Shown here: positions 1-64,000 of the stretch, one piece after another | Layout of the letters: every line of letters starts with the position of its first letter | Numbering within the stretch: the first letter of the stretch is position 1 | Source: Rhodobacteraceae bacterium DSL-40 | GTDB lineage: Bacteria; Pseudomonadota; Alphaproteobacteria; Rhodobacterales; Rhodobacteraceae | DNA length: 64,000 nt | Reading direction: 5' to 3' | Assembly: GCA_003258405.1 (NCBI GenBank) | Contig: QKPN01000001.1 | Location: 682,001 to 746,000 of the forward strand | The notes under the pieces: generated by a model | The model's input: only the letters and a program-made list of their open reading frames with translations | What the model was told of the DNA's origin: nothing | Database searches by the model: none | Program-made: the position numbers and the translations under genes

Positions 1-352
1 GGCGGGCGCCGAACGGCTCGACGAGATCGCGGCGACGCCGGGGCTCGACGGGCTCTATATCGGCCCGGTCGATCTCACCCTCGGCACCCAGGGCGGGCGG
101 CTGGCGCCCGGCTTCGACCGGGAGGAGCCGGAGATGATCGCGCTCATCCAGCGCATCCTCGCGGCCTGCAAGGCGAACGGGCTGGTGGCCGGGCTCCATT
201 GCGGCACGCCGGACTATGCCGCGCGCGCCGTCGGCTGGGGCTTCGATCTCACCACGGTATCGGGCGACACGCGGCTTCTCGCCTCGGCTGCAGCGGCCTC
301 CGTCGCACGCTGGCGCGCGCTGGCGGAGCGCGGCGCGGCCGAGACGCGGTGA
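1..352 (+). CDS. HpcH/HpaI-family aldolase, 3' part
   Basis: Only the C-terminal part is in the window; the reading frame is open from base 2 to the stop at 350-352. The translation contains GLYIGPVDLTLGTQ and then GLVAGLHCGTPDYAARA, the conserved metal/substrate region and late barrel segment of class II pyruvate aldolases of the HpcH/HpaI family (4-hydroxy-2-oxoheptanedioate or 2-keto-3-deoxy-sugar aldolases). These enzymes cleave 2-keto-acids to pyruvate and an aldehyde in the cytoplasm. Substrate cannot be told from this fragment. The gene converges on the efflux lipoprotein gene that ends at 377, with only 24 bases between the two stops. Confidence 0.85.
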   Translation, partial: AGAERLDEIAATPGLDGLYIGPVDLTLGTQGGRLAPGFDREEPEMIALIQRILAACKANGLVAGLHCGTPDYAARAVGWGFDLTTVSGDTRLLASAAAASVARWRALAERGAAETR

Positions 353-376
353 GCCCGGTCGCTGCGGCGCGTCGGC

Positions 377-1972
377 TCAGCCCGGCGCGCCGGCGGCGGC
401 GGCAGCCGGCTCCGCGGCGCGGGCCGGTTCCTTCAGGAGATCGCCCCAGTCGGTGCGATAGGCCATCTCGGCAATGACATCGTCGGGCAGGAATTCGCGG
501 CCCGCCCGGATTTCCCAGCCGCCGCCGAGCCCCTTGTAGAGCGCGACGAGGTTTTCCGAGACCTGGGCACGGGCATCGACGAGGGCGGCCTCGATGCGGA
601 GCGCGGCCTCCTGGGTGTTGAGCACGCGGCTGTAATCGGCGACGCCGTCGCCATATTGCGAGAGCGCGATCTCGGCGGCCTTGCGTGCCGCCTCGGAGGC
701 GGCCTCGAGATAGCCGACCTGGGTGCGGGACTTCTGATAGGCGACGAGCGCGTTCTCGACCTCGGCATAGGCTGCGAGCACGGTGTTCTGGTAATTCGCG
801 ACGAGGCCCTGGAAGGCGGCGTCCTGCGCGCGGACGTTGTTCTGGATCCGGCCGTAGTTGAGCACGTTCCAGACCACGCCGGGGCTTGCGAGCGACGTGA
901 CGCTGTTGGCGGCGAAGAGATCGTTGCCCGAGCTCGCCATGGTGCCGATGCTGCCGGTGAGCACGAACTGCGGGTAGAGGTCGCTGATCGCGACGCCGAC
1001 ATTGGCCGATTGCGCCGCGGCCTCGAGCTCGGCGGCGCGGATGTCGGGCCGCCGCCGCAGGAGCTCGGCCGGGATGCCGACATCGACCTTGCCGTGCGCC
1101 CGCGGGATCGGGCCGGAGCTGCCGAGCAGCTTCGTCATCCGCGACGGCGGCTGGGCGAGCAGGACGGCAAGCGCGTTCTTGGCCTGCTGCAGGTCGCTCT
1201 CCAGCATCGGCACCATGGCGCGGGTGCGGTTGAGAAGCGCGGTCGATTCCTGCACGTCGAGATCGGTGGTCACGCCCTCGTCGAAGCGGTTGCGGGTGAG
1301 GTCATTGCCCTGGGTCTGGAGCGCGATGTTGGCGCGGGTGACGCCGAGCGTCTGCTGCAGCGCGCGGATGTTGATGTAGACCGCGGCGACATCGCCCACG
1401 AGGGTGACGAGCGCGTCGTCGTAATTGGCGACCTCGGCGGCAAGGTTGGCGCGCGCCGCCTGGACCCCGCGGCGCTGGCCGCCCCAGACGTCGAGCTCCC
1501 ATTGCGCATCGAAGGCGGCCTCGGAGGTGGCGAAGGTGAGATCGAGCGGCACGAAGCGCTCGATGTCCTGCACCGGGCCGAGGTTCTCGCTGATCCGGCG
1601 CCGGGAATAGGCCGCCCCGACGGCCTGGGACTGCGGGAATAGCTCACCATGGGCGATGCCGAGCTGGGCGCGGGCCTGCATCACCCGCGCGCCCGCCATC
1701 TGCAGCGTGAGGTTCTGGGCATAGGCCTCGGCCACGAGCCCGTCGAGCACCGGGTCGCGGAAGGTCTCCCACCAGCGCACCACCGGCGCGCTGCGGGTGG
1801 TGAGGCCGGTTGCGGCATCCGGGCCCGGGGCGTTTTCCTCGATCCAGCGGTCGAGGACCGGGCTCGAGGGGCGGGTGAAATCCGGGCCGACCATGGTGCA
1901 GCCGGCGAGGAGGCCCGCGACGGCGGCGCTCCGGAGGAGCACGCCGGCGCGGCTGCGGAACGATCGTCTCAT
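377..1972 (-). CDS. NodT/OprM-type outer membrane efflux lipoprotein
   Basis: 531-residue outer membrane factor of a tripartite efflux system. The N-terminus has a signal peptide ending in a lipobox (LLAGC, Cys about residue 19), and the rest shows the repeated TolC/OprM pattern, including ELLRRRPDIRAAELEAAAQSANVGVA, split by a long helical stretch. I start at the ATG at 1972, which has GGAGG nine bases upstream; an alternative ATG at 1993 overlaps the stop of the upstream membrane-fusion gene by one base. It is the last gene of a set with the YiaV-like fusion protein and the DUF3302 protein. It would form the exit duct for an unknown substrate. Confidence 0.9.
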   Translation of the reverse strand: MRRSFRSRAGVLLRSAAVAGLLAGCTMVGPDFTRPSSPVLDRWIEENAPGPDAATGLTTRSAPVVRWWETFRDPVLDGLVAEAYAQNLTLQMAGARVMQARAQLGIAHGELFPQSQAVGAAYSRRRISENLGPVQDIERFVPLDLTFATSEAAFDAQWELDVWGGQRRGVQAARANLAAEVANYDDALVTLVGDVAAVYINIRALQQTLGVTRANIALQTQGNDLTRNRFDEGVTTDLDVQESTALLNRTRAMVPMLESDLQQAKNALAVLLAQPPSRMTKLLGSSGPIPRAHGKVDVGIPAELLRRRPDIRAAELEAAAQSANVGVAISDLYPQFVLTGSIGTMASSGNDLFAANSVTSLASPGVVWNVLNYGRIQNNVRAQDAAFQGLVANYQNTVLAAYAEVENALVAYQKSRTQVGYLEAASEAARKAAEIALSQYGDGVADYSRVLNTQEAALRIEAALVDARAQVSENLVALYKGLGGGWEIRAGREFLPDDVIAEMAYRTDWGDLLKEPARAAEPAAAAAGAPG

Positions 1973-1992
1973 CTGCCCTGCCCTCCGTGCCA

Positions 1993-3138
1993 TCAGATGT
2001 TCAGCGGGCGAATGAAGTTGCCGAACGAGTAGATGCGGATGTTGATCCGGCGGAGGAACTCGAAGCTCGTGGCGCCACCGGTGTAGATCGCCACCGCCGC
2101 ATGGGCGCCGGCCGGGATCTCGCGGCCGTCGGGCGGATCGAGGCGGATCTGCACCGCGATCCGGCCCGGCAGCTTCGGCAGCATGAAATGCGGCAGCCGC
2201 CCCGAGGGCAGGAGCTGGCCCTGCGAGGTGGCCCACCAGACCGCCTCGACCTTGCCCGGAATGATGTCGCCCGGATAGAGATCGAGCGCGACCTCGACAT
2301 CCTGGCCCGGCTGCACGAACTTGAGGTTCTGCTGGCGGTAGGTCGCGAGCAGGTAGGGGTCCTCGGCGGTCACGAAGCTCGCGATCGCGCCGAGCCGCAT
2401 TTCGCCCACCACGAGCCCCGGGCGGGCCTGCTGCGAGACGATCATGCCGTCTTCGGGGGCGTTGATCGTGGTGTTGTCGAGAAAATACTGCGCCTCGGCG
2501 AGCTGGGCCTTCGCCGCGGCCACGTCCGGGTTCACCCCGTCGACATTGGCATCGACCGCGAGCTGGGCCTTCTGCTGGTTGGCTTCGGCCTCGGAGACGG
2601 CGGCCTTGTCCTGCTCGACCTGGGCGTTCCAGCGGTCCAGCTCGTCCTGGCGCGCGCCGCCCTTGGGCACGAGGTTGCCGTAGCGGGTCTGCTGGGAGAG
2701 CGAATAGGCGAGCTGGGCGTTGGCGCGCGTCACCGCATCCTTCGCCGCGGCGAGATCCTGCTGGAGAATGAGCACGTTCTGCTCGGCGGAAGCGAGCTGC
2801 GCGGTCGCCTGCTCGACCTGGCGGGCGAAGACGGTCTGATCGAAGCGGTAGAGCGGGTCGCCCTTCTTCACCGGCACGTTGGGCTCGACGACCACTTCGG
2901 TGAGGATCGTCGGCTGGGTGAGGCGCGGGATGATCTGGATCGTGCTGCGGATGACATGGGCGTCCATCGAATATGGCTGATAGAAGCGCAGCGTCACGAG
3001 GAAGATCAGCATGAGATGCGCGCCGACCCAGAACGAGACCACGCCCCAGACGATGCTGAACTTGAGGAGCTTGAGCTTGAAGAAGATCAGCCAGACGAAA
3101 ATGATGTAGAAAAGCGTGATCCCGACCGCGATCAGCAT
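1993..3138 (-). CDS. HlyD-type membrane fusion protein, YiaV-like
   Basis: 381 residues. Two hydrophobic segments at the N-terminus (about 2-22 and 30-52) are followed by a biotinyl-lipoyl/beta-barrel architecture with a long helical hairpin between about 105 and 210, as in periplasmic adaptor proteins. The layout, with two N-terminal membrane spans and a neighbouring DUF3302 protein, matches Escherichia coli YiaV/YiaW rather than a classical AcrA. GGAGG lies eight bases before the ATG. The downstream outer membrane lipoprotein overlaps or nearly touches it, so the two are probably co-translated. No energised pump (MFS, RND, ABC) is encoded beside it. Substrate unknown. Confidence 0.85.
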   Translation of the reverse strand: MLIAVGITLFYIIFVWLIFFKLKLLKFSIVWGVVSFWVGAHLMLIFLVTLRFYQPYSMDAHVIRSTIQIIPRLTQPTILTEVVVEPNVPVKKGDPLYRFDQTVFARQVEQATAQLASAEQNVLILQQDLAAAKDAVTRANAQLAYSLSQQTRYGNLVPKGGARQDELDRWNAQVEQDKAAVSEAEANQQKAQLAVDANVDGVNPDVAAAKAQLAEAQYFLDNTTINAPEDGMIVSQQARPGLVVGEMRLGAIASFVTAEDPYLLATYRQQNLKFVQPGQDVEVALDLYPGDIIPGKVEAVWWATSQGQLLPSGRLPHFMLPKLPGRIAVQIRLDPPDGREIPAGAHAAVAIYTGGATSFEFLRRINIRIYSFGNFIRPLNI

Positions 3139-3186
3139 GTGCGGGCCTCCTCTGCTGCCCCGGCGCCGGGCCGGGCGATGTGGCGC

Positions 3187-3546
3187 TCAGCCTTCCTGCG
3201 GACCGGCATCGTCGCCCCCGGGATTTTCGGCTTTCGGTTTGCCGCCGAGCCGCGCGATTTCCGCGCGGACGTGATCGCGTTCCTCTTTCGGCGTGCGGCG
3301 CAGATCGACGGTCATGGAATCGTGGAAGGCCCACATGAAGGCATGCACCCAGGGCACGACGGCGAGGAAGCCCATCCAGCCCATGATCTTCACCGCCTCG
3401 GCATGGGGATGGTTGCGCGCAATAGCGATGCGCCCCGGCAGACCCATGATGAAGAGAATGATCGCGAGAAGGACGACGATCATCAGTATGATCGCGGCGA
3501 ACGTCAGGTAATCGTAAATATTCAGTGAACGGTCGAGCAATTCCAT
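3187..3546 (-). CDS. DUF3302 inner membrane protein, YiaW-like
   Basis: 119 residues. Two membrane spans are visible (about residues 13-35 and 52-72), followed by a charged cytoplasmic tail. The sequence LNIYDYLTFAAIILMI and the later WMGFLAVVPWVHAFMWAFHD are typical of the DUF3302 family, which is usually encoded with a YiaV-type fusion protein. The start is the ATG at 3544-3546 with GGGAGG six bases upstream. First gene of the three-gene set running to 377. Its role is unknown; it may anchor or energise the fusion protein, which would explain why no separate pump gene is present. Confidence 0.85.
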   Translation of the reverse strand: MELLDRSLNIYDYLTFAAIILMIVVLLAIILFIMGLPGRIAIARNHPHAEAVKIMGWMGFLAVVPWVHAFMWAFHDSMTVDLRRTPKEERDHVRAEIARLGGKPKAENPGGDDAGPQEG

Positions 3547-3707
3547 CGCCAGCCTCCCGTGCGTGGATGGATCTGGTGTTCCGGTGTTTCTCTCTCTTGG
3601 GTAGACCGCACCTTTGAGAACACAAAAAACTTTTGGCGGATGTTTTTCCTTTGAGGTGGAAGCTGTTGCAGATCGGTGCCAGTCCCCGGCATGCCGGAGG
3701 GGCCCGC

Positions 3708-4136
3708 TCAGAGCTCGATTTCCAGATGCGGCCGCCCGTCGGCGGTGCGTTCGCGCGAGGTGCCTGCCGGGCCGACAGTGCCCCGCACGCGCCGGCGGAG
3801 GTTCGAGAAGCTCGCGAAGGTCACGACATCGACCGGGCGGTCGAGCGCGAGCTCGAGCCGGTACCAGCCGGGCCGGAGCCGGGCCGCGCGCAGCACCGTC
3901 GCCTCGAAGGGCTGGCCGAGGTAGTGGCCGCGCACCCGGCCGCCGGGCACGAAGCCCGCGGGCGGGCGGCGGGCGATGGCGGCGTGGAGCGCGTTCCAGT
4001 CGCGGAAGCCCTGCGCCCGGGCCACGCGCTCGAGCGCCTGCCCGTGGCTGATCGCCACGCCCTCGGCGGCGAGGGTCGTGCGCAGCCGCCGGGCCTCGGC
4101 CTTGGCTTCGGCCGGGGTGAGACGCGCCGCGCTCAT
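3708..4136 (-). CDS. small glyoxalase-superfamily-like protein
   Basis: 142 residues. The first ~60 residues (TPAEAKAEARRLRTTL, then SHGQALERVARAQGFRDWNAL) form the helical N-terminal segment found in proteins annotated as glyoxalase-superfamily proteins and in some toxin-antitoxin-like small proteins; the rest is a beta-rich domain with GHYLGQPFEATVL. No catalytic metal triad is obvious, so enzymatic activity is doubtful. The ATG overlaps the stop of the MATE gene (ATGA), so it is translationally coupled to the exporter. Function unknown. Confidence 0.7.
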   Translation of the reverse strand: MSAARLTPAEAKAEARRLRTTLAAEGVAISHGQALERVARAQGFRDWNALHAAIARRPPAGFVPGGRVRGHYLGQPFEATVLRAARLRPGWYRLELALDRPVDVVTFASFSNLRRRVRGTVGPAGTSRERTADGRPHLEIEL

Positions 4137-5509
4137 GGCCGGACCGCCCTGGCCCGGGCAGGGTTGCGGGCGCGGATGGCCCGCCAGAGCACCGCGAGCG
4201 TGAGGAGCGCAAGCAGCGCCTCGGCCCCCGGCATCGCCCACCAGATCGCCCGGGGGCCCAACAGATGCGGCAGCAGCACGATCAGCGGCAGGGTGAAAAG
4301 ATAGGGTTTCGCGAGGCCCAGAAGCGCCGCGCGCGGCGCATCGCCGAGCGCCTGGAACCAGGCCGCGACCATCATGTGCGGCCCGGTGAGCACATAGAGC
4401 GTCACCATGACGGGCAGGATCGCCGCGACCTCGGCAATGACCCGGGGATCGGCGACGAAGAGCCCGCCGATCGGCGCGGCGAAGCCCATCGCGAGGGCCT
4501 CCACCGCCGCGCCGTAGACGAAGGCGCAGCCGAGCGCGAGGCGGACCGCGCCGCGCACCCGCTCCGCCAGCCCGGCGCCGTGGTTGTTGCCGACGATGGA
4601 CTGCATCGCCTGCGACAGACCGAGCAGCGGCAGGAAGGCGAAGGTGAGGACGCGCGTGACGATGCCATAGGCCGCCACCGTCGCGGGATAGTCCGGCAGC
4701 GCCAGCGTCTGCAGCCTGAGCAGGATCGCCGAGGAGACCAGCGCGATGCCGAGAAAGCCGAGGCTCTGCGGCGCGCCGAGCGCGAGCATGCCGCCCGAGC
4801 CTGCGAGGGTGGCGTTCCGGCGCAGGGCCGGGAGACCGAGCGCCATGCCGCCGCGCGCGCGGGCGGCGAGGATGATGCCGAGCGCCAGCGCCTGGGCGAG
4901 CACCGTCCCGAAGGCCGAGCCCGCCACGCCGAGATCGAGCCTTGCGATCAGCAGATAGTCGAAGGCAATGTTGCCGAGCGAGACCAGAAGGCTCGCCGCC
5001 GCCATGAAGCCGGCGCGGCCCTCGCTGCGCAGCGCGTCGGAATTGACCGCGAGCAGGAACTGGAGCGGTGCGAAGAGTACGAGGATGCGCAGGTAGAGCG
5101 CCGCCGGTGCGGCCAGCGCGGGATCCGCGCCCGCGACCCTGACGACGAGTGCGCCGCCGAGGAGCGCATGAAGCGCGATCAGCGCCACACCGGCCGCCAG
5201 CGCGAGCCAATGGGCGCGGGCGAAGATCTCGCGCGCCGCATCGCGCCGCCCTGCCCCGAGCAGCCGGGCGAGAATGCTGGCCATGCCGCTCGCGACCAGC
5301 GTCGCGAGTGCGACGATCAGCATGTAGAGCGGGAAGATCAGGGTGACGGCCGCCAAGGCGGCCTCCCCGGCAAAATGCCCGAGGAAGAGGGCATCGACGA
5401 CGGTCAGGAGGCCGTTCATGCCCATCACGAAGATGATCGGCAGCGCCGTGCGGGCAAAGATCGCGGGCAGCGCCCCGCGAAGAAACGGATTGCGGGCAGG
5501 TTCGGGCAT
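4133..5509 (-). CDS. MATE family efflux transporter
   Basis: 458 residues with about twelve hydrophobic segments arranged as two repeats, starting with FARTALPIIFVMGMNGLLTVVDALFLGHFAG, the MATE signature (the GHF/AG motif after the first helix). MATE proteins export cationic drugs or metabolites using a Na+ or H+ gradient in the inner membrane. Substrate cannot be predicted. The last bases overlap the start of the small protein at 3708-4136. Upstream lies a 209-bp gap to the C45 hydrolase gene, long enough for its own promoter, so it need not belong to that operon. Confidence 0.93.
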   Translation of the reverse strand: MPEPARNPFLRGALPAIFARTALPIIFVMGMNGLLTVVDALFLGHFAGEAALAAVTLIFPLYMLIVALATLVASGMASILARLLGAGRRDAAREIFARAHWLALAAGVALIALHALLGGALVVRVAGADPALAAPAALYLRILVLFAPLQFLLAVNSDALRSEGRAGFMAAASLLVSLGNIAFDYLLIARLDLGVAGSAFGTVLAQALALGIILAARARGGMALGLPALRRNATLAGSGGMLALGAPQSLGFLGIALVSSAILLRLQTLALPDYPATVAAYGIVTRVLTFAFLPLLGLSQAMQSIVGNNHGAGLAERVRGAVRLALGCAFVYGAAVEALAMGFAAPIGGLFVADPRVIAEVAAILPVMVTLYVLTGPHMMVAAWFQALGDAPRAALLGLAKPYLFTLPLIVLLPHLLGPRAIWWAMPGAEALLALLTLAVLWRAIRARNPARARAVRP

Positions 5510-5687
5510 CGCGCGGCATTCCTCATGCGCGCATCTCGCGGATACCGGATGGATCCCGCATTGCCATCCGCGCGAGACGCGGAAAGGACTGCATTTCGAG
5601 CGAATGTCCCCGGCAGACCTTCACCAGGACCCTTGCGGGCCCGCGGGAGGCAGGCGTCTGCAGCCTGACCCCGCGCTACCGCGAAGG

Positions 5688-5701
5688 TGACGCGCGCGTC
5701 A
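5688..5701. promoter_or_regulatory. 14-bp perfect palindrome upstream of the MATE gene
   Basis: TGACGCGCGCGTCA is a perfect palindrome in the 209-bp gap (5510-5718) between the C45 hydrolase stop and the MATE start. It could be an operator for the MATE gene or part of a termination structure. In GC-rich DNA a CG-repeat core is partly expected by chance, so this is tentative. The rest of the gap shows no gene. Confidence 0.3.
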
Positions 5702-5718
5702 AGAGGCGCGGGCGCGGC

Positions 5719-6732
5719 TCAATGGGGATGGGCGTATTTGTCCGGCGCGTCCTCCGGCAGGACGATCAGCTTCGAGGCGGGCGTGAAGGCGCTGAAGCTC
5801 TGGTTCCAGACGTGATCGGGCCACCAGAGCTGCATCGCCCCTTCCCGCGGCAGGTAGGCGGCGGTGTAGAGCGTGCCGAAGCCCGAGGAAAAGGCCGTGG
5901 AATAGAGCGGCGGCATCAGGAAGGCGGAGATGAAGCGCTCCTCCGATTCCGGATGCTGGGTCAGCCGGTTGAGCAGGAAGCGTTCGCGCTCGACGGTTGC
6001 GGTGAACCGGGCGTGGCTCGACCATTCGACGCGCTCCTGGTGGTTGGTGGCCACCGGGGTGTTGGAGATGATCGTCGGGCGGTCCGGGGTGAGATAGGCG
6101 GTGACGTAGCGCCGCGCCGGATCGAGCACGGTGACGTTGTAGCTCATGTGGCAGGGCACGCGGCAGAGCACCGCGACGGCCTCGTCGAGCGTCGAGCAGG
6201 TCTGCAGGATATAGCGCAGGATGAGCGGCACGCCGAAGCCCTCGCCCACCTCGCGCCGTCCGCCGAAGGTGAGCGAGACGACGAGGCCCGCGTCGTTCAT
6301 GCCGTCCACGAGACCGAAGAGCCCGTCGCTCATGCCGATCACCTGCCGCCCTCCCCAGGCGGTCCGGAGCAGGATCGCGTCGAAGGCCCGCGGGTGGTAG
6401 TCGTAGTTGCGCACCAGGAGCGGCCGGTCGCCCTGCCAGATCGCCTGGCTGCAGCCGGAGAGATAGCGCGGCGGGCAGTAGAAGCTCAGGAACCGCGCCT
6501 GGCTGTCGCTGCCGCCGACAAGCTCGCAGAGCGTCTCGTAGAGCGGCACAATCTCGGGCATGTGGGTCCGGAGCGCCCGGAGGCACTCCAGATAGGTTGG
6601 CCGGGCCGCGAGCCCCTCCCGCCCCCACCATCGCCGGTAGGCGGGCCAGAACGTGTTGAAAACCCCGGCCCAGATCGGGCCGGGTTGGTCTTCGCTGATG
6701 CCGCGGAACCGGATGTTCATGAGGTGTTTCAC
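5719..6732 (-). CDS. C45-type Ntn-hydrolase (acyltransferase/amidase)
   Basis: 337 residues. The core SGCSQAIWQ, then LLVRNYDYHP, matches the C45 family (acyl-coenzyme A:6-aminopenicillanic acid acyltransferase type), in which the precursor cleaves itself before a Cys that becomes the N-terminal nucleophile. Here that residue would be Cys94, preceded by Gly93. Downstream, SNTPVATNHQE contains the expected Asn-rich active-site loop. Family members hydrolyse or transfer amide-linked acyl groups. The start is a GTG overlapping the stop of the ATP-grasp gene (GTGA); an ATG twelve bases later at 6720 is possible. Last gene of the nitrilase-decarboxylase-ligase operon, where an amide-cleaving role fits. 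Confidence 0.88.
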   Translation of the reverse strand: MKHLMNIRFRGISEDQPGPIWAGVFNTFWPAYRRWWGREGLAARPTYLECLRALRTHMPEIVPLYETLCELVGGSDSQARFLSFYCPPRYLSGCSQAIWQGDRPLLVRNYDYHPRAFDAILLRTAWGGRQVIGMSDGLFGLVDGMNDAGLVVSLTFGGRREVGEGFGVPLILRYILQTCSTLDEAVAVLCRVPCHMSYNVTVLDPARRYVTAYLTPDRPTIISNTPVATNHQERVEWSSHARFTATVERERFLLNRLTQHPESEERFISAFLMPPLYSTAFSSGFGTLYTAAYLPREGAMQLWWPDHVWNQSFSAFTPASKLIVLPEDAPDKYAHPH

Positions 6733-8180
6733 ATGATCTTGAAGGCAGGCTCCTCGAAGGCCCTGGCGGCGCTGAGCGGGCGTGCCGAGAACGAGTTCTT
6801 GATGCCGTCGATCCAGGCCTTGGCCCGGTCGGTCAGCTGGAAGGACTTCGTCATCGAGCGGCCGCGCATCACGAGAATGCCGAGATCGGCGCCCTCGTAG
6901 CGGTAGTCGCCATCCTTGAGGATGCGCAGGAAGAACGCCTCGTCCTCGGTTTCCACCGCGCGCCGGTGATAGTCGAAGCGGTCGAAGGCCACGGTGCCGT
7001 CCGGATGCATCTTGTAGATGCCGCTCTGCGGCGCCTCGGTGATGATGTCGACGCTGTCATCGGTGTGCTTGATCACCATCTGCGTCCAGCTGTCGATCAT
7101 GTCGGGATCGGACCAGCGGGCGTTGAGCTCCTCGACGTCGAAGCGGAACGGCTTCTTCGAGAATTCCAGCAGGTGGAACAGGAAGAGCGGCGCGTCGGCA
7201 TGGGCGAAGGCGGCGTGGTTGGTCATCGAGCTTGCGCCGGTGATGCGCGGGTTGAGCTCGCCGAGCCAGAGTTCGCCCGTCTTCTTGTCGATGAGGAAGT
7301 CGAGCTCGAAATAGCCGCGGTAGCCGCCCTTGCGGAGCTGCTCGCCGAACTTGAAGGTGAGCTCGCGCGCCTGCTCGCGGACCTTGGGCTGGAAGGCGGT
7401 CGAGAAGATCTCGTTGCCGCACCAGCCGCCGCGGTAGGGCGTGAGCTCCTTGAAGCCCACGAGCTCGGTCATCAGCGGCCCGACGATGGTGCCCTCGCTG
7501 GTGGTGCAGGCCTCGATCGCCGAACCGCGGCAATCGATGCGCTTCATGATCTTGATCTCGCCCTCGCCGACGATCTCGTGCCCATGCTTGCCGAAATCGG
7601 CTTCGGACTTGATGAAGAAGGTGGTGTGGCCGCTGTCGCCGAAGGCCGACTGCAGCACGAGGTCGTGGCCGAGGCCCGCCTTGTCGCAGATCTCCTGGAG
7701 ATGCGCATAGCTCTTCACCTCGGAGAGCGTGTTCGGCACCGAGGGCACGCCCGCCTTGTCGCCGATCCGGACGGTCTCGATCTTGTTGTCGCAGCGCTCG
7801 CGCAGGCTCGCCTTGGGGAACCAGATCTCGCCGCCGAGTTCCTTGACCAGCGCCTCGGTCTTCTCGTTGAACATCAGGAAGACGAATTTCGGCTTGCCGC
7901 CGCGGGCCTTGACGAAATCGACGACTTCCTTGTGCTGCAGCAGGTAGTTGTTGATGTCCTCGATGGACTGGAACTCGTCATGCGGCATCTCGGAGGGCAC
8001 GAGCACGTTGGGGTGCCGCCCGTCGAAGCAATCCATGTAGCAGATATACTTGAAGTTTTTCACCCACTCGTCGATTCCGAGCAAGTTGAAGTTCGTCGCC
8101 GACACGAAATATATCGGGTCCTCGTTGGTGTGAAAATACCGCCTGATTTCAGATATGTTCTTCAGGGTTTTCTTCGGCAT
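6729..8180 (-). CDS. ATP-grasp ligase (biotin carboxylase-like)
   Basis: 483 residues. An N-terminal alpha/beta domain (1-120) precedes an ATP-grasp domain with a glycine-rich loop GDSGHTTF (181-188) and the metal-binding GELNPRITG (307-315); the last ~100 residues form a separate domain. ATP-grasp enzymes activate a carboxylate as acyl phosphate and join it to an amine or thiol. No biotinyl or carboxyltransferase partner is nearby, so biotin carboxylase activity is unlikely. It sits 29 bases downstream of a PLP decarboxylase and overlaps a C45 hydrolase. Inference: it ligates an amino acid or carboxylic acid to the amine made by the decarboxylase. Codon use around the start is AT-richer than its neighbours. 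Confidence 0.85.
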   Translation of the reverse strand: MPKKTLKNISEIRRYFHTNEDPIYFVSATNFNLLGIDEWVKNFKYICYMDCFDGRHPNVLVPSEMPHDEFQSIEDINNYLLQHKEVVDFVKARGGKPKFVFLMFNEKTEALVKELGGEIWFPKASLRERCDNKIETVRIGDKAGVPSVPNTLSEVKSYAHLQEICDKAGLGHDLVLQSAFGDSGHTTFFIKSEADFGKHGHEIVGEGEIKIMKRIDCRGSAIEACTTSEGTIVGPLMTELVGFKELTPYRGGWCGNEIFSTAFQPKVREQARELTFKFGEQLRKGGYRGYFELDFLIDKKTGELWLGELNPRITGASSMTNHAAFAHADAPLFLFHLLEFSKKPFRFDVEELNARWSDPDMIDSWTQMVIKHTDDSVDIITEAPQSGIYKMHPDGTVAFDRFDYHRRAVETEDEAFFLRILKDGDYRYEGADLGILVMRGRSMTKSFQLTDRAKAWIDGIKNSFSARPLSAARAFEEPAFKIM

Positions 8181-8209
8181 AGTCTTTTCCTCTTGTCCCT
8201 CGGTCTGTT

Positions 8210-10990
8210 TCAGGTTTGGGCGACGGAATTCAGGGCCTCGGTCGTGAAGACGCGAAGCCCGAGGTCAGGCCGGTAGCCGTGAATCTCGCTCACATCGAGT
8301 GCACGCATGAAGGTCAGGATCTCGCGGCTGATGACCTGGCCCGGAACCAGGATCGGAAATCCGGGCGGATAGGGAATGATGAACGACGCGGAAACCAGCT
8401 CCTCCCCGCTTTCCAGCTTCTGCAGCAGCTCGCCGTTCAGATCGAGATAGTCGCAATTGTCCTCGTCATAGGCGAGGAAGAACGCGGAGCGGATATCGCC
8501 CTCCGGGGTATCGCTCTTGCGGAACGCGGAGTGGAACCGGCTGAAGTCCGGCAGCGGCGGCACATGCTCGACAAGGCTCTTCACACGGTTCTCGAAGGAG
8601 CGCCGCTCCATCTTGGAGGCATCGTCAAGGAGGTCGTCCAGATCCTTCGCGATGCCCACCAGCACCTCGATCAGATAGGCGATCGAGGAGCGTGTCGTGC
8701 CGATGTTGGTCATGAAGAGCACGCTGTTGCGCGAGGTCTTGTTGATCTGGATCCCGTGCTTGTCCATCAGGATCTGGGTCTTGAACGTATCACCGTCCCA
8801 GCCCGTCCCGCCGACGGCGAGCGTGATCTTGGTCGGATCGAGCACGAACTCGTCGGTGGCCCAGCTGTTCCAGGCATCGGTCCAGCCGTGCTGTGCGTCG
8901 TAGTAGGACTCGAGCCCGCTGTCGCGATACTCCGGCGGGATCATGTCGGCGACCGTCAGCACGCGGAAGTATTTCTGCAGCAGCGGATGAGACCCGATCG
9001 CCCGGCGCAGCGACATCGCGCTGTCGATCTGGCGCTGCACGAACTCGTAGCCCTCGAGCTCGACCTGGCGCCGGCCGACATCGAGCGAGGCGATGATCTG
9101 GTAGTTCGGCGAGGTCGAGGTGTGGGTCATGTAGGCCTCGTGGAAGGCCTGTTCCGTCTCACCCTTGAAGTCCTGGTCGTAGACATGGATCATCGAGCCC
9201 TGCCGCAACGAGGTCAGGGTCTTGTGGGTCGATTGCGTCGCATAGACCCGGACCCGCGCATCGGGTGGCGCGATGAGCCGGGTGTTGAGGCGGATGTCGC
9301 CATCCTCGTCTTCCGCAAGCCGCGCCTGCTGCTCCTCGTAGGCCTGGACCCGCTCCGGGGTCCGGAGCACGCGGCGCAGCGACGCCGCAGCGTGCATTGC
9401 CGTCCGCTGGCGATAGACCGGATTGAAGCGCGCGAAGGCGAACCACGCCTCGTCCCAGAGGAAGATCAGGTCCTTCTTGATCGCAAGGCATTCCTCCATG
9501 ACGCGCTCGACATTGTAGATGAGCCCGTCGAAGGTGCAGTTCGTCAGCAGCACCATGCGCACCTTGTCGAGCTTGCCCGCGGCCTCGAGCTCAAGCAGCT
9601 TGTGCTTGATCTCCCGAAGCGTGACCGCGCCATACATGGAGTGTTCGTTCAGCGGATAGCTGTCCATGTAGACGACCTTGGCCCCGGCCAGCACCATGCC
9701 GTAGTGGTGCGACTTGTGGCAGTCGCGGTCCACGAGCACGATGTCGCCGGGCCGGACCAGCGCCTGCACCACGATCTTGTTGCAGGTCGAGGTGCCGTTG
9801 GTGGCAAAGAAGGTCTGCTTCGAGCCGAAGGCACGCGCCGCCGCCTCCTGCGCCTTCTTTATCGGGCCGCGCGGCTCGAGAAGGCTGTCGAGGCCGCCGC
9901 TCGTCGCCGAGGTTTCCGCAAGGAAGATGTTGGGGCCGTAGAAGGCGCCCATGTCCTGGATCCAGTGGCTCCGGGTGATCGACTTGCCGCGGCTGATCGG
10001 CATGGCGTGGAAGACGCCCGTCGGCTGCTTGGAATATTCCTTCAGCGCCGTGAAGAACGGCGACTTGTAGCGGCTGTTGACGCCGCGCAGGATGTTGAGG
10101 TGTAGCTCGAGGAAGTCTTCCTGATTGTAGAAGACCCGGCGGCAGCTGCCGAGATCGAGCCCCGCGATCGCCTCCGCCGAACGGTCGGTGACGAGATAGG
10201 TGTCGAGCTCGGGCCGGATCTTGGCGATGAGCCGGCAGGTCTCGGGCCCGTATTCCTCGGGCCGCAACCCGTCGAGATCCTCTTCCTCGCTGGCCGATCT
10301 GAGATATTTGCTCAGCAGCGAGAGGTTGTTGCGCGACTTGAGCGTGAGGCCGGGCCGGACGACCACGGCCTGAACGTTGTAGTTGAAGAGGATACCGATC
10401 AGGGCGTCCTCGAGGCTCGGCACGACGACCGCCTCGTAGATGAAGGCGTCCTCCGGCCTGCGGACATGCTGAAGACTGGTGCGCAGCCAGCGCTCCTGCT
10501 GATCGCCGAGACTGTCGACGATCAGCACCTCGAAATAGGGTCGGCCGAGCGCGCGGGCCTCGGGGGAGAGGGCGACCTCGTCCTCGAAATCCTCGCTGTC
10601 GCTGTCTTCCGCGACGAGGGGAATCGTGCGGCGGCGATAGGCGCCCGAGGTGAGCGCCCGCACCACGCGGCGGACCGCGTGGGAGAAATCGTCGATCTTC
10701 CGCTGCTCGAGGAGCCGCCGCATGTATTCGTAGGCGGTCGCCCCCGGAAAGGCCCAGTAGGTCTCGATCGGGGCAAGCGCCGACATGAGCTCGTCGGCGT
10801 CCTGCAGCAGCTTCTTGCCCTTGCGGCTGTCGAGACTGGTGACGGAAAGACCCTCGACGGCGGCGCGTAATGCGCTCCAGCGGTCGGCGCGGAGCTGCGT
10901 TGCACTGTAGTAGTCGCCGATCGAGGGCAGTTGACGCTCTGCGGCCTCAGTGGCCGACAGAGTCGATGCGGTGTTTGGCGGTTTGTTCAT
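8210..10990 (-). CDS. Orn/Lys/Arg decarboxylase, class I (PLP fold type I), long form
   Basis: 926 residues, longer than E. coli AdiA or LdcI (about 715-755). A ~140-residue N-terminal extension precedes a receiver-like wing domain (PYFEVLIVDSLGDQQ), then the aspartate-aminotransferase-fold PLP domain with FLAETSATSGGLDSLL, the cofactor aspartate in FLWDEAWFAF, and the Schiff-base lysine Lys590 in ATQSTHKTL, then the C-terminal domain ending with IIPYPPGFPILVPGQ, a family hallmark. It decarboxylates a basic amino acid to a di- or guanidino-amine. Substrate (Arg, Lys or Orn) cannot be set by eye. Second gene of the operon, 32 bases after the carbon-nitrogen hydrolase. Confidence 0.93.
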   Translation of the reverse strand: MNKPPNTASTLSATEAAERQLPSIGDYYSATQLRADRWSALRAAVEGLSVTSLDSRKGKKLLQDADELMSALAPIETYWAFPGATAYEYMRRLLEQRKIDDFSHAVRRVVRALTSGAYRRRTIPLVAEDSDSEDFEDEVALSPEARALGRPYFEVLIVDSLGDQQERWLRTSLQHVRRPEDAFIYEAVVVPSLEDALIGILFNYNVQAVVVRPGLTLKSRNNLSLLSKYLRSASEEEDLDGLRPEEYGPETCRLIAKIRPELDTYLVTDRSAEAIAGLDLGSCRRVFYNQEDFLELHLNILRGVNSRYKSPFFTALKEYSKQPTGVFHAMPISRGKSITRSHWIQDMGAFYGPNIFLAETSATSGGLDSLLEPRGPIKKAQEAAARAFGSKQTFFATNGTSTCNKIVVQALVRPGDIVLVDRDCHKSHHYGMVLAGAKVVYMDSYPLNEHSMYGAVTLREIKHKLLELEAAGKLDKVRMVLLTNCTFDGLIYNVERVMEECLAIKKDLIFLWDEAWFAFARFNPVYRQRTAMHAAASLRRVLRTPERVQAYEEQQARLAEDEDGDIRLNTRLIAPPDARVRVYATQSTHKTLTSLRQGSMIHVYDQDFKGETEQAFHEAYMTHTSTSPNYQIIASLDVGRRQVELEGYEFVQRQIDSAMSLRRAIGSHPLLQKYFRVLTVADMIPPEYRDSGLESYYDAQHGWTDAWNSWATDEFVLDPTKITLAVGGTGWDGDTFKTQILMDKHGIQINKTSRNSVLFMTNIGTTRSSIAYLIEVLVGIAKDLDDLLDDASKMERRSFENRVKSLVEHVPPLPDFSRFHSAFRKSDTPEGDIRSAFFLAYDEDNCDYLDLNGELLQKLESGEELVSASFIIPYPPGFPILVPGQVISREILTFMRALDVSEIHGYRPDLGLRVFTTEALNSVAQT

Positions 10991-11022
10991 TGATCTTTTT
11001 TGCTCCCTGTCCTTTTCACCCG

Positions 11023-12015
11023 TCAGCCTGATGCGTGACTGTGAAGCGGAGGCTGGGGCGCCATCGCCTCATCGCCCTGACCTGCCCAGTCGGCATCGGC
11101 CTTGGCTTCGGTCACGCTCAGCATGGTACGCGGGTCGGCGCTGGCAAGCCCAGCACGCGAGCCCTGCCGCTGGATCTCCAGCGGGCCGAGCCGCTGCAGA
11201 TAGGCATCCGCGCCGCTGCTTCGGTCATAAACCGGGAAGTCGACCTCGCGGTCGCGGAAGCTCTTCAGCACCTGCCCGAGGCCGCGGAGGCCGAATTCGC
11301 GCTGGCGCCGCACGAGGTCGAGGTCGATCTCGATCGGGAACATGTCGTCCTGACCGGCCGACTGGTGCAGCACCGCGGCGGAGGGATCGACGACGAGCGA
11401 ACGGCCCATGCCGCCCGAGCCGAGGCCGTTGATGTCGAAGACGTAGCACTGGAACTGTGCCGCGGTCGCGCGCGCGATCGAGATCTCCGCCTCGCGGTCG
11501 GTCGTCCCGGTCAGCACCGGATGCAGAAGCACCTCGACGCCCTGGCTGGTGAGGTGGCGCGTCGTCTCGGGGAACCAGATGTCGTAGCAGATCGAGAGCC
11601 CGAAGCGGCCGACCTCCGGCACGTCGAAGATGCAGAACTCGTTGCCCGCCGAGATGCCGACCTCGTAGGGCCGGAACGGAAACATCTTCGAGTAGCGTGC
11701 GACGATCTCGCCCTCGGGGTTGATGACCACGGAGGTGTTGAGAATGCGGCCGTCGTCCTTGCGCTCGAACATCGAGCCGGGAACGAGCCAGAGCTTGTGC
11801 TGGTGCGCCTTGTGCTGGAAGCGCTCGATCGCCTCGTTCGGAAATGGCTTGGCGAACCGGTGCAGCGGCCCATAGGGCGCCAGTTCGCTGAAGACTGCCA
11901 TCTGCGTCCAAGGGAAGCGCGCCATCAGGATGTCGGTGCGATGAAGCATCGCCTCGACGTTCGACTGAAGCGCATCGACCTGCATCTGGATGCCGGCAAT
12001 CGCGAAGGGTGTCAT
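11023..12015 (-). CDS. carbon-nitrogen hydrolase (nitrilase superfamily amidase)
   Basis: 330 residues. The Glu-Lys-Cys triad is visible: Glu44 in VFSELAPYG, Lys110 in RYSKMFPFRPYE, Cys143 in SICYDIWFPE. Members hydrolyse amides, N-carbamoyl groups or nitriles; N-carbamoylputrescine amidase and omega-amidase belong here. The last ~40 residues after the domain are low-complexity. AGGAG lies eleven bases before the ATG. It is first in the operon with the decarboxylase, ATP-grasp and C45 genes, so its substrate is probably an amide or carbamoyl derivative of the amine made by the decarboxylase. An agmatine deiminase, expected for the carbamoylputrescine route, is not in the window. Confidence 0.9.
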   Translation of the reverse strand: MTPFAIAGIQMQVDALQSNVEAMLHRTDILMARFPWTQMAVFSELAPYGPLHRFAKPFPNEAIERFQHKAHQHKLWLVPGSMFERKDDGRILNTSVVINPEGEIVARYSKMFPFRPYEVGISAGNEFCIFDVPEVGRFGLSICYDIWFPETTRHLTSQGVEVLLHPVLTGTTDREAEISIARATAAQFQCYVFDINGLGSGGMGRSLVVDPSAAVLHQSAGQDDMFPIEIDLDLVRRQREFGLRGLGQVLKSFRDREVDFPVYDRSSGADAYLQRLGPLEIQRQGSRAGLASADPRTMLSVTEAKADADWAGQGDEAMAPQPPLHSHASG

Positions 12016-12400
12016 GCTAGTTCTTGCTCCTGTGGGGACCGGGCTGCGCCGGCTCGTTGGTGAAGGCTTCCTGCCGGCGCGGGCTTCCGCTGCCCGTCTG
12101 CTGTCGGCAGAAACACGTTCGCTTCGAGGTAGCTCCGTTCGCGGCACAGGCCAAACCGCCGCGAGAGCGGAAGGCCGGCCGGGTCCTGCCCGGTAGAACG
12201 GAGCCGATTTCCTGGCATCTGTGCCACCCCCAGCGCTTCGTCCTCCCCAGTGACGAAGCCGTGCTTCGAGGCCAGTCTGTGACATCTCGGCAGCGGAAGA
12301 TAGGGGTGACAACACCATGACAGGTGAAAATGCTGCACTTTCGGGCAGCAATTACGGGACGTCCGGGTTCGCATCGCGACGGGAATGGCGGAACCCGACA
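12016..12400 (-). promoter_or_regulatory. 385-bp intergenic region, probable operon promoter/leader
   Basis: No convincing gene on either strand. It separates the stop of the regulator from the start of the carbon-nitrogen hydrolase and so must hold the terminator of the former and the promoter of the latter, both on the minus strand. I see no clear -35/-10 pair and no known riboswitch. Confidence 0.4.
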
Positions 12401-13225
12401 TCAGAAACTGCGCGGCGTGTTGATCCAGAGCAGGACCGTCACGTCATCGTGAGCGTTGCTCCAGGCATGTTTCCGGCGGCTGCCGAAGTAGAGCGAGTCG
12501 CCTGGACCAAGCACGTGAAATTCCTCCTCGTCGAGCACGATCTCGATGCATCCCGAGAGCACGTGGAGGAACTCTTCGCCGTCGTGGCTGTAGGCCCCCT
12601 CGCTCGCCGCGCCCGGCGCGAGGACGAAGCGGTGGCAATCCATGCTGCGCTCGCCTTCGGCCAGCAACTGCACCGTGACGCCCGACGAGCTCTCCGGCCA
12701 GACCTGCCATTCCCCGGCCCGGACGAGCGCGCGCGCGCAGTCCTGCTCGCCCGAAAGCGTCGAGACGGTGGTGCCGAAATATTCCGCAAGGTCGTGCATG
12801 AGCCGGAAGCTCACCCCCTGCGAGGTGCGCTCGAAGGTGGAAACGACGGAGGCCGAGGTGCCGAGATCCTCGGCGACCTGCTCGAGCGTAAGACCGGCGG
12901 AGCGGCGGAGTGCCCGCAACTTGCCGCCGATCTCGATCGGCCGCAGCGGCTCGAAGAGCGCGGCATTTTCAAACTCTTCGCCCTCCGCGGCAAGCGCCTC
13001 GCGGATCGCCGCGGGATTGAGCCCGCGCCGCGAGCGATACCAGCAAATGCGCTGCGCCCGCCGCACGTCCTTGGCGCGGTACTGCCGGTGGCCCGTCGGC
13101 GTACGCTCCGGCGTGATCAGTCCCTGATTCTCCCAAAGCCGCAGCGTCGAGGCGGAAACGCCAGCCAGACGCGCGACTTCGGTGATCTTGAACACGGCCG
13201 GGGCCGCCTGGCTCGTCTCCGGCAT
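12401..13225 (-). CDS. MerR-XRE-cupin transcriptional regulator
   Basis: 274 residues with three domains in line. Residues about 12-80 are a MerR-type winged helix (FKITEVARLAGVSASTLRLWENQGL, GHRQYRAKDVRRAQRI). About 95-155 is a second, XRE-type helix-turn-helix (LRALRRSAGLTLEQVAEDLGTSASVVSTFER). About 185-270 is a cupin sensor domain (HDGEEFLHVLSG...LGPGDSLYFGS). XRE-cupin proteins such as PuuR control polyamine and GABA use. Start chosen at the ATG at 13225 with GAGGAA just upstream; a TTG further up at 13270 is possible. It is divergent from gabT and upstream of the amide/decarboxylase operon, so it probably controls one or both. Confidence 0.88.
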   Translation of the reverse strand: MPETSQAAPAVFKITEVARLAGVSASTLRLWENQGLITPERTPTGHRQYRAKDVRRAQRICWYRSRRGLNPAAIREALAAEGEEFENAALFEPLRPIEIGGKLRALRRSAGLTLEQVAEDLGTSASVVSTFERTSQGVSFRLMHDLAEYFGTTVSTLSGEQDCARALVRAGEWQVWPESSSGVTVQLLAEGERSMDCHRFVLAPGAASEGAYSHDGEEFLHVLSGCIEIVLDEEEFHVLGPGDSLYFGSRRKHAWSNAHDDVTVLLWINTPRSF

Positions 13226-13283
13226 CTTTCCTCGATTTTCGGCTGCTGAAAATTCCGATTGCGTTTCCAAGACAAAAATGTAA

Positions 13284-13296
13284 ACACCGCCGGTGT
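13284..13296. promoter_or_regulatory. candidate operator in the regulator-gabT divergent promoter
   Basis: ACACCG-C-CGGTGT, a 6-bp perfect inverted repeat with one central base, lies about midway in the 122-bp AT-rich gap between the MerR-XRE-cupin gene and gabT. Its position makes it a good candidate binding site for that regulator, acting on both promoters. No other palindrome of this quality is in the gap. Confidence 0.45.
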
Positions 13297-13347
13297 CAAT
13301 AAGCTACAGAATAAATGCAAAAATTCTGTCGAGATTCAGAGGTTCCG

Positions 13348-14649
13348 ATGACCGCAGCACCGTTGACCGACCGCAAGAACGCCGCGATTGCACGCGGTGT
13401 CGCCATGGCAACCCAGATCTACGCCGAACGCGCCCAGAACGCCGAGCTCTGGGATACCGAAGGCAAACGCTATATCGATTTCGGCACCGGCATTGCCGTT
13501 CTGAACACCGGCCATCGCCATCCGAAGGTCATGGCGGCGGTGCAGGATCAGATCGACCGCTTCACCCATACCTGCGCGCAGGTCGTGCCTTACGAGAACT
13601 ACGTGCATCTGGCCGAGCGGCTCAATGCGCTGACCCCGGGCGACCATGCGAAGAAGTCGATCTTCCTCACCACCGGCGCCGAAGCGGTCGAGAACGCGAT
13701 CAAGATCGCGCGCGCCGCAACCGGCCGGCAGGCGGTGATCGCCTTTGGCGGCGGCTTCCACGGCCGGACCTTCATGGGCATGGCACTGACCGGCAAGGTC
13801 GTTCCCTACAAGGTGGGCTTCGGCCCGATGCCGGGCGATGTCTTCCACGCCCCGTTCCCGAACCCGCTGCACGGCGTCAGCATCGAGCAGTCGCTCGACG
13901 CGATCGCCCGTCTCTTTGCCGCCGATGTCGAACCGTCGCGGGTCGCTGCGTTCATCATCGAGCCGGTTCAGGGCGAAGGCGGGTTCTATCCCGTGCCCGC
14001 GGCCTTCATGCGGGCGCTGCGCGAGATCTGCGACAAGCACGGCATCCTGCTCATCGCCGACGAGATCCAGACCGGCTTTGCCCGCACCGGCAAGCTCTTC
14101 GCGATGGACCACTACGATGTGATCCCCGATCTCATGACCATGGCCAAGAGCCTCGCGGGCGGCTTCCCGGTTTCCGCCGTCACCGGCCGGGCCGAGCTCA
14201 TGGACGCCCCTGCCCCCGGCGGCCTCGGCGGCACCTATGCCGGCAGCCCGATCGGCATCGCCGCGGCCCATGCCGTGCTCGACGTCATCGAGGAGGAAGG
14301 GCTCTGCGCACGCGCGACCGTGCTCGGCGACCAGCTCAAGGCACGCCTCGAATCCCTGCGCGGAAGGGTGCCGGAAATCGCCGATATCCGCGGCCCGGGC
14401 TTCATGAACGCCATCGAGTTCAACGATCCCGAGACCGGCGCGCCAAGCCCCGAGTTCACCACGGCCTTCCGCCTCAACGCACTCTCCAAGGGTCTGATCC
14501 TGCTGAGCTGCGGCGTCTTCGGCAACGTCATCCGCTTCCTTGCGCCGATGACGATCGAGGACGACGTGTTTGCCGAGGCGCTGGACATCATCGAGGCTTC
14601 CCTGCTTGAAGTCTCCCAGGGCGCGAAGGCCCTCGAGGCCACCGCCTGA
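13348..14649 (+). CDS. gabT: 4-aminobutyrate aminotransferase
   Basis: 433 residues, class III PLP aminotransferase of usual length. The cofactor region FLTTGAEAVENAIKIAR, the catalytic IADEIQTGFARTGKLFA and the Schiff-base lysine Lys267 in MTMAKSLAGGFPVS are all present. The enzyme moves the amino group of GABA to 2-oxoglutarate, giving succinic semialdehyde. The ATG at 13348 has AGAGG eight bases upstream. It is followed by gabD, which oxidises its product, and is divergent from a PuuR-like regulator, so it fits polyamine or GABA catabolism. A closely related omega-amino-acid substrate such as 5-aminovalerate is possible. Confidence 0.93.
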   Translation: MTAAPLTDRKNAAIARGVAMATQIYAERAQNAELWDTEGKRYIDFGTGIAVLNTGHRHPKVMAAVQDQIDRFTHTCAQVVPYENYVHLAERLNALTPGDHAKKSIFLTTGAEAVENAIKIARAATGRQAVIAFGGGFHGRTFMGMALTGKVVPYKVGFGPMPGDVFHAPFPNPLHGVSIEQSLDAIARLFAADVEPSRVAAFIIEPVQGEGGFYPVPAAFMRALREICDKHGILLIADEIQTGFARTGKLFAMDHYDVIPDLMTMAKSLAGGFPVSAVTGRAELMDAPAPGGLGGTYAGSPIGIAAAHAVLDVIEEEGLCARATVLGDQLKARLESLRGRVPEIADIRGPGFMNAIEFNDPETGAPSPEFTTAFRLNALSKGLILLSCGVFGNVIRFLAPMTIEDDVFAEALDIIEASLLEVSQGAKALEATA

Positions 14650-14666
14650 GACCGCCGACGCGGGAT

Positions 14667-14682
14667 CGCCCCTCCGGGGGCG
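14667..14682 (+). terminator. stem-loop after gabT
   Basis: CGCCCC-TCCG-GGGGCG forms a perfect 6-bp stem with a four-base loop, 18 bases after the gabT stop and within the 164-bp gap to gabD. There is no T-run, so it may be a weak terminator or a transcript-stabilising structure that sets the gabT:gabD ratio. Confidence 0.4.
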
Positions 14683-14813
14683 GCCCTGCGCAATGGCTGC
14701 CGCGCGCGCGCGGGGGATCGCCCGCGCCCCGGCCGGAAAGGCGCCGGAACCCGTGACGGGGGCTGCGCGCTTCTTCTCCTCCCAGCATTCGAACTGAACC
14801 AACAGGACGAACC

Positions 14814-16289
14814 ATGACCACCCAGAAGCTCGCCGACCGGCTTTCCAACCCCGACCTGCTCGTATGTTCCGCCCTTGTGGGCGGCAAGTGGATCGACGCC
14901 GCCTCCGGAAAAAGCTTCAATGTCACCAACCCGTCCACGGGCGAGGTGATCGCGACGCTGCCGGACCTCGGCGTCGAGGAAGCCCGCACGGCAATCGACG
15001 CGGCCGAAGTTGCCCAGAAGGACTGGGCGCGGAAGACCGGCAAGGAACGCGCCGCGGTCCTGCGCAAGTGGAACGACCTCATGGTCGCCAATGCCGACGA
15101 TCTCGCCGCCATCCTCACCGCCGAGATGGGCAAGCCGCTGGCCGAAGCCCGCGGCGAGATCCTCTACGGCGCCTCGTTCATCGAGTGGTTCGCCGAGGAG
15201 GCCAAGCGCGTCTATGGCGACGTGATCCCCGGCCATCAGCCGGACAAGCGCATCATCGTGCTGAAGCAGCCGGTGGGCGTCGTCGCCTCGATCACGCCCT
15301 GGAACTTCCCGAACGCGATGATCGCGCGCAAGGCCGCCCCGGCGCTTGCCGTCGGCTGTGCCTTCGTCTCGAAGCCCGCGGGCGAGACGCCGCTCTCGGC
15401 GCTCGCGATGGCGCGGCTCGCCGAGGACGCGGGCCTGCCCGCCGGGCTGTTCAGCGTTGTCACCTCCTCGCGCTCCGCGCCGATCGGCGAGGAATTCTGC
15501 TCGAACCCCAAGGTGCGCAAGCTGACCTTCACCGGCTCGACCGAGGTCGGCCGCATCCTGATGCGCCAGTCCGCCGAGCAGATCCAGAAGACCTCGATGG
15601 AGCTTGGCGGCAACGCGCCCTTCATCGTCTTTGACGATGCCGATCTCGACGCCGCGGTCGAAGGCGCGATGATCTCGAAATACCGCAACAACGGCCAGAC
15701 CTGCGTCTGCGCCAACCGCATCTACGTGCAGTCGGGCGTTTATGATGCCTTCGCCGAAAAGCTGGTTGCCGCCGTCGGCAAGATGAAGGTCGGCGACGGC
15801 TTCGAGGACGGCGTCGTCGCCGGGCCGCTGATCTCGCCCAAGGCCATGGAGAAGGTCGAGGAACACATCGCCGACGCCCTCTCCAAGGGCGCCGAGGTCG
15901 TGACCGGTGGCAAGCCGCACGCCAAGGGCGGCACGTTCTTCGAGCCCACGGTGCTGACCGGCGTCACCCAGGACATGAAGGTCGCCTCCGAGGAAACCTT
16001 CGGCCCGGTGGCCCCGCTCTTCCGCTTCGACGATGTCGAGGACGTGATCGCGAAGGCCAACGACACCATCTTCGGCCTCGCCTCCTACTTCTACGCCCGC
16101 GATCTCTCGCGCGTCTTCCGCGTGGCGGAAGCGCTCGAATACGGCATGGTCGGCGTCAACACCGGCCTCATCTCGACCGAGGTCGCGCCCTTTGGCGGCG
16201 TGAAACAGTCGGGCCAGGGCCGCGAGGGCTCGAAATACGGCTGGGAAGACTACATCGAGGTCAAATACATCTGCCTCGGCGGCATCTGA
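14814..16289 (+). CDS. gabD: succinate-semialdehyde dehydrogenase, NAD(P)+
   Basis: 491 residues, aldehyde dehydrogenase superfamily. The oxyanion/cofactor region TPWNFPNAMIARKAAPALA, general base Glu263 in MELGGNAPF and nucleophile Cys297 in GQTCVCANR are all in place; the second Cys two residues on (Cys299) is typical of GabD enzymes. It oxidises succinic semialdehyde to succinate. Together with gabT it drains GABA into the TCA cycle. The 164-bp gap from gabT carries a hairpin but the two genes are probably co-expressed. Confidence 0.93.
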   Translation: MTTQKLADRLSNPDLLVCSALVGGKWIDAASGKSFNVTNPSTGEVIATLPDLGVEEARTAIDAAEVAQKDWARKTGKERAAVLRKWNDLMVANADDLAAILTAEMGKPLAEARGEILYGASFIEWFAEEAKRVYGDVIPGHQPDKRIIVLKQPVGVVASITPWNFPNAMIARKAAPALAVGCAFVSKPAGETPLSALAMARLAEDAGLPAGLFSVVTSSRSAPIGEEFCSNPKVRKLTFTGSTEVGRILMRQSAEQIQKTSMELGGNAPFIVFDDADLDAAVEGAMISKYRNNGQTCVCANRIYVQSGVYDAFAEKLVAAVGKMKVGDGFEDGVVAGPLISPKAMEKVEEHIADALSKGAEVVTGGKPHAKGGTFFEPTVLTGVTQDMKVASEETFGPVAPLFRFDDVEDVIAKANDTIFGLASYFYARDLSRVFRVAEALEYGMVGVNTGLISTEVAPFGGVKQSGQGREGSKYGWEDYIEVKYICLGGI

Positions 16290-16307
16290 GCCAGGCCCGC
16301 AACGCCT

Positions 16308-16333
16308 CCGGCCGCCCCGCTCCGGGCGGCCGG
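16308..16333 (+). terminator. stem-loop after gabD
   Basis: CCGGCCGCCC (16308-16317) and GGGCGGCCGG (16324-16333) form a perfect 10-bp stem with a six-base loop, 19 bases after the gabD stop. No T-tract follows, as is common in GC-rich alphaproteobacteria. Likely the end of the gabTD transcript. Confidence 0.6.
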
Positions 16334-16766
16334 GATCAGGGCATCGCCCGGCGCCCAGGCTGACGGCCGGGCACCCGCGCCGCCAGGCCTGTCGCGCGCC
16401 ATCCCGGCGGAACGGGATACCTCTGGCCGGAAGAAATCGGCATGTGCCGCGACCGTGCAGGCTGTCCCACATCTCGCAGAGTCACGAACCGATTTTCGGA
16501 GCATGAAGCTCAGCGCTTCCTTTGAGACAACGCGATCGAAAGGGGTTACTGCTGAAAGATTGGCGCAATTAAATTGAGCCATACGTATTTCTTGTTATTT
16601 TCGTATCATCAATATTAACGTTTTATGGCATCAGACTGCCTGCATCCTTTCAAGCGGTCGAGCTGATTTCCAGGAGGCGGCACACATCAGCATTAAACAA
16701 TGCTGTTTCTCGTGATCTTGCATCTCCGATGCCTGAAAAGAGTGGCGATGCAAAAACAGGAGTTTC
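16334..16766. other. gene-free stretch left of the integrated element
   Basis: About 430 bp without a supportable gene. The segment 16550-16720 is clearly AT-richer than its surroundings. It is the chromosomal flank that was originally joined to the 3' end of the tRNA-Thr gene now lying at 26.4 kb. Confidence 0.5.
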
Positions 16767-16785
16767 ATTTCCCGGATCGGGAAAT
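16767..16785 (-). terminator. hairpin abutting the left attachment site, probable old tRNA-Thr terminator
   Basis: ATTTCCCG-GAT-CGGGAAAT is a perfect 8-bp stem with a three-base loop; its last base is the first base of the 17-bp attachment repeat. Read on the minus strand it lies immediately downstream of where the tRNA-Thr 3' end would have been before insertion, and a T-rich run follows. It therefore looks like the tRNA gene's own terminator, now separated from it by the element. Confidence 0.5.
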
Positions 16786-16801
16786 GGTGCCGGTGAAGGG
16801 A
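16785..16801 (+). repeat. left attachment repeat
   Basis: TGGTGCCGGTGAAGGGA, identical over 17 bp to 26439-26455, the 3' end of the tRNA-Thr gene including the encoded CCA. After base 16801 the two copies diverge. The partial tRNA copy marks the far boundary of the island. Confidence 0.9.
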
Positions 16802-16929
16802 ACCGACCCCTATTCCAGACTGTTCCGGGAACGTCCATATAACCGTTAACCATCAATGCCTTGGGTCTCTGTGTATTCTTGACGGCTCCACGATTGTCCG
16901 CCATGTTCCCAAAATAATTGTTGGGCGTG

Positions 16930-17884
16930 ATGTGGGGCGATACCGTGGGCAAGGCTACGGGACGGCACAAGGACAAGAGGCTCTCGGCGGCAGATGTGCG
17001 GTCTCTCAAGCGGGGCTTCCATGCTGACGGGCACGGGCTCTATCTCAAGGTTGAGCCGAACGACGCCAGACGGTGGATACAGCGGATCACCATCGGAAAG
17101 AAGCGGCGGGATATCGGGCTCGGCTCGCCGCCGCGGGTGTCGCTCAAGGAGGCTCGCGAGAAGGCGCTCGACAACCTTCGCATCGCCCGAGCCGGTGGCG
17201 ACCCGACGGCGAAGCCCGCCGCCGTGCCGACATTCGAGGTGGCGGCACGTGCCTGCCTAGCGGAGCTTGCGCCGACCTGGACCGGGCCTCGGCAGTCTGC
17301 CATCTGGTGGCGCAGCATGGAGGCTTACATCTTCCCCGCACTCGGCTCGCGCCCTGTTGATGAGATATCGGCACAGGCGGTGCGCGCCGTGCTGGAGCCC
17401 GTCTGGACCTCGAAGCCCGAGACGGCGCGGAAGCTTGTCCGCCGGGTGCAGGCGGTCTTCCGGCACGCGCTGGGCAGGGGCTATATCCGCGAAGACCCGT
17501 CCGCCGGGGTCACCAACACCCTCCCTAGGCACACGGACCGGGCCGCCCACCATGCCGCCCTGCCCTATGCCGAGGTGGGTGCTGCCGTCGAGAAGATCCG
17601 GGCGACACAGGCTTGGGCGGGCACGAAGCTCGCTTTCGAGTTCCTCGTGCTGACGGCTGCGCGCTCGGGCGAGGTCCGGGGCGCACGGGTTTCGCGCGAG
17701 CTTCCGCATGTGGGGAGGCGAGGAGACGTCGCACCCGAGGGAGATCATCGAGCACGCCCTCGCGCATGTGCCTGCAAGCCGGGTCGAGGCCGCGTATCTC
17801 CGGGACGCTCCCCTGCTGTCGAAACGTAGGGCGCTCATGGTCGAGTGGGCCGAATATGTGATGGGATGTCACAATCTGAAATAA
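16930..17884 (+). pseudogene. P4-type tyrosine integrase with internal deletion and frameshift
   Basis: The N-terminal arm-binding and core domains read normally (GLYLKVEPNDARRWIQR, KRRDIGLGSPPRVSLKEAREKA, then VFRHALGRGYI) up to the first catalytic arginine box, LTAARSGEVRGA, ending near 17683. From 17684 a different frame reads HGFRASFRMWGGEETSHPRE, then EHALAHVPASRVEAAYLRD, to a TAA at 17882-17884; that is the catalytic HxxR box, the second His and the nucleophile Tyr. So about 80-100 codons between the two boxes are missing and the frame is shifted. All recognisable ends remain, but no functional recombinase can be made. Start at ATG 16930; TTG 16918 is an alternative. Confidence 0.88.
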
Positions 17885-18103
17885 TTCGTGATGTCCGGTG
17901 CGTTTCCCAGGTGGTCCGAGGAATGGTATTTTGTCCACATCGGCAGGGTGAGACCAAACGCGCCACCTGAACACCCAGTATACATCGGTCGGAGAGCCTC
18001 CCGGCCAACATCCTGGCCGACATAGCCTCAGAGACATTGGGTCGTCTCCAGGCATTTCACGAGCGAACGGCATTCGCTTGTGCAGTGCACTTGGAGGACA
18101 CCC
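17885..18103. other. intergenic region before the AlpA-like gene
   Basis: About 220 bp without a gene. It should hold the promoter of the AlpA-primase transcript; I see no confident promoter match. Confidence 0.35.
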
Positions 18104-18337
18104 GTGCCTGACGCGAACGATTTCGGCATCGAGCCGACCCGGCTCTATCGGCGCCCTGCCGTCGAGGCCGCAACCACCCTTTCCCGGTCTCAAATCTACC
18201 TGCTCATGGATGCTGGCGATTTTCCCCGCCCGCTACGCCTCGGCCCGCGCTGCGTGGCTTGGAAGGGCAAGGACCTTCTGTCGTGGCTGGAGAGCCGCGA
18301 GGTGTCGGACCCCCGCTCGCACGGGGTTTCGCGATGA
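18104..18337 (+). CDS. AlpA-like helix-turn-helix regulator
   Basis: 77 residues. The segment YRRPAVEAATTLSRSQIYLLMDAGDFPRPLRLGPRCVAW, followed by a short helix with WLES, is the AlpA/MerR-like DNA-binding fold common beside integrases of P4-type elements, where it activates excision genes. The start is the GTG at 18104, preceded by GGAGG at seven bases; an upstream in-frame ATG at 18080 lacks such a site. It overlaps the next small gene by ATGA and leads the replication gene set. Confidence 0.85.
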   Translation: MPDANDFGIEPTRLYRRPAVEAATTLSRSQIYLLMDAGDFPRPLRLGPRCVAWKGKDLLSWLESREVSDPRSHGVSR

Positions 18338-18549
18338 GCGACGTTACCTCAGCCGGAGTAGGCATTGGGGTTGGCATCAAGTTCCCGGCCCCGGCGCAGA
18401 AGCCCAAGCCCACAGAACCCGAGCCCGCGAAAGAAGAAGCCCGGCGGGCAACCCCGCCGGGCCAAGGAGAACGTAACCGTAACACCGATTGCGCAGGCGT
18501 GGAGAACCTGTGCCGAGCCACCGGGAGCCCCGATGACATGCCCGAATAG
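18334..18549 (+). CDS. small proline-rich protein, unknown
   Basis: 71 residues, beginning with a glycine-rich stretch (GVGIGVGIKF) followed by a Pro/Lys/Glu-rich segment. Its ATG overlaps the AlpA stop (ATGA), and its end overlaps the primase start by 17 bases, so coupled translation is likely. A perfect 10-bp hairpin lies inside it, so the stretch may act mainly as a regulatory leader. No family recognised. Confidence 0.45.
   Translation: MSDVTSAGVGIGVGIKFPAPAQKPKPTEPEPAKEEARRATPPGQGERNRNTDCAGVENLCRATGSPDDMPE
18439..18462 (+). promoter_or_regulatory. strong hairpin in the leader of the primase gene
   Basis: GCCCGGCGGG (18439-18448), loop CAAC, CCCGCCGGGC (18453-18462): a perfect 10-bp stem inside the small gene just upstream of the primase. 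An AAGGAG follows directly. It could attenuate transcription or translation into the replication gene, as leader terminators do in P4. Confidence 0.45.
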
Positions 18550-21196
18550 TATACCACAGCATACCGAGAGGCAACTGCGACAGGACCATGCGGACCGGGA
18601 AAGGTTCATTGCCGAGATCCTGGGCGGCGACGTTGGCAGGCTCTTTCACTGGAACGGAGACGCAGGCGGCATGCACCGTGCCACCGAGCGCGATGCGCAC
18701 CTCGCCAGCGTCTACTGCGTCGCGGACACCGGCCGGAACGGCGCGAGGAACGGCGCCAGCTTCAAGGCGCTGCACCTGATCGTGCTGGATGACATAGGCC
18801 ACAAGGGGACCAGAGCCCCGAGCGCCCTGCCGCAGCCTGCGGCGATCGTAGAGACGCGGCCGGGCTCGCAACAGTGGGTCTATCGCCTCGCCTCGCCGGT
18901 CACGGACAAGGCCGAAGCCGACGCCCTGATGCGGGCCGTTGCCGCGGCAGGCTTCGGTGACAGCTCGGGTCACAACAAGGTCAGGGTTGCACGCCTGCCG
19001 GGCTCACAGCCCTCGGGCAAGGAGAAGGCGCGGCTCGTCTCGCTCGAGCCTGGGCGGACGATAACCGGGCTGGCCGACCTCGGCATTGCCCCAGCGCCCG
19101 AGCCGGAGCACGTGCGGCGGACCGGGAGCGGACCTGTCGGCCCTGCCATGCCGCTCTGGAAGGTGGAGGCCCTGCTCGCCCTGATGCCGTTGGGCGAAAC
19201 CCCCGACTGGTGGACCCGCGACGATTGGGTGAAGGCGATGCACGCGATCCGGGCGGAGACAGACAAGGCCGACGACTTCGAGGCATACGAGCGGGCGTTC
19301 TACGACTGGACCTCGGGCTTCCCGGACGGCGATGCCGAGGGCGACGTGGAGAATTTCCGGCAGACGGTCCCGCACGGCGCCACCGGCGGAAGTCTGGCAT
19401 GGCTGGCGCAGCGTTGGGCGGGCAAGGAGGCCGTCGAGCGGGCCGTGCGGCAGGCAAAAATGGCCGAGATCCGGCAGCACCCGCCGAGGGAGCGGCCCGA
19501 CTACAGCATGTTCCTCCCTCCGGTGGAGAGCCTCGAGGAGCCCGACGAGCCCGCGGAGGATGACAGGGCGCCCCTGCCGCCCGACGTGGTTGCAGGGGTC
19601 GCGCGGGTGCGCCGGGCCGTGCTGGAGGCTGCCTGCGGCGCCGGGGCGGACGATGAATTTGTCTTGGCGGTCTCGGCCTGCCTGGACGACGAGGCGCTTG
19701 GATCGGCCTTGAGCGCGGCGTTCTGGCGGACCTCGGGTGACAAGCCGGTCCAGTATCTGACGCGGGACGGCCGCCTCCACGGTTACGCCGAGACGCGCGC
19801 CCCGGATGCGATGAACGAGGACAGGCCGCACTTCGCCCCGCATCTGGCGATGCCTGCGCTATCGGACTTCGTTTCTGCCAAGACTGCGGTCCACAAGGAG
19901 AGCGGATCCAACGCCACTCTGGAAGTGCCCGACGCCGCCGACGTGGTGAAGGAGCTGCGCCGCGCCTGGATCGCGGCGATCCGGGACTTTCTCGAACGCC
20001 AGCGGCAGGCGCACCGGCTTGATTGGGACGTGGACCCTTGGGCGACGGAGCCGCGCGTCGAGTTCCGGGGCAATACGGGCCGGGTGCTGCTCCCGCTCCC
20101 GCCGGTGCCGCACGAGGAAGGCGTCCCCGAGGCCGACGCGAAAGCCGTGTGGGCGGATTACACCGAGGCACTGCCGGGCGCTGCTGATCTGCCAGGGCTC
20201 ATCGCGGCGTCCTGGTTTGCCTCCGACCGGCGGCAGGCGTTCGTATGGCTGCATGCGCCGTCCTCGTTTGGTAAGGGCATGCTGGCGTCGGCCCTCGCGG
20301 ATCTCGGGTTGGTGGTAGAGACGAACGTCCGCGAGATCGAGGCCATGCTCGAAGGCAAGCCGGTGGGCAAGAGCCCGTCCGAGTTTGCCCGGAGCGCGGT
20401 GCTTCTCGTGAACGAGTTCAAGGCGGTGAAATCGGAGATAAAGCAGCTCGAGCGCGAGGTGCAGCTCGCGCCCAAGTTCCAGATGGCCTCGACGGCGCCG
20501 CTTTTCGTGAAGTTGTTCCTGAGCGCCGAGAGCGTGGCGTCTCTTGTCGGTGCTGACGGCGGGACGGCAGAGGACCAGTTCATCAACCGGTTTGCCTACT
20601 GGACCCCGGCCGAGGATGCGAAGCCCGTCTCGCAGCACGAGAGCTTCGACAGGCTGGGGGCGAGCGGCTACCGTCGCGCGCTTTCGGAGGCCCTCGGTTC
20701 GCGCATCCGGGCCGACGTAGCGCGGTATCTGGCGATGGAGCCTCGGGCGGCAGAGCGCGCGGCCGAGAAGGCCATCGCGGAGATGCATAGACGCCACGGG
20801 CTGGGCAACTTTGTCCAGTCCGTCACCGCCCGGCTGCCCGAGATCGCCGCGGAGTTCCTCCACTGGATTGACGAGAGCCGGGCCTACAACGGACGCGTGC
20901 TGTCGGCGCTTGTCGAGCGCGAAGACGGGCATCGGGTGCTGAAGGGCGGCGCTAACCTCTACTCGCGCTGGCTGGACGAGACGCACGACCGATCCGAGGC
21001 GGGGACGCTGGGGCGGCGCTGGCTCGACGTGGCGAAAGCTCTGTCCGTGGATGGTAAGGGTGTCGGGGTCCGCAAGGCGAACGGCGCCAACCACAAGGGC
21101 CTGCTGATCCCGGCGGCAGGTTCCCGACTGCGTCCGAGCTATCTGAGTGTGGTGGCGGACGAGGGGCGGACGCCCGAAGACGAGGTGCCCTGGTAG
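18533..21196 (+). CDS. primase-helicase replication protein
   Basis: 887 residues. The N-terminal ~200 residues look like a RepB/PrimPol-type primase (FKALHLIVLDDIGHKG, then ETRPGSQQWVYRLASPV). About 210-310 resembles a primase C-terminal domain (WWTRDDWVKAMHAIR, YDWTSGFPDGDAEGDVENF). The C-terminal half is a D5/P4-like ATPase with a Walker A-like VWLHAPSSFGKGML and Walker B-like SAVLLVNEF. Such proteins start and drive replication of satellites and plasmids. Start at ATG 18533 with GGAG six bases upstream. It lies directly before the repeat array at 21282-21525. The Walker A lacks the usual first Gly, so helicase activity is an inference. Confidence 0.85.
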   Translation: MTCPNSIPQHTERQLRQDHADRERFIAEILGGDVGRLFHWNGDAGGMHRATERDAHLASVYCVADTGRNGARNGASFKALHLIVLDDIGHKGTRAPSALPQPAAIVETRPGSQQWVYRLASPVTDKAEADALMRAVAAAGFGDSSGHNKVRVARLPGSQPSGKEKARLVSLEPGRTITGLADLGIAPAPEPEHVRRTGSGPVGPAMPLWKVEALLALMPLGETPDWWTRDDWVKAMHAIRAETDKADDFEAYERAFYDWTSGFPDGDAEGDVENFRQTVPHGATGGSLAWLAQRWAGKEAVERAVRQAKMAEIRQHPPRERPDYSMFLPPVESLEEPDEPAEDDRAPLPPDVVAGVARVRRAVLEAACGAGADDEFVLAVSACLDDEALGSALSAAFWRTSGDKPVQYLTRDGRLHGYAETRAPDAMNEDRPHFAPHLAMPALSDFVSAKTAVHKESGSNATLEVPDAADVVKELRRAWIAAIRDFLERQRQAHRLDWDVDPWATEPRVEFRGNTGRVLLPLPPVPHEEGVPEADAKAVWADYTEALPGAADLPGLIAASWFASDRRQAFVWLHAPSSFGKGMLASALADLGLVVETNVREIEAMLEGKPVGKSPSEFARSAVLLVNEFKAVKSEIKQLEREVQLAPKFQMASTAPLFVKLFLSAESVASLVGADGGTAEDQFINRFAYWTPAEDAKPVSQHESFDRLGASGYRRALSEALGSRIRADVARYLAMEPRAAERAAEKAIAEMHRRHGLGNFVQSVTARLPEIAAEFLHWIDESRAYNGRVLSALVEREDGHRVLKGGANLYSRWLDETHDRSEAGTLGRRWLDVAKALSVDGKGVGVRKANGANHKGLLIPAAGSRLRPSYLSVVADEGRTPEDEVPW

Positions 21197-21617
21197 GCTG
21201 GGCGCTCGACCGGGTGAGATCAGGGGGCGGGCCGCAAGGCTCGCCCTTCTCCGTTGGGGCCGTGGGTGAGAGCAGCACCGCCCCGCTACCTCCCGCTACC
21301 TCCCCGCTACCTTGCCAAGTCATTGAAAACGTTACTCGGCTACCTCGCTACCTCCCTTTCTACTTTTATAGGGAAAAGAAAATTAGATGAGAGAGGAGTG
21401 TATATATAGAATACGCAAAACCGAGGTAGCGAGGTAGCGGGCGCGCCCCCGTGCTGTCATGGCATTGAAATAAAAAGATAATTCACGGCGCCACCCGCTA
21501 CCATGGCAAGGTAGCGGGAGGTAGCGCCCCCATCTGTGCCGTCACCCGGCACGCATTGGAACAGTCGCGGCATTACCCGCTCCTGGCACATCAGCGGGCA
21601 CTCAAACTGGATCGGGG
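21197..21617. other. gene-free region containing the repeat array
   Basis: 421 bp between the primase stop and the first cargo gene, with no supportable gene. Most of it is the GCTACC/GGTAGC array described separately, with an AT-rich core around 21355-21420. Confidence 0.6.
21282..21525. repeat. iteron-like array with AT-rich core, probable replication origin
   Basis: Ten copies of the hexamer GCTACC or its complement GGTAGC in 244 bp. Left block: 21285, 21295, 21306, 21339, 21347, all GCTACC. Right block: GGTAGC at 21425, 21433, 21510, 21520 and one GCTACC at 21497. Between them lies an AT-rich stretch (about 21355-21420, including TATATATAG). CCCGCTACCTTGCCA (21303-21317) is the exact complement of 21504-21518, and CCCGCTACC/GGTAGCGGG (21494-21518) forms a local hairpin. 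CATTGAAA also occurs in both blocks. Position right after the primase-helicase gene is that expected of an origin bound by that protein. Confidence 0.75.
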
Positions 21618-21935
21618 TCAGTCGCAGAAAAGCAAGGAAGATATGACTGTCGTGGCGTTTGGGATGGCCTGAACGATGAACCCTGCTCCTATTAGTGCCA
21701 GGCCTTGTAGGGTTACGACAGTTCGCTCAGCTGTGGCTTGCCTTAGTTTGGTTAGCTCAGCTGCTCCTCTGGCTCTCTTGCCACGAATGAGCGCGGAAGC
21801 CAAAATGAACAACTTCTCCACATGAGGGGTGCGAAGATACCGGTCTGACATCAAGAATACACCGGAAACTTCCAGTATTGTCCCAGATAATTGTAGTAAG
21901 GAGCTAAAAATTTCGGACAAATTAAAGGGGATCAA
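21618..21935 (-). CDS. small two-span membrane protein, unknown (cargo)
   Basis: 105 residues. Two hydrophobic segments are visible (about 8-30 and 73-102) with a basic loop between (RGKRARGAAELTKLRQ). The start is a TTG that overlaps the end of the upstream gene by 14 bases, so translation is probably coupled; no strong ribosome site is seen. AT-richer than the chromosome. No family recognised. Small two-helix membrane proteins paired with a soluble partner occur among phage-defence effectors, but nothing here proves that. Confidence 0.55.
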   Translation of the reverse strand: MIPFNLSEIFSSLLQLSGTILEVSGVFLMSDRYLRTPHVEKLFILASALIRGKRARGAAELTKLRQATAERTVVTLQGLALIGAGFIVQAIPNATTVISSLLFCD

Positions 21936-22218
21936 TTCTAATGCATCTATGAAATATCACGCTGCGGTCTATTCGCATAGTGAGTAAAAGAGCATGATTG
22001 CAGTCACCAGTATCAACATAGAACATGTTATCCTTAATTTGAATGTATTTTTCCGGTTCAATTCCAGAAGTGGAAAACCTAGATAAGAATTTATCTATGC
22101 AAACTATTTCTTCATCATTGGGCGTATTGCCTAGGTCATTTCCAAACTGTGCAGTGAAGCGCGGAATGCCCTTAATTGGGCCTAAAACAAGTTTATTAGG
22201 TCCTATCATGGCATCCAT
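21922..22218 (-). CDS. small soluble protein, unknown (cargo)
   Basis: 98 residues, no membrane segment or signal. Starts at ATG 22218; the ribosome site is weak. It overlaps the membrane-protein gene by 14 bases and the two look like one transcript. The sequence shows no motif I recognise. Base composition is AT-rich compared with flanking genes, suggesting separate acquisition. Confidence 0.55.
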   Translation of the reverse strand: MDAMIGPNKLVLGPIKGIPRFTAQFGNDLGNTPNDEEIVCIDKFLSRFSTSGIEPEKYIQIKDNMFYVDTGDCNHALLLTMRIDRSVIFHRCIRIDPL

Positions 22219-22283
22219 TCAAGCATTTCAGGGGCAACAAGGAGAATTCTATTTGTTCAGAATGACGAGTTGCAAATTACTTC

Positions 22284-22610
22284 CTAGGTTGCTGGGATAC
22301 CTAACCTGCGCTTGACGAAGTCACGGAATTTCTCGACTGTTCCAACGTTCTTCCCGTTGCTAAAATCAGCACTGTCGCTCAACGATTTTTTCATCTTTTC
22401 AGGATCTCGCGCGAGGTCAACAGCCGCAACGAGTAGCCGATATCTTGACGATGACATGCCGACAAAGACGGGTTGATTTTCTTGGTCACAAGCTAGAAAC
22501 ACCTCAGGATGCTCAGCATCAAAGCCCTTCTTTCCGCTACCGAAAACCTGTTCAAGCAATCGGGGGGAAACCTGTAGTCGTTTCAGCGCCATCAAGATGC
22601 CCTTTCCCAT
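22284..22610 (-). CDS. small unknown protein (cargo)
   Basis: 108 residues from ATG 22610; an ATG at 22592 would give 102. Soluble, with a segment EVFLACDQENQPVFVGMSSSRYRLLVAAVDLARD that reads like a small sensor or nucleotide-binding fold, but no family can be named. Same strand as the two genes downstream, 65 bases before them, so it may lead the same transcript. Confidence 0.55.
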   Translation of the reverse strand: MGKGILMALKRLQVSPRLLEQVFGSGKKGFDAEHPEVFLACDQENQPVFVGMSSSRYRLLVAAVDLARDPEKMKKSLSDSADFSNGKNVGTVEKFRDFVKRRLGIPAT

Positions 22611-22817
22611 CACAATCCAATTCGCGCAGATTGTCTATTTTGGTTAATCGTTGCAAGCGCGGCCGCCTCGCCTAGGGCGCGGAAGGCAAAAATAGACAAT
22701 ATTGTTGCGGAAAAGCCGACGCATCATTGCGAACATATCCCGTTGCGGCAAAGCTGGATGGCCGGGTCGCGTCTGTGATCGGGCAGGCTTCAGTGTGGGA
22801 TGATTACAGAGATCGAA
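22611..22817. other. gene-free gap within the cargo segment
   Basis: About 200 bp, AT-rich in parts, with no gene supported. Likely promoter of the minus-strand cargo genes. Confidence 0.35.
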
Positions 22818-23033
22818 TCAATCCCGATTCCACTTTGAGCTGTGTGGGTTAAACACAAACTCGAGGTGGCCTTTCTTGTCGACGACGAACTCTAAGGTCC
22901 CATCCGAGGCTGCGAACCTTACAAGGCGCCTGTAGCTCGAGTATGCCTTAGTGATCTCCTCGGGCAAAGGCTTCGCCGCGCCGAGTTCGGCGGCCCGCTT
23001 AAGAAACAGATCGGAGAAAGCATCTAGGTCCAT
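22818..23033 (-). CDS. small unknown protein (cargo)
   Basis: 71 residues, starting at an ATG with GGAG six bases upstream. A helical N-terminal half (DAFSDLFLKRAAELGA) is followed by a beta-rich end (GTLEFVVDKKGHLEFVF). No family recognised. Confidence 0.55.
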   Translation of the reverse strand: MDLDAFSDLFLKRAAELGAAKPLPEEITKAYSSYRRLVRFAASDGTLEFVVDKKGHLEFVFNPHSSKWNRD

Positions 23034-23399
23034 AGTGGCTCCGGGGGGGCCTGCAATTTGGCCAGAACTAGCTAAATTTCGCTACTAAGAGTTTAAAGCA
23101 CTCATACTTAGTCCACTCATGATTGTGCGCGCGCTTCGTTAATGCGTCAGATAGGGTTTTTGCGGGATTGTTCTAGGCGTGACGCTGATTCGTGACATTT
23201 GCCGTTGATCTGTGAACTCAGAACCCACTACTTGCCCCCCCCGAACAACTCCCCCATATCGGGCTTGGAAAGTGCCCGTGTCATGGATTTGGGCGCTCCC
23301 GGAGTGCTCGGGGAGCGTCGGGGGATGTAGCGGCACACTCGGCGGACGGTTCATTACCCGGACGAGGGTCAGGGCGCCATCGTCCGGATCACAACTACT
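23034..23399. other. gene-free region
   Basis: About 365 bp with no supported gene. It contains a run of eight C and a GC-rich imperfect hairpin near 23290-23320. A minus-strand open frame crosses it but has unnatural composition and overlaps the nuclease remnant, so I leave it out. Confidence 0.4.
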
Positions 23400-23594
23400 G
23401 TGCTGGCAGCCGTGATGGCCTATCCATCCTTGGCGACTGGCAGCAGTCTCGCGGGCTCCGCTCGCGTAGTTGATGGCGACACGCTGGATTTTGGCGAAGT
23501 CACCGTGCGCATAAACGGCATCGACGCGGCCGAACTCGGGCAGAAGTGTGCTTTGCGCGCGGGCGGCGCATGGGCCTGTGCTGATGCGGCACAT
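23400..23594 (+). pseudogene. N-terminal remnant of a thermonuclease-like (SNase) protein
   Basis: From a GTG at 23400 the frame reads a short signal-like segment, then ARVVDGDTLDFGEVTVRING, IDAAELGQKC and WACADAA, the first strands and active-site loop of staphylococcal-nuclease-fold proteins. After about residue 65 the similarity stops and the frame runs on through unrelated sequence into the next gene. So only roughly the first half remains; the later catalytic Arg/Glu are missing. Confidence 0.6.
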
Positions 23595-23730
23595 GGCCCT
23601 ATCCCGACCCTGGGCCGCCGTAACAGAAAAATCGGCACCAACCGTCACTGCCGTAACACCGCCACTTCCATATTTCTCCCCATGTCACGAAAAAACATCA
23701 TGTTGTGCCGTTCCCGGGCAATATTCGCCG

Positions 23731-23754
23731 TGGTATACTTCATGTTGCGCAACA
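23731..23754 (+). promoter_or_regulatory. extended -10 promoter and palindromic operator
   Basis: TGGTATACT (23731-23739) is an extended -10 element; a weak -35 (TTCCCG) lies 17 bases upstream. Immediately after is TGTTGCGCAACA (23743-23754), a perfect 12-bp palindrome where transcription would start. This is a plausible promoter/operator for the chain of small genes from 23796. Confidence 0.5.
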
Positions 23755-23795
23755 ACCCAAGGAGGCCGATGCCCCTGAGCCCAACAGGAAACGAT

Positions 23796-24026
23796 ATGAC
23801 CGACAACCCCGACAACACACAGGCGCCCGACCTGATGACTGCCGACGAGGCGGCGGCAATGCTGAAGATGAAGCGTCCTGCCCTCTTGGCAGCCGCACGC
23901 GCAGGCCGCGTGCCAGCGCCCGCCCGCCTCGGCGGCCCGAAGACACTTCGCTGGGATCGGTCGCAGGTGACAGCTTGGATCGCAGTCCGGCTCGCCGAGG
24001 CCAAAAACGGCGGAGGTGCAGCATAA
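23796..24026 (+). CDS. excisionase-like helix-turn-helix protein
   Basis: 76 residues. LMTADEAAAMLKMKRPALLAAARAGRVPAPARLGGPKTLRWDRSQVTAWI is the MerR/excisionase-type DNA-binding fold (TADEAA, xGRVP, RLGG, RWxRxxVxxWI). The ATG at 23796 has AGGAA seven bases upstream; an ATG at 23769 follows AAGGAGG but only three bases away. First gene of the right-hand block of the island and the best candidate for its local regulator or excisionase. Confidence 0.8.
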   Translation: MTDNPDNTQAPDLMTADEAAAMLKMKRPALLAAARAGRVPAPARLGGPKTLRWDRSQVTAWIAVRLAEAKNGGGAA

Positions 24027-24115
24027 CCCCGGCGCAGAAGGAAGCGGGCTGGGGCGGGAAGCCCGCCGAGACGCACAATGAGCGTGTTCGGAAGAACAAG
24101 GCCGAGACGGATCGG

Positions 24116-24844
24116 ATGGGCGCGGCTACTCCCTCGGACAGCCGGGAGGTCAAGGCCACTGCCGCCTACTGGCTGGACCGTGAGAAGGAAGCCGCGAGTG
24201 CGAACGTCGCCCTGGCCGAGGGCCGTGTCTCCGAGGCAGAGAAGGCACTCCGTGCTGCCAGGGCTGAGTTGACGGCAGCCAAGACGATGAGGCGACCCGA
24301 ACCTTCGGACATTCGCACAGCGAGGCGGAAGATTGAGGCCGCCGAAGAACACCTCTACGACGCCTCTGAGGCCGCCGAGGCGGCGGCACGCCATGCGATC
24401 CGGGTGAACGAAGCTGCAGATGGTGCCGAGCAGTCCGGTGCCGAAGCCTTGGAAGTCCATGCCAAGCTCGTGGCGGCCACCGCGGCCTTCAACGCAATGC
24501 TCGTCCGCGATGCGCGTCCGACTTTCCTCGCGCTGATGGGCGCCGTCCAAGAGGCGCTGGCGCTCCCCGGCGGAGCCCCTCAGATCGGAGCTGACGACAA
24601 GGCGGCCATGCCCGCCAAGCACATCATTATCGGCGAGAGCAGCGTGGATCCTGGCGTGTGGCTCCGATTGGCGGAAGCCCCCGATGAGGTCCGAGGGGAC
24701 CTGGAGCGGCACATCGAAGTGGTCGGAGGCGTCGAGAATTTCCTCGTCGGTGCGGACGCCTTGGTTATGAGGGCCGTAAAACGGGCCGTTGACCAACACG
24801 TGCGGGCGGCAGAGCTGGCCGCGCTTGAAGGAGAAGCCGAATGA
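24116..24844 (+). CDS. coiled-coil protein, unknown
   Basis: 242 residues from the first ATG in frame. Residues about 15-110 are alanine- and glutamate-rich helices with heptad character (REKEAASANVALAEGRVSEAEKALRAARAELTAAK), so a coiled coil is likely. The C-terminal half is less regular. It overlaps the next gene by ATGA. The open frame continues upstream without another usual start codon. No family recognised; a structural or accessory island protein. Confidence 0.65.
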   Translation: MGAATPSDSREVKATAAYWLDREKEAASANVALAEGRVSEAEKALRAARAELTAAKTMRRPEPSDIRTARRKIEAAEEHLYDASEAAEAAARHAIRVNEAADGAEQSGAEALEVHAKLVAATAAFNAMLVRDARPTFLALMGAVQEALALPGGAPQIGADDKAAMPAKHIIIGESSVDPGVWLRLAEAPDEVRGDLERHIEVVGGVENFLVGADALVMRAVKRAVDQHVRAAELAALEGEAE

Positions 24845-25272
24845 CCGAGAGCAACAACGATCAGGCAGCAGCCCGCGACCTATCGGCCTACCAGGAGAAG
24901 ATGGCCGATAAGGACTTCCTCGGGCGCCTCTACTCGGACCAGGAAGGCGTTAGGCGTGGCGCCATGGCCGAGATCCGGCCCTACAGGGAGGCGGCCCTAC
25001 GTGCTGCGCCCAGCACTGCCCGGTCCGACGCGGGCGTCCACTTCGGCGCCACCGCATCCGTGGGCGCGGGCGGCGGGCGCGTTCTCACTGTCCCGGCAAT
25101 GACGGCCGAGATCAAGAAAGCACAGGCGGATTATGACGCGCTGGCCAACTCGGAGGAGCACCTTGCTCGGAAGTATGGCAGTCGTGAGCAGGACCGTAGG
25201 GCCGCGGTTATCGCGGAGCGCGAAGCCTGGGACCGCGTCTTGAAAGCGGCCGGGAAGGGGCCGAAGCCATGA
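24841..25272 (+). CDS. unknown small protein
   Basis: 143 residues, helical and charged, with a glycine-rich middle (GATASVGAGGGRVLTVPAMT) that separates two helical parts. Overlaps its neighbours on both sides by four bases, so it belongs to the coupled block 23796-26303. No family recognised. Confidence 0.65.
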   Translation: MTESNNDQAAARDLSAYQEKMADKDFLGRLYSDQEGVRRGAMAEIRPYREAALRAAPSTARSDAGVHFGATASVGAGGGRVLTVPAMTAEIKKAQADYDALANSEEHLARKYGSREQDRRAAVIAEREAWDRVLKAAGKGPKP

Positions 25273-25748
25273 CGGAGGAGCCCGACAAGGTGTCGCCTGC
25301 AGTTGGTGAACGACCTCCGCACGGGGGGCTGTTGAACCGGGCCGGGCGCAAGCTCGGCAGCCGGAACGCGGTATCGAGGAAGGCTCTCGCGCGGGCCAAC
25401 GACCCCGAGCTGATTGACGCGGCCTTTGATGCTCTTCGCAACGCTGTGCTTGCAGGCGACGTAAAGGCAGCTGAGATCGTATTGTGCACTGCCCTGCCAA
25501 AGCCGAGGCCGGCTCCAGCGCCAGTGCCCGGCGGCCTCGACGTGCAGGACGCCGCGGGACTGCTCGAAGCCTTCAGGAAGCTCGTGCTCGCGCTCGGAAA
25601 TGGCACGCTGGCGCCCTCGGAGGTCAGTCAGGCGAGCGCGGCGCTCAAGGGGCTGGCCGAAGCCATGTCGCTCTCGGATTTTGAGGGGCGCCTTACTGCT
25701 CTAGAAGATGCGGCACAGGCGAAGGCGAAGGGAGGCCAGAATGAGTGA
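25269..25748 (+). CDS. possible small-terminase-like DNA-binding protein
   Basis: 159 residues. NRAGRKLGSRNAVSRKALA resembles the short basic GRPKGSRN-type motif at the N-terminus of DUF5681 and small-terminase-like proteins; helical repeats follow (AAFDALRNAVLAGDVKAAEIVL). In satellites a small terminase redirects packaging of helper phage. The match is by motif only, so treat the function as a guess. It overlaps both neighbours. Confidence 0.45.
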   Translation: MTEEPDKVSPAVGERPPHGGLLNRAGRKLGSRNAVSRKALARANDPELIDAAFDALRNAVLAGDVKAAEIVLCTALPKPRPAPAPVPGGLDVQDAAGLLEAFRKLVLALGNGTLAPSEVSQASAALKGLAEAMSLSDFEGRLTALEDAAQAKAKGGQNE

Positions 25749-26055
25749 GCGGGCGAAACTGCTCCGCGAGGGGCGCCGACTGATAGCGATGGCCGAGGCC
25801 AAGGAGAAGAAGGCCGCGGAGGATGAGGCGAAGCGACGCGACGAGAGGATCGGCGCACTCATCCTGGAGCGGAACCATCTCGACCCCTGCAACCCACGCC
25901 ATGCTGCATTCGTCCGGGCGGTCCGCGAATTTACCGGCGGGCGCGGCTGGCCGTTCCCGGATGTCGAGACGCGCGACGTTGTGGTGAAGCTCATCGGATC
26001 GAACACGTTCGTGCAGGAGTTGGGGCGGCTAGGTGTTGAGGAGGGTAAGCCTTGA
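25741..26055 (+). CDS. unknown small protein
   Basis: 104 residues. Starts with a basic/acidic helix (LREGRRLIAMAEAKEKKAAEDEAKRRDE) and continues with a compact domain containing RGWPFPDVETRDVVVKLIG. ATG 25741 overlaps the previous gene by eight bases. No family recognised. Confidence 0.6.
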   Translation: MSERAKLLREGRRLIAMAEAKEKKAAEDEAKRRDERIGALILERNHLDPCNPRHAAFVRAVREFTGGRGWPFPDVETRDVVVKLIGSNTFVQELGRLGVEEGKP

Positions 26056-26303
26056 GCGCCAGAGACCAACTCAAGCGCCTTCAGGCCGTAGAGGCCGAGC
26101 TGGCCTCCCAGCGCCACGTTGCCGAGCGCGCGGCGGTTGTTGAGGCCCTCCATGCCGAGGGCCGGGTGCTGTATGAAGCACCTGTGCTCGCGGTCCTGGT
26201 TCGGGACGAGAGGGAGGCCAAGGAGCTGGAGGCCCAGCTCGGGGAGGAGGCTATCCTGGTCGCGTGTAGCCGAGAGTGGAAACGCCGGGGGCTGCCCGAC
26301 TGA
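26052..26303 (+). CDS. unknown small protein
   Basis: 83 residues from a TTG that overlaps the previous stop (TTGA). Helical N-terminus (DQLKRLQAVEAELASQRHVAERAAV) then a short domain ending RKRRGLPD-like. Last gene of the island block; a hairpin follows at 26337. No family recognised. Confidence 0.6.
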   Translation: MSARDQLKRLQAVEAELASQRHVAERAAVVEALHAEGRVLYEAPVLAVLVRDEREAKELEAQLGEEAILVACSREWKRRGLPD

Positions 26304-26336
26304 CCGCGGCACGTGTCGCGCATCACGAGATCGAGA

Positions 26337-26356
26337 GGGCCGCCATCGCGCGGCCC
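26337..26356 (+). terminator. stem-loop ending the island operon
   Basis: GGGCCGC (26337-26343), six-base loop, GCGGCCC (26350-26356), then TTGT. Lies 34 bases after the last island gene. Confidence 0.55.
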
Positions 26357-26438
26357 TTGTCGTGCCGGGCACCGCGCAGCGTCATGTGGGGCCGATTGTT
26401 GGGCGCGTGGCCACTTTCCTAATGAAATCAGGGAGAAG

Positions 26439-26455
26439 TGGTGCCGGTGAAGGGA
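26439..26455 (+). repeat. right attachment repeat (inside tRNA-Thr 3' end)
   Basis: TGGTGCCGGTGAAGGGA, identical to 16785-16801. It is the 3' end of the intact tRNA-Thr gene, including the encoded CCA, read on the opposite strand. Confidence 0.9.
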
Positions 26456-26514
26456 CTCGAACCCCCGACCCCATCATTACGAATGACGTGCTCTACCAGC
26501 TGAGCTACACCGGC
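26439..26514 (-). tRNA. tRNA-Thr (anticodon CGT)
   Basis: 76 bases including an encoded CCA. The acceptor stem GCCGGTG/CACCGGC pairs perfectly; the D arm GCTC...GAGC, the anticodon stem CGTCA/TGATG with loop TTCGTAA (anticodon CGT, reading ACG), and the T arm with TTCGAGT are all present. It serves as integration site for the island to its left, whose insertion kept this copy whole. Confidence 0.96.
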
Positions 26515-26718
26515 GTCTGCGCTCCGCGTTGCGAGGGCTTTTGCGGGGTGTCCCGCTCCGGTCCCCGCCTCCCGAAGCCGCCGTTGCAAGGGTCTTGCAG
26601 GGCTGCCGCAGGGGAGCGACGTGCTGTGCGAGGGCGTTTAAACGCTCGGGGCGGCAAGCGCAAGCGGACAATCGCGTTTCCGTCCGCATTTCCCGAAGGC
26701 CTGCGGAAAGCCTCCCGC

Positions 26719-27492
26719 TCAGACCGGATGCGCCTCGAGAAACGCCTCGACCTCGGCGAGGAACGGGCGCGGCGCCTCGGCGTGGAGCCAATGCCCGGCG
26801 CCCGCCACCACCCGGCGTTCGGCGGCGGGAAACAGCGCCTCGATCCGCGGCCAGTCGGCATCGCTCACATAATCGGATTGCTCGCCGGTGACGAACAGCG
26901 CCGGCCGGTCGAATTGCCCCTCGACGTCCGGGAAGCCGACGATCTTCGCCATCTCGCGCCCCAGCACATCGAGATTGAGCTTCCAGCGCGCGCCATCGTC
27001 GTCGATCTCGATGCTCTGGAGGAAGAAGGCCCGCAGCGCGGGCTCGGGGACGCTTGCGGCGAGCTGGGCGTCCGCATCGCTGCGGCGGCTCACCGCGGAG
27101 AGATCGACCGCCTTCATCGCCTCGACATACTGGATCTGGGAGTGGGTATAGGCGACCGGGGCGATGTCGGCGACCATGAGCCGCTCGATCAGATCGGGCT
27201 GCGACAAGGCCAGCACCATCGCGGCCTTGCCGCCCATCGAATGGCCGAGCAGATCCGCCCGCCCGCCGTGCGCAGCGATCACCTCCGCGAGGTCGGACGC
27301 CATCTCGGGATAGCCCTGCACGGTTTCCCGCGGGCTCGAGCCGTGGTTGCGCATGTCGACCGCGATCACCTGGCGCGTCTCCGAAAGGCGCTTGGCGATC
27401 ACGCCCCAGTTCCGCGCCGAGCCGTAGAGCCCGTGAGCGATGACGAGCGGCACACCCGCGCCGGGTGCACCATGGAGGATGGTGTTGAGCAT
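26719..27492 (-). CDS. alpha/beta hydrolase, YbfF-type esterase
   Basis: 257 residues. LVIAHGLYGSARNWG gives the oxyanion-hole segment, GHSMGGKAAM carries the nucleophile Ser85, and VVAGAGHWLHAE the catalytic His near the end. Closest in pattern to YbfF esterases of the alpha/beta hydrolase fold, which act on short acyl or thioester substrates in the cytoplasm. The gene follows ilvA by 13 bases and may be in the same transcript. The true substrate is unknown. Confidence 0.88.
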   Translation of the reverse strand: MLNTILHGAPGAGVPLVIAHGLYGSARNWGVIAKRLSETRQVIAVDMRNHGSSPRETVQGYPEMASDLAEVIAAHGGRADLLGHSMGGKAAMVLALSQPDLIERLMVADIAPVAYTHSQIQYVEAMKAVDLSAVSRRSDADAQLAASVPEPALRAFFLQSIEIDDDGARWKLNLDVLGREMAKIVGFPDVEGQFDRPALFVTGEQSDYVSDADWPRIEALFPAAERRVVAGAGHWLHAEAPRPFLAEVEAFLEAHPV

Positions 27493-27505
27493 GGCGCCTC
27501 TCCTC

Positions 27506-28768
27506 TCAGACGATCAGACTGGTGATGACCGTGTCCTCGGTTATGTCCTGGTAGATGAAGCCGGAGGCATCCATCCGCGCCTCGAGCGCCTCGAAGGCCG
27601 CGCGGCCGCTGGTCTCGATGCCGAGCAGCACCGAGCCGAAGTTCCGCGCCGACTTCTTCAGATACTCGAAACGCGTGATGTCGTCGTCCGGGCCGAGCGT
27701 GCCGAGAAAGTCGCGCAGCGCACCGGGGCGCTGTGGCAGGCGCAGGATGTAGTATTTCTTCCGCCCCTCCCAGCGCAGCGCACGCTCCTTGACGTCCGGC
27801 AGGCGCTCGAAATCGAAGTTGCCGCCCGAGACGACCACGACCACGGTCCTGCCCGCGATCTCCGGCAGATCGCGCAGCGCATCGACCGCCAGCGCGCCGG
27901 CGGGCTCGAGCACGAAGCCTTCGGTGTTCAGCATGTCGAGCATCGTCGCACAGAGCCTGTCCTCCGGCGCGAGCAGCACATGCTCCGGCGGGGTTCCGGC
28001 CAGCACCCGGTAGTTGAGATCGCCGATCCGCGCCACGGCGGCGCCGTCGACGAAATTGTTGACCTTGGGCAGTGTCACCGGCGCGCCCGCCTCGAGCGCG
28101 CGCTTGAGGCTCGGGGCGCCACATGGCTCGACGAAGCGGATCGCCGCCCCCGGCGCCGCGGCGCGCAGGACCTGAACGCAGCCGGCCGAGAGCCCGCCGC
28201 CGCCTACGGGCAGCACCACGATGTCGGGCGTAACCCCCTCGGGCAGCTGCGCGAGGATCTCGCGTGCACAGCTCGCCTGCCCCTCGACGATATCGGAATT
28301 GTCGAACGGCGGCAGGAAGATCGCGCCCGCCTGTGCGCAGAAGTCCTGTGCCGCCTTCAGCGTGTCGTCGAAATAGTCGCCCACCAGCCGGATCTCGACC
28401 TGTCCGCCGCCGAACTGCCGCGTCTTGTCGATCTTCTGCTTCGGCGTCGTCACCGGCATGAAGATCACGCCCTCGGTGCCGAAATGATGGCAGGCATAGG
28501 CCATGCCCTGGGCATGGTTGCCGGCCGAGGCGCAGACGAAACGCCTCCGGTCGGGCTCCGCCGCCAGAGCCTTGCGCATCGCATTGAAGGCGCCCCTGAT
28601 CTTGTAGGAGCGCACCGGCGAGAGGTCTTCGCGCTTGAGCCAGACATCGGCGCCGTATCGCGCCGAAAGATAGGCGTTGCGCTGGAGCGGCGTCGGATCG
28701 AACAGCACCCGCAGGGCCGCGGTTGCGCTGTCGACCGTGCCGAGGAAATCGGCGGATGTGTCTGTCAT
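27506..28768 (-). CDS. ilvA: threonine ammonia-lyase (threonine dehydratase)
   Basis: 420 residues. The Schiff-base Lys56 is in VRSYKIRGAFNAM; the phosphate-binding glycine loop is VGGGGLSAG. The N-terminal ~320 residues are the fold type II PLP domain, and the last ~85 (YYILRLPQRPGALRDFLGTL...) form a single ACT-like regulatory domain, the short form common in alphaproteobacteria. It makes 2-oxobutanoate for isoleucine synthesis and is usually inhibited by isoleucine through this domain. ATG 28768 is the first Met before conserved sequence; another at 28783 is possible. Confidence 0.92.
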   Translation of the reverse strand: MTDTSADFLGTVDSATAALRVLFDPTPLQRNAYLSARYGADVWLKREDLSPVRSYKIRGAFNAMRKALAAEPDRRRFVCASAGNHAQGMAYACHHFGTEGVIFMPVTTPKQKIDKTRQFGGGQVEIRLVGDYFDDTLKAAQDFCAQAGAIFLPPFDNSDIVEGQASCAREILAQLPEGVTPDIVVLPVGGGGLSAGCVQVLRAAAPGAAIRFVEPCGAPSLKRALEAGAPVTLPKVNNFVDGAAVARIGDLNYRVLAGTPPEHVLLAPEDRLCATMLDMLNTEGFVLEPAGALAVDALRDLPEIAGRTVVVVVSGGNFDFERLPDVKERALRWEGRKKYYILRLPQRPGALRDFLGTLGPDDDITRFEYLKKSARNFGSVLLGIETSGRAAFEALEARMDASGFIYQDITEDTVITSLIV

Positions 28769-28970
28769 TCCGCCCGCTACCATGCGGCGCGGCGCAATGC
28801 CAGCGTCAAGCTCGGCCATTTCGGCCGCCCGCCCGGACCTTCGCGGCCCGCCCGGCCGATGCAGAGCATTGTGCGCGAATTTCGCTCTTGCCGCTCGCTT
28901 TGAGATTGATGCTGTGCCATCCTCGCCGGCATTCACCGGCCGTCACATTTGCCCCGCGGGAGATCTGTCC

Positions 28971-30944
28971 ATGCCCGAGCCATTCTCCCGACGCCGCTTC
29001 CTGGCCTCGACCGCGGCATTCGGGGGCCTCGCGGCGCTCCATCCGTTCTCGGCACGGGCCGACGCGGGCCAGGCGCACCTGCGCATCATTTCGACCACCG
29101 ATCTCCACTGCCACGTCTACCCTTACGACTATTACGCGGACCGCCCCTCCGACATGGTCGGCCTCTCGCGCACAGCGAGCCTCATCGAGCAGCTCCGGGC
29201 CGAGGCGACCAACTCGATGCTCGTCGACAACGGCGATTATCTCCAGGGCAACCCGATGGGCGATTACATCGCCTATGACCGCGGCATGGCCGAGGGCGAT
29301 CTGCATCCGGTGATCGCGGCGATGAACACCCTGCGCTACGATGTCGGCACACTCGGCAATCACGAGTTCAATTATGGCGTGCCCTTTCTCGACAAGGTGA
29401 ATGCCGGAGCGAACTATCCTATCGTTTGCGCCAACTTCGCCCGCTCGCTCGGCGCAACGCCGCGCGAGGATGCGCTCTACCTCCGGCCCTGGGCCCTCCT
29501 CCCGCAGACCGTGATCGACGGCAACGGCGCCGTGCTTCATGGCCTTCGGATCGGCTTCATCGGCTTCTTGCCGCCGCAGGTCATGCTCTGGGACCGCAAC
29601 CACCTCGAGGGCCGTTTTGAGGTCCGCGGCATTGTCGAGGCCGCCCGCGCCCATGTCCCGGCGCTGCGTGAGGCGGGCGCGGATCTCGTCATCGCGCTCT
29701 CGCATTCTGGTATCGAACCCGGGCCGGACACGGAGCTGCGCGAGAACGCCTCGCTCCAGCTCGCCGCCGTCGAGGGCATCGACGCCGTGGTGACCGGCCA
29801 CCAGCATCGGGTCTGGCCCGCTCCCGATTTCACCGGCGCGGGCCTTGATCCGGCGACCGGCCTCATCGGCGGCAAACCCGCAGTGATGGCAGGCTTCTGG
29901 GGCTCGCACATGGGCCTCATCGACCTGCTGATCGCCCGTGAGGGCGGCCGCTGGCGGATCCTGGCCTCCGAAGCCGAGGCCCGGCCGATCTACCGCCGCC
30001 GGGAGGACCGGACCATCGAGCCCCTCGTTGGCGACTACGCTCCGCCGCTCCGCGCCACCGCCGCGAGCCACGAGGCGACGCTGGCCTATGTCAGGGCCGA
30101 GGTCGGGCTCACCACCGCCCCGCTGCAATCCTACTTCGCCACCGTTTCGGACGATCCCTCGGTTCAGCTCGTGAATGCCGCACAGACCTGGTATGTCGAG
30201 ATGCTCGTCGAGGGCACCAAATGGGCCGGGCTGCCAATCCTTTCCGCCGCCGCGCCGTTCAAGGCGGGCGGCCGGGGTGGCCCGGAATACTATACCGACG
30301 TACCCGCCGGCCCCATTGCCATCCGCAACGTGGCCGATGTCTATATCTACCCCAACAGGCTTCAGGTGGTGGAGATTTCCGGGGCAGAGGTGCGCGAATG
30401 GCTCGAGCGGTCGGCGGGCCAGTTCCGCCGCATCGAACCGGGCGGCGCCGGACAGCCGCTGCTCAACCCCGACTTTCCTGCCTACAATTTCGACGTGATC
30501 GACGGCGTCACCTACCAGATCGATGTGACGCAGCCGAGCCGTTACGATACCGAGGGCGTGCTCGTCGATGCCGACGCCCACCGTATCCTCGATCTCGCCT
30601 ACGATGGCGCACCGATCGACCCCGAGGCGCGCTTTCTCGTCGCGACCAACAACTACCGCGCCGGCGGCGGCGGCAGTTTTCCCGGCGCCGACGGCTCGAC
30701 CGTCGTCATCGCCGCGCCCGATACCAATCGCGATGTGATCGTGCGCTACATCGTGCAGCAGGGAGCGATCTCGCCCGGGGCCGATGGCAACTGGAGTTTC
30801 GCCCCGGCGGGCGGCGCCACGGTGCTCTACGAGACCGGCCCGGCGGCGGCGACCTATCTCGAGGACGTCCGCGACCGCGGCCTGACAATCGAACCTGCGG
30901 GCGATGCGGGCGATGGCTTCGAGCGCTACAGCATCACGCTCTGA
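28971..30944 (+). CDS. cpdB: 2',3'-cyclic-nucleotide 2'-phosphodiesterase/3'-nucleotidase
   Basis: 657 residues, exported. The N-terminus has a twin-arginine-like signal (SRRRFLASTAAFGGLAAL). The metallophosphatase motifs follow: STTDLHCHVYPYDYY, VDNGDYLQGNP, GTLGNHEFNYG and VTGHQHR. The C-terminal domain contains NNYRAGGGGSFPG, the substrate-binding part of the 5'-nucleotidase family. It releases nucleosides and phosphate from external cyclic or 3'-nucleotides in the periplasm. GGGAG precedes the ATG. It ends in a long bidirectional terminator shared with the next gene. Confidence 0.92.
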   Translation: MPEPFSRRRFLASTAAFGGLAALHPFSARADAGQAHLRIISTTDLHCHVYPYDYYADRPSDMVGLSRTASLIEQLRAEATNSMLVDNGDYLQGNPMGDYIAYDRGMAEGDLHPVIAAMNTLRYDVGTLGNHEFNYGVPFLDKVNAGANYPIVCANFARSLGATPREDALYLRPWALLPQTVIDGNGAVLHGLRIGFIGFLPPQVMLWDRNHLEGRFEVRGIVEAARAHVPALREAGADLVIALSHSGIEPGPDTELRENASLQLAAVEGIDAVVTGHQHRVWPAPDFTGAGLDPATGLIGGKPAVMAGFWGSHMGLIDLLIAREGGRWRILASEAEARPIYRRREDRTIEPLVGDYAPPLRATAASHEATLAYVRAEVGLTTAPLQSYFATVSDDPSVQLVNAAQTWYVEMLVEGTKWAGLPILSAAAPFKAGGRGGPEYYTDVPAGPIAIRNVADVYIYPNRLQVVEISGAEVREWLERSAGQFRRIEPGGAGQPLLNPDFPAYNFDVIDGVTYQIDVTQPSRYDTEGVLVDADAHRILDLAYDGAPIDPEARFLVATNNYRAGGGGSFPGADGSTVVIAAPDTNRDVIVRYIVQQGAISPGADGNWSFAPAGGATVLYETGPAAATYLEDVRDRGLTIEPAGDAGDGFERYSITL

Positions 30945-30958
30945 CGGGGTACGGACGC

Positions 30959-31020
30959 AAGCGCGCCCCTCCGGCGGGAGCGTCCGGGGCCTGTCCCGAA
31001 CGCTCCCGAGGGGCGCGCTT
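30959..31020. terminator. bidirectional terminator
   Basis: AAGCGCGCCCCTC (30959-30971) pairs with GAGGGGCGCGCTT (31008-31020), and inside it GGGAGCGT (30976-30983) pairs with ACGCTCCC (31000-31007). This long hairpin lies between the ends of the convergent cpdB and 65-residue genes; each side supplies A/T bases at the stem base. Confidence 0.85.
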
Positions 31021-31028
31021 CATGGTCC

Positions 31029-31226
31029 TCAGGCGGTCTCGGCGCTCCCGGATCCTGCGGCGAGGTACTGGTAATCCTCGTCATAGGACCACGCGGGCGC
31101 GGTCCGCGGATACACCCTGTCCCGGCGCGGCAGCGTGAAGGCTGTCGCATCGGCCTCGTGGGGCTCGCGGAACCGCACATCGTCAAAGGCGCGCCATACG
31201 CCCAGGGCCTGCTCGACAATCGACAT
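31029..31226 (-). CDS. small unknown protein
   Basis: 65 residues, acidic and aromatic-rich in the second half (YPRTAPAWSYDEDYQYLAAG), no signal or membrane span. AGGAG lies nine or ten bases before the ATG. Flanked by the terminator at its end. Appears to be a monocistronic gene of unknown function. Confidence 0.65.
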   Translation of the reverse strand: MSIVEQALGVWRAFDDVRFREPHEADATAFTLPRRDRVYPRTAPAWSYDEDYQYLAAGSGSAETA

Positions 31227-31400
31227 GCTTAACGCTCCTGTTGGGGTCTTTATCTTTTCTTCATCCTTCGGCGAGCATCGTTAACAACTCCCTAACAACC
31301 GGCGGCCCTGCGGCACCTTTTCGCCGTCCGACTGGCGCAGCCCCCTGGAGCGCCCCATATCCTCACAGGGCATCAAGGCATACCGGAGGGCGTGAGGGAA

Positions 31401-32399
31401 ATGGACGGCGGCATCGCGGAACGGAAACCGGGTCTGGCTGAGGCGGAAGCCGATGCGATCGTCACCGAAGCGGCCTCGCGCTATTTCGACGACTGCCGCA
31501 CCCGCATTCCCGGCTTCGTCGACGAGACCTTCAGCTTCCTCGGCTCCGCGCGGCTGCACCGCCACGCCGTCGGCTGGGACGTGTTGCGCGCGCCCGCCAA
31601 CGCGCTCCTGTCCCTGCCCCAGGTGGGCATCAAGCTCACGGCCCTCGGGGCGCGCGGCCTCGGCCGCAAGCGCTCCGCCGCCTGGCTCGAACGCCAGAAC
31701 ATCCTGCTCGAGACCGCCGTGGCGCGCGAGCTGCGCTGGCGCATCGTCACCGGCCTCCTGCGGCAGCCGCTCCGCGACGGGGACCGCGAATCGACCGTGA
31801 ACGGTCTCGCCGAGGCGATCATCACCCACCCCAGGGTGCAGGATCTCGTCGAGGAAGCCGCGGCGACCGTCGGGGCGCGCAAGGACGATCCGGTCTTTCG
31901 CGCCCGGCTCGACGCCGCGCTGACCGAATACACCGGCACCCGCGCCGCCGCCGCCGAAATCACCACCGCGCTCGTGACCCTCGGCACCGGCGCCATCGCC
32001 TTCAAGAAGGCGACGCCCGGCGCACTCGCCCTCGGCCCCGCCGTCGCCGCCTCGATCGCCCAGCAGCTCGCCGTCGCCTCCTTCCCGCTCGGCGCCACCG
32101 CGGGCGGGCTCTGGTACGGGCTCTTCCCGGCGCAGGCCTCCTCGCTTCTCGTGGCGGGCTCGACCGCAAGCCTCATGGGCGTTGCCGCCATCGCCACCGC
32201 CTTCGCGGGCATTCTCTCCGATCCGGTACAGCGCCACCTCGGCATCCACGAACGCCGCCTCAACGCGCTGATCGACGGGCTCGAACGCTCGTTCTCCGCC
32301 GAGGATGCCCAGGGCTTCGTGGCCTATGACCTCTATGTCGCCCGGCTGATGGATCTCTCCGACGTGCTGATGAGTGTCGCCCGCGCTTTCCGCGGATAG
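31401..32399 (+). CDS. membrane-associated protein of unknown function (EcsC-like?)
   Basis: 332 residues. The first half is helical and soluble; residues about 180-285 hold several glycine/alanine-rich hydrophobic stretches (TALVTLGTGAIAF, ALALGPAVAASIAQQLAVAS, LLVAGSTASLMGVAAIATAF) that could insert in the membrane, recalling EcsC-type proteins. Start at ATG 31401; a GTG at 31392 lies too close to the GGAGG. Converges on the CXXCW gene of the xox set. I cannot assign a function. Confidence 0.7.
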   Translation: MDGGIAERKPGLAEAEADAIVTEAASRYFDDCRTRIPGFVDETFSFLGSARLHRHAVGWDVLRAPANALLSLPQVGIKLTALGARGLGRKRSAAWLERQNILLETAVARELRWRIVTGLLRQPLRDGDRESTVNGLAEAIITHPRVQDLVEEAAATVGARKDDPVFRARLDAALTEYTGTRAAAAEITTALVTLGTGAIAFKKATPGALALGPAVAASIAQQLAVASFPLGATAGGLWYGLFPAQASSLLVAGSTASLMGVAAIATAFAGILSDPVQRHLGIHERRLNALIDGLERSFSAEDAQGFVAYDLYVARLMDLSDVLMSVARAFRG

Positions 32400-32431
32400 C
32401 GCGGCCCTCCCGCGACGAGGCAAGCTCAGGC

Positions 32432-33112
32432 CTACTGCCCTCCGGGTTCGGGCTCCACCGGTTCGAGCGGGTAGCCGGCATCGCCCCAGCCCGTGCTGCC
32501 CTCGGGCATCCAGTAGACGCGGGAATAGCCGTAGCTCATCGCCCGCTTTGCCGCATTCCACGACATCCAGCACTCGGGCAGGCAGAAGAAGACCAGCGGA
32601 TGCGCCGGATCACCCCCGCTCGCCGCGCTCAGGCCCGCCCGAAACCAGGCATCCATCACATTGGCCAGCCCGCCATACCCCACGTTCGGAAGCCAGACCG
32701 CACCGGGGATCGAGAGCCGCGGCTTCTCGTGCCAGAGCGTGCCTTCCGGCAGGTTGGCAGGCTTCGGCGCCCGCGGCATCACGTCGATGAAGGCGGCCTC
32801 GCCTGCGCTCCAGAGCGCATGAGCCTCCGCCGGCGTCACCACCACCGCACCGGCCAGCGTTGCCGGCACCGGGGCGCGATACTCGTCCTGCCGGTAGCCC
32901 GCAGGCTCCTCGACCGCCGCCTGCGCCGCGCCGGCGAGAAGCCCGATCAGCAGGAGAGCGCCAGCGAAAAAGGATGCGCCCGCCCCGATGGGGGACGGAG
33001 CAGGCGCGGCCCGGCACGACGGCCGGGCATACCGCAGGACAAGGGCAAGGGCAGACCCGCACCGCGCCCCCCTCCCGGGTATTTCCGTGCGGAGCCGCAC
33101 GGGCGGGGTCAT
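32432..33112 (-). CDS. PQQ-dependent catabolism-associated CXXCW-motif protein (rhodanese-like)
   Basis: 226 residues. The second half is a rhodanese-like domain whose active-site region reads FFCLPECWMSWNAAKRA, the signature of the exported family found next to PQQ dehydrogenases. A hydrophobic export segment (FFAGALLLIGLLAGAAQA) lies at about 48-65, unusually far in, so the true start may be later than the ATG at 33112, which overlaps the xoxJ stop by ATGA. Its role is not settled; possibly thiol or sulfur handling in the periplasm during quinoprotein maturation. Last gene of the xox transcript. Confidence 0.88.
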   Translation of the reverse strand: MTPPVRLRTEIPGRGARCGSALALVLRYARPSCRAAPAPSPIGAGASFFAGALLLIGLLAGAAQAAVEEPAGYRQDEYRAPVPATLAGAVVVTPAEAHALWSAGEAAFIDVMPRAPKPANLPEGTLWHEKPRLSIPGAVWLPNVGYGGLANVMDAWFRAGLSAASGGDPAHPLVFFCLPECWMSWNAAKRAMSYGYSRVYWMPEGSTGWGDAGYPLEPVEPEPGGQ

Positions 33113-33951
33113 TGCCCGATCTCGAGCGGCCCCGTGCCCATGTCGTTCAGCAACGGCACCCCGGCATCGATCAGGATCGCGTTGATCTCGTCCTGATTGC
33201 GCCGGATCAGTGAATTGAGCTTGCGCGACCAGTCGTGATCGCTGCGCCGCACCCCCATCGTGATGCGGTAGAAGAGCTTCGGCTGCATCCCCTCCTCGGC
33301 CAGCGGCGTCACCACGAGATCCGGGTGCCCCTGTTTGACCAGCGGCCCGCCAATGGGCCCCCAGAGGATCGCGGCGTCGATCCGACCTGCCTCGAGATCG
33401 GCCAGCATGTCGTCGGCAGGCGATTCATAGCGGCGGTCCACGAAGAGGTCGTAGGGTTTCGCCTTCGCCATCAGCCCGAGCCGCGTCATGTGGCTCGCGG
33501 CCGGGCTTCCCGCCGTCACCCCGATGCGCATCCCCTGCAACTTCGGATCCGAGAGCTGCGAGACCCCGGCCAGAGGCCCATCCTTCGGCACGATCAGCGC
33601 GAAGGCCGAGGTGTAGTAATGGTTGGTGTTCTGCACCAGCTCCTGAAGCTGGGTATAGCCCATCACCACGTCGCAGCGGTCCGCCCCGAGCGTGTTGCGG
33701 ACGAACCCCGTCGACATCGGATACCAGGTATATTCGAGCGGCAGATCCAGCTCGCGGGCAAAGAGCGCGGCGATCCTGTTCTCGAACCCCGATCCATCCT
33801 CGACGGACATCGGCGCGTTCGCGGGATCGGCACAGACGCGGAAGGCGTTCTTCGAGACGAGATCCGCCGTCTGCGCTTCTGCCGCCGGAACCGCACCGAT
33901 GAGGACGAGGAGCGCGAGCGCTCCCGCCCGCCTAGCTGCCCATGCACGCAT
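33109..33951 (-). CDS. xoxJ: periplasmic solute-binding-like protein XoxJ
   Basis: 280 residues from ATG 33951, with a signal peptide (AGALALLVLIGAVPAAEAQ) and a type 2 periplasmic binding fold: FRVCADPANAPMSVEDGSGFENRIA, DVVMGYTQL, GMRIGVTAGSPAA. It is the quinoprotein-dehydrogenase-associated binding protein always found with xoxF and xoxG; in Methylorubrum extorquens its structure suggests binding or activating XoxF. It overlaps the end of xoxG by 20 bases; a second start at 33972 is also plausible. No ABC transporter genes accompany it. Confidence 0.92.
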   Translation of the reverse strand: MRAWAARRAGALALLVLIGAVPAAEAQTADLVSKNAFRVCADPANAPMSVEDGSGFENRIAALFARELDLPLEYTWYPMSTGFVRNTLGADRCDVVMGYTQLQELVQNTNHYYTSAFALIVPKDGPLAGVSQLSDPKLQGMRIGVTAGSPAASHMTRLGLMAKAKPYDLFVDRRYESPADDMLADLEAGRIDAAILWGPIGGPLVKQGHPDLVVTPLAEEGMQPKLFYRITMGVRRSDHDWSRKLNSLIRRNQDEINAILIDAGVPLLNDMGTGPLEIGQ

Positions 33952-34468
33952 CTTCCGCCTGCTGGATTGCATCGGACTTCGCCTCTTTCTTCGCCGGACG
34001 GCCACGCGGAATGGCATCGGCGCCGCGGGCCTTGAGATAGACATAGATATCATCGAGATAGCACATGACGTTCTTGTTGGTGCCGAAGGTGGGCATCACC
34101 TGATGCTCCGCCGCGTTCACCACCTGACGCCCGTTCGTCACGACGTCGACGAAATCGTAGTAATCCATGTTGATGGCCGATTTCTTCAGCGCGGGCGCGT
34201 ACGTCGAGCCCTCGCCATCCGGCCCGTGGCAGACATGGCATTCCGCATGATAGCGCCGGAAGCCCGAGAAGGTCGGCCAGTCCACCGTGCCGTCCTCGGC
34301 GACGTGGAAGGTCGGAACGTCGTCGGCCGTGAAGTAGCGCCCATCCTCATCATAGGCGGCGGTGATGTTGTCCGTCGCGGCATCCGTGCTGCTCTGGGCG
34401 GCTGCGGATGTGCCAGCGACGATCAGGCCCGTCGCCAGGACGGAGGCTAGGTGTCGTGCGTTCATCAT
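33932..34468 (-). CDS. xoxG: cytochrome c electron acceptor XoxG
   Basis: 178 residues. Signal peptide to about residue 24, a single c-type heme site C-H-V-C-H at 77-81, and a late Met in HQVMPTFG as likely axial ligand. This is the cytochrome that takes electrons from XoxF in the periplasm. Starts at the first of two adjacent ATGs at 34468. Separated from xoxF by 86 bases that hold two strong hairpins. Confidence 0.93.
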   Translation of the reverse strand: MMNARHLASVLATGLIVAGTSAAAQSSTDAATDNITAAYDEDGRYFTADDVPTFHVAEDGTVDWPTFSGFRRYHAECHVCHGPDGEGSTYAPALKKSAINMDYYDFVDVVTNGRQVVNAAEHQVMPTFGTNKNVMCYLDDIYVYLKARGADAIPRGRPAKKEAKSDAIQQAEDACMGS

Positions 34469-34490
34469 CTTACCTTTGAACCGGGGTGGG

Positions 34491-34548
34491 ACCGGCGCCA
34501 TTGCGCCGGTCCGGTCGGAGTGAAGGCGGGCTCCCCGCCCGGGGAGCC
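34491..34548 (-). promoter_or_regulatory. two tandem hairpins between xoxF and xoxG
   Basis: ACCGGCGC-CATT-GCGCCGGT (34491-34510) and GGCTCCCC-GCCC-GGGGAGCC (34529-34548), each a perfect 8-bp stem with a four-base loop, fill the gap after the xoxF stop. No T-run follows. They probably stop a share of transcripts or protect the xoxF message so that the dehydrogenase is made in excess over its cytochrome. Confidence 0.6.
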
Positions 34549-34554
34549 GGCGCA

Positions 34555-36357
34555 TCAATCCGGCAGCTTGAACACCGTCAGCTGTCCGCCGAGCGCGGTG
34601 TAGTCGCTGAGCGAGGCATAGCCGCCCACGGCGCCAAGGCCGTCGTTGGGGTTGGTGAGACCCGCCGCCAGACCGATCCCGGCCCAGCCGCCGACACCGG
34701 AGAGCACCGCGACATACTGCTTGTCGTCATGGGTATAGGTCATGACGTTGCCGATGATGCCGGACGGCGTCTTGAAGCGGTAGAGTTCGTCACCCGTCTC
34801 GGCGTCGACCGCCTTCAGGTAGCCCTCGAGCGTGCCGTAGAAGACCACGTCGCCCGCGGTCGCCAGCGCGCCCGACCACACCGAGAACTGCTCGGGGATC
34901 GACCACTTGATCTCGCCCTTGATGTTGTCCCAGGCGATGAAGTTGCCCATGCCGCCATGGCTGTCGGGCGCGGGATACATCGCAAGCGTCGCCCCGACGT
35001 AGGGCTGGCCGGCGGTGTAGCTCACCCGGAACGGCTCGTAGTCCATGCAGACATGGTTGGTCGGGATGTAGAAGGTCTCGGTCTTCGGCGAATAGGCCGA
35101 GGGCTGCTGGTCCTTGGTGCCGAGCGCGGCCGGGCAGATGCCGGTCGAGTTCACGTCCTCGCCGTTCTGTTCGGTCGAGAATTCGGCGACGACCTGCGGG
35201 CGGCCATACTGGTCGCTGTCGGGGTCCATCACGACCTCGGTCGCCCAGTTCACCGCCGGATCGTATTTCTTCGCCACCAGAAGCTCGCCGGTTTCGCGGT
35301 CGAGCGTGTAGGCAAAGCCGTTGCGGTCCGGATGGGTCAGCAGCTTGCGCATCTGCCCGTCGACTTCCTGATCCGTGAGGATCATCTCGTTGACGCCGTC
35401 ATAGTCCCATTCGTCATGGGGCGTCATCTGGTAGAACCACTTGGCCATGCCGGTATCGGGATCGCGGGCCATGATGGTCATCGACCAGCGGTTGTCGCCC
35501 GGGCGCTGTGCCGGGTTCCAGGTCGAGGGGTTGCCGGTGCCGTAGTAGACCAGGTTGAGCTCGGGGTCATAGGAATACCAGCCCCAGGTGGTGCCGCCAC
35601 CGATCTGCCACTGGTCGCCTTCCCAGGTGCTGAGCGAGCTGTCCTTGCCGATCGGCTTGCCGAGCACGGTGGTCTTTTCCGGATCGACGAGCATTTCCTC
35701 GTCCGGTCCCATGGAATAGGCGCGCCAGGCCATCGAGCCGTCGGAGATGTTGTAGGCGGTCACGGAACCGCGGACGCCGAACTCGCCGCCCGAGATCCCG
35801 ACGAGCACCTTGTCCTTGACCGGCATGACCGTCGCGGTGTTGGTTTCGCCCTTGCTCGGATCGCCGTTCTTGACGCTCCAGACCACCGAGCCGTCCTCGG
35901 CGTTGAGCGCGACGACCGTTGTGTCGGCCTGATGCAGGAAGATCTTGCCATCGGCATAGGCGACGCCGCGGTTGACCGTGTCGCAGCACATCACCGGGAT
36001 CACGTTGGCGTCCTGCTGCGGCTCGTATTTCCAGATGATCCGGCCGTTGTCGTTGAGGTCGAGCGCATAGACGGTGTTCGGGAACGGCGTGTGGACATAC
36101 ATCACGTCGCCGATAACGAGCGGCGAGCCCTCGTGGCCGCGCAGCACGCCGGTCGAGAAGGTCCAGGCAACCTGGAGATCCCCGACATTCTCCTTGTTGA
36201 TCTGGTCGAGCTTGGAATAGCGCTGGTTGGCATAGTCGCCGGTCTGGATGACCCACTGGTTCGGATCATCGATCAGCGACTGAAGGTCCGAATTGGCCCC
36301 TGCGCTCACCGCCCCGGTCACCGCGAGCAGCGCGGCAAGGCTGATTGTTCTTCGCAT
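34555..36357 (-). CDS. xoxF: lanthanide-dependent methanol dehydrogenase XoxF
   Basis: 600 residues, PQQ-binding eight-bladed propeller with an export signal at the N-terminus. Catalytic Asp318 and the extra Asp320 are in EWDYDGVN; the D-Y-D pattern, in contrast to the Ala of calcium-type MxaF, marks a rare-earth enzyme. The vicinal disulfide that packs on PQQ is in [11 protein letters not shown]. It oxidises methanol (and often formaldehyde) in the periplasm and passes electrons to XoxG. GGAGG lies six bases before the ATG. It follows adhC-fghA on the same strand, linking methanol oxidation to glutathione-dependent formaldehyde disposal. No PQQ synthesis genes are in the window. Confidence 0.97.
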
Positions 36358-36470
36358 GCTAAACCTCCCTGAAGGTCATGTCGCTTGTAATTGCCCGCAG
36401 CCGGTTAATTCCGGTTCTTCCGGGACTTCCTCCTTCTCCGATGCGCACCGCTCGCGGCGCGCATCGGCCT

Positions 36471-37301
36471 TCACACCGCGCCGAGCTTCTCCGCGTGCCA
36501 GCGGACATGGTCCTCGGCAAATGTCGCCACGAAGAAGTAGCTGTGGTCGTATCCCGGCTGCATCCGCATGACCGAGGGCTGACGGCGCTTGGCGAGCAGC
36601 TCCGCCATCGCCTCCGGCCGCAGCAGGTCGAGGAACTGGTCGTCCGCGCCCTGGTCGATCAGGATCTCGCCATCCCAGCCCGTCTCCGCAAGCAGCAGGC
36701 AGGCGTCGTGCTTGGCCCAGGTGCTCTCGTCGGCGCCCAGATAGGCCGAAAGCTGCTTGCGCCCCCAGTTCGAGCGCGTCGGGTTCACGATCGGCGCGAA
36801 GGCCGAGACCGACTGGTATTTCTGCGGGTTGCGGAAGGCGATGGTCAGCGCGCCATGCCCGCCCATCGAATGCCCGGTGATGCCGTGCTTGCCGTTGACC
36901 GGCAGAGACCCCTGCAGCACCGACGGCAGCTCCGTCACCACGTAGTCATACATCTGGTAGTGCTGCCGCCAGGGCTCCATCGTGGCATTCACGTAGAACC
37001 CGGCGCCCTGCCCCAGATCGTAGGCCTGATCGTCGGCGACGTTCGAGCCCCGCGGCGAGGTGTCGGGAAAGACGAGCGCCAGCCCGTGGCGGGCTGCATA
37101 TTTCTGCAGCCCCGCCTTGGTCATCGCGTTCTCGTGCGTGCAGGTGAGCCCGGAGAGATACCAGAGCACCGGCACCGAGCGCTTCTTCGCCTGCGGCGGC
37201 AGGAAGACCCCGAAGGTCATCTCGCCGCCACAGACTTCAGACATGTGCTTGTAGACCGCCTGGGTCCCGCCGAAGCACTGATTTTTCGCGACAAGTTCCA
37301 T
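36471..37301 (-). CDS. fghA: S-formylglutathione hydrolase
   Basis: 276 residues, esterase D family of the alpha/beta hydrolase fold. Nucleophile Ser145 in ITGHSMGGHGALTIA; the opening GTQAVYKHMSEVCGGEMTFGVFLPP and SGLTCTHEN are family-typical. It hydrolyses S-formylglutathione to formate and glutathione, the last step of glutathione-dependent formaldehyde oxidation. Eight bases separate it from adhC upstream, so one transcript. The 113 bases to xoxF may hold a second promoter. Confidence 0.95.
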   Translation of the reverse strand: MELVAKNQCFGGTQAVYKHMSEVCGGEMTFGVFLPPQAKKRSVPVLWYLSGLTCTHENAMTKAGLQKYAARHGLALVFPDTSPRGSNVADDQAYDLGQGAGFYVNATMEPWRQHYQMYDYVVTELPSVLQGSLPVNGKHGITGHSMGGHGALTIAFRNPQKYQSVSAFAPIVNPTRSNWGRKQLSAYLGADESTWAKHDACLLLAETGWDGEILIDQGADDQFLDLLRPEAMAELLAKRRQPSVMRMQPGYDHSYFFVATFAEDHVRWHAEKLGAV

Positions 37302-37309
37302 GCCCCCTC

Positions 37310-38440
<1,131 letters not shown>

Positions 38441-38609
38441 GTCTGCATTCCCCCTGCAATGGTCGCTTAGCGATGCTCGTTCGAGCGTTGGAGCCAGTAT
38501 AGGTTTGCACCAACCCCGAACAATTAAGACCTTAGGATGCGCCCAAGGAGCTTCGCAAGTGCACATTTTCGGCTTATGAATCAAGGAATAAGGGAGGAGA
38601 ACCAGAACC

Positions 38610-39215
38610 ATGGAGAAACACGGCATCCCAGCGGTCGCAGCCCTCTGCGCCACCCTGATCATGCCCCTCGCCGCGGCGGCCCAGCCCGCAGAGGATCCGT
38701 CCTGGCCCTGCATACAGCGCAAGGTGGAAACCCTCTCGCTCGGCCTCATGTGGCCTCACCCCGTGGAGGCCGCCGAACCCGATGCGGAGCAGAAGGCACT
38801 CATCGAGACCCTCGCGCTGCGCCGGGTCAGCCTCGATGAGGCAAAGAGCCTCGTCGGCGACTATGCCGCAAGCCATCCCGACCTCAGCGAGCAGGATCTC
38901 GGCGTGATTTTCGAGGGCGTCTTCGAGCGCCTCTCGAAAGAACGTCGCCGGCTCGTCAACGGCATCGAGCGCTATGCCGAAAGCCAGCAGACGCTGTCGC
39001 GGAAGATCGACGAGGAGCGCGTCGCCTTCCGCGAGGCCGAAGCCGTCGAGCCGCCCGACTACGACCAGCTCGACAAGCTCGAGGCCGAGATGGACTGGAA
39101 CGAGCGCATCTTCCACGACCGCGCCCAGTCGCTCACCTATGTCTGCGAGACGCCGGTCCTGATCGAGCAGCGCCTCTATGCCATCGCGCAGATCCTGCTG
39201 CAGGCGAAGACCTGA
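38610..39215 (+). CDS. exported coiled-coil protein of unknown function
   Basis: 201 residues with a cleavable signal peptide ([17 protein letters not shown]). The mature protein is helical, with [36 protein letters not shown] a likely coiled coil, and two Cys (in WPCIQ and YVCET) that could form a disulfide. GGAGG lies about eleven bases before the ATG. Divergent from adhC, so it probably shares its regulation. No family recognised; it belongs to a group of unknown periplasmic proteins around xoxF here. Confidence 0.8.
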
Positions 39216-39234
39216 GCCGGAGGCGCGCGCGCCT

Positions 39235-39798
39235 TCAGCGGCTCAGCAGATGCTCGGCGAGGATCACGGCCCCGAGCCCGATGAGGGCAAGCCCGCCAAA
39301 GGCCTCGATCACCCGGCCGAACCGGCGGCCGAGAAAGCGGCCGGCCAGCGTTCCGGCGGAGCTCATCGCAGCGCTCGTCGCTCCGATCGCGAGGGCGATG
39401 ACGAGAATGTTGACGTCGAGGAAGGCAAGCGAGATCCCGACCGCCATCGCATCGATCGAGGTGCCGATCGCGACCGCGAGCAGCGTCCAGGGCGAGGAGG
39501 CCCGCCGTGCGCTCGCCTCCTCTCCGGCGGAGAAGCTCTGCATCATCATGTGCGTCCCGACGCCTGCGAGCAGGACGAAGGCGATCCAGTGGTCATAGAC
39601 CGCGACATGCTGGCTGGCCGCAACGCCGAGCCCCCAGCCGATCAGCGGCGTGAGCGTCTCGACGGTGCCGAAGACCATGCCGGTCCGCACCGCGGTGCCG
39701 ACGCTCGGGTGCCGAGCCTGCGCGCCCCGTCCGAGCGAGGCAATGAAGGCGTCAATGGACATGCTGACGGCGAGAACGCCGATGGCGATCGGTGACAT
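39235..39798 (-). CDS. mntP: manganese efflux pump MntP
   Basis: 187 residues, six hydrophobic helices in two repeats with the paired acidic motifs MSIDAFIASLGRG (helix 1) and GTSIDAMAVGISLAFLDV (helix 4), characteristic of MntP. It exports Mn2+ across the inner membrane. GGGAG lies six bases before the ATG. A yybP-ykoY manganese riboswitch sits in the leader, which fits the assignment. It interrupts a cluster of C1 genes, an unexpected place for Mn control. Confidence 0.93.
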   Translation of the reverse strand: MSPIAIGVLAVSMSIDAFIASLGRGAQARHPSVGTAVRTGMVFGTVETLTPLIGWGLGVAASQHVAVYDHWIAFVLLAGVGTHMMMQSFSAGEEASARRASSPWTLLAVAIGTSIDAMAVGISLAFLDVNILVIALAIGATSAAMSSAGTLAGRFLGRRFGRVIEAFGGLALIGLGAVILAEHLLSR

Positions 39799-39854
39799 AC
39801 GGAACTCCCTGGGCGTGGCCAGCGGAAAACGGACCCCGCCCGCAGGGCCCCGCC

Positions 39855-39955
39855 GCCACGGTCTCGCAAGGCCTTCCGGCTGGACGCGCCACGCAGTGAG
39901 ACTGCGAGAATGTTGACGCGCCCCCGCATTGCAGCGGTCGCTACTCCCCGATGGC
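39855..39955 (-). promoter_or_regulatory. yybP-ykoY manganese riboswitch
   Basis: Read on the minus strand: GCCATCGG opens helix P1 and pairs with CCGTGGC at the other end; GGGGAGTAGC (39940-39949) and CGTCAACATTCTCGC are the conserved internal-loop elements of the yybP-ykoY class. The aptamer ends 56 bases before the mntP start, leaving room for an expression platform. It senses Mn2+ and should switch mntP on when the metal is high. Confidence 0.85.
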
Positions 39956-40038
39956 CGCCGAATTAAGGATCAGGCCTGGATTGTCAAGCAAGGACAATCA
40001 CTTGGAATTGCGACGCACTTGCAACAAGGCGACGTGCC

Positions 40039-41079
40039 CTACTCCCATTCGAGCTCCGTGTAGGCCTGGGTCGCATTCCGCGGGTTGTAGACGCCGAAGA
40101 GCGCCCAGTTTCCCGCCTCGCTCTGGCCGATCTCCGGAACCGCCTCCGAGATCGAAAGCCCCGCATCGAGGGCCGCACGGGTGTCCGATTCGAGCACCGA
40201 CAGATAGCGCGCGACCGGTTCCGCGCCCTCGGGCCAGGCGAGCACCGGCCCGCCATGGCCCGGCACCACGGCCGCCGCCGTCTCGCCCTCGCTCATCGCC
40301 TCGAGCAGCGCGCGCCAGCCCGGCAGCGAACCGTCGAGCGTCGGGACATGTGTCGCGAAGACCAGATCGCCCGCAAACAGCAGCCCGCTTTCGCTGTCGG
40401 TGACCGTCAGGTCGTTGGTGGTATGCGCCTTGGGCCGTGGCGTGAGCGTGAGCGCCCGGTCGCCGAGATCGAGTACAAGCGGTTCCGCGAGGCCGCGATC
40501 CGGCGCAACGACAGCGGTGCCGAGAAAGCCCTCCACACCGATCGCATTGCGGAAACGGTCGAGATAGGTCTCAGCGCGGTCGGCAAGCGCGCGCGCAAGC
40601 CCCGCGTGGCCGACGATCTCCGCGCCGGCTTCCGCCAGCGGTGCGGCTCCGAGCACATGATCGGGATGCATGTGGGTGAGCACGAGATGGGTGATCGGGG
40701 CCTCGGTCACGGCCCGCACCGCGAGATAGATCTGCTCGCCCACGGCCCGCGATCCGCCCGCGTCGATCACCACGACCCCGTCCGCCCCGCGGACGAAGGC
40801 CACATTCGCGACATCGCCGCCGTTCTTCGGCCCCGGTTCCGCAATCGCCCCGCGGTGGACGAAGACACCGGGCGCAACCTCCTCGAAGGCAAGCCCCGGC
40901 GCGGGCCGCGGGCCGCAGTGTGGCGCGCCCGCGGTGCCGAGCCCCGCAAGCCCGTCGGCCGCCCCGGCGAGGTCGGCCTCGCAGCCGGCGCGCGTTTCCG
41001 CGGCGTGGCCGGGCAGCAGCACCTCGCGGCAGTGCGCATCCGCGCCGAGCGCGCAGAGGGTGACGAATGCCTCGAACAT
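40039..41079 (-). CDS. quinoprotein relay system zinc metallohydrolase, type 2
   Basis: 346 residues. A ~60-residue N-terminal segment with paired Cys (TLCALGADAHCREVLLPG, AGCEADL) precedes a metallo-beta-lactamase domain with zinc ligands His136, His138, Asp140 and His141 (THMHPDH) and later GDLVFATHVPTLDGS and VVPGHGGPV. This build defines the type 2 metallohydrolase that accompanies PQQ dehydrogenases with a SoxYZ-like carrier. Its reaction is not known; release of a carrier-bound or oxidised C1 intermediate has been supposed. GGAGG six bases before ATG. No clear signal peptide, which is odd for a periplasmic relay. Confidence 0.88.
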   Translation of the reverse strand: MFEAFVTLCALGADAHCREVLLPGHAAETRAGCEADLAGAADGLAGLGTAGAPHCGPRPAPGLAFEEVAPGVFVHRGAIAEPGPKNGGDVANVAFVRGADGVVVIDAGGSRAVGEQIYLAVRAVTEAPITHLVLTHMHPDHVLGAAPLAEAGAEIVGHAGLARALADRAETYLDRFRNAIGVEGFLGTAVVAPDRGLAEPLVLDLGDRALTLTPRPKAHTTNDLTVTDSESGLLFAGDLVFATHVPTLDGSLPGWRALLEAMSEGETAAAVVPGHGGPVLAWPEGAEPVARYLSVLESDTRAALDAGLSISEAVPEIGQSEAGNWALFGVYNPRNATQAYTELEWE

Positions 41080-41182
41080 GGCCGGACCTCCCTTCGCCTT
41101 CCGTCCTGACACAGCGGCCCGCCGCTGCTCCACGCATCCGAAAGGCTCGGTTCGCGGCTTCGGGCGCGTATGGTATTCTGCC

Positions 41183-41219
41183 ATATGGATTCCATACGGA
41201 TTCCATATGCATTCCATAT
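41183..41219. repeat. tandem 11-bp repeats in a divergent promoter
   Basis: ATATGGATTCC (41183-41193), ATACGGATTCC (41194-41204), ATATGCATTCC (41205-41215) and a partial fourth unit, end to end with an 11-bp period. On the minus strand the unit reads GGAATSCRTAT. The same array, in opposite orientation, is at 55505-55548. It lies between the starts of the metallohydrolase and SoxYZ-like genes. Confidence 0.85.
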
Positions 41220-41273
41220 CGGCGCGCCGCCGCCTTCCGGCCTTCCGCGCCGTCCTGACGGAGCTCCGCGCCC

Positions 41274-42089
41274 ATGTCCCGTCTTGCCGCAATCCTCGCC
41301 GCAACTCTCCTCGCAGGAACCGCGCAAGCTGCTGATCCGCCTCGTGAAAATCCCCTGATCGAGAGCGAGACCTGGGATTTCATCAAGGGCGACATCGTCG
41401 GCGACACCGGCCTGCAGGACGGCGCCCCCCTCTTCGATCTCGAGGCCCCCTACCGCGCCAACGACGCCGCCACAGTCCCCGTCGTCATCGACCAGAAATC
41501 CAATGATTTCGGTCCCTTGGAGCGCCTTCGTCTCGTGATCGATGAAAATCCGTCGCCGCTGGCCGCCGACATCACCTTCGGCCCCGCCATGCAGCCCGTG
41601 CATTTCGAGCTCCGCGTCCGCGTCAACCAGTATTCCAACATCCGCGCCATCGCGACAACACCCGACGGCAGCTTCATGACCGGCCGCTTCGTAAAGGCAA
41701 GCGGCGGCTGCTCCGCCCCGGCCACGCGCGACCCCGAGCAAGCGCTTGCAAACATGGGGGAAATGCGCCTCAAGCTCTTCGGAGCGCCGGAGCCTCGCAT
41801 CTCGAAGCCGCGGCAGGAAGCCCAGATCATGATCCGCCACCCCAACTATTCCGGGCTCCAGCGCGATCAGATCACACAGCTCTTCATCGGTGCGCATTTC
41901 CTCGACAGGATCGAGGTCTTCCAGGGCGACGATCGTCTCTTCCTGATCGAGGGCGGCATCTCGATCAGCGAGAACCCGGTGTTCCGCTTCGACTATTCCG
42001 ACAACGGCGCCGAAACCCTGCGTGTCGTTGCCCACGATACCGAGGGCAACGTCTTCGAACGGGAACTTCCCAAAACGAGCCCCAGCTAG
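41274..42089 (+). CDS. quinoprotein dehydrogenase-associated SoxYZ-like carrier
   Basis: 271 residues with signal peptide (AAILAATLLAGTAQA). The N-terminal part is SoxY-like: a conserved Cys in KASGGCSAPA stands where SoxY carries its substrate-binding GGCG end; the C-terminal part (EAQIMIRHPNYSGLQRDQIT, RIEVFQGDDRLF) is SoxZ-like. This fused form is found only beside PQQ dehydrogenases, together with the zinc metallohydrolases. Its cargo is not known. Divergent from the metallohydrolase gene across the 11-bp repeats. Confidence 0.9.
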   Translation: MSRLAAILAATLLAGTAQAADPPRENPLIESETWDFIKGDIVGDTGLQDGAPLFDLEAPYRANDAATVPVVIDQKSNDFGPLERLRLVIDENPSPLAADITFGPAMQPVHFELRVRVNQYSNIRAIATTPDGSFMTGRFVKASGGCSAPATRDPEQALANMGEMRLKLFGAPEPRISKPRQEAQIMIRHPNYSGLQRDQITQLFIGAHFLDRIEVFQGDDRLFLIEGGISISENPVFRFDYSDNGAETLRVVAHDTEGNVFERELPKTSPS

Positions 42090-42094
42090 GAGCC

Positions 42095-42448
42095 TCAGAA
42101 ACAGAGGATCTCCGCCTCGGCCTGCGCGCGCCGCAGGGCCGCGACATAGTTCTTCGCCATCTGGGTCGTGCGGAAGATCGACATCCGCTCGCCGCCAACC
42201 TGCTGCATCGAGAGCACCGTCTCGGCCTCGACATAATCGTCATAGGGAAGGATCGCCGCAACATGATCGACCGAACAGGAGCACTTGCGCAGCATCTCCC
42301 GCGTCTGCCCGTTCGCCGCCATGCAGGCAAAGACATAATCCGCCCGCGCCTCGGTGGGATAGTCGTTGAGCCGCTCTGCCACCGACTGGGCGCCCGCAGG
42401 TGCCGCAGCGAGGGCCGCCATGGCCAGGAATACCGCAGCCCGTCTCAT
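42095..42448 (-). CDS. small exported Cys-containing protein, unknown
   Basis: 117 residues: signal peptide (AAVFLAMAALAAAPAGAQ), then a small helical domain with Cys in FACMA, KCSCS and the final ILCF. The paired CSC and conserved placement suggest disulfides or metal binding, but no family can be named. It overlaps the gene upstream by ATGA and converges on the SoxYZ-like gene five bases away. Confidence 0.75.
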   Translation of the reverse strand: MRRAAVFLAMAALAAAPAGAQSVAERLNDYPTEARADYVFACMAANGQTREMLRKCSCSVDHVAAILPYDDYVEAETVLSMQQVGGERMSIFRTTQMAKNYVAALRRAQAEAEILCF

Positions 42449-43089
42449 TGTTCTGGCTCCTCTGCAGAAGTGAGGTCGAGGCGGGTCTCGTAGACCGCGC
42501 CTTCCGGTCCGTCAGCGCGCGCATCAAGCGCGACATACCAGCCGGGAACCTCGTCCGAGACGGTGATTTCCAGCGTGAGCGTGTCATACCCCTGCATCCG
42601 GGCCGCATTCTTGTCGCCTTCGAGCGGTTGCAGAACGAACCGCTTGGCCGCAATCTCTCGCCCCTCGAAGCGCGCGGTCACCGGCTCGGCGGGGGTTTCC
42701 TCGAGCAGCACCTCCTTCACACGATTGCGGACATAGAACGGACTTCCGCCCGCAAGCCGCGCAACGTCGCGGACTGCCGTTTCCATGAAATACATGATAA
42801 GCGGATTGCCGACCGATGTCGGAAAGCTGCCGATCGCCCCCTCACGACCGCCTTCCTCGAGCACGAGTTCGGTGTTGTCATGTGCGCCGATGGTGAGACG
42901 GACAGTGCCGTCACTGTCCTCCGTCCCGCCGGGCTCGCGGGCCATGCGGCTGTACTGGATCACGCTCGCCTCGGGCAATCCGTCGAGACTGCCCTCGCGG
43001 AAGATCATGTCGTAGGTATCACTCGCCCCTGCGGCACAGGCGGTGGCAATGCAGCAGGCCGAGAGGCCGCCGAGCAACCAGCGCATCAT
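42445..43089 (-). CDS. exported protein of unknown function
   Basis: 214 residues from the first of two ATGs, with GGAGG seven bases upstream. Signal peptide or lipoprotein signal (LLGGLSACCIATACAAG). The mature part is beta-rich (TVRLTIGAHDNTELVLEEGG, YDTLTLEITVSDEVPGWYV). Coupled to the small Cys protein downstream. No family recognised; gene order ties it to quinoprotein companions. Confidence 0.78.
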   Translation of the reverse strand: MMRWLLGGLSACCIATACAAGASDTYDMIFREGSLDGLPEASVIQYSRMAREPGGTEDSDGTVRLTIGAHDNTELVLEEGGREGAIGSFPTSVGNPLIMYFMETAVRDVARLAGGSPFYVRNRVKEVLLEETPAEPVTARFEGREIAAKRFVLQPLEGDKNAARMQGYDTLTLEITVSDEVPGWYVALDARADGPEGAVYETRLDLTSAEEPEQ

Positions 43090-43174
43090 CCGGTTTCCTC
43101 CCTGTTGTTTTCCGGCGATCATATTCCTTGCACACCCGGCGTCACCGGCGACCTTTGTCTGTGGGCCGGCAAGA

Positions 43175-45439
43175 TCATGGACCCAGATGGCGTGTCTTCC
43201 AGTCGATGAGCGCCCGCAGCCGCGCCAGCCGGACCGGCTTGGTCAGCACCGCGAAATCACAGGCCTCGCCGGCACGGAGCAACGCATCACTCCGGCTTGC
43301 CGTGATCATCACCGCCGGGATGTCGAGCCCGGCCTCCGCCCGCAGCGCCTCGATCGCGGCAAGCCCGGTATCGTCACCGTCGAGCTGATAGTCGGCGAGG
43401 ATGATATCGGGCGGGCTGCCGAGGTCGCGCATCATCGCGAGCGCCTCCGCGGTCGACCCGGCGGCAAGCACGCTTGCCCCCCAGCCCTCGAGCTTGCGGA
43501 CCGTGGCATCCAGCACTTCCGGATCATTCTCGACCACCAGGATGATCCGGTCGAGATCCCCCTCCGCAACGCTCGGCTCGGGCATCGGATCGGCAACATC
43601 CACCTCGCCCGGTGCGGCGCGCGGCAGTTCGATCGAGAACATCGAGCCCACGCCCGGCGTCGAGCGCAGGGCGACGCGGTGTCCGAGATGGCGGCAGGCG
43701 CGCTCCACGATCGACAGCCCGAGCCCTACTCCGCTTCCGGCGCAACTGGTGCCGACCCGGGTGAACTCGTCGAAGATCCGCTCCTGATCCTCCGGGGAGA
43801 TACCGATGCCGGTATCCCAGACCTCGATCACCACCTTGTCACCGCGGACGCGCACGCCGACGAGCACCCTGCCCTCGGCGGTGTATTGGATCGCATTCGC
43901 GACGAGGTTCTGCACGCACCGGCGGAGATAGCGCGGATCGCTCCTGACCCAGCGGCGTGAGGGCACAATGCGAAGTTCGATCCCCTTTTCCGCCGCCAGA
44001 GCCGTCATGTCGCCGCTGAGACTGCCCAGCACCTCGTCGAGACGGAAATCCGTCACGTTGAACTCGGCACCACGCGAGTCGAGGCGCGAGATCTCCAGCA
44101 AGGCATGGAGCAGGGTCTCGATGGAAGAGAAAGACCGTTCGAGCCGCGCCGCCGTCTCGATCACGTTTTCCTGCGTCGGCTGTTCGCGCAGGGTCGAGAT
44201 GTAGAGCTTTGCGGCGTTGATGGGCTGGAGCAGATCATGGCTCGCGGCGGCGAGGAAGCGCGTCTTGGTGCGGTTGGCCTCTTCGGCGGTCTCCTTCGCC
44301 TCCCGCAAGGCCTCTTCGGCACGGGCCTGCTCCTCGTACTGCAGCCGCAGCAGCCGGTTGGTTTCGGTGAGCTCGGCCGTGCGCTCCTGCACCCGGCGCT
44401 CGAGGGTCTCGTTGAGCCGCCGCAGGCCTTCGCTCGCCTCCATCTCGCGGGTCACGTCCATGATCGTTGTCATGAAGCCGCCATCGGGCAGGCCGTGGAT
44501 GCGCACGTCGAGCGTGAGGTCGGGCCGCCGGCGGAGGCGCACCTGCACCGCGCGGCCGCTCCGCACCGCGCGCACCCATTTCATCAGGTCAATGGCATCG
44601 CCCGTGCCGTTGAGATCACGGGTGCGCTCGAGGAAATCCGCGATGCGGCCCACACCCGTGCCCTTGCGCAGAAGCGAGAACGGCAGGCCAAGTAGTTCGC
44701 CAAAACGTTCATTGAAAACGAGAAGATCGCCCGCGGCCGAAAAGGTCGAGATGCCGAGGCTCATGTGGTCGAAAGCGGCCTGAAGAAAGAGCGCGTGCTC
44801 GTCGATCAGCCGATCCTTCTCGCGGCGGCTTTCACGGACCACGTCGGTGATCTCGGTCTGGAGCACCGCGATATTGCCCGAGCCGGTCTTGCGATGCGAA
44901 ACCTGAATCCAGCGGTCGTGCTTGAGCGGCAGCACGAAGGAGGCATACTGCCGCCCCGTCGGATCGGGCAGGAGCGGCAGCCAGTCCGCATCGTCGGGGC
45001 CACGCTCGGGGCGGAGAAACTCGCTCTTGGCAACTGCGGCGAGATAGTCGCGATACTCGAGGCCCGGGCGCACCAGCGGCGCGACATCCGGCAGCAGCGC
45101 CTTGAAATGCTCGTTGCAGATCTGCAGCCGATCCTCGGAGAACAGCGCAAAGCCGCCCTCCATCGCGCCCAGCGCATCGGCGAGATTGGCCTGGCTGCGT
45201 TCCTGGGCATGGTAGGCGGTGGCAAGCTCGCTGCTTGCCCGGCCAAGCGTGTCGAGCGCCTTCTCGAGGTCACGGGTCTTTTCCCAGAGCTCGGCCTGCA
45301 GCGCGATGGCGGACTGGAAGAGCGAATAGGCAGAGCCGGTGACCTCGTGCCGTCGCTCGGCGCGGTCGATCAGGGCACGAATGATCTTGCGCTGTTTCTC
45401 GACCTGAATATCGATCGGGTCGTCCGGGTCGGTCAGAAT
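43175..45439 (-). CDS. hybrid sensor histidine kinase with PAS domains and receiver
   Basis: About 754 residues if read from a non-AUG start. From the N-terminus: helical segment, two PAS-like domains (MEGGFALFSEDRLQICN; LGISTFSAAGDLLVFN), coiled coil, HisKA with SHDLLQPINAAKLYIS, ATPase with NLVANAIQYT and DTGIGISPEDQ, and a C-terminal receiver with ADYQLDGDD. The first ATG is at 45163, but 92 more codons upstream are clearly protein-like (DIQVEKQRKIIRALIDRAER) and contain no ATG, GTG or TTG; ATT at 45439, preceded by AAAGGA, is the likeliest start and overlaps the FIST stop. Operon with FIST and LuxR-type genes; probably FlhS-like sensing of C1 compounds. Confidence 0.88.
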   Translation of the reverse strand: MLTDPDDPIDIQVEKQRKIIRALIDRAERRHEVTGSAYSLFQSAIALQAELWEKTRDLEKALDTLGRASSELATAYHAQERSQANLADALGAMEGGFALFSEDRLQICNEHFKALLPDVAPLVRPGLEYRDYLAAVAKSEFLRPERGPDDADWLPLLPDPTGRQYASFVLPLKHDRWIQVSHRKTGSGNIAVLQTEITDVVRESRREKDRLIDEHALFLQAAFDHMSLGISTFSAAGDLLVFNERFGELLGLPFSLLRKGTGVGRIADFLERTRDLNGTGDAIDLMKWVRAVRSGRAVQVRLRRRPDLTLDVRIHGLPDGGFMTTIMDVTREMEASEGLRRLNETLERRVQERTAELTETNRLLRLQYEEQARAEEALREAKETAEEANRTKTRFLAAASHDLLQPINAAKLYISTLREQPTQENVIETAARLERSFSSIETLLHALLEISRLDSRGAEFNVTDFRLDEVLGSLSGDMTALAAEKGIELRIVPSRRWVRSDPRYLRRCVQNLVANAIQYTAEGRVLVGVRVRGDKVVIEVWDTGIGISPEDQERIFDEFTRVGTSCAGSGVGLGLSIVERACRHLGHRVALRSTPGVGSMFSIELPRAAPGEVDVADPMPEPSVAEGDLDRIILVVENDPEVLDATVRKLEGWGASVLAAGSTAEALAMMRDLGSPPDIILADYQLDGDDTGLAAIEALRAEAGLDIPAVMITASRSDALLRAGEACDFAVLTKPVRLARLRALIDWKTRHLGP

Positions 45440-46599
45440 GGCGCAATTCCTTTCGGCCGGAAGAAGGCGACGCCCACGAAGGTCTGGTTCACATGCACCC
45501 CGAGGTGTTGCTCGCCATAGGTATTGAAGCCGATCACCCGATGTTCGCGGAGCAGGCGGGAGGCGTCAGCGGCGAGTTGCTTGTGCTCGATCTCGAGCTT
45601 GCGGAGAAAGCAGTCGAAGCCGAGGATGAAATCCGGGCTTTCGCCGTGCTCGCCGCAGACATCGAGCCCGGCATCGAGGGTCTCGATGATCTCCTTTCCC
45701 CGGCCGAGCGTAAGCAGAAGCCCCTCGTCGATCGCGGAGAGGAGGGTGAGACCGCCGCTCTCGTGAATCTGCTGGATGGCGCGCACGTGGTAGACGCTGC
45801 CGTTGCGCACGAGGACGGGGTTCTCGGCGAACACGATCGGCGAGAGCGTCTCGACCGGCAAGCCGAGAAGACGGGCATATTCCCGTGCCGCCGGCGCGCC
45901 GTTGATCTCGAGCACAAGGCGCTCCTCGGGCACGGCGCCCGTGACGACCATCTTGCGTTCGGTCGGCTGGAAATGATCGAAGCCGAGGCCGCGGAACTCG
46001 AGATCGGTCTCGAGCAGCAGCAGGAGCGCGGCGTTGGTGTGGAAACGCCCGGCGTGGAGCACGTAGGTCGTCTGGAAGTTCTGCCCGTCGCCGGCCGAGC
46101 CGCCGAAGACCGGCACATCCTTGAGACCGGCGTGGAGGGCCGCGACGAAGACGTCCTCCTGTTTCGAGAGACCGTCGGCAAAGACGAGCGCAAGCCGGTT
46201 GCGCCCGGCGGTCGGGCGAAACTGCGCGGCCATGCGCTCTGCCTGCCGCGCGGTCGCTTCGATCGCCACAGGCGAGAGCGGTTTGAAGAGCTGGGACGAA
46301 AAGCGGAAATGCGAGGCCGGAAAGGCGAGTGCAACCAGCGCGTCGTTCTCGTAGCCCTCGGGCGTGATCTGGCCGGCCGTGGTGCAACCGAAGACGGTGG
46401 TATCGAGAAACGTCTCGCGCAGGCCCGCCTCGAACTCCCCGAGATCGAGACGCGGCGGCAGCAGCAGGAAAACGAAACTCGGAGCCGCGCCGATCAGCTC
46501 GGCCGCAACCTCACGCAGGGCCGCACGCGCCGAGGGCGCACGCGAGATGCCGACACGGACGAGCGCAGCGGGTTGCGCTCCCGCAATCAGATCCTTCAT
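45433..46599 (-). CDS. FIST-domain signal-sensing protein
   Basis: 388 residues. FIST N (about 20-215: FVFLLLPPRLDLGEFEAGLRETF, VFGCTTAGQITPEGY, PVFGGSAGDGQNF) and FIST C (about 225-370: VLEINGAPAAREYARLLG, ESPDFILGFDCFLRK, VIGFNTYGEQHLGVHVNQTFVGVAF). FIST proteins are thought to bind small ligands and feed signals to kinases. It lies between the response regulator (ATGA overlap) and the kinase (overlapping), so the three form one signalling unit. No transmembrane segment. Confidence 0.92.
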   Translation of the reverse strand: MKDLIAGAQPAALVRVGISRAPSARAALREVAAELIGAAPSFVFLLLPPRLDLGEFEAGLRETFLDTTVFGCTTAGQITPEGYENDALVALAFPASHFRFSSQLFKPLSPVAIEATARQAERMAAQFRPTAGRNRLALVFADGLSKQEDVFVAALHAGLKDVPVFGGSAGDGQNFQTTYVLHAGRFHTNAALLLLLETDLEFRGLGFDHFQPTERKMVVTGAVPEERLVLEINGAPAAREYARLLGLPVETLSPIVFAENPVLVRNGSVYHVRAIQQIHESGGLTLLSAIDEGLLLTLGRGKEIIETLDAGLDVCGEHGESPDFILGFDCFLRKLEIEHKQLAADASRLLREHRVIGFNTYGEQHLGVHVNQTFVGVAFFRPKGIAPF

Positions 46600-47285
46600 T
46601 GCAGGCCGGAGACCATGTTTGCCTCCTTGATGAGCAGCGCGGCCTGGGTCCGGTTGCGGACGCCGAGGCGGCGCAGCAACGCCGTGATATGGGCCTTGAC
46701 CGTCGCCTCGGCGAGCGAGAGCTCGAAGGCGATCTGCTTGTTGGCCTTGCCCTTGCAGATGAGGTTGAGGATGCGGCTCTGCTGCGGCGAAAGCCCCTCG
46801 ATGCGGTGGAAGATGTCGGCGGCGACGGTATCCTCGCTGCGGCAGGAGACCGCACGGCGGATCCCCGGCGGCGCATAGACCTTGCCATCCCAGACCGTCC
46901 GCACGGCATCCGAAAAATCGTTGCGCGGCAGATCCTTTGGAATGAAGCCCGCCGCCCCCGCACAGAGCAGCGCCTGGATCGTCTTCTCGGACGTGCTCGC
47001 CGAGATCACGATGACGGGCACGTCGGGATTGCGATCCTTGATCTTGAGAAAGCCGTTCAGCCCCGCGACGTCCGGCAGGTTCAGATCGAGCAGAATCAGA
47101 TCCGGGGAATAATGGGAATTGAGGAGACGCATGCCTTCCGAAAGGCAGGAAACGGAGCGCACGTCCTCGATGTCGAAAATCCCGCCGATGGCGCTGGCGA
47201 GCGCGTCGCAATAGAGTGGATGATCGTCGATAACGAGGACGGATCCTATTGCGCCGTCCTGATGCGCCGTTTGTTGGTTTTGCAT
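46596..47285 (-). CDS. LuxR/NarL-family response regulator
   Basis: 229 residues. Receiver domain with SVLVIDDHPLYCDAL, phospho-acceptor Asp in ILLDLNLPDVAG and Lys in GFIPKDLPRN, then a LuxR-type helix-turn-helix (LSPQQSRILNLICKGKANKQIAFELSLAEATVKAH). GGGAG upstream of ATG 47285. Heads the operon with FIST and the hybrid kinase. By location near adhC-fghA-xoxF it resembles FlhR of Paracoccus and likely controls those genes. The direct targets are not shown by the sequence. Confidence 0.92.
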   Translation of the reverse strand: MQNQQTAHQDGAIGSVLVIDDHPLYCDALASAIGGIFDIEDVRSVSCLSEGMRLLNSHYSPDLILLDLNLPDVAGLNGFLKIKDRNPDVPVIVISASTSEKTIQALLCAGAAGFIPKDLPRNDFSDAVRTVWDGKVYAPPGIRRAVSCRSEDTVAADIFHRIEGLSPQQSRILNLICKGKANKQIAFELSLAEATVKAHITALLRRLGVRNRTQAALLIKEANMVSGLQ

Positions 47286-47449
47286 ATGGTTCTCTCCCTG
47301 TGCCGCGGAAGATATCAAACTGATGCGCCACTTCAAATGAAATGCACAAATGTGCGCAGTGAATTGATAATGACGCTGCGGGCGGGCGGATTTTCCGGCC
47401 TCCGCCCCCCCCCCGAGCGAATGGCTGAAACCCCACAACCTGGGGGGAA

Positions 47450-48283
47450 TTAGCGCCGCCCGGAATTTCCCCGCCCTGGCCGGAGCCGGAGGCCGCGGCG
47501 GTCGAGCGAGAGCACGGTCCCGTCAGGCAGCACGACCCGCTTGCGAATGCCGAGCGCCTGCGCCGCGGCACCGATCGTGTCGGCATTCATCTCGCGCATG
47601 GCCGTGCCGAGATCACTCGCACGGGCCGCACCACGCGCTGTGCCCTGCGACGCGCCCGCGGCGGCCCTGATCGGCACGAAATCATCGGGCCGGGCCCGGG
47701 GGGCAAGCGGGGGAGGTCCGACTGCGGCAACCGGGATCGCAAAGCGGCCCGCCGCGGCAGTGGCCGTCGGCAGGCCCGGATCGTCGGAGGCAAATGCCGG
47801 CGTACGTGGGGCGGCGGCGGCCATCCACGGCTCCGGAGGCGGCGACCCGAGACGGAGCGCGAAGAACCCCGCTCCGCCGAATGCCAGCAGCAGGATGGCG
47901 GCAGCAGCCGCGAGCCGGGGCCTTTGCGCCGCCCGCCGGCCGCGCAGAGGTACGGGCCGGATCGCCCGGGGCAGATGCGGCTGCGGGGGTGCAGCGGCCA
48001 CCGACCCCCGCTCGCGCGCCGGAAGGTGGCGCACCAGACGCTCGAAGGGCACAGACGGCATGGAGGCCGCCTGTGGGCGATCCGGCTCGGCCAGGGCAGC
48101 GGCCGGTTGTGCCTTGGACAGAGGTTCGGCGCCGGCCTCCCGCGCGGCCTTCTCGGCGCGGGCCGCCAGGGCGACAGCACGGCGCGCCCGCGCCTCCTCG
48201 AGCCGTCGCGCGAGGGCTTCGGGGTCCATCAGCTCCGCGAGCGTCGGTTCATGCGCGAGGGCCTGTGTCGAGGATCTGTCCAT
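47450..48283 (-). CDS. single-span membrane protein, unknown
   Basis: 277 residues from ATG 48283. The N-terminal ~140 residues are Ala/Glu/Arg-rich and presumably cytoplasmic; one membrane span (RLAAAAAILLLAFGGAGFFALRLG) follows at about 145-168; the Pro/Ala-rich remainder ends with a short conserved-looking segment (AAQALGIRKRVVLPDGTVLSLDRRGLRL). No family recognised. Precedes the FIST regulator operon by 164 bases. Confidence 0.7.
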   Translation of the reverse strand: MDRSSTQALAHEPTLAELMDPEALARRLEEARARRAVALAARAEKAAREAGAEPLSKAQPAAALAEPDRPQAASMPSVPFERLVRHLPARERGSVAAAPPQPHLPRAIRPVPLRGRRAAQRPRLAAAAAILLLAFGGAGFFALRLGSPPPEPWMAAAAPRTPAFASDDPGLPTATAAAGRFAIPVAAVGPPPLAPRARPDDFVPIRAAAGASQGTARGAARASDLGTAMREMNADTIGAAAQALGIRKRVVLPDGTVLSLDRRGLRLRPGRGNSGRR

Positions 48284-48476
48284 GCACTCCGGCTTCGGGT
48301 CAAATCGGCTTCGGCCCTGATATCTAGCGCAGATCCGGACCTCAGGCCATCCATCGCCCCACGACAGCTCCACAACCGGCGAGCGCCTGCCGAGGCAGCC
48401 CGATTCCGTCTGTTGACAGTTGCGGGGCAAAATCAAAAGATGCTGCGCCTCTCTGAAAGCATGGCGGAGGATATCA

Positions 48477-48941
48477 ATGACCGACAAGCTCCAGGAGATG
48501 CCGGGCCACCTGATCCGGCGTCTGCATCAGATTTCGGTCGCCGTGTTCAGCGAGCATGTTGCTGCCGCGGGTCTCAACCTCACGTCGGTTCAGTATGCCG
48601 CGCTGTCGGCGATTGCGGCGTCACCCGGCATCGATCAGGCGACGCTTGCCGGATCCATCGCCTATGACCGCGTCACCATCGGCGGCGTGGTGGATCGTCT
48701 GGTGCAGAAGGGGCTCATTGACCGGCGCACCAACGAACGCGATCGCCGGGCGCGTGTGCTGCACATCACGCCCGAGGGCGAAACCGTGCTTCGGGAAATC
48801 GAGCCCGTCGTCGCGGGGGTTCAGCGCGACATCCTCGTTGGCCTGAGCGAAACGGAACGCGCGACGCTCATCGCCCTGATGCGGAAGGCGACCGAGGCCG
48901 GAAACGAGCTCAGCCGCGCTCCGCGCATCGCCGAAAGCTGA
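48477..48941 (+). CDS. MarR family transcriptional regulator
   Basis: 154 residues. Winged helix with LTSVQYAALSAIAASPGIDQATLAGSIAYDRVTIGGVVDRLVQKGLIDRR and the wing NERDRRARVLHITPEGE. Starts at ATG 48477 with GGAGG seven bases upstream. MarR proteins usually repress a nearby gene and respond to small phenolic or other ligands. The nearest candidates are the speA operon downstream (289 bp away) or the divergent membrane-protein gene. Confidence 0.92.
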   Translation: MTDKLQEMPGHLIRRLHQISVAVFSEHVAAAGLNLTSVQYAALSAIAASPGIDQATLAGSIAYDRVTIGGVVDRLVQKGLIDRRTNERDRRARVLHITPEGETVLREIEPVVAGVQRDILVGLSETERATLIALMRKATEAGNELSRAPRIAES

Positions 48942-49230
48942 CCGTCACAAAAAATTCACGGGCCGCAGATCCCGACGCGCCTCTGGCACCATGACGACGC
49001 CCTCTGCGGCCCAGTTTGTCGCAATCCCGGCCGAATCTCGCGCTTCCGCAAGGCCACCCGGGCTGCGCGAAGAACCGCCATCGTCTCATCTCGGCTCGAA
49101 AAGGCATATTTTATCCCCAGATTTAGGCGCTCGAAGGGGGCGCCCTCTGTTCCTGCCCGCCAAGTTTGCGTTTATGTAGCGCCGCGGGCCGGAGGTCGTT
49201 GCAGTCCGGAAGTGAACGAGGGAGGAGCGA

Positions 49231-51126
49231 GTGACAACCCAGGATACGTCGCCGTATGCCATCTATGGGATCGATCGCTGGGGCAAGGGCATGGTCACGG
49301 TCATGCCGGACGGAGATATCGGCCTCCTGAACCCGACGAGCGAAACCAGCAAGGCCGTCAGCCTGCCGGGCATCATCCGGAACCTCGAGCGCCGCGGCAT
49401 TCATACGCCCGTGCTGCTGCGCGTGAGCTCCTATCTCGAGCAGGGCATCCGCTCGATCAACGAGAGCTTCCGCACCGCGATCTCGCGCTCCGGCTATCGC
49501 GGCGTCTATCGCGGCGTGTTCCCGATCAAGGTGAACCAGCAGGCGCAGGTCGTGCAGCGCATCGTCGAGTTCGGCCGGCCCTACGGCTACGGGCTCGAGG
49601 CGGGCTCGAAACCCGAGCTCGTCATTGCGCTGAGCCGGACGCTCTCGAAGGACGCACTCATCGTCTGCAACGGGGTGAAGGACGAGGAATTCGTCCGCCT
49701 CGCTATCCTCTCCCGCAAGCTCGGCTTCAACACGGTGATCGTGCTGGAGAGCCCGAAGGAGGTCGAGACGGTCATTTCGGTCTCGCAGGATCTCGGTCTC
49801 GAGCCGCTCCTTGGCGTGCGTATCAAGCTCACCAACCGGATCAGCGGTGCATGGGCCGCAAGCTCTGGCGACCGCTCGACCTTCGGCATGAACTCCGACC
49901 AGCTCGTCGCCGCAATCGACCAGCTCCGGGAGGTCGGGCTGCTGCATTGCCTGATGCTCCAGCACTCCCATCTCGGCTCGCAGATCCCGGACGTGAACGA
50001 TGTGCGCCGTGCGGTCAACGAAGCGTGCCGCTACTTCGCCGAGCTCACGCGCGAGGGCGTTCCGCTCACGCATCTCGATCTCGGGGGCGGTCTTGGCATC
50101 GACTACACCGGCGAGATGAAGGCCACCGAGAACTCGGTCAACTACACGGTCGACGAATACTGCCTGAACGTGGTCGAGACAGTGCGCTATTCGATGGATG
50201 AGGCCGGGCTCCCGCACCCCACGCTGGTGACCGAAAGCGGCCGTGCCGTGGTCGCGCTCTCCTCGATGCTCGTCTTCAACGTGCTCGAGGCGACCTATTT
50301 CGACGTGGAAACCGCCCCGGAAGTACAGGAGGGCGACCATCACCTGATATCCGACCTGGCCGCGATCGGCTCCTATCTCGTCCCCGAGCGGTTGCAGGAG
50401 TGCATCAACGACGCGACCTACTACCGGGACGAGTTGCGCGCGCTCTTCCGCCGCGGCTACGTCGGGCTGCGCCAGGTCGCCCGCGGCGAGCGGATCTATC
50501 TCCAGCTCATGTCTCGCATCAAGCGGCTTGCCGTTACCGCGGAGACGACCGCGGAGGTCGATGCCCAGCTCGAGCAGCTTGCCGACATCTACCACTGCAA
50601 CTTCTCGCTCTTCCAGTCGCTCCCCGATGTCTGGGCGATCGACCAGCTTCACCCCGTGGTGCCGCTCCAGCGGCTCAACGAGGCACCCGACCGCCGCGCC
50701 GTGCTCTCTGACATCACCTGCGACAGCGATGGAAAGATCGACAATTTCATCCTGTCCGACGGGATCTCGCCGTCCCTGCCGGTCCATACGCTGACGGATC
50801 ACGAATCCTACTATGTCGGCGTCCTCTTCGTCGGGGCCTATCAGGAAACTCTGGGCGATCTGCACAACCTCTTCGGCGACACCAATGTGGTGACCATCGA
50901 GCTGCGCGAGGATGGTGGCTTCGATCTCCTGCAGGAGGTCGAAGGCGATACCATTGCGGACGTGCTGAGCTATGTCGAATACGATCCGCGCGACTGCGTG
51001 GACGATTTCCGCCGGATCGTCGAGACCGCGATCTCCGAGGGCCGGCTGAATGTTACCGACCGCAAGACACTGATCGCGGCCTATCGCGACAGCATCAACG
51101 GCTATACCTATTACGAATCCCACTGA
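49231..51126 (+). CDS. speA: biosynthetic arginine decarboxylase
   Basis: 631 residues, fold type III PLP enzyme of usual SpeA length. Schiff-base Lys100 is in YRGVFPIKVNQQAQVV; LDLGGGLGIDY is the phosphate-binding loop; ESGRAVVALSSMLVF lies in the C-terminal barrel. It makes agmatine from arginine. The start is a GTG preceded by GGAGGAG. First gene of an operon with two carboxyspermidine genes; agmatinase lies further down. This is unrelated in fold to the large decarboxylase at 8210-10990. Confidence 0.94.
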   Translation: MTTQDTSPYAIYGIDRWGKGMVTVMPDGDIGLLNPTSETSKAVSLPGIIRNLERRGIHTPVLLRVSSYLEQGIRSINESFRTAISRSGYRGVYRGVFPIKVNQQAQVVQRIVEFGRPYGYGLEAGSKPELVIALSRTLSKDALIVCNGVKDEEFVRLAILSRKLGFNTVIVLESPKEVETVISVSQDLGLEPLLGVRIKLTNRISGAWAASSGDRSTFGMNSDQLVAAIDQLREVGLLHCLMLQHSHLGSQIPDVNDVRRAVNEACRYFAELTREGVPLTHLDLGGGLGIDYTGEMKATENSVNYTVDEYCLNVVETVRYSMDEAGLPHPTLVTESGRAVVALSSMLVFNVLEATYFDVETAPEVQEGDHHLISDLAAIGSYLVPERLQECINDATYYRDELRALFRRGYVGLRQVARGERIYLQLMSRIKRLAVTAETTAEVDAQLEQLADIYHCNFSLFQSLPDVWAIDQLHPVVPLQRLNEAPDRRAVLSDITCDSDGKIDNFILSDGISPSLPVHTLTDHESYYVGVLFVGAYQETLGDLHNLFGDTNVVTIELREDGGFDLLQEVEGDTIADVLSYVEYDPRDCVDDFRRIVETAISEGRLNVTDRKTLIAAYRDSINGYTYYESH

Positions 51127-51142
51127 TACCGGAGGGCGACCC

Positions 51143-52354
51143 ATGGGCAAGACACTCGTGATCGGCGCGGGCGGCGTGAGCAACGCCTGCGTGAACAAGA
51201 TGGCGATGAATGCCGATATCTTTACCGAGATCACCCTCGCGAGCCGGCGCAAGTTCAAATGCGACGAGATTGCCGAGGGCGTGAAGCATCGCACCGGCGT
51301 CGAGATCCGGACGGCGGAAATCGATGCGATGGATGTCGGCGCCGTCGTGGCCCTCATCAAGGAAACCGGCGCCGAGCTTCTCGTGAACCTCGCGCTGCCC
51401 TATCAGGATCTCGCGCTGATGGATGCGTGCCTCGAAGCGGGCATCCACTATCTCGACACCGCGAACTACGAGCCGCCGGAAGAGGCGAAATTCGAGTATT
51501 CCTGGCAGTGGGCCTATCAGGAGCGCTTCCGGGAGAAGGGCCTGACGGCGATCCTCGGCTCCGGCTTCGATCCGGGCGTGACCTCGATCTTCGCCACCTG
51601 GATCCGCAAGCACAAGCTTTCCGGCATCAGGCAGATCGACATCCTCGACTGCAACGGCGGCGACCACGGCAAGCCCTTTGCCACCAACTTCAACCCGGAA
51701 ATCAACATCCGGGAAGTGACGGCCCCTGCGCGCCACTGGGAAGGCGGCGACTGGGTGGAATCGCCTGCCATGTCGAAAAAGGTACCGTACGACTTCCCGG
51801 GTGTCGGCGAGAAGAACATGTACCTCATGTATCATGAGGAGCTCGAAAGCCTGAAGACGCACTTCCCCGAGATCGAGCGGGCGCGCTTCTGGATGACCTT
51901 CGGGGATGCCTACATCAATCACGTTACCGTGCTGCAGAACGTCGGCATGACCTCGATCGAGCCGGTGATGCACAATGGCGTCGAGATCGTTCCGCTCCAG
52001 TTCCTCAAGACCGTTCTGCCCGATCCCGGAAACCTTGCGGAACTCACCAAGGGCAAGACCTGCATCGGCGACATTATTACCGGCCCGGCGCAGGACGGCG
52101 GCGAGGAGAAGACCTACTGGATCTACAACATCTGCGACCATGAGGAATGCAACCGCGAGGTCGGGTCGCAGGCGGTTTCCTACACCACCGGCGTGCCCGC
52201 CATGATCGGCGCGGCGATGGTGCTGAAGGGCATCTGGCGCGAGCCCGGCGTGTGGAACACCGAACAGCTCGACCCCGACGCCTTCATGGAGATGCTGAAC
52301 ACTCAGGGGCTTCCCTGGCAGGTCGAGGAAAAGCCCAGCCCCGTTTCCTTCTGA
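51143..52354 (+). CDS. carboxy(nor)spermidine dehydrogenase (saccharopine dehydrogenase family)
   Basis: 403 residues. Rossmann motif VIGAGGVSNACVNKMAM at the N-terminus; YLDTANYEPPEEAKFEYSWQ and GFDPGVTSIFATWIRK are family-specific. It condenses aspartate semialdehyde with putrescine, using NADPH, to carboxyspermidine (or with diaminopropane to carboxynorspermidine). Sits 16 bases after speA and 18 before nspC, so it is part of one transcript. With speA and speB present, putrescine is the likely amine. Confidence 0.93.
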   Translation: MGKTLVIGAGGVSNACVNKMAMNADIFTEITLASRRKFKCDEIAEGVKHRTGVEIRTAEIDAMDVGAVVALIKETGAELLVNLALPYQDLALMDACLEAGIHYLDTANYEPPEEAKFEYSWQWAYQERFREKGLTAILGSGFDPGVTSIFATWIRKHKLSGIRQIDILDCNGGDHGKPFATNFNPEINIREVTAPARHWEGGDWVESPAMSKKVPYDFPGVGEKNMYLMYHEELESLKTHFPEIERARFWMTFGDAYINHVTVLQNVGMTSIEPVMHNGVEIVPLQFLKTVLPDPGNLAELTKGKTCIGDIITGPAQDGGEEKTYWIYNICDHEECNREVGSQAVSYTTGVPAMIGAAMVLKGIWREPGVWNTEQLDPDAFMEMLNTQGLPWQVEEKPSPVSF

Positions 52355-52372
52355 GATCGGAGGACTGATCCC

Positions 52373-53548
52373 TTGGCGGAGTACATGCAAACCCAGGCGG
52401 GCGATCCGGGTGCATTTCGCGATTTCGATCTCTCGCGGGTTCCGAGCCCCTGCTTCGTCGTCGACGAAGCGGCAATCCGGCGCAACCTGAGCATCCTCAA
52501 GGATGTCTCGGACCGCTCGGGCACGCATGTGCTCGCAGCGCTGAAGGCCTTCTCGATGTTCGCGCTCGCCCCGGTCGTGCGCGAATATCTTGCCGGCACC
52601 TGTGCCAGCGGGCTCTTCGAGGCCCGGCTGGCACGGGAAGAATACGGAGGCGAGGTCGCCACCTTCTGCGCCGGCTACAAGGCCTCGGAGATCGATGCGA
52701 TCATCGCGCTTTCCGATCACATGATCTTCAACTCGCCGGCCCAGAAGGACCGGTTCCTGCCGAATGTCCGGGCAGCGGGGCGCAGCGTTTCCGTCGGGCT
52801 CCGGATCAATCCCGAACATTCCGAGGGCGAGATCGCCAAATATGATCCCTGCGCCCCGTGCTCCCGTCTCGGGATGCCCGTCTCGCAGCTCACTCCCGAA
52901 GCGCTCGAGGGCGTTGACGGGGTTCATATGCACACGCTTTGCGAGCAAGACTTCGAGCCGCTGGCCCGCACCTGGGAGGCGGTGAAGCCGACGCTCGCGC
53001 CCTTCTTCTCCCGGCTCAAATGGCTCAATTTCGGCGGTGGGCACCATATCACCCGCGCTGACTACGATCGGGAAGCCCTGATCGGTTTCCTGCGCCAGGT
53101 CCGCGCCGAGACGGGGCTTGAGGTCTATCTCGAGCCGGGCGAAGCGGTGGCGCTTGATGCCGGGATTCTCGTCGGTGAAATTCTCGATCTGCCGGTGAAC
53201 GGAAAGCCGCTCGCGATCACGGACATATCCGCGACCTGCCACATGCCCGACGTGATCGAGGCCCCCTACCGCCCAGCCTTGCTTGGCGAGGCGGAAAGCG
53301 GCCACAGCTATCGTCTTGGCGGCCCCTCCTGCCTCGCGGGCGACGTCATCGGGGATTACACGTGGGCGCGCCCGCTTGCGATCGGGGATCGCTATGCCTT
53401 TCTCGACCAGGCCCACTACTCGATGGTCAAGACCAACACATTCAACGGCGTCCCCCTCCCCTCGATCGCGCTCTGGAACTCGGAAACGGACGATTTGCGC
53501 ATGGTCCGCGAATTCGGATACGACGACTTCCGCAACCGCCTGTCATAG
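52373..53548 (+). CDS. nspC: carboxy(nor)spermidine decarboxylase
   Basis: 391 residues, alanine-racemase-fold PLP decarboxylase. The Schiff-base Lys is in HVLAALKAFSMFA; LNFGGGHHITR is the glycine loop; AEVEPGEA-type EPGEAVALDAG and the late Cys/Asp region SATCHMPDVIEAPYRP are typical. It turns carboxyspermidine into spermidine. Start is a TTG with GGAGG nine bases upstream; the ATG at 52385 is too far from any ribosome site. Completes an S-adenosylmethionine-independent spermidine route. Confidence 0.93.
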   Translation: MAEYMQTQAGDPGAFRDFDLSRVPSPCFVVDEAAIRRNLSILKDVSDRSGTHVLAALKAFSMFALAPVVREYLAGTCASGLFEARLAREEYGGEVATFCAGYKASEIDAIIALSDHMIFNSPAQKDRFLPNVRAAGRSVSVGLRINPEHSEGEIAKYDPCAPCSRLGMPVSQLTPEALEGVDGVHMHTLCEQDFEPLARTWEAVKPTLAPFFSRLKWLNFGGGHHITRADYDREALIGFLRQVRAETGLEVYLEPGEAVALDAGILVGEILDLPVNGKPLAITDISATCHMPDVIEAPYRPALLGEAESGHSYRLGGPSCLAGDVIGDYTWARPLAIGDRYAFLDQAHYSMVKTNTFNGVPLPSIALWNSETDDLRMVREFGYDDFRNRLS

Positions 53549-53620
53549 GCGCCGGAAGGCGGCCTTTGCCGCCAATCTGGGCGCGCGGTGCGCGCATATT
53601 TCTTTTGTTGGGCGGACGCG

Positions 53621-53644
53621 CTTTCGCGTCCGCCTGACTGCTCT
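53621..53644 (+). terminator. stem-loop between nspC and speB
   Basis: GGCGGACGCG-CTTT-CGCGTCCGCC, a perfect 10-bp stem with CTTT loop, in the 148-bp gap. A smaller perfect hairpin with the same loop (GGCGGC-CTTT-GCCGCC, 53558-53573) precedes it. The operon probably ends here and speB has its own promoter, or the hairpin only weakens read-through. Confidence 0.6.
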
Positions 53645-53696
53645 CCAGGTTAGCAAACCTGTATGAAATCCTTCTGGAACGCCCGGAGCCTGTCCG

Positions 53697-54542
53697 ATGA
53701 GCATCTTTCTCGATAGCGAACTGACCGAAGCCGAACGCCGCGAAGACGCCCGCTTCCGCATCATCCCCATGCCGCTCGAGCGCACCGTTTCCTATGGTTC
53801 CGGCACCGTGAACGGACCTTCGGCGATCATCGCGGCGAGCAACGAGCTCGAGCGCGGTACGGCCGGGTCCGAGCCCTGTGCGCGCGGGATCCACACCGAG
53901 GCGCCGGTCGACTGCTCCGGCCCCCTTCCCGAGGTCATGTCGCGCCTTGCCGCGCGCACCCGGGCGGCGGTGGAGGCGGGCAAGATTCCGGTGACGCTCG
54001 GCGGCGAACACTCGCTCACCTATGGCGCGGTGATGGGGGTGCTCTCCGCAACCCATCGTCCCCTTGGCATCGTGCAGGTCGATGCCCATGCCGACTTGCG
54101 CGTCGCCTATCAGGGCGAGGTTCATTCGCATGCCTCCGTCATGCATCTTCTCGCCGAGGAGGGGGTGAGGCTCGCGCAATTCGGCGTGCGGGCGCTCTCC
54201 TTCGTCGAGATGGAAAGTCGCCGCAGAAACAGGGTGTTTCACGTCGATGCTGAGGAGATCGTGACAAAAAACCTCCACGCGATCGACTTGCCGGAAGACT
54301 TTCCCGAGGATGTCTATGTCTCCTTCGACGTCGATGGGCTCGATCCGAGCGAGATGCCTGCGACCGGCACGCCCGTGCCCGGCGGGCTCTCCTATTATCA
54401 GGCGCTTCATCTGGTAGAAAACGCGCTCAAGGGCCGTCGCCTCGTTGGTCTCGACGTGGTCGAGCTCGCGCCAGATGGCAACGAGGCCTGGGACTTCACT
54501 GCGGCCCAGATTGTCTATCGACTGATGGCGCTCGGAGCATAG
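53697..54542 (+). CDS. speB: agmatinase
   Basis: 281 residues, ureohydrolase family. The binuclear manganese ligands are in LGGEHSL (His105), VDAHADLR (Asp129, His131, Asp133) and SFDVDGLDPSEMPATGTPVPGG. It cleaves agmatine to putrescine and urea. GGAG precedes the ATG. With speA, the dehydrogenase and nspC it gives arginine -> agmatine -> putrescine -> carboxyspermidine -> spermidine. Confidence 0.93.
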   Translation: MSIFLDSELTEAERREDARFRIIPMPLERTVSYGSGTVNGPSAIIAASNELERGTAGSEPCARGIHTEAPVDCSGPLPEVMSRLAARTRAAVEAGKIPVTLGGEHSLTYGAVMGVLSATHRPLGIVQVDAHADLRVAYQGEVHSHASVMHLLAEEGVRLAQFGVRALSFVEMESRRRNRVFHVDAEEIVTKNLHAIDLPEDFPEDVYVSFDVDGLDPSEMPATGTPVPGGLSYYQALHLVENALKGRRLVGLDVVELAPDGNEAWDFTAAQIVYRLMALGA

Positions 54543-54653
54543 TTCACTTCTTTTTCCGTGATGGAACTTCGGCGCCTGTCGCGCATTTTATCTCCACTTG
54601 GCGGGCGGAAACGGTTCGCCCCGAGATTGAAAATGAACAGCAGGAGGCAAGTC

Positions 54654-54851
54654 ATGAACTGGGATCAGGTCAAAGGGAATTGGAAGCAGTTTTCCGGCAA
54701 GATGCGCGAGCAGTGGGGTGAACTCACTGACGACGAGATTGCAAAGGCCGAGGGCAACCGTGAACAGCTCGTCGGTTTGATTCAGGCCAAATATGGCCGC
54801 TCGAAGGAAGAGGCCGAGCGCGAGATCGATTCGTGGCTTAACGCCGCCTGA
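54654..54851 (+). CDS. CsbD family stress protein
   Basis: 65 residues: MNWDQVKGNWKQFSGKMREQW-type N-terminus, then LTDDEIAKAEGNREQLVGLIQAKYG, the full CsbD pattern. These small helical proteins are induced by general stress; their function is unknown. GGAGG lies seven or eight bases before the ATG. Followed by a classical terminator. Confidence 0.95.
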   Translation: MNWDQVKGNWKQFSGKMREQWGELTDDEIAKAEGNREQLVGLIQAKYGRSKEEAEREIDSWLNAA

Positions 54852-54883
54852 TCTCTCGGCGCTCGCTTGAAACCTAGACTTCA

Positions 54884-54908
54884 AGGCCCGGCTCTGCCGG
54901 GCCTTTTT
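54884..54908 (+). terminator. rho-independent terminator after csbD
   Basis: AGGCCCGGC-TCT-GCCGGGCCT followed by TTTTG and more T. A perfect 9-bp stem with T-run, the clearest intrinsic terminator in the window. It may also serve cobP on the other strand. Confidence 0.9.
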
Positions 54909-54925
54909 GTTTCAACATGTTATGC

Positions 54926-55447
54926 CTATCCCTTGAGAGACAGGGCGAGGCCTGCCGCGACAAAATCGACATGCGGCACGGCAGCGGCGATGCGCTGGTT
55001 GAGGCGGCCCTGTTCATCGCGGAAACGGCGACCGAGAGGGGTTTCCGGGACGAGGCCGAGGCCGATTTCGTTGGAGACGAGAATGCAGGGGATCGGCTGT
55101 GCCTGCAGGGCGGAGACGAGATCTTCGGTTTCGGAAACGGGGTCGCGTTTGGCGAAGAATATGTTTGAAAGCCAAAGGGTTAGGCAATCGACCAGGATCA
55201 CGTCCGCGTCGGTTGTCGTGGCAATCGCGTGGGAGAGGTCGAGCGGGGTTTCGAGTGTGCGCCAGCCTGGGCCGCGTTCGGCCTGGTGATGGGCGATGCG
55301 CTCGGCCATCTCGGCATCTCCGGCTTCGGCGGTGGCGATGTAAACCCTTGTTGCACCTGTAGATTCCGCAAGCGCCAGGGCATGCCGCGTCTTGCCTGAA
55401 CGCGCGCCTCCGAGCACGAGGCGGTGGCCGAACCGAGCTTTTTCCAT
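54926..55447 (-). CDS. cobP: adenosylcobinamide kinase / adenosylcobinamide-phosphate guanylyltransferase
   Basis: 173 residues. Walker A GGARSGKT at 13-20, then YIATAEAGDAEMAERIAHHQAER, VDCLTLWLSN and VSNEIGLGLVPETPLGRRFRDEQGRLNQ, the full CobP/CobU pattern. It phosphorylates adenosylcobinamide and attaches GMP in late cobalamin synthesis or salvage. AGGAGG precedes the ATG. Divergent from cobD across the second 11-bp repeat array. Confidence 0.95.
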   Translation of the reverse strand: MEKARFGHRLVLGGARSGKTRHALALAESTGATRVYIATAEAGDAEMAERIAHHQAERGPGWRTLETPLDLSHAIATTTDADVILVDCLTLWLSNIFFAKRDPVSETEDLVSALQAQPIPCILVSNEIGLGLVPETPLGRRFRDEQGRLNQRIAAAVPHVDFVAAGLALSLKG

Positions 55448-55504
55448 GCAGACCCTCCTGTCGCCCGGACCGCTTAGCGCGGCCGGCCGGCGAGGAAAAC
55501 CGCG

Positions 55505-55548
55505 ATATGGAATGCGTATGGAATGCATATGGAAACCGTATGGCAACC
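55505..55548. repeat. tandem 11-bp repeats in the cobP-cobD divergent promoter
   Basis: ATATGGAATGC (55505-55515), GTATGGAATGC (55516-55526), ATATGGAAACC (55527-55537) and GTATGGCAACC (55538-55548): four units with an exact 11-bp period. Nearly the same array occurs at 41183-41219 on the other strand. It lies between the cobP and cobD starts. Confidence 0.88.
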
Positions 55549-55644
55549 AAAGGCGTCGGGAATTGCCAGTGCACGGCTTGTGCCCGCCGCAGACATGGAG
55601 GATGCAGGGCCGGACACCGCCACGCCCTTGCCCTTGGAGCCCCC

Positions 55645-56586
55645 ATGAACTGGCCCCTTGTCATGTTGATCGCGCTCGTCATCGAGTGGAGCTTCGGCTG
55701 GCCCGACGGGCTCTACCGACGCATCGGGCACCCTGTCACCTGGATCGGTCGGCTGATCTCCCGGCTTGATCGGGCCTGGAACCGGCCCGATCTCGATCCC
55801 GGCCGCAACCGCATCGCGGGCGCCGCGGCGGCGCTGCTTGTCATCGCCGCCGCGGTGCTGCCGGCGCTCGCCCTGACAGCCCTGCTGCCGGACAGCCTTC
55901 CCGGGCATCTGATCGCCGGGCTCCTTGCCGCGCCGCTGATCGCGGCGCGAAGCCTCCGCGATCATGTGGCCGCGGTGGGCGAGCCGCTTGTGCGCGGTGA
56001 TCTGACCGGGGCGCAGATCGCGGTGAGCCATATCGTCGGGCGCGACCCGGAGCGGCTTGATGAGGCCGGGGTGGCACGGGCCGGGCTCGAGAGCCTTGCC
56101 GAGAATGCCTCGGACGGGGTGATCGCACCGCTCTTCTGGGGCGCGATCCTCGGGCTGCCGGGGATTGCCGCCTACAAGGCCATCAACACGCTCGACAGCA
56201 TGATCGCCCATCGCACCCCCCGGCACGAGGATTTCGGACGCTTTGCCGCCCGCCTCGACGATGTGGTGAACCTGCCCGCCGCACGCCTCACCGGGCTCCT
56301 CTTCGCGCTTGCGGGCGGACGGCCGCGGCGCGCCCTCGATGTCATGCGGCGCGACGCCCCGAAGCACCGCTCGCCGAATGCCGGGTGGCCGGAAGCGGCG
56401 TTGGCGGCGGCACTCAACTGCCGGCTTTCGGGACCGCGCGTCTATCACGACCGGATCGCCCCCGAGCCCTGGATCAACGGCTCGGCCCCGGATCCCGCCG
56501 CGGACGGGATTCAGCGCGGTGTGAACCTCTATCGCCGGATGATCGCGCTCACGGCGGCGGCACTCTGCGCAATCGCGCTCGCCTGA
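55645..56586 (+). CDS. cobD: adenosylcobinamide-phosphate synthase
   Basis: 313 residues, membrane protein of the CobD/CbiB family. IEWSFGWPDGLYRRIGHPVTWIGRLI at the start, GLESLAENASDGVIAPLFWGAILGLPGIAAYKAINTLDSM in the middle and PNAGWPEAALAAALNCRLSGPRVY near the end are diagnostic. It joins the aminopropanol arm to adenosylcobyric acid. GGAG lies six bases before the ATG. No threonine-phosphate decarboxylase (cobC) adjoins it here. Confidence 0.94.
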   Translation: MNWPLVMLIALVIEWSFGWPDGLYRRIGHPVTWIGRLISRLDRAWNRPDLDPGRNRIAGAAAALLVIAAAVLPALALTALLPDSLPGHLIAGLLAAPLIAARSLRDHVAAVGEPLVRGDLTGAQIAVSHIVGRDPERLDEAGVARAGLESLAENASDGVIAPLFWGAILGLPGIAAYKAINTLDSMIAHRTPRHEDFGRFAARLDDVVNLPAARLTGLLFALAGGRPRRALDVMRRDAPKHRSPNAGWPEAALAAALNCRLSGPRVYHDRIAPEPWINGSAPDPAADGIQRGVNLYRRMIALTAAALCAIALA

Positions 56587-56719
56587 CGCGGCATCCCGGC
56601 CGGCCCGTCTTCGACCGGGGTTGTCGGCCTGCGAGTTCCAGCCTAAGTCCTGACGGGGCACGACTTCTGCCTCCCGACCCGAGCGTTCGGGCATAAGACA
56701 TTCTGAGAGAGGGACCTCC

Positions 56720-57280
56720 ATGAAATTTGCTTACGCCGTGACCACCGCCGCCATGCTGGCGCTGGCCGCCTGCTCGAATCTCGCCGGACCGCGGCCGCCG
56801 GTCAGCGAGCAGCTCATCACCGCAACCGCCACGATCGATTCCGTCAACAAGACCGACCGCATCGTGCAGCTGCATGACGACCAGACCGGTCAGGCCTACA
56901 CGGTCTATGCCAATGACGGCATCAAGAACCTCGATCAGCTGACTGCCGGCGATGTCGTGGTCGTCGAGTATTACGACGCCACCGCCGTCTCGATGGCGAC
57001 GGCCGACTCGCCCGAAGCATCTGCCGCCATGGTTGCCGGGGAAGCCCCGAAGGGCGCCCTTCCGGGCGGCATCGCGGTGCAGACCGAAACCATCGTCGTC
57101 GAGTTCCTCTCCTACAGCGATGGCATCGCGACCTTCCGCACGCCCGATGGCCTGACCCGCCGCACCGCGGTCAAGCCCGAGCTGCAGGACTTCGCGAGCA
57201 AGGCGCATCGCGGCGACATGATCCAGGTCACCATGACCGAAGCCGTCGCGATCTCGATCGCAAAGGCCCCGACGACCTGA
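56720..57280 (+). CDS. lipoprotein of unknown function
   Basis: 186 residues. Lipoprotein signal with lipobox LAAC (Cys about residue 18), then two related beta-rich halves: TATIDSVNKTDRIVQLHDDQTGQAYTV and VEFLSYSDGIATFRTPDGLTRRTAV, each followed by a segment on binding or export (QLTAGDVVVVEYYDATAVSMA; AHRGDMIQVTMTEAVAISI). The internal repeat suggests two copies of one small barrel fold. GAGAGGGA precedes the ATG. Stop is directly adjacent to the stop of the convergent thiamine pyrophosphokinase gene. Confidence 0.82.
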   Translation: MKFAYAVTTAAMLALAACSNLAGPRPPVSEQLITATATIDSVNKTDRIVQLHDDQTGQAYTVYANDGIKNLDQLTAGDVVVVEYYDATAVSMATADSPEASAAMVAGEAPKGALPGGIAVQTETIVVEFLSYSDGIATFRTPDGLTRRTAVKPELQDFASKAHRGDMIQVTMTEAVAISIAKAPTT

Positions 57281-57952
57281 TCAGGGCGCGCCCTGAAGCA
57301 AGACCTCCGTCACCTGCGCGAGCAGGTGACGGGGCAGGATGACCAGCGCGCCCGGGCCATCGAAGCCCATGCGCATCGCGCCACCGAGCGCCATGTTCGA
57401 GGTGCCGATCTGGCCATCGGGCCGCATCGCGAGCCCCTCGATGGTCCAGCGCAGCCCTTCGGAAAGACATCCCGTGAGGGGCGCCATCGGGAAGATGGAC
57501 ACGCGGGTCCCTGCCGCCAGATCGAGCACGAGGGTGTCCCGGCAGTGAAAGCAGATGTCCTCGCCTCCGAGCAGCACGAGCGGCGCGCCCGCATGGCGCA
57601 CCAGCGCGTTCATCGCCGCGAGATTGTGATCCGCCCGGCCGCCGAGAAACCCGAGGCCGAGCAGCAGCGGCGCCTCGATCGCGCGCAGGCATTTCTCGAG
57701 ATCGGTGCTGTCCTGCTCGTCAATCCGGTGCACCGGATTGCCCTCGGCGGCAACGGCATCGGCATCGGCGGAATCCATGTCGCCGATCACCGCGAGCGGC
57801 CGGATCGCGCGGTCTGTCAGATGCGCCACGCCGCCATCCGCGGCAACAAACCCGGCGGTGAGGCCGATGGCCTCCTCGATGTCCTCCGCCGCGACCGGCC
57901 CGCCCCCGATCAGGGCGAGCGGCCGCGGGGAGCGCACGAGCGGCACCCTCAT
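57281..57952 (-). CDS. thiamine diphosphokinase
   Basis: 223 residues. [33 protein letters not shown] and [15 protein letters not shown] are the ordered motifs of the thiamine pyrophosphokinase catalytic domain; a C-terminal thiamine-binding beta domain follows ([26 protein letters not shown]). It makes thiamine diphosphate from thiamine and ATP. It overlaps the end of creA by four bases (ATGA), so the two are probably one transcript. Confidence 0.93.
57307..57332. terminator. 11-bp perfect hairpin inside the 3' end of the thiamine diphosphokinase gene
   Basis: CCGTCACCTGC-GCGA-GCAGGTGACGG, within the last codons of the minus-strand gene and 27 bases past the lipoprotein stop. It probably terminates the lipoprotein transcript while being tolerated as coding sequence on the other strand. 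Confidence 0.55.
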
Positions 57953-58443
57953 TCGGCGGCCGACTGCCCGGTTTCGGGATCGGCGGCGGTCCAGTCGCGG
58001 ACGACCACGGCCGAAAGCGAGTTTTTCGGCGAACCGTCGATCATCTTGTCGGAATAGGTGAGATAGACCAGCGTGTTCCGTTTCTTGTCGAAGAAGCGGA
58101 CGACCTGGATGCGCTTGAAGAGGATCGAGGCGCGGCGGCCGAAGACCTCCTCGCCATCCTCCAGCTCATCGCGGAACTTGATCGGCCCGGTCTGGCGACA
58201 GGCGATCGAGGCATCCGAGGTATCTTCGGCAAGCCCGAGGCTGCCGGAGATGCCCCCGGTGCGGGCCCGGCTCACGAAGCAGGACACGCCCTCGACCTTG
58301 GGGTCGTCGAAGACCTCCACCACGATGCGGTGATTGGCGCCGAGCAGCTTGATCGCAGTGGTAACCTCACCAACCTCTTCGGCAGCGGCGGGCACGGCGG
58401 CAGCGCCTGCGAGCGCCGCGGCGAGGCAAAGGGATTTCAGCAT
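57949..58443 (-). CDS. creA: CreA family protein
   Basis: 164 residues with signal peptide ([18 protein letters not shown]). [31 protein letters not shown] and [19 protein letters not shown] are CreA hallmarks. An exported protein of unknown biochemical function found widely in proteobacteria. Two adjacent ATGs; the second (58443) has the better distance from AGGAG. Confidence 0.93.
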
Positions 58444-58462
58444 CATGTCTCCTTTGGAGGCG

Positions 58463-58699
58463 CTATTTCCGGGGCCTCTCGCCGTTTTCCGCGTCCGGGT
58501 CGGCCCGTCCAACGCCGAGGAAGACGAAGCGCAGCGGCAACATCCAGAGGAAGCCGAGACCGGCGAAGATCAGGAGCTCCCAGAGCACGCCGGGGCGGTC
58601 GAACATCGCGACGAGATTGACGGCGAGCACGATGTAGAGCGGGAGCCAGACGAGCAGGGCCACCAGCGAGAGACGGCGGCGCGCCTTGTAGGACAGCAT
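58463..58699 (-). CDS. DUF2842 small membrane protein
   Basis: 78 residues with two membrane spans (about 9-31 and 41-62), beginning [22 protein letters not shown] and containing [18 protein letters not shown], both typical of DUF2842, a family of alphaproteobacteria. Function unknown. Lies 19 bases before creA on the same strand. Confidence 0.9.
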
Positions 58700-58812
58700 G
58701 GTTTTCCTCTCCCGTTCCGGCCCCGGCCTTGCCCGGCCGCGCTCCGCAACGTGGTGCGGCGGGGCCGGGGTGTCAATGTGTCGGGGGCCGATTCAGGGCC
58801 GCTTTCGGGCGA

Positions 58813-59541
58813 TCAGACCGTGGCCGGGCGGCTGTAGCGGAAGGCCTCGATCTCCTTGCGGCACAGGAGGCCAATGATCGCCTCCTCGTCCGGGCCGATC
58901 AGGCTTTCGCGCGGCGCGACCTTCGGGCGGTAGCTCCCCTTGGCATTGATCGCCTTCATGTCGTCGTGAATGTTGTGCGGCAGGCCGATGCGGGCGCTGA
59001 TCCGGCCGAGGTCTTCCGCGAGATGCTCGTAGCGCACGACATCGTCGGTGAGGAGCTCGTCGCCGGCGGTATAGATGAGCCAGTTCTCGTTCACGAAGTC
59101 GGCGCGGTAGCGGATGAAGCGGGCCAGATCGGCGACACCCAGGGTTTCGCGGTAGCGCGGCCGCATCTTCATCGTCCAGTGATAGCGGCTGACCATGCGG
59201 TCGAACGGGTTCCGGACGATGGTGAACTTGAAATAGCTGTTCCAGATCTCCGCGCCGAGCCGTTCGCGGATCTCGACGCCGGTCATGTGCTCGGTGAAGC
59301 GGGCGGGCCTGCGGCGGCGCGTGATCCAGCGGAGGTAATCGCCGGCGCCGAAGCTCGAGAGCGGCATCTCGTGATTCTGGGCGCGCCTGGCGGAGTGTTC
59401 GGTGCGGGCGGCCTCGTCGTAGTTGATCGGCGTCAGGATGTCGTCGGGGCCGCAGTATTTCGAGAGCGCGATCTCGAGCGAGGTCCCGGCGGTCTTCCGG
59501 GTCTTGAGGAAGATGAACCTGTGCCTGTGCGATACGATCAT
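58813..59541 (-). CDS. sulfotransferase family protein
   Basis: 242 residues from ATG 59541. FIFLKTRKTAGTSLEIALSKY is the 5'-phosphosulfate loop and FKFTIVRNPFDRMVSRYHW the 3'-phosphate motif of PAPS-dependent sulfotransferases, of the type acting on carbohydrates or cell-surface glycans. Substrate unknown. A longer frame upstream lacks a better ribosome site. Appears monocistronic. Confidence 0.88.
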   Translation of the reverse strand: MIVSHRHRFIFLKTRKTAGTSLEIALSKYCGPDDILTPINYDEAARTEHSARRAQNHEMPLSSFGAGDYLRWITRRRRPARFTEHMTGVEIRERLGAEIWNSYFKFTIVRNPFDRMVSRYHWTMKMRPRYRETLGVADLARFIRYRADFVNENWLIYTAGDELLTDDVVRYEHLAEDLGRISARIGLPHNIHDDMKAINAKGSYRPKVAPRESLIGPDEEAIIGLLCRKEIEAFRYSRPATV

Positions 59542-59653
59542 GCCCGTCCCTTCCCTGCTCCGATCGCGCGTATTGGCGTTACGCGAGTGATACCGGAAGG
59601 GGATTTCGCGCCGCAACACGAAAGTCGCGGCGCGGCGCCGTATCGCCGACGGC

Positions 59654-60946
59654 TCAGCCGGCGAAGGGATCGGTGACGAGGATGGTGTCCTCGCGCTCGG
59701 GGCTGGTGGAGAGGAGCGCGACCGGGCACTGGATCAGCTCCTCGATGCGGCGGACATACTTGATCGCCGCGGCGGGCAGCTCGGCCCAGGAGCGCGCGCC
59801 GGCGGTGGTCTCCGACCAGCCCGGCACCGTCTCGTAGATCGGCTTCACCCGCTCCTGCAGCGCGGCCGCCATCGGAAGGTGGTCGATGCGCTTGCCGTCA
59901 AGCTCGTAGGCAACGCAGATCTTGAGCTCCTCGAAGCCGTCGAGCACGTCGAGCTTGGTGAGCGCGATGCCGTTCACGCCGCTGGTGGTGCAGGTCTGGC
60001 GCACCAGCACCGCATCGAACCAGCCGCAGCGCCGCTTGCGCCCCGTCACGGTGCCGAATTCGTGGCCGCGCACGCCCAGCCGCTCGCCATCCTCGTCGTG
60101 CAGCTCCGCCGGGAACGGGCCCTGCCCCACGCGCGTCGTATAGGCCTTCACGATCCCCAGCACGAAATCAACCGCGCCCGGGCCCATGCCGGTCCCGGTG
60201 GCCGCCATGCCCGCGAGCGTGTTGGAGGAAGTCACATAGGGATAGGTGCCGAAATCGATGTCGAGGAGCGCCCCCTGCGCCCCCTCGAAGAGGATGCGCT
60301 TGCCCGCGGCGCGCGCCTCGGCGAGTTCCTTCCAGACGGGCGCGGCATAGGGCAGGATCTGCGGCGCGATCTCGAGCAGCTTCGCGCGCAGCTCGGCCCG
60401 GTCCACCGGCTCGGCGCCGAGGCCCTTGCGGAGCGCGTCGTGGTGGGCGAGCAGCCGGTCGAGACGCGTGTCGAGCGTCGCTTCGTCGGCGAGGTCGGCG
60501 ACGCGGATCGAGCGCCGCCCGACCTTGTCCTCATAGGCCGGTCCAATGCCACGACCGGTGGTGCCGATCTTGGCCTTGCCAGCCGCCTCCTCGCGAATCA
60601 GGTCGAGATTCTGATGCAGCGGCAGGATGAGCGGGGTATTCTCGGCGATCAGCAGGCTCTCGGGGCTGATCTCGACGCCCTGCGCGCGCAGCTTCCCGAT
60701 CTCGGCAATCAGGGCCCAGGGATCGAGCACAACACCGTTGCCGATCACCGAAAGCTTGCCCGACCGCACGATCCCCGAGGGAAGCAGCGAGAGCTTGTAG
60801 GTGACACCGTCGATCACCAGGGTATGGCCCGCGTTGTGGCCTCCCTGGAACCGCGCGATCACATCCGCCCGCTCCGAGAGCCAGTCGACGATCTTGCCTT
60901 TGCCCTCGTCGCCCCACTGGGCGCCCACGACAACCACGTTAGCCAT
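59654..60946 (-). CDS. purA: adenylosuccinate synthetase
   Basis: 430 residues, full length. [18 protein letters not shown] is the GTP/IMP-binding start, GGHNAGHT follows, and [23 protein letters not shown] is the conserved catalytic segment. It joins aspartate to IMP in AMP synthesis. Ends at 59654 with 112 bases to the sulfotransferase gene; the 238-bp gap upstream carries three hairpins after serA. Confidence 0.97.
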
Positions 60947-61097
60947 GATATCCGGTGCTCCATGCCGTTACGGGGGACGTATAGCGGTCCCCAACGGCGG
61001 CCGAAACCTTCATTTTCAGGCAGGAGCCGACCGACGGGTCAAGCTCCACCCTGAAAAGGTCTTCATATGGGCAGAAACCCTATCGAGCAGACAGGGG

Positions 61098-61173
61098 CCC
61101 CGGCCAACAGGCCGGGGGAGACTGGTGTGCGGCCAACGGGCCGCACCGCTTGGGTCCGCCGGATGGCGGACCC
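61098..61173 (-). terminator. three tandem perfect hairpins after serA
   Basis: CCCCGGCC-AACA-GGCCGGGG (61098-61117), GTGCGGCC-AACG-GGCCGCAC (61127-61146) and GGGTCCGCC-GGAT-GGCGGACCC (61152-61173). Stems of 8, 8 and 9 bp, each with a four-base loop, spaced a few bases apart, starting 12 bases after the serA stop. The first two loops and inner stems are related in sequence (GGCC-AAC). Confidence 0.75.
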
Positions 61174-61184
61174 TCCGGCCGAGC

Positions 61185-62777
61185 TCAGAAATTGAGCGCC
61201 TTGGCCTGACGCACCTGCGGCAGCTCGCCGATGGCCTTGAGCGCCTCCGCACTGACTTCCTCGTCGACGCCGAGCAGCGCGATGGCCTCGCCGCTCTTCT
61301 CGCCGCGGCCGAGCGCGAAGGTCGCGATGTTGATGCCCAGATCCCCGAGCTTGGTGCCGAGCGCGCCGATGTAGCCCGGCATGTCGGTGTTGGTGGTGTA
61401 GAGCATGTGGAGCATCGGCTCGGCTTCGAGGTTGATGCCCTTGATCTGGATGAAGCGCGGCTTGCCGTCCGAATAGATCGTCCCGGCGACGGAGCGGGTA
61501 TGCGCCTCGGTCGTCACGATCAGACGGATGTAGGAGCCGAAGGCGCCCTGGGCATCCTTGCGGGTTTCGGCGATCTGGACGCCACGCTCGCGGGCAAGGA
61601 CCGGGGCGGACACCATGTTGACGCCACCCTCGCCGACCAGCGGCTTCAGGAGACCGGCCGTCAGGGCGGCGGTCAGCGGCTTGAGGTTCAGCTCGCCCAC
61701 ATCGCCGACATACTCGATCTCGATTTCCGTCAGCGGGTGCTCGGTGACCTGACCGGCAAAGCTCCCGAGCATGCCGGCGAGATCGACCCAGGGCTTCAGG
61801 ACCGGGGCTTCCTCGGCCGTCACGGACGGCGCGTTGAGCGCGTTCGAGATCGCGCCGGTCACGAGATAATCCGCCATCTGTTCGGCGACCTGAAGCGCCA
61901 CGTTTTCCTGCGCTTCCGTGGTCGAGGCGCCGAGATGCGGGGTGCAGATGACGTTCGGCGCGTCGAAGAGCACGTTCTCGTTGGCGGGCTCGACGGAGAA
62001 GACGTCGAAGGCGGCGCCGGCGAGATGGCCGGATTTCAACGCTTCGGCCACGGCCACTTCATCCACGAGGCCGCCACGGGCACAGTTGATGAGGCGGGCG
62101 CCCGGCTTCATCCTGGCGATCTTCTCGGCCGAGAGCAGGTTCGCGGTCTTCTCGGTCTTCGGCAGATGCAGCGTCACGAAATCGGCGCGCGCGAGCAGGT
62201 CATCGAGTTCCTCGACGCGCTCGACACCCATGGATTTCGCCTTCTCGGCCGACAGGAACGGGTCGAAGGCGATGACCTTCATCTTGAGCCCGATCGCACG
62301 GCTCGCCACGACCGAGCCGATGTTGCCGGCGCCGATCAGGCCCAGGGTCTTGCCGGTGATCTCGACGCCCATGAACTTCGACTTCTCCCACTTGCCGGCG
62401 CGGGTCGAGGCGTCGGCGGCCGGGATCTGGCGCGCACAGGCGAACATCATGGCGATCGCGTGTTCCGCGGTGGTGATCGAGTTGCCGAAGGGCGTGTTCA
62501 TCACCACGATGCCCTTTGCGGAGGCGGCGGGAATGTCGACGTTGTCGACCCCGATGCCGGCGCGGCCGATCACCTTGAGATTGTCGGCCCTGGCGATCAG
62601 CTCCGCGGTCGCCTTGGTGGCCGAGCGGATTGCGAGACCGTCGTAGTTGCCGATGATCTCGGCGAGCTTCGCGGCGTCCTTGCCGAGCTTGGGCTGGAAA
62701 TCGACCTCGACGCCGCGATCCTTGAAGATCTGTACGGCTGCATCGGAAAGGGCGTCCGAGATGAGAACCTTGGGCAT
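61185..62777 (-). CDS. serA: D-3-phosphoglycerate dehydrogenase
   Basis: 530 residues, long form. NAD-binding GLIGAGNIGSVVASRA, catalytic Arg/Glu in INCARGGLVDE and GRAGIGVDNVD, catalytic His in TPHLGAST; an intervening domain and a C-terminal ACT domain (NTDMPGYIGALGTKLGDLGINIATF) follow. First step of serine synthesis; the ACT domain often gives serine feedback. One base separates it from the GNAT gene and serC lies just upstream of that, so serC-GNAT-serA is one transcript. Confidence 0.97.
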   Translation of the reverse strand: MPKVLISDALSDAAVQIFKDRGVEVDFQPKLGKDAAKLAEIIGNYDGLAIRSATKATAELIARADNLKVIGRAGIGVDNVDIPAASAKGIVVMNTPFGNSITTAEHAIAMMFACARQIPAADASTRAGKWEKSKFMGVEITGKTLGLIGAGNIGSVVASRAIGLKMKVIAFDPFLSAEKAKSMGVERVEELDDLLARADFVTLHLPKTEKTANLLSAEKIARMKPGARLINCARGGLVDEVAVAEALKSGHLAGAAFDVFSVEPANENVLFDAPNVICTPHLGASTTEAQENVALQVAEQMADYLVTGAISNALNAPSVTAEEAPVLKPWVDLAGMLGSFAGQVTEHPLTEIEIEYVGDVGELNLKPLTAALTAGLLKPLVGEGGVNMVSAPVLARERGVQIAETRKDAQGAFGSYIRLIVTTEAHTRSVAGTIYSDGKPRFIQIKGINLEAEPMLHMLYTTNTDMPGYIGALGTKLGDLGINIATFALGRGEKSGEAIALLGVDEEVSAEALKAIGELPQVRQAKALNF

Positions 62778-62778
62778 T

Positions 62779-63273
62779 TCAGTCTCCTTGGCGCCAGTTG
62801 GCGCGGGTCAGTTCGAACACGAAGCAGGGGTCCGTGCCGAACGTCTGTTGTCTGACGAATTCGAAGCCCAGCCGCCGGTAGAACCGGTGGGCCTCGGTGT
62901 TGGTCGCTTGCGGATCGATCAGGATCGACCGAACCGCCAGGTCCGCGAAGCAGCGCCGGAAGGCGGCCCGCATCATCTTTGTGCCGAGGCCTCGGCCCGT
63001 CTCCGCGCGCTCGCCGATCCAGATGTCGATGGCGCGCAGGTTCGGGCCGCAATCGCCCCAGTAATGCGCTTCCTCGAGGGCGGGATCGATGATCTGCATG
63101 AAGCCCCTGGGCTCACCGTCCACCTCCGCGATCAGCAACGCGCGCCAGGGAGCGGGCGTAGAGATCATCTCCTCCCAGCCCCAGCCGCCGGCACCCGACG
63201 CCACGACATGGGGCTGGGTGTCCCAGTGCCGGAGCGTCGGAATATCGGCCATGGTCGCGTCACGCAGGCGCAT
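62779..63273 (-). CDS. GNAT family acetyltransferase
   Basis: 164 residues. Single GNAT domain with ETGRGLGTKMMRAAFRRCF as the acetyl-CoA loop and TNTEAHRFYRRLGFEFV near the end; the pattern GDCGPNLRAIDIWIGE recalls AAC(6')-like members. Substrate unknown. Sandwiched between serC and serA with almost no spacing, which suggests a role tied to serine or amino acid metabolism, or merely shared expression. Confidence 0.9.
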   Translation of the reverse strand: MRLRDATMADIPTLRHWDTQPHVVASGAGGWGWEEMISTPAPWRALLIAEVDGEPRGFMQIIDPALEEAHYWGDCGPNLRAIDIWIGERAETGRGLGTKMMRAAFRRCFADLAVRSILIDPQATNTEAHRFYRRLGFEFVRQQTFGTDPCFVFELTRANWRQGD

Positions 63274-63291
63274 CGGACCGGCTTGCTTGGC

Positions 63292-64000
63292 CTAGAGGTC
63301 GGCCTTGGCCGCGGCGAAGGCCCAGTCGAGCCAGGGGGTGAGTGCCTTGATATCGGCCGTCTCGACCGTCGTGCCGCACCAGATCCGGAGGCCCGGAGGC
63401 GCATCGCGGTAACCGCCGATATCGTAGGCCGCATCATCGGCTTCGAGGAGCTTCACCATCTTCTTGGTGAAGTCGCGCTGCGCGGCCTCGTCGAGCGCCG
63501 TGATCTCGGGATCGACGATCTTGAGGCAGACGGAGGTGTTCGAGCGCGCGGCCGGATCGGCCACGAGGTTCTCGACCCAGGGGGTCGCATCGACCCAGGC
63601 CTGCAGCGCGGCGGCATTGGCGTTGGCGCGCGCGATGGTGTCCTGCACCGTGCCGAGGTTTTCCATCCACTCGAGCGCATCGACGCAATCGGCGACGCAG
63701 AGCATGGAGGGCGTGTTGATCGTCTCGCCCTTGAAGATGCCCTCGATCAGCTTGCCGCCCTTGGTGAGGCGGAAGATCTTCGGCAGCGGCCGGGCGGGCG
63801 TGTAGCTCTCGAGGCGCTCGACGGCGCGCGGGCTCAGGATCAGCACGCCGTGTGCTGCCTCGCCGCCCATCGCCTTCTGCCAGGAGAAGGTCACCACGTC
63901 GAGCTTGGCCCAGTCCAGATCCTGCGCGAAGGCGGCCGAGGTCGCGTCACAGAACGTGAGCCCCTCGCGATCGGCGGGGATCCAGTCGGCGTTCGGCAGG
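63292..64000 (-). CDS. serC: phosphoserine aminotransferase, 3' part
   Basis: The gene runs off the right edge; about 236 C-terminal residues are visible, with the frame open to base 64000. [36 protein letters not shown] holds the cofactor aspartate and Schiff-base lysine of Ser[15 protein letters not shown] and [13 protein letters not shown] follow. It converts 3-phosphohydroxypyruvate to phosphoserine with glutamate. Upstream of the GNAT and serA genes; the end lies 18 bases before the GNAT start. Confidence 0.95.

What the first reader, a model, noticed from the sequence alone, without database searches (positions are those of the whole stretch)
5719..12015. Operon joining an amidase, a PLP decarboxylase, an ATP-grasp ligase and a C45 hydrolase: a possible undescribed amine pathway
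Seen: four minus-strand genes with gaps of 32 and 29 bases and one overlap, next to a cupin-type regulator and gabT-gabD. Known: the Puu route ligates glutamate to putrescine (PuuA), oxidises it, removes glutamate (PuuD) and uses PuuE plus a semialdehyde dehydrogenase under an XRE-cupin repressor. Inference: here the ATP-grasp could replace PuuA, the C45 or nitrilase-type enzyme could replace PuuD, and the decarboxylase could supply the amine. No oxidase is present, so a biosynthetic acyl-amine product is an alternative.
Basis: partly seen in the sequence, partly recalled or inferred. Interest (0 to 1): 0.78.

Follow-up and report, generated by a model that had tools for sequence, protein, structure and literature searches.

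The report
Conserved GABA-linked decarboxylase-ligase-amidase operon
Four neighbouring genes for a decarboxylase, an amide-forming ligase and two amide-splitting enzymes travel together through many proteobacteria, often beside genes that make or consume the small amino acid GABA, and appear to form a metabolic route whose exact chemistry is still unknown.

Summary
Four minus-strand genes (nitrilase-type amidase, OKR-fold PLP decarboxylase, ATP-grasp ligase, C45 Ntn-hydrolase; window 5719-12015) lie 32, 29 and -4 bases apart. All four occur together in 76 of 80 GTDB loci read (three others are cut by contig ends). The order differs in another class, and partial blocks occur in rhizobia and arginine-catabolism islands.

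The Puu reading is only partly supported. No PuuA-, PuuB- or PuuD-type gene is among the nine window proteins scanned. The ligase lacks the catalytic glutamate of biotin carboxylases. The decarboxylase has Gln where arginine and lysine decarboxylases have Glu (PGE to PGQ); its closest solved relative, Rv2531c, has no known substrate.

Context points to C3-C4 omega-amino acids. Over-cut-off GabT is in 9 of 11 relatives with the ligase and 5 of 50 without (p = 5e-6). Arginine-to-GABA genes stand in the decarboxylase's place in three plasmid loci; a 3-guanidinopropionase-like gene precedes the block in one genus. In one family of another class the block lies inside the ectoine-degradation operon.

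Best model: the decarboxylase supplies GABA or beta-alanine, ligase and C45 make and break an omega-aminoacyl amide, GabT-GabD burn the product. Substrates are inferred. My literature searches found no description.

The parts
5719..6732 (-). C45 / AAT-family autoproteolytic Ntn amide hydrolase (or acyltransferase), predicted nucleophile Cys94 after Gly93
   Evidence: PF03417, NF040521; Cys in 116 of 116 aligned; AF2 model pLDDT 85, best PDB fold 2x1c isopenicillin N acyltransferase, E 1.1e-12
6729..8180 (-). ATP-grasp ligase, named 'biotin carboxylase' by NF005096 but lacking the biotin-carboxylase catalytic Glu
   Evidence: NF005096 over cut-off; generic ATP-grasp fold; Ala/Cys/Ile at the BC Glu position in 138 of 138 rows
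8210..10990 (-). PLP decarboxylase of the OKR (AAT-fold) family, Rv2531c-like, PLP Lys590, PGQ motif (Gln885)
   Evidence: PF01276; PDB 9n0n E 4.5e-245; K590 in 116 of 116, Q885 in 115 of 116 with 1 gap
11023..12015 (-). Nitrilase-superfamily (CN_hydrolase) amidase, Glu44-Lys110-Cys143
   Evidence: PF00795; triad in 116 of 116
12401..13270 (-). MerR + XRE + cupin regulator, probable controller
   Evidence: PF13411, PF13560/PF01381, PF07883; XRE-cupin regulators lie near the block in 28 of 80 loci
13315..14649 (+). gabT, 4-aminobutyrate transaminase
   Evidence: TIGR00700 and NF005692 over cut-off; only TIGR00700 copy over cut-off in the genome
14814..16289 (+). gabD, succinate-semialdehyde dehydrogenase
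   Evidence: TIGR01780 725 vs 646 bits; below the NF008415 cut-off, 794 vs 828

Best explanation
A conserved, probably catabolic module around C3-C4 omega-amino acids (GABA, beta-alanine). Shown by comparison: the four genes behave as one unit, and the ligase co-occurs with GABA-transaminase genes. Inferred: the decarboxylase removes the alpha-carboxyl of an acidic amino acid (glutamate to GABA, or aspartate to beta-alanine). The ATP-grasp enzyme activates a carboxylate as an acyl phosphate and joins it to an amine, giving an amide that contains the omega-amino acid. The C45 Ntn-hydrolase (and perhaps the nitrilase) splits that amide. GabT and GabD then pass the freed GABA to succinate. In other loci the decarboxylase's place is taken by arginine to 4-guanidinobutyrate to GABA, or the block is joined by a 3-guanidinopropionate to beta-alanine enzyme, as alternative suppliers of the omega-amino acid.
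For: Block conserved in 76 of 80 loci, order differing between classes; distance matrices of the four proteins correlate at r = 0.92-0.96 in 116 sets, which shared ancestry alone would also give. GabT over cut-off in 9 of 11 ligase-bearing and 5 of 50 ligase-free relatives, one-sided Fisher p = 5.3e-6; within genus and family 9 of 11 vs 4 of 26, p = 2.4e-4; 26 other genera at one genome each, 4 of 5 vs 4 of 21, p = 0.02. gabT (50% or more identical) within the locus in 31 of 80. Arginine islands keep ligase + C45 + nitrilase and have, in the decarboxylase's place, AruI, D-amino-acid dehydrogenase and an agmatinase-family gene (guanidinobutyrase-like in L190, the one tested): 3 plasmid loci. 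A 3-guanidinopropionase-like gene (tested in L126; the others 88-98% identical) precedes the block in 5 of 5 ligase-bearing loci of one genus. TAXI-TRAP importer genes in 37-38 of 80 loci; one TAXI protein is glutamate-specific, others carry other solutes (PMC11574862, passages seen). A Glu/Leu/Phe/Val dehydrogenase near the decarboxylase on two rhizobial plasmids; in L185 its best models are glutamate dehydrogenases, below cut-off. Decarboxylase paralogues away from a ligase sit beside aspartate-alanine antiporters in 4 of 6 contexts read. PGE to PGQ.
Against: No enzyme was assayed. Relatives are not independent samples. Two of 11 ligase-bearing relatives lack an over-cut-off GabT (one is an 85% complete draft), and in 4 of the 9 others GabT is on another contig. 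gabT is not seen within the locus in 49 of 80 (some loci are short). In one family of another class the block lies inside the ectoine-degradation operon in 21 of 21 loci read, which a GABA-only reading does not predict. Contexts with ectB or the ectoine genes suit 2,4-diaminobutyrate as well. 'Replacement' of the decarboxylase in arginine islands is by position only: the Roseateles sp. XES5 plasmid has a 56% identical decarboxylase elsewhere. The nitrilase is missing from rhizobial blocks and L137/L138, so it is not essential, or acts elsewhere. Why a ligase and an amidase should act on the same bond in one operon is unexplained. The role of the PGE glutamate is recalled, not tested.
Confidence: 0.38

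Rival explanations
1. Puu-like amine catabolism: the decarboxylase makes a diamine (putrescine, or 1,3-diaminopropane from 2,4-diaminobutyrate), the ATP-grasp acylates it, a class III aminotransferase plus an aldehyde dehydrogenase oxidise the free end, C45 removes the acyl group, and GabT-GabD take the omega-amino acid.
For: OKR decarboxylases normally act on basic amino acids (recalled). A second class III aminotransferase-like gene (25-40% identical to GabT) is in 17 of 80 loci, one of them NF005685 761 vs 485 bits. In the doe operon the dehydrogenase doeC and aminotransferase doeD follow the decarboxylase. The decarboxylase is near ectB and, as a paralogue, next to eut/doe genes.
Against: No oxidase among the window proteins scanned; the second aminotransferase is in a minority of loci. 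Arginine islands with ligase + C45 need no diamine. PGQ replaces PGE in the decarboxylase.
Confidence: 0.25
2. Protected decarboxylation: the ligase makes a gamma-glutamyl amide, the decarboxylase removes its alpha-carboxyl (Gln in PGQ recognising the amide), and C45 releases GABA, resembling the glutamylate-decarboxylate-deprotect order of butirosin side-chain synthesis (recalled; one search found no paper).
For: Uses three of the four enzymes in one line; fits GabT coupling, PGQ, glutamate-linked neighbours.
Against: Does not explain arginine islands that keep ligase + C45 without a decarboxylase beside them. Paralogues away from a ligase also have PGQ, so PGQ cannot be tied to a ligase product.
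Confidence: 0.12
3. Ectoine side-branch: in the doe operon the block handles 2,4-diaminobutyrate or the N-gamma-acetyl by-product of ectoine hydrolase, whose fate is called unclear in PMC5924519; the copy in the window's family would do the same.
For: Block between doeX and doeC on the doe strand in 21 of 21 loci read. [quoted passage not shown] One of the 80 loci (L084) has eutB- and eutC-like genes near the block.
Against: The same gap holds 0.8-4.5 kb of other sequence in 8 of 20 block-free loci, so the site is insertion-prone. In the window's genus and family DoeB does not track the ligase (4 of 11 vs 5 of 26, p = 0.24); the own genome's DoeB is on another contig.
Confidence: 0.12
4. Biosynthetic: the genes build a GABA- or beta-alanine-containing amide (dipeptide or acyl-amine) for osmotic, symbiotic or signalling use, with C45 acting as an acyltransferase rather than a hydrolase.
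For: The best C45 fold match is an acyltransferase. One rhizobial copy lies beside nifHDKE on a plasmid. ATP-grasp dipeptide ligases are among the fold matches (3vot, 3vmm). In the window a MATE efflux gene (4133-5509, TIGR00797 158 vs 147 bits) follows C45 on the same strand.
Against: Importer genes (TAXI-TRAP, dipeptide ABC) and GabT are the commoner neighbours. The window's MATE protein found no match in the loci.
Confidence: 0.1

Closest known systems
E. coli Puu pathway (gamma-glutamylated putrescine; recalled)
   Same: Ligase plus amide hydrolase logic is possible; GABA transaminase and semialdehyde dehydrogenase; XRE-cupin part of the regulator (43 bits to PuuR, cut-off 211)
   Different: ATP-grasp instead of a glutamine-synthetase-type PuuA; no PuuB oxidase among the window proteins scanned; Ntn C45 or nitrilase instead of class I amidotransferase-type PuuD; a decarboxylase is part of the unit
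Rv2531c-type OKR decarboxylases (PDB 9n0n/9n0o/9n0p)
   Same: Relative over residues 31-921, same PGQ motif
   Different: Rv2531c has no known substrate (PMC12910592, passages seen); whether its genome carries the ligase or C45 was not tested
Ectoine degradation doeABX-doeCD (Halomonas elongata, PMC3187862, passages seen)
   Same: Hosts the block between doeX and doeC in one family
   Different: H. elongata itself has doeX next to doeC without the block; ectoine degradation does not need it
D-arginine / 2-ketoarginine / 4-guanidinobutyrate route (AruI, GbuA)
   Same: Ligase, C45 and nitrilase sit in the same island in Shinella, Roseateles sp. XES5 and Sinorhizobium sp. RAC02 plasmids
   Different: The route to GABA is complete without them (inference)
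Isopenicillin N acyltransferase (2x1c) and other C45/Ntn amidases
   Same: Fold and Gly-Cys site
   Different: Only 15% identity; substrate unknown

Membership tests
Puu pathway | Glutamine-synthetase-type gamma-glutamylputrescine synthetase PuuA | tested here: not met
   The ligase is ATP-grasp; none among 9 window proteins scanned; rest of the genome not searched
Puu pathway | FAD amine oxidase PuuB | tested here: not met
   None among 9 window proteins scanned; rest of the genome not searched
Puu pathway | Class I amidotransferase-type hydrolase PuuD | tested here: not met
   The hydrolases are PF03417 and PF00795; rest of the genome not searched
Puu pathway | GABA transaminase and semialdehyde dehydrogenase | tested here: met
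   Window genes; GabT co-occurrence
Biotin carboxylase (name given by NF005096) | Sequence over the NF005096 cut-off | tested here: met
   753 vs 684 bits
Biotin carboxylase (name given by NF005096) | Catalytic Glu after the E-x-N-x-R motif (Glu296 of E. coli; number and role recalled) | tested here: not met
   Pyruvate carboxylase 'npriqvEh' aligns with 'npritgAs'; Ala 131, Cys 5, Ile 2 of 138 rows
Arg/Lys/Orn decarboxylase of the OKR family | PLP lysine in STHK | tested here: met
   116 of 116
Arg/Lys/Orn decarboxylase of the OKR family | Glu in PGE near the C-terminus | tested here: not met
   E in arginine (6q6i) and lysine (9e0m) enzymes, Q here; ornithine enzymes were not shown. Q in 154 of 157 rows, 3 without the pattern (some genomes twice)
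Arg/Lys/Orn decarboxylase of the OKR family | Activity on a basic amino acid | not testable with these tools
   No assay
C45 Ntn-hydrolase | Family score, fold and Gly-Cys site | tested here: met
Nitrilase superfamily | Glu-Lys-Cys triad | tested here: met
   116 of 116
Ectoine degradation unit | Co-occurrence with DoeB | tested here: inconclusive
   All 21 genomes with the 85-100% identical ligase in one family have DoeB, against 65 of 81 overall; no association in 37 genomes of the window's genus and family, p = 0.24

The most novel reading that the evidence does not exclude
The large OKR-fold decarboxylases with a PGQ motif, including the structurally solved but functionally unassigned Rv2531c, are a distinct family that decarboxylates acidic amino acids. 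In this operon one of them feeds a ligase/Ntn-hydrolase cycle that makes and breaks an omega-aminoacyl (GABA or beta-alanyl) amide new to bacterial metabolism as far as I know, a shared node linking glutamate, arginine and ectoine catabolism.
Probability: 0.18. Interest if true: 0.8.

Novelty: new variant of a known kind. Interest (0 to 1): 0.55.

Why it matters
The ligase has at least 474 relatives in the GTDB contigs (80 neighbourhoods were read), and the genes of the unit carry generic or wrong names ('biotin carboxylase', 'decarboxylase', 'C45 family peptidase', 'carbon-nitrogen hydrolase'). My paper searches found no account of it. The contexts narrow its chemistry to C3-C4 omega-amino acids and diamines, which a small panel of assays can decide. 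An answer would correct a mis-annotation, suggest a substrate class for a decarboxylase family with a solved structure and no known substrate, and could bear on the open question of gamma-ADABA in ectoine catabolism.

Tried and rejected
Biotin carboxylase reading of the ligase: rejected on the missing catalytic Glu. Fold comparison to choose the ligase type: inconclusive; biotin carboxylases, PurK and L-amino-acid ligases score about alike. Ectoine as the general function: not supported in the window's genus and family (p = 0.24), and the insertion site also takes other sequence (8 of 20 block-free loci; DnaJ-like, FdhD/formate-dehydrogenase-like and other inserts named by eye). Literature for the cluster: searches gave no description (listings and some passages seen); (butirosin) found nothing. 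The cryo-EM paper on Rv2531c is not held. TAXI binding residues: the module's TAXI protein is closest to 8s4j (389 bits) and less close to 1us4 and 8u79 (about 209 and 207); glutamate versus another acid cannot be told apart. Order samples of G051 and G115 (17 and 1 genomes) added nothing. Stand-alone C45 contexts (L196; L199) gave no substrate hint. The regex counts for the nitrilase triad were too strict (31 to 60 of 121 missed) and were replaced by aligned counts. A paper on lysine decarboxylase (passages) gave no role for the PGE glutamate.
Full report
OBSERVATION. The window holds four minus-strand genes with the gaps stated: C45 5719-6732, ATP-grasp 6729-8180, OKR decarboxylase 8210-10990, nitrilase-type 11023-12015. 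Domain and family scores are clear. The regulator is a MerR-XRE-cupin fusion. The adjacent gabT and gabD pass family cut-offs, though gabD is under the cut-off of one SSADH model.

CONSERVATION. The ligase occurs in 11 of 61 relatives, 8 of 289 genomes sampled from the class and 11 of 398 from the phylum. Of 80 GTDB loci (the best of at least 474, mostly named as Rhodobacterales), 76 hold all four genes; 74 of these are in the window's order, with L038 and L100 reordered. Three more are cut by contig ends and one (L102) lacks the nitrilase. In the class/phylum sample of 16 fetched loci, 7 have the same order and 3 have nitrilase-ligase-C45-decarboxylase (L132, L133, L135). L136 has all four genes in another arrangement, L137 and L138 lack the nitrilase, two are cut by contig ends, and L139 has a partial ligase hit with C45. 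The four proteins' distance matrices correlate at 0.92-0.96 in 116 full sets; shared ancestry alone could give this.

LINK TO GABA. Over-cut-off GabT is present in 14 of 61 relatives: 9 of the 11 with the ligase and 5 of the 50 without, one-sided p = 5.3e-6. Restricted to the genus and family it is 9 of 11 against 4 of 26, p = 2.4e-4. With one genome for each of 26 other genera it is 4 of 5 against 4 of 21, p = 0.02. Two of the 11 (G003, G010) carry only a 47-48% identical ligase. Comparing coordinates, GabT lies within 10 kb of the ligase in 5 of the 9 genomes and on other contigs in 4. Within the 80 loci, gabT is in 31, TAXI receptor genes in 37, TRAP permease in 38, XRE-cupin regulators in 28 and UspA in 20. 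A gene family placed like the 'FMN-binding glutamate synthase' of Roseobacter ponti is in 17; that name rests on position only (no NCBIfam match at 1e-70).

OTHER CONTEXTS. (a) In one family of another class (22 of 81 genomes with the ligase), all 19 loci fetched, plus L132 and L133, have doeA-doeB-doeX-[nitrilase-ligase-C45-decarboxylase]-doeC-doeD; L163 has further genes in the gap. DoeA, DoeB, EutB and the EhuR regulator of L132 pass their NCBIfam cut-offs. The 22nd genome has only a 48% identical ligase with a C45 gene and no doe genes in reach (L181). In 20 block-free loci the doeX-doeC gap is 201-354 bases in 10, 788-4493 in 8, and doeC was out of reach in 2; so the site also takes other sequence. 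(b) Three plasmid loci (Shinella L182, Roseateles sp. XES5 L189, Sinorhizobium sp. RAC02 L190) have ligase and C45, with the nitrilase on the opposite strand, in an arginine island. Annotation (L182, L189) or family scores (L190) give 5-guanidino-2-oxopentanoate decarboxylase and D-amino-acid dehydrogenase, with a racemase; the L190 ureohydrolase is guanidinobutyrase-like (508 bits to 3nio, next 303). No decarboxylase of our type is beside them, but the XES5 plasmid has one elsewhere. L025 has a type-2 ligase with the nitrilase near an Orr-like racemase (334 vs cut-off 480) and an agmatinase-like gene 46% identical to that of L126. (c) In one genus 5 of 5 ligase-bearing loci have a 3-guanidinopropionase-like gene (L126: 442 bits to 3nip, next 325; others 88-98% identical) upstream; two other genera of that family have gabT (L230) or neither (L231). 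(d) Of five rhizobial plasmid loci, four have decarboxylase-ligase-C45 without the nitrilase, and L184 has its C45 elsewhere on the plasmid; L185 and L191 continue with dipeptide-type ABC genes and an amidase, and L191 lies beside nifHDKE. L184 and L185 have a Glu/Leu/Phe/Val dehydrogenase nearby. Some rhizobial copies look incomplete. (e) Decarboxylase paralogues away from a ligase lie beside aspartate-alanine antiporters in 4 of 6 contexts read (L192, L193, L194, L198; not L195, L197); L198 also adjoins eut/doe genes, and L197 has ectB.

ENZYMES. Ligase: AF2 model pLDDT 77, pTM 0.82; fold matches are generic ATP-grasp. The biotin-carboxylase catalytic Glu is Ala, Cys or Ile in 138 of 138 rows. 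C45: model pLDDT 85, best match isopenicillin N acyltransferase. Decarboxylase: PLP Lys590 in 116 of 116; Gln885 replaces the Glu of arginine and lysine decarboxylases in 115 of 116, with one gap. That this Glu contacts the substrate's distal amino group in related enzymes is recalled and uncertain. Closest solved relative: Rv2531c (identified through PMC12910592 and PDB 9n0o, passages seen), whose substrate is unknown.

READING. The contexts share GABA, beta-alanine, or molecules one step from them. The simplest common picture is that ligase and C45 make and break an amide containing such an omega-amino acid, while the decarboxylase or a ureohydrolase route supplies it and GabT-GabD consume it. 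An acidic substrate for the decarboxylase would fit PGQ, the antiporter pairing, the Glu/Leu/Phe/Val dehydrogenase and the TAXI importer, one member of which is glutamate-specific in Vibrio cholerae while others carry other solutes (PMC11574862, passages seen). Against it: ectB and ectoine neighbours fit 2,4-diaminobutyrate equally, and the OKR family otherwise acts on basic amino acids (recalled). I put the specific model at 0.38, the Puu-like model at 0.25, and the rest on the other rivals.

NOVELTY. Every enzyme belongs to a known family; the combination and its GABA coupling were not found in print (one held library only, listings and passages).

Noticed in passing
L026:9943-10935 (G000:C180) and L196:7992-9086: A second C45 gene in the own genome (44% identical) follows an esterase-like gene (by eye); in Sulfitobacter pontiacus a C45 gene (43%) follows a CopG regulator and a PHB depolymerase-family esterase. 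Looks like a separate conserved unit.
   Followed up: partly
window 12401-13270: The regulator fuses a MerR HTH, an XRE HTH and a cupin domain, while 28 of 80 related loci have a short XRE-cupin protein; an unusual three-part architecture.
   Followed up: no
window 4133-5509: A MATE efflux gene follows C45 on the same strand; its protein found no match in the loci, so it is probably not part of the unit.
   Followed up: partly
L192, L193, L194, L198: PGQ decarboxylases beside aspartate-alanine antiporters, once with aspartate 4-decarboxylase and an HdeA/HdeB-family gene: may be a decarboxylase-antiporter acid-resistance pair; no literature search was made for it.
   Followed up: partly
L184, L188, L191 and Sinorhizobium medicae records: Several rhizobial plasmid copies of the decarboxylase, ligase or C45 match only in part or in pieces, as if decaying.
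   Followed up: no
L025:14294-16033: Racemase-like protein of 579 aa: Orr-like N-terminus and a weak arginase-like stretch at residues 444-547.
   Followed up: no
doeX-doeC gap in L200-L219: In 8 of 20 block-free relatives the gap between doeX and doeC holds other sequence (by eye DnaJ-like, FdhD/formate-dehydrogenase-like, membrane protein, VOC-like): an insertion-prone spot.
   Followed up: partly
window 16918-17829 and 18365-21196: A tyrosine-integrase-like ORF followed by a large ORF that looks like a plasmid or phage primase/helicase (both by eye), close downstream of gabD; a possible mobile-element edge.
   Followed up: no
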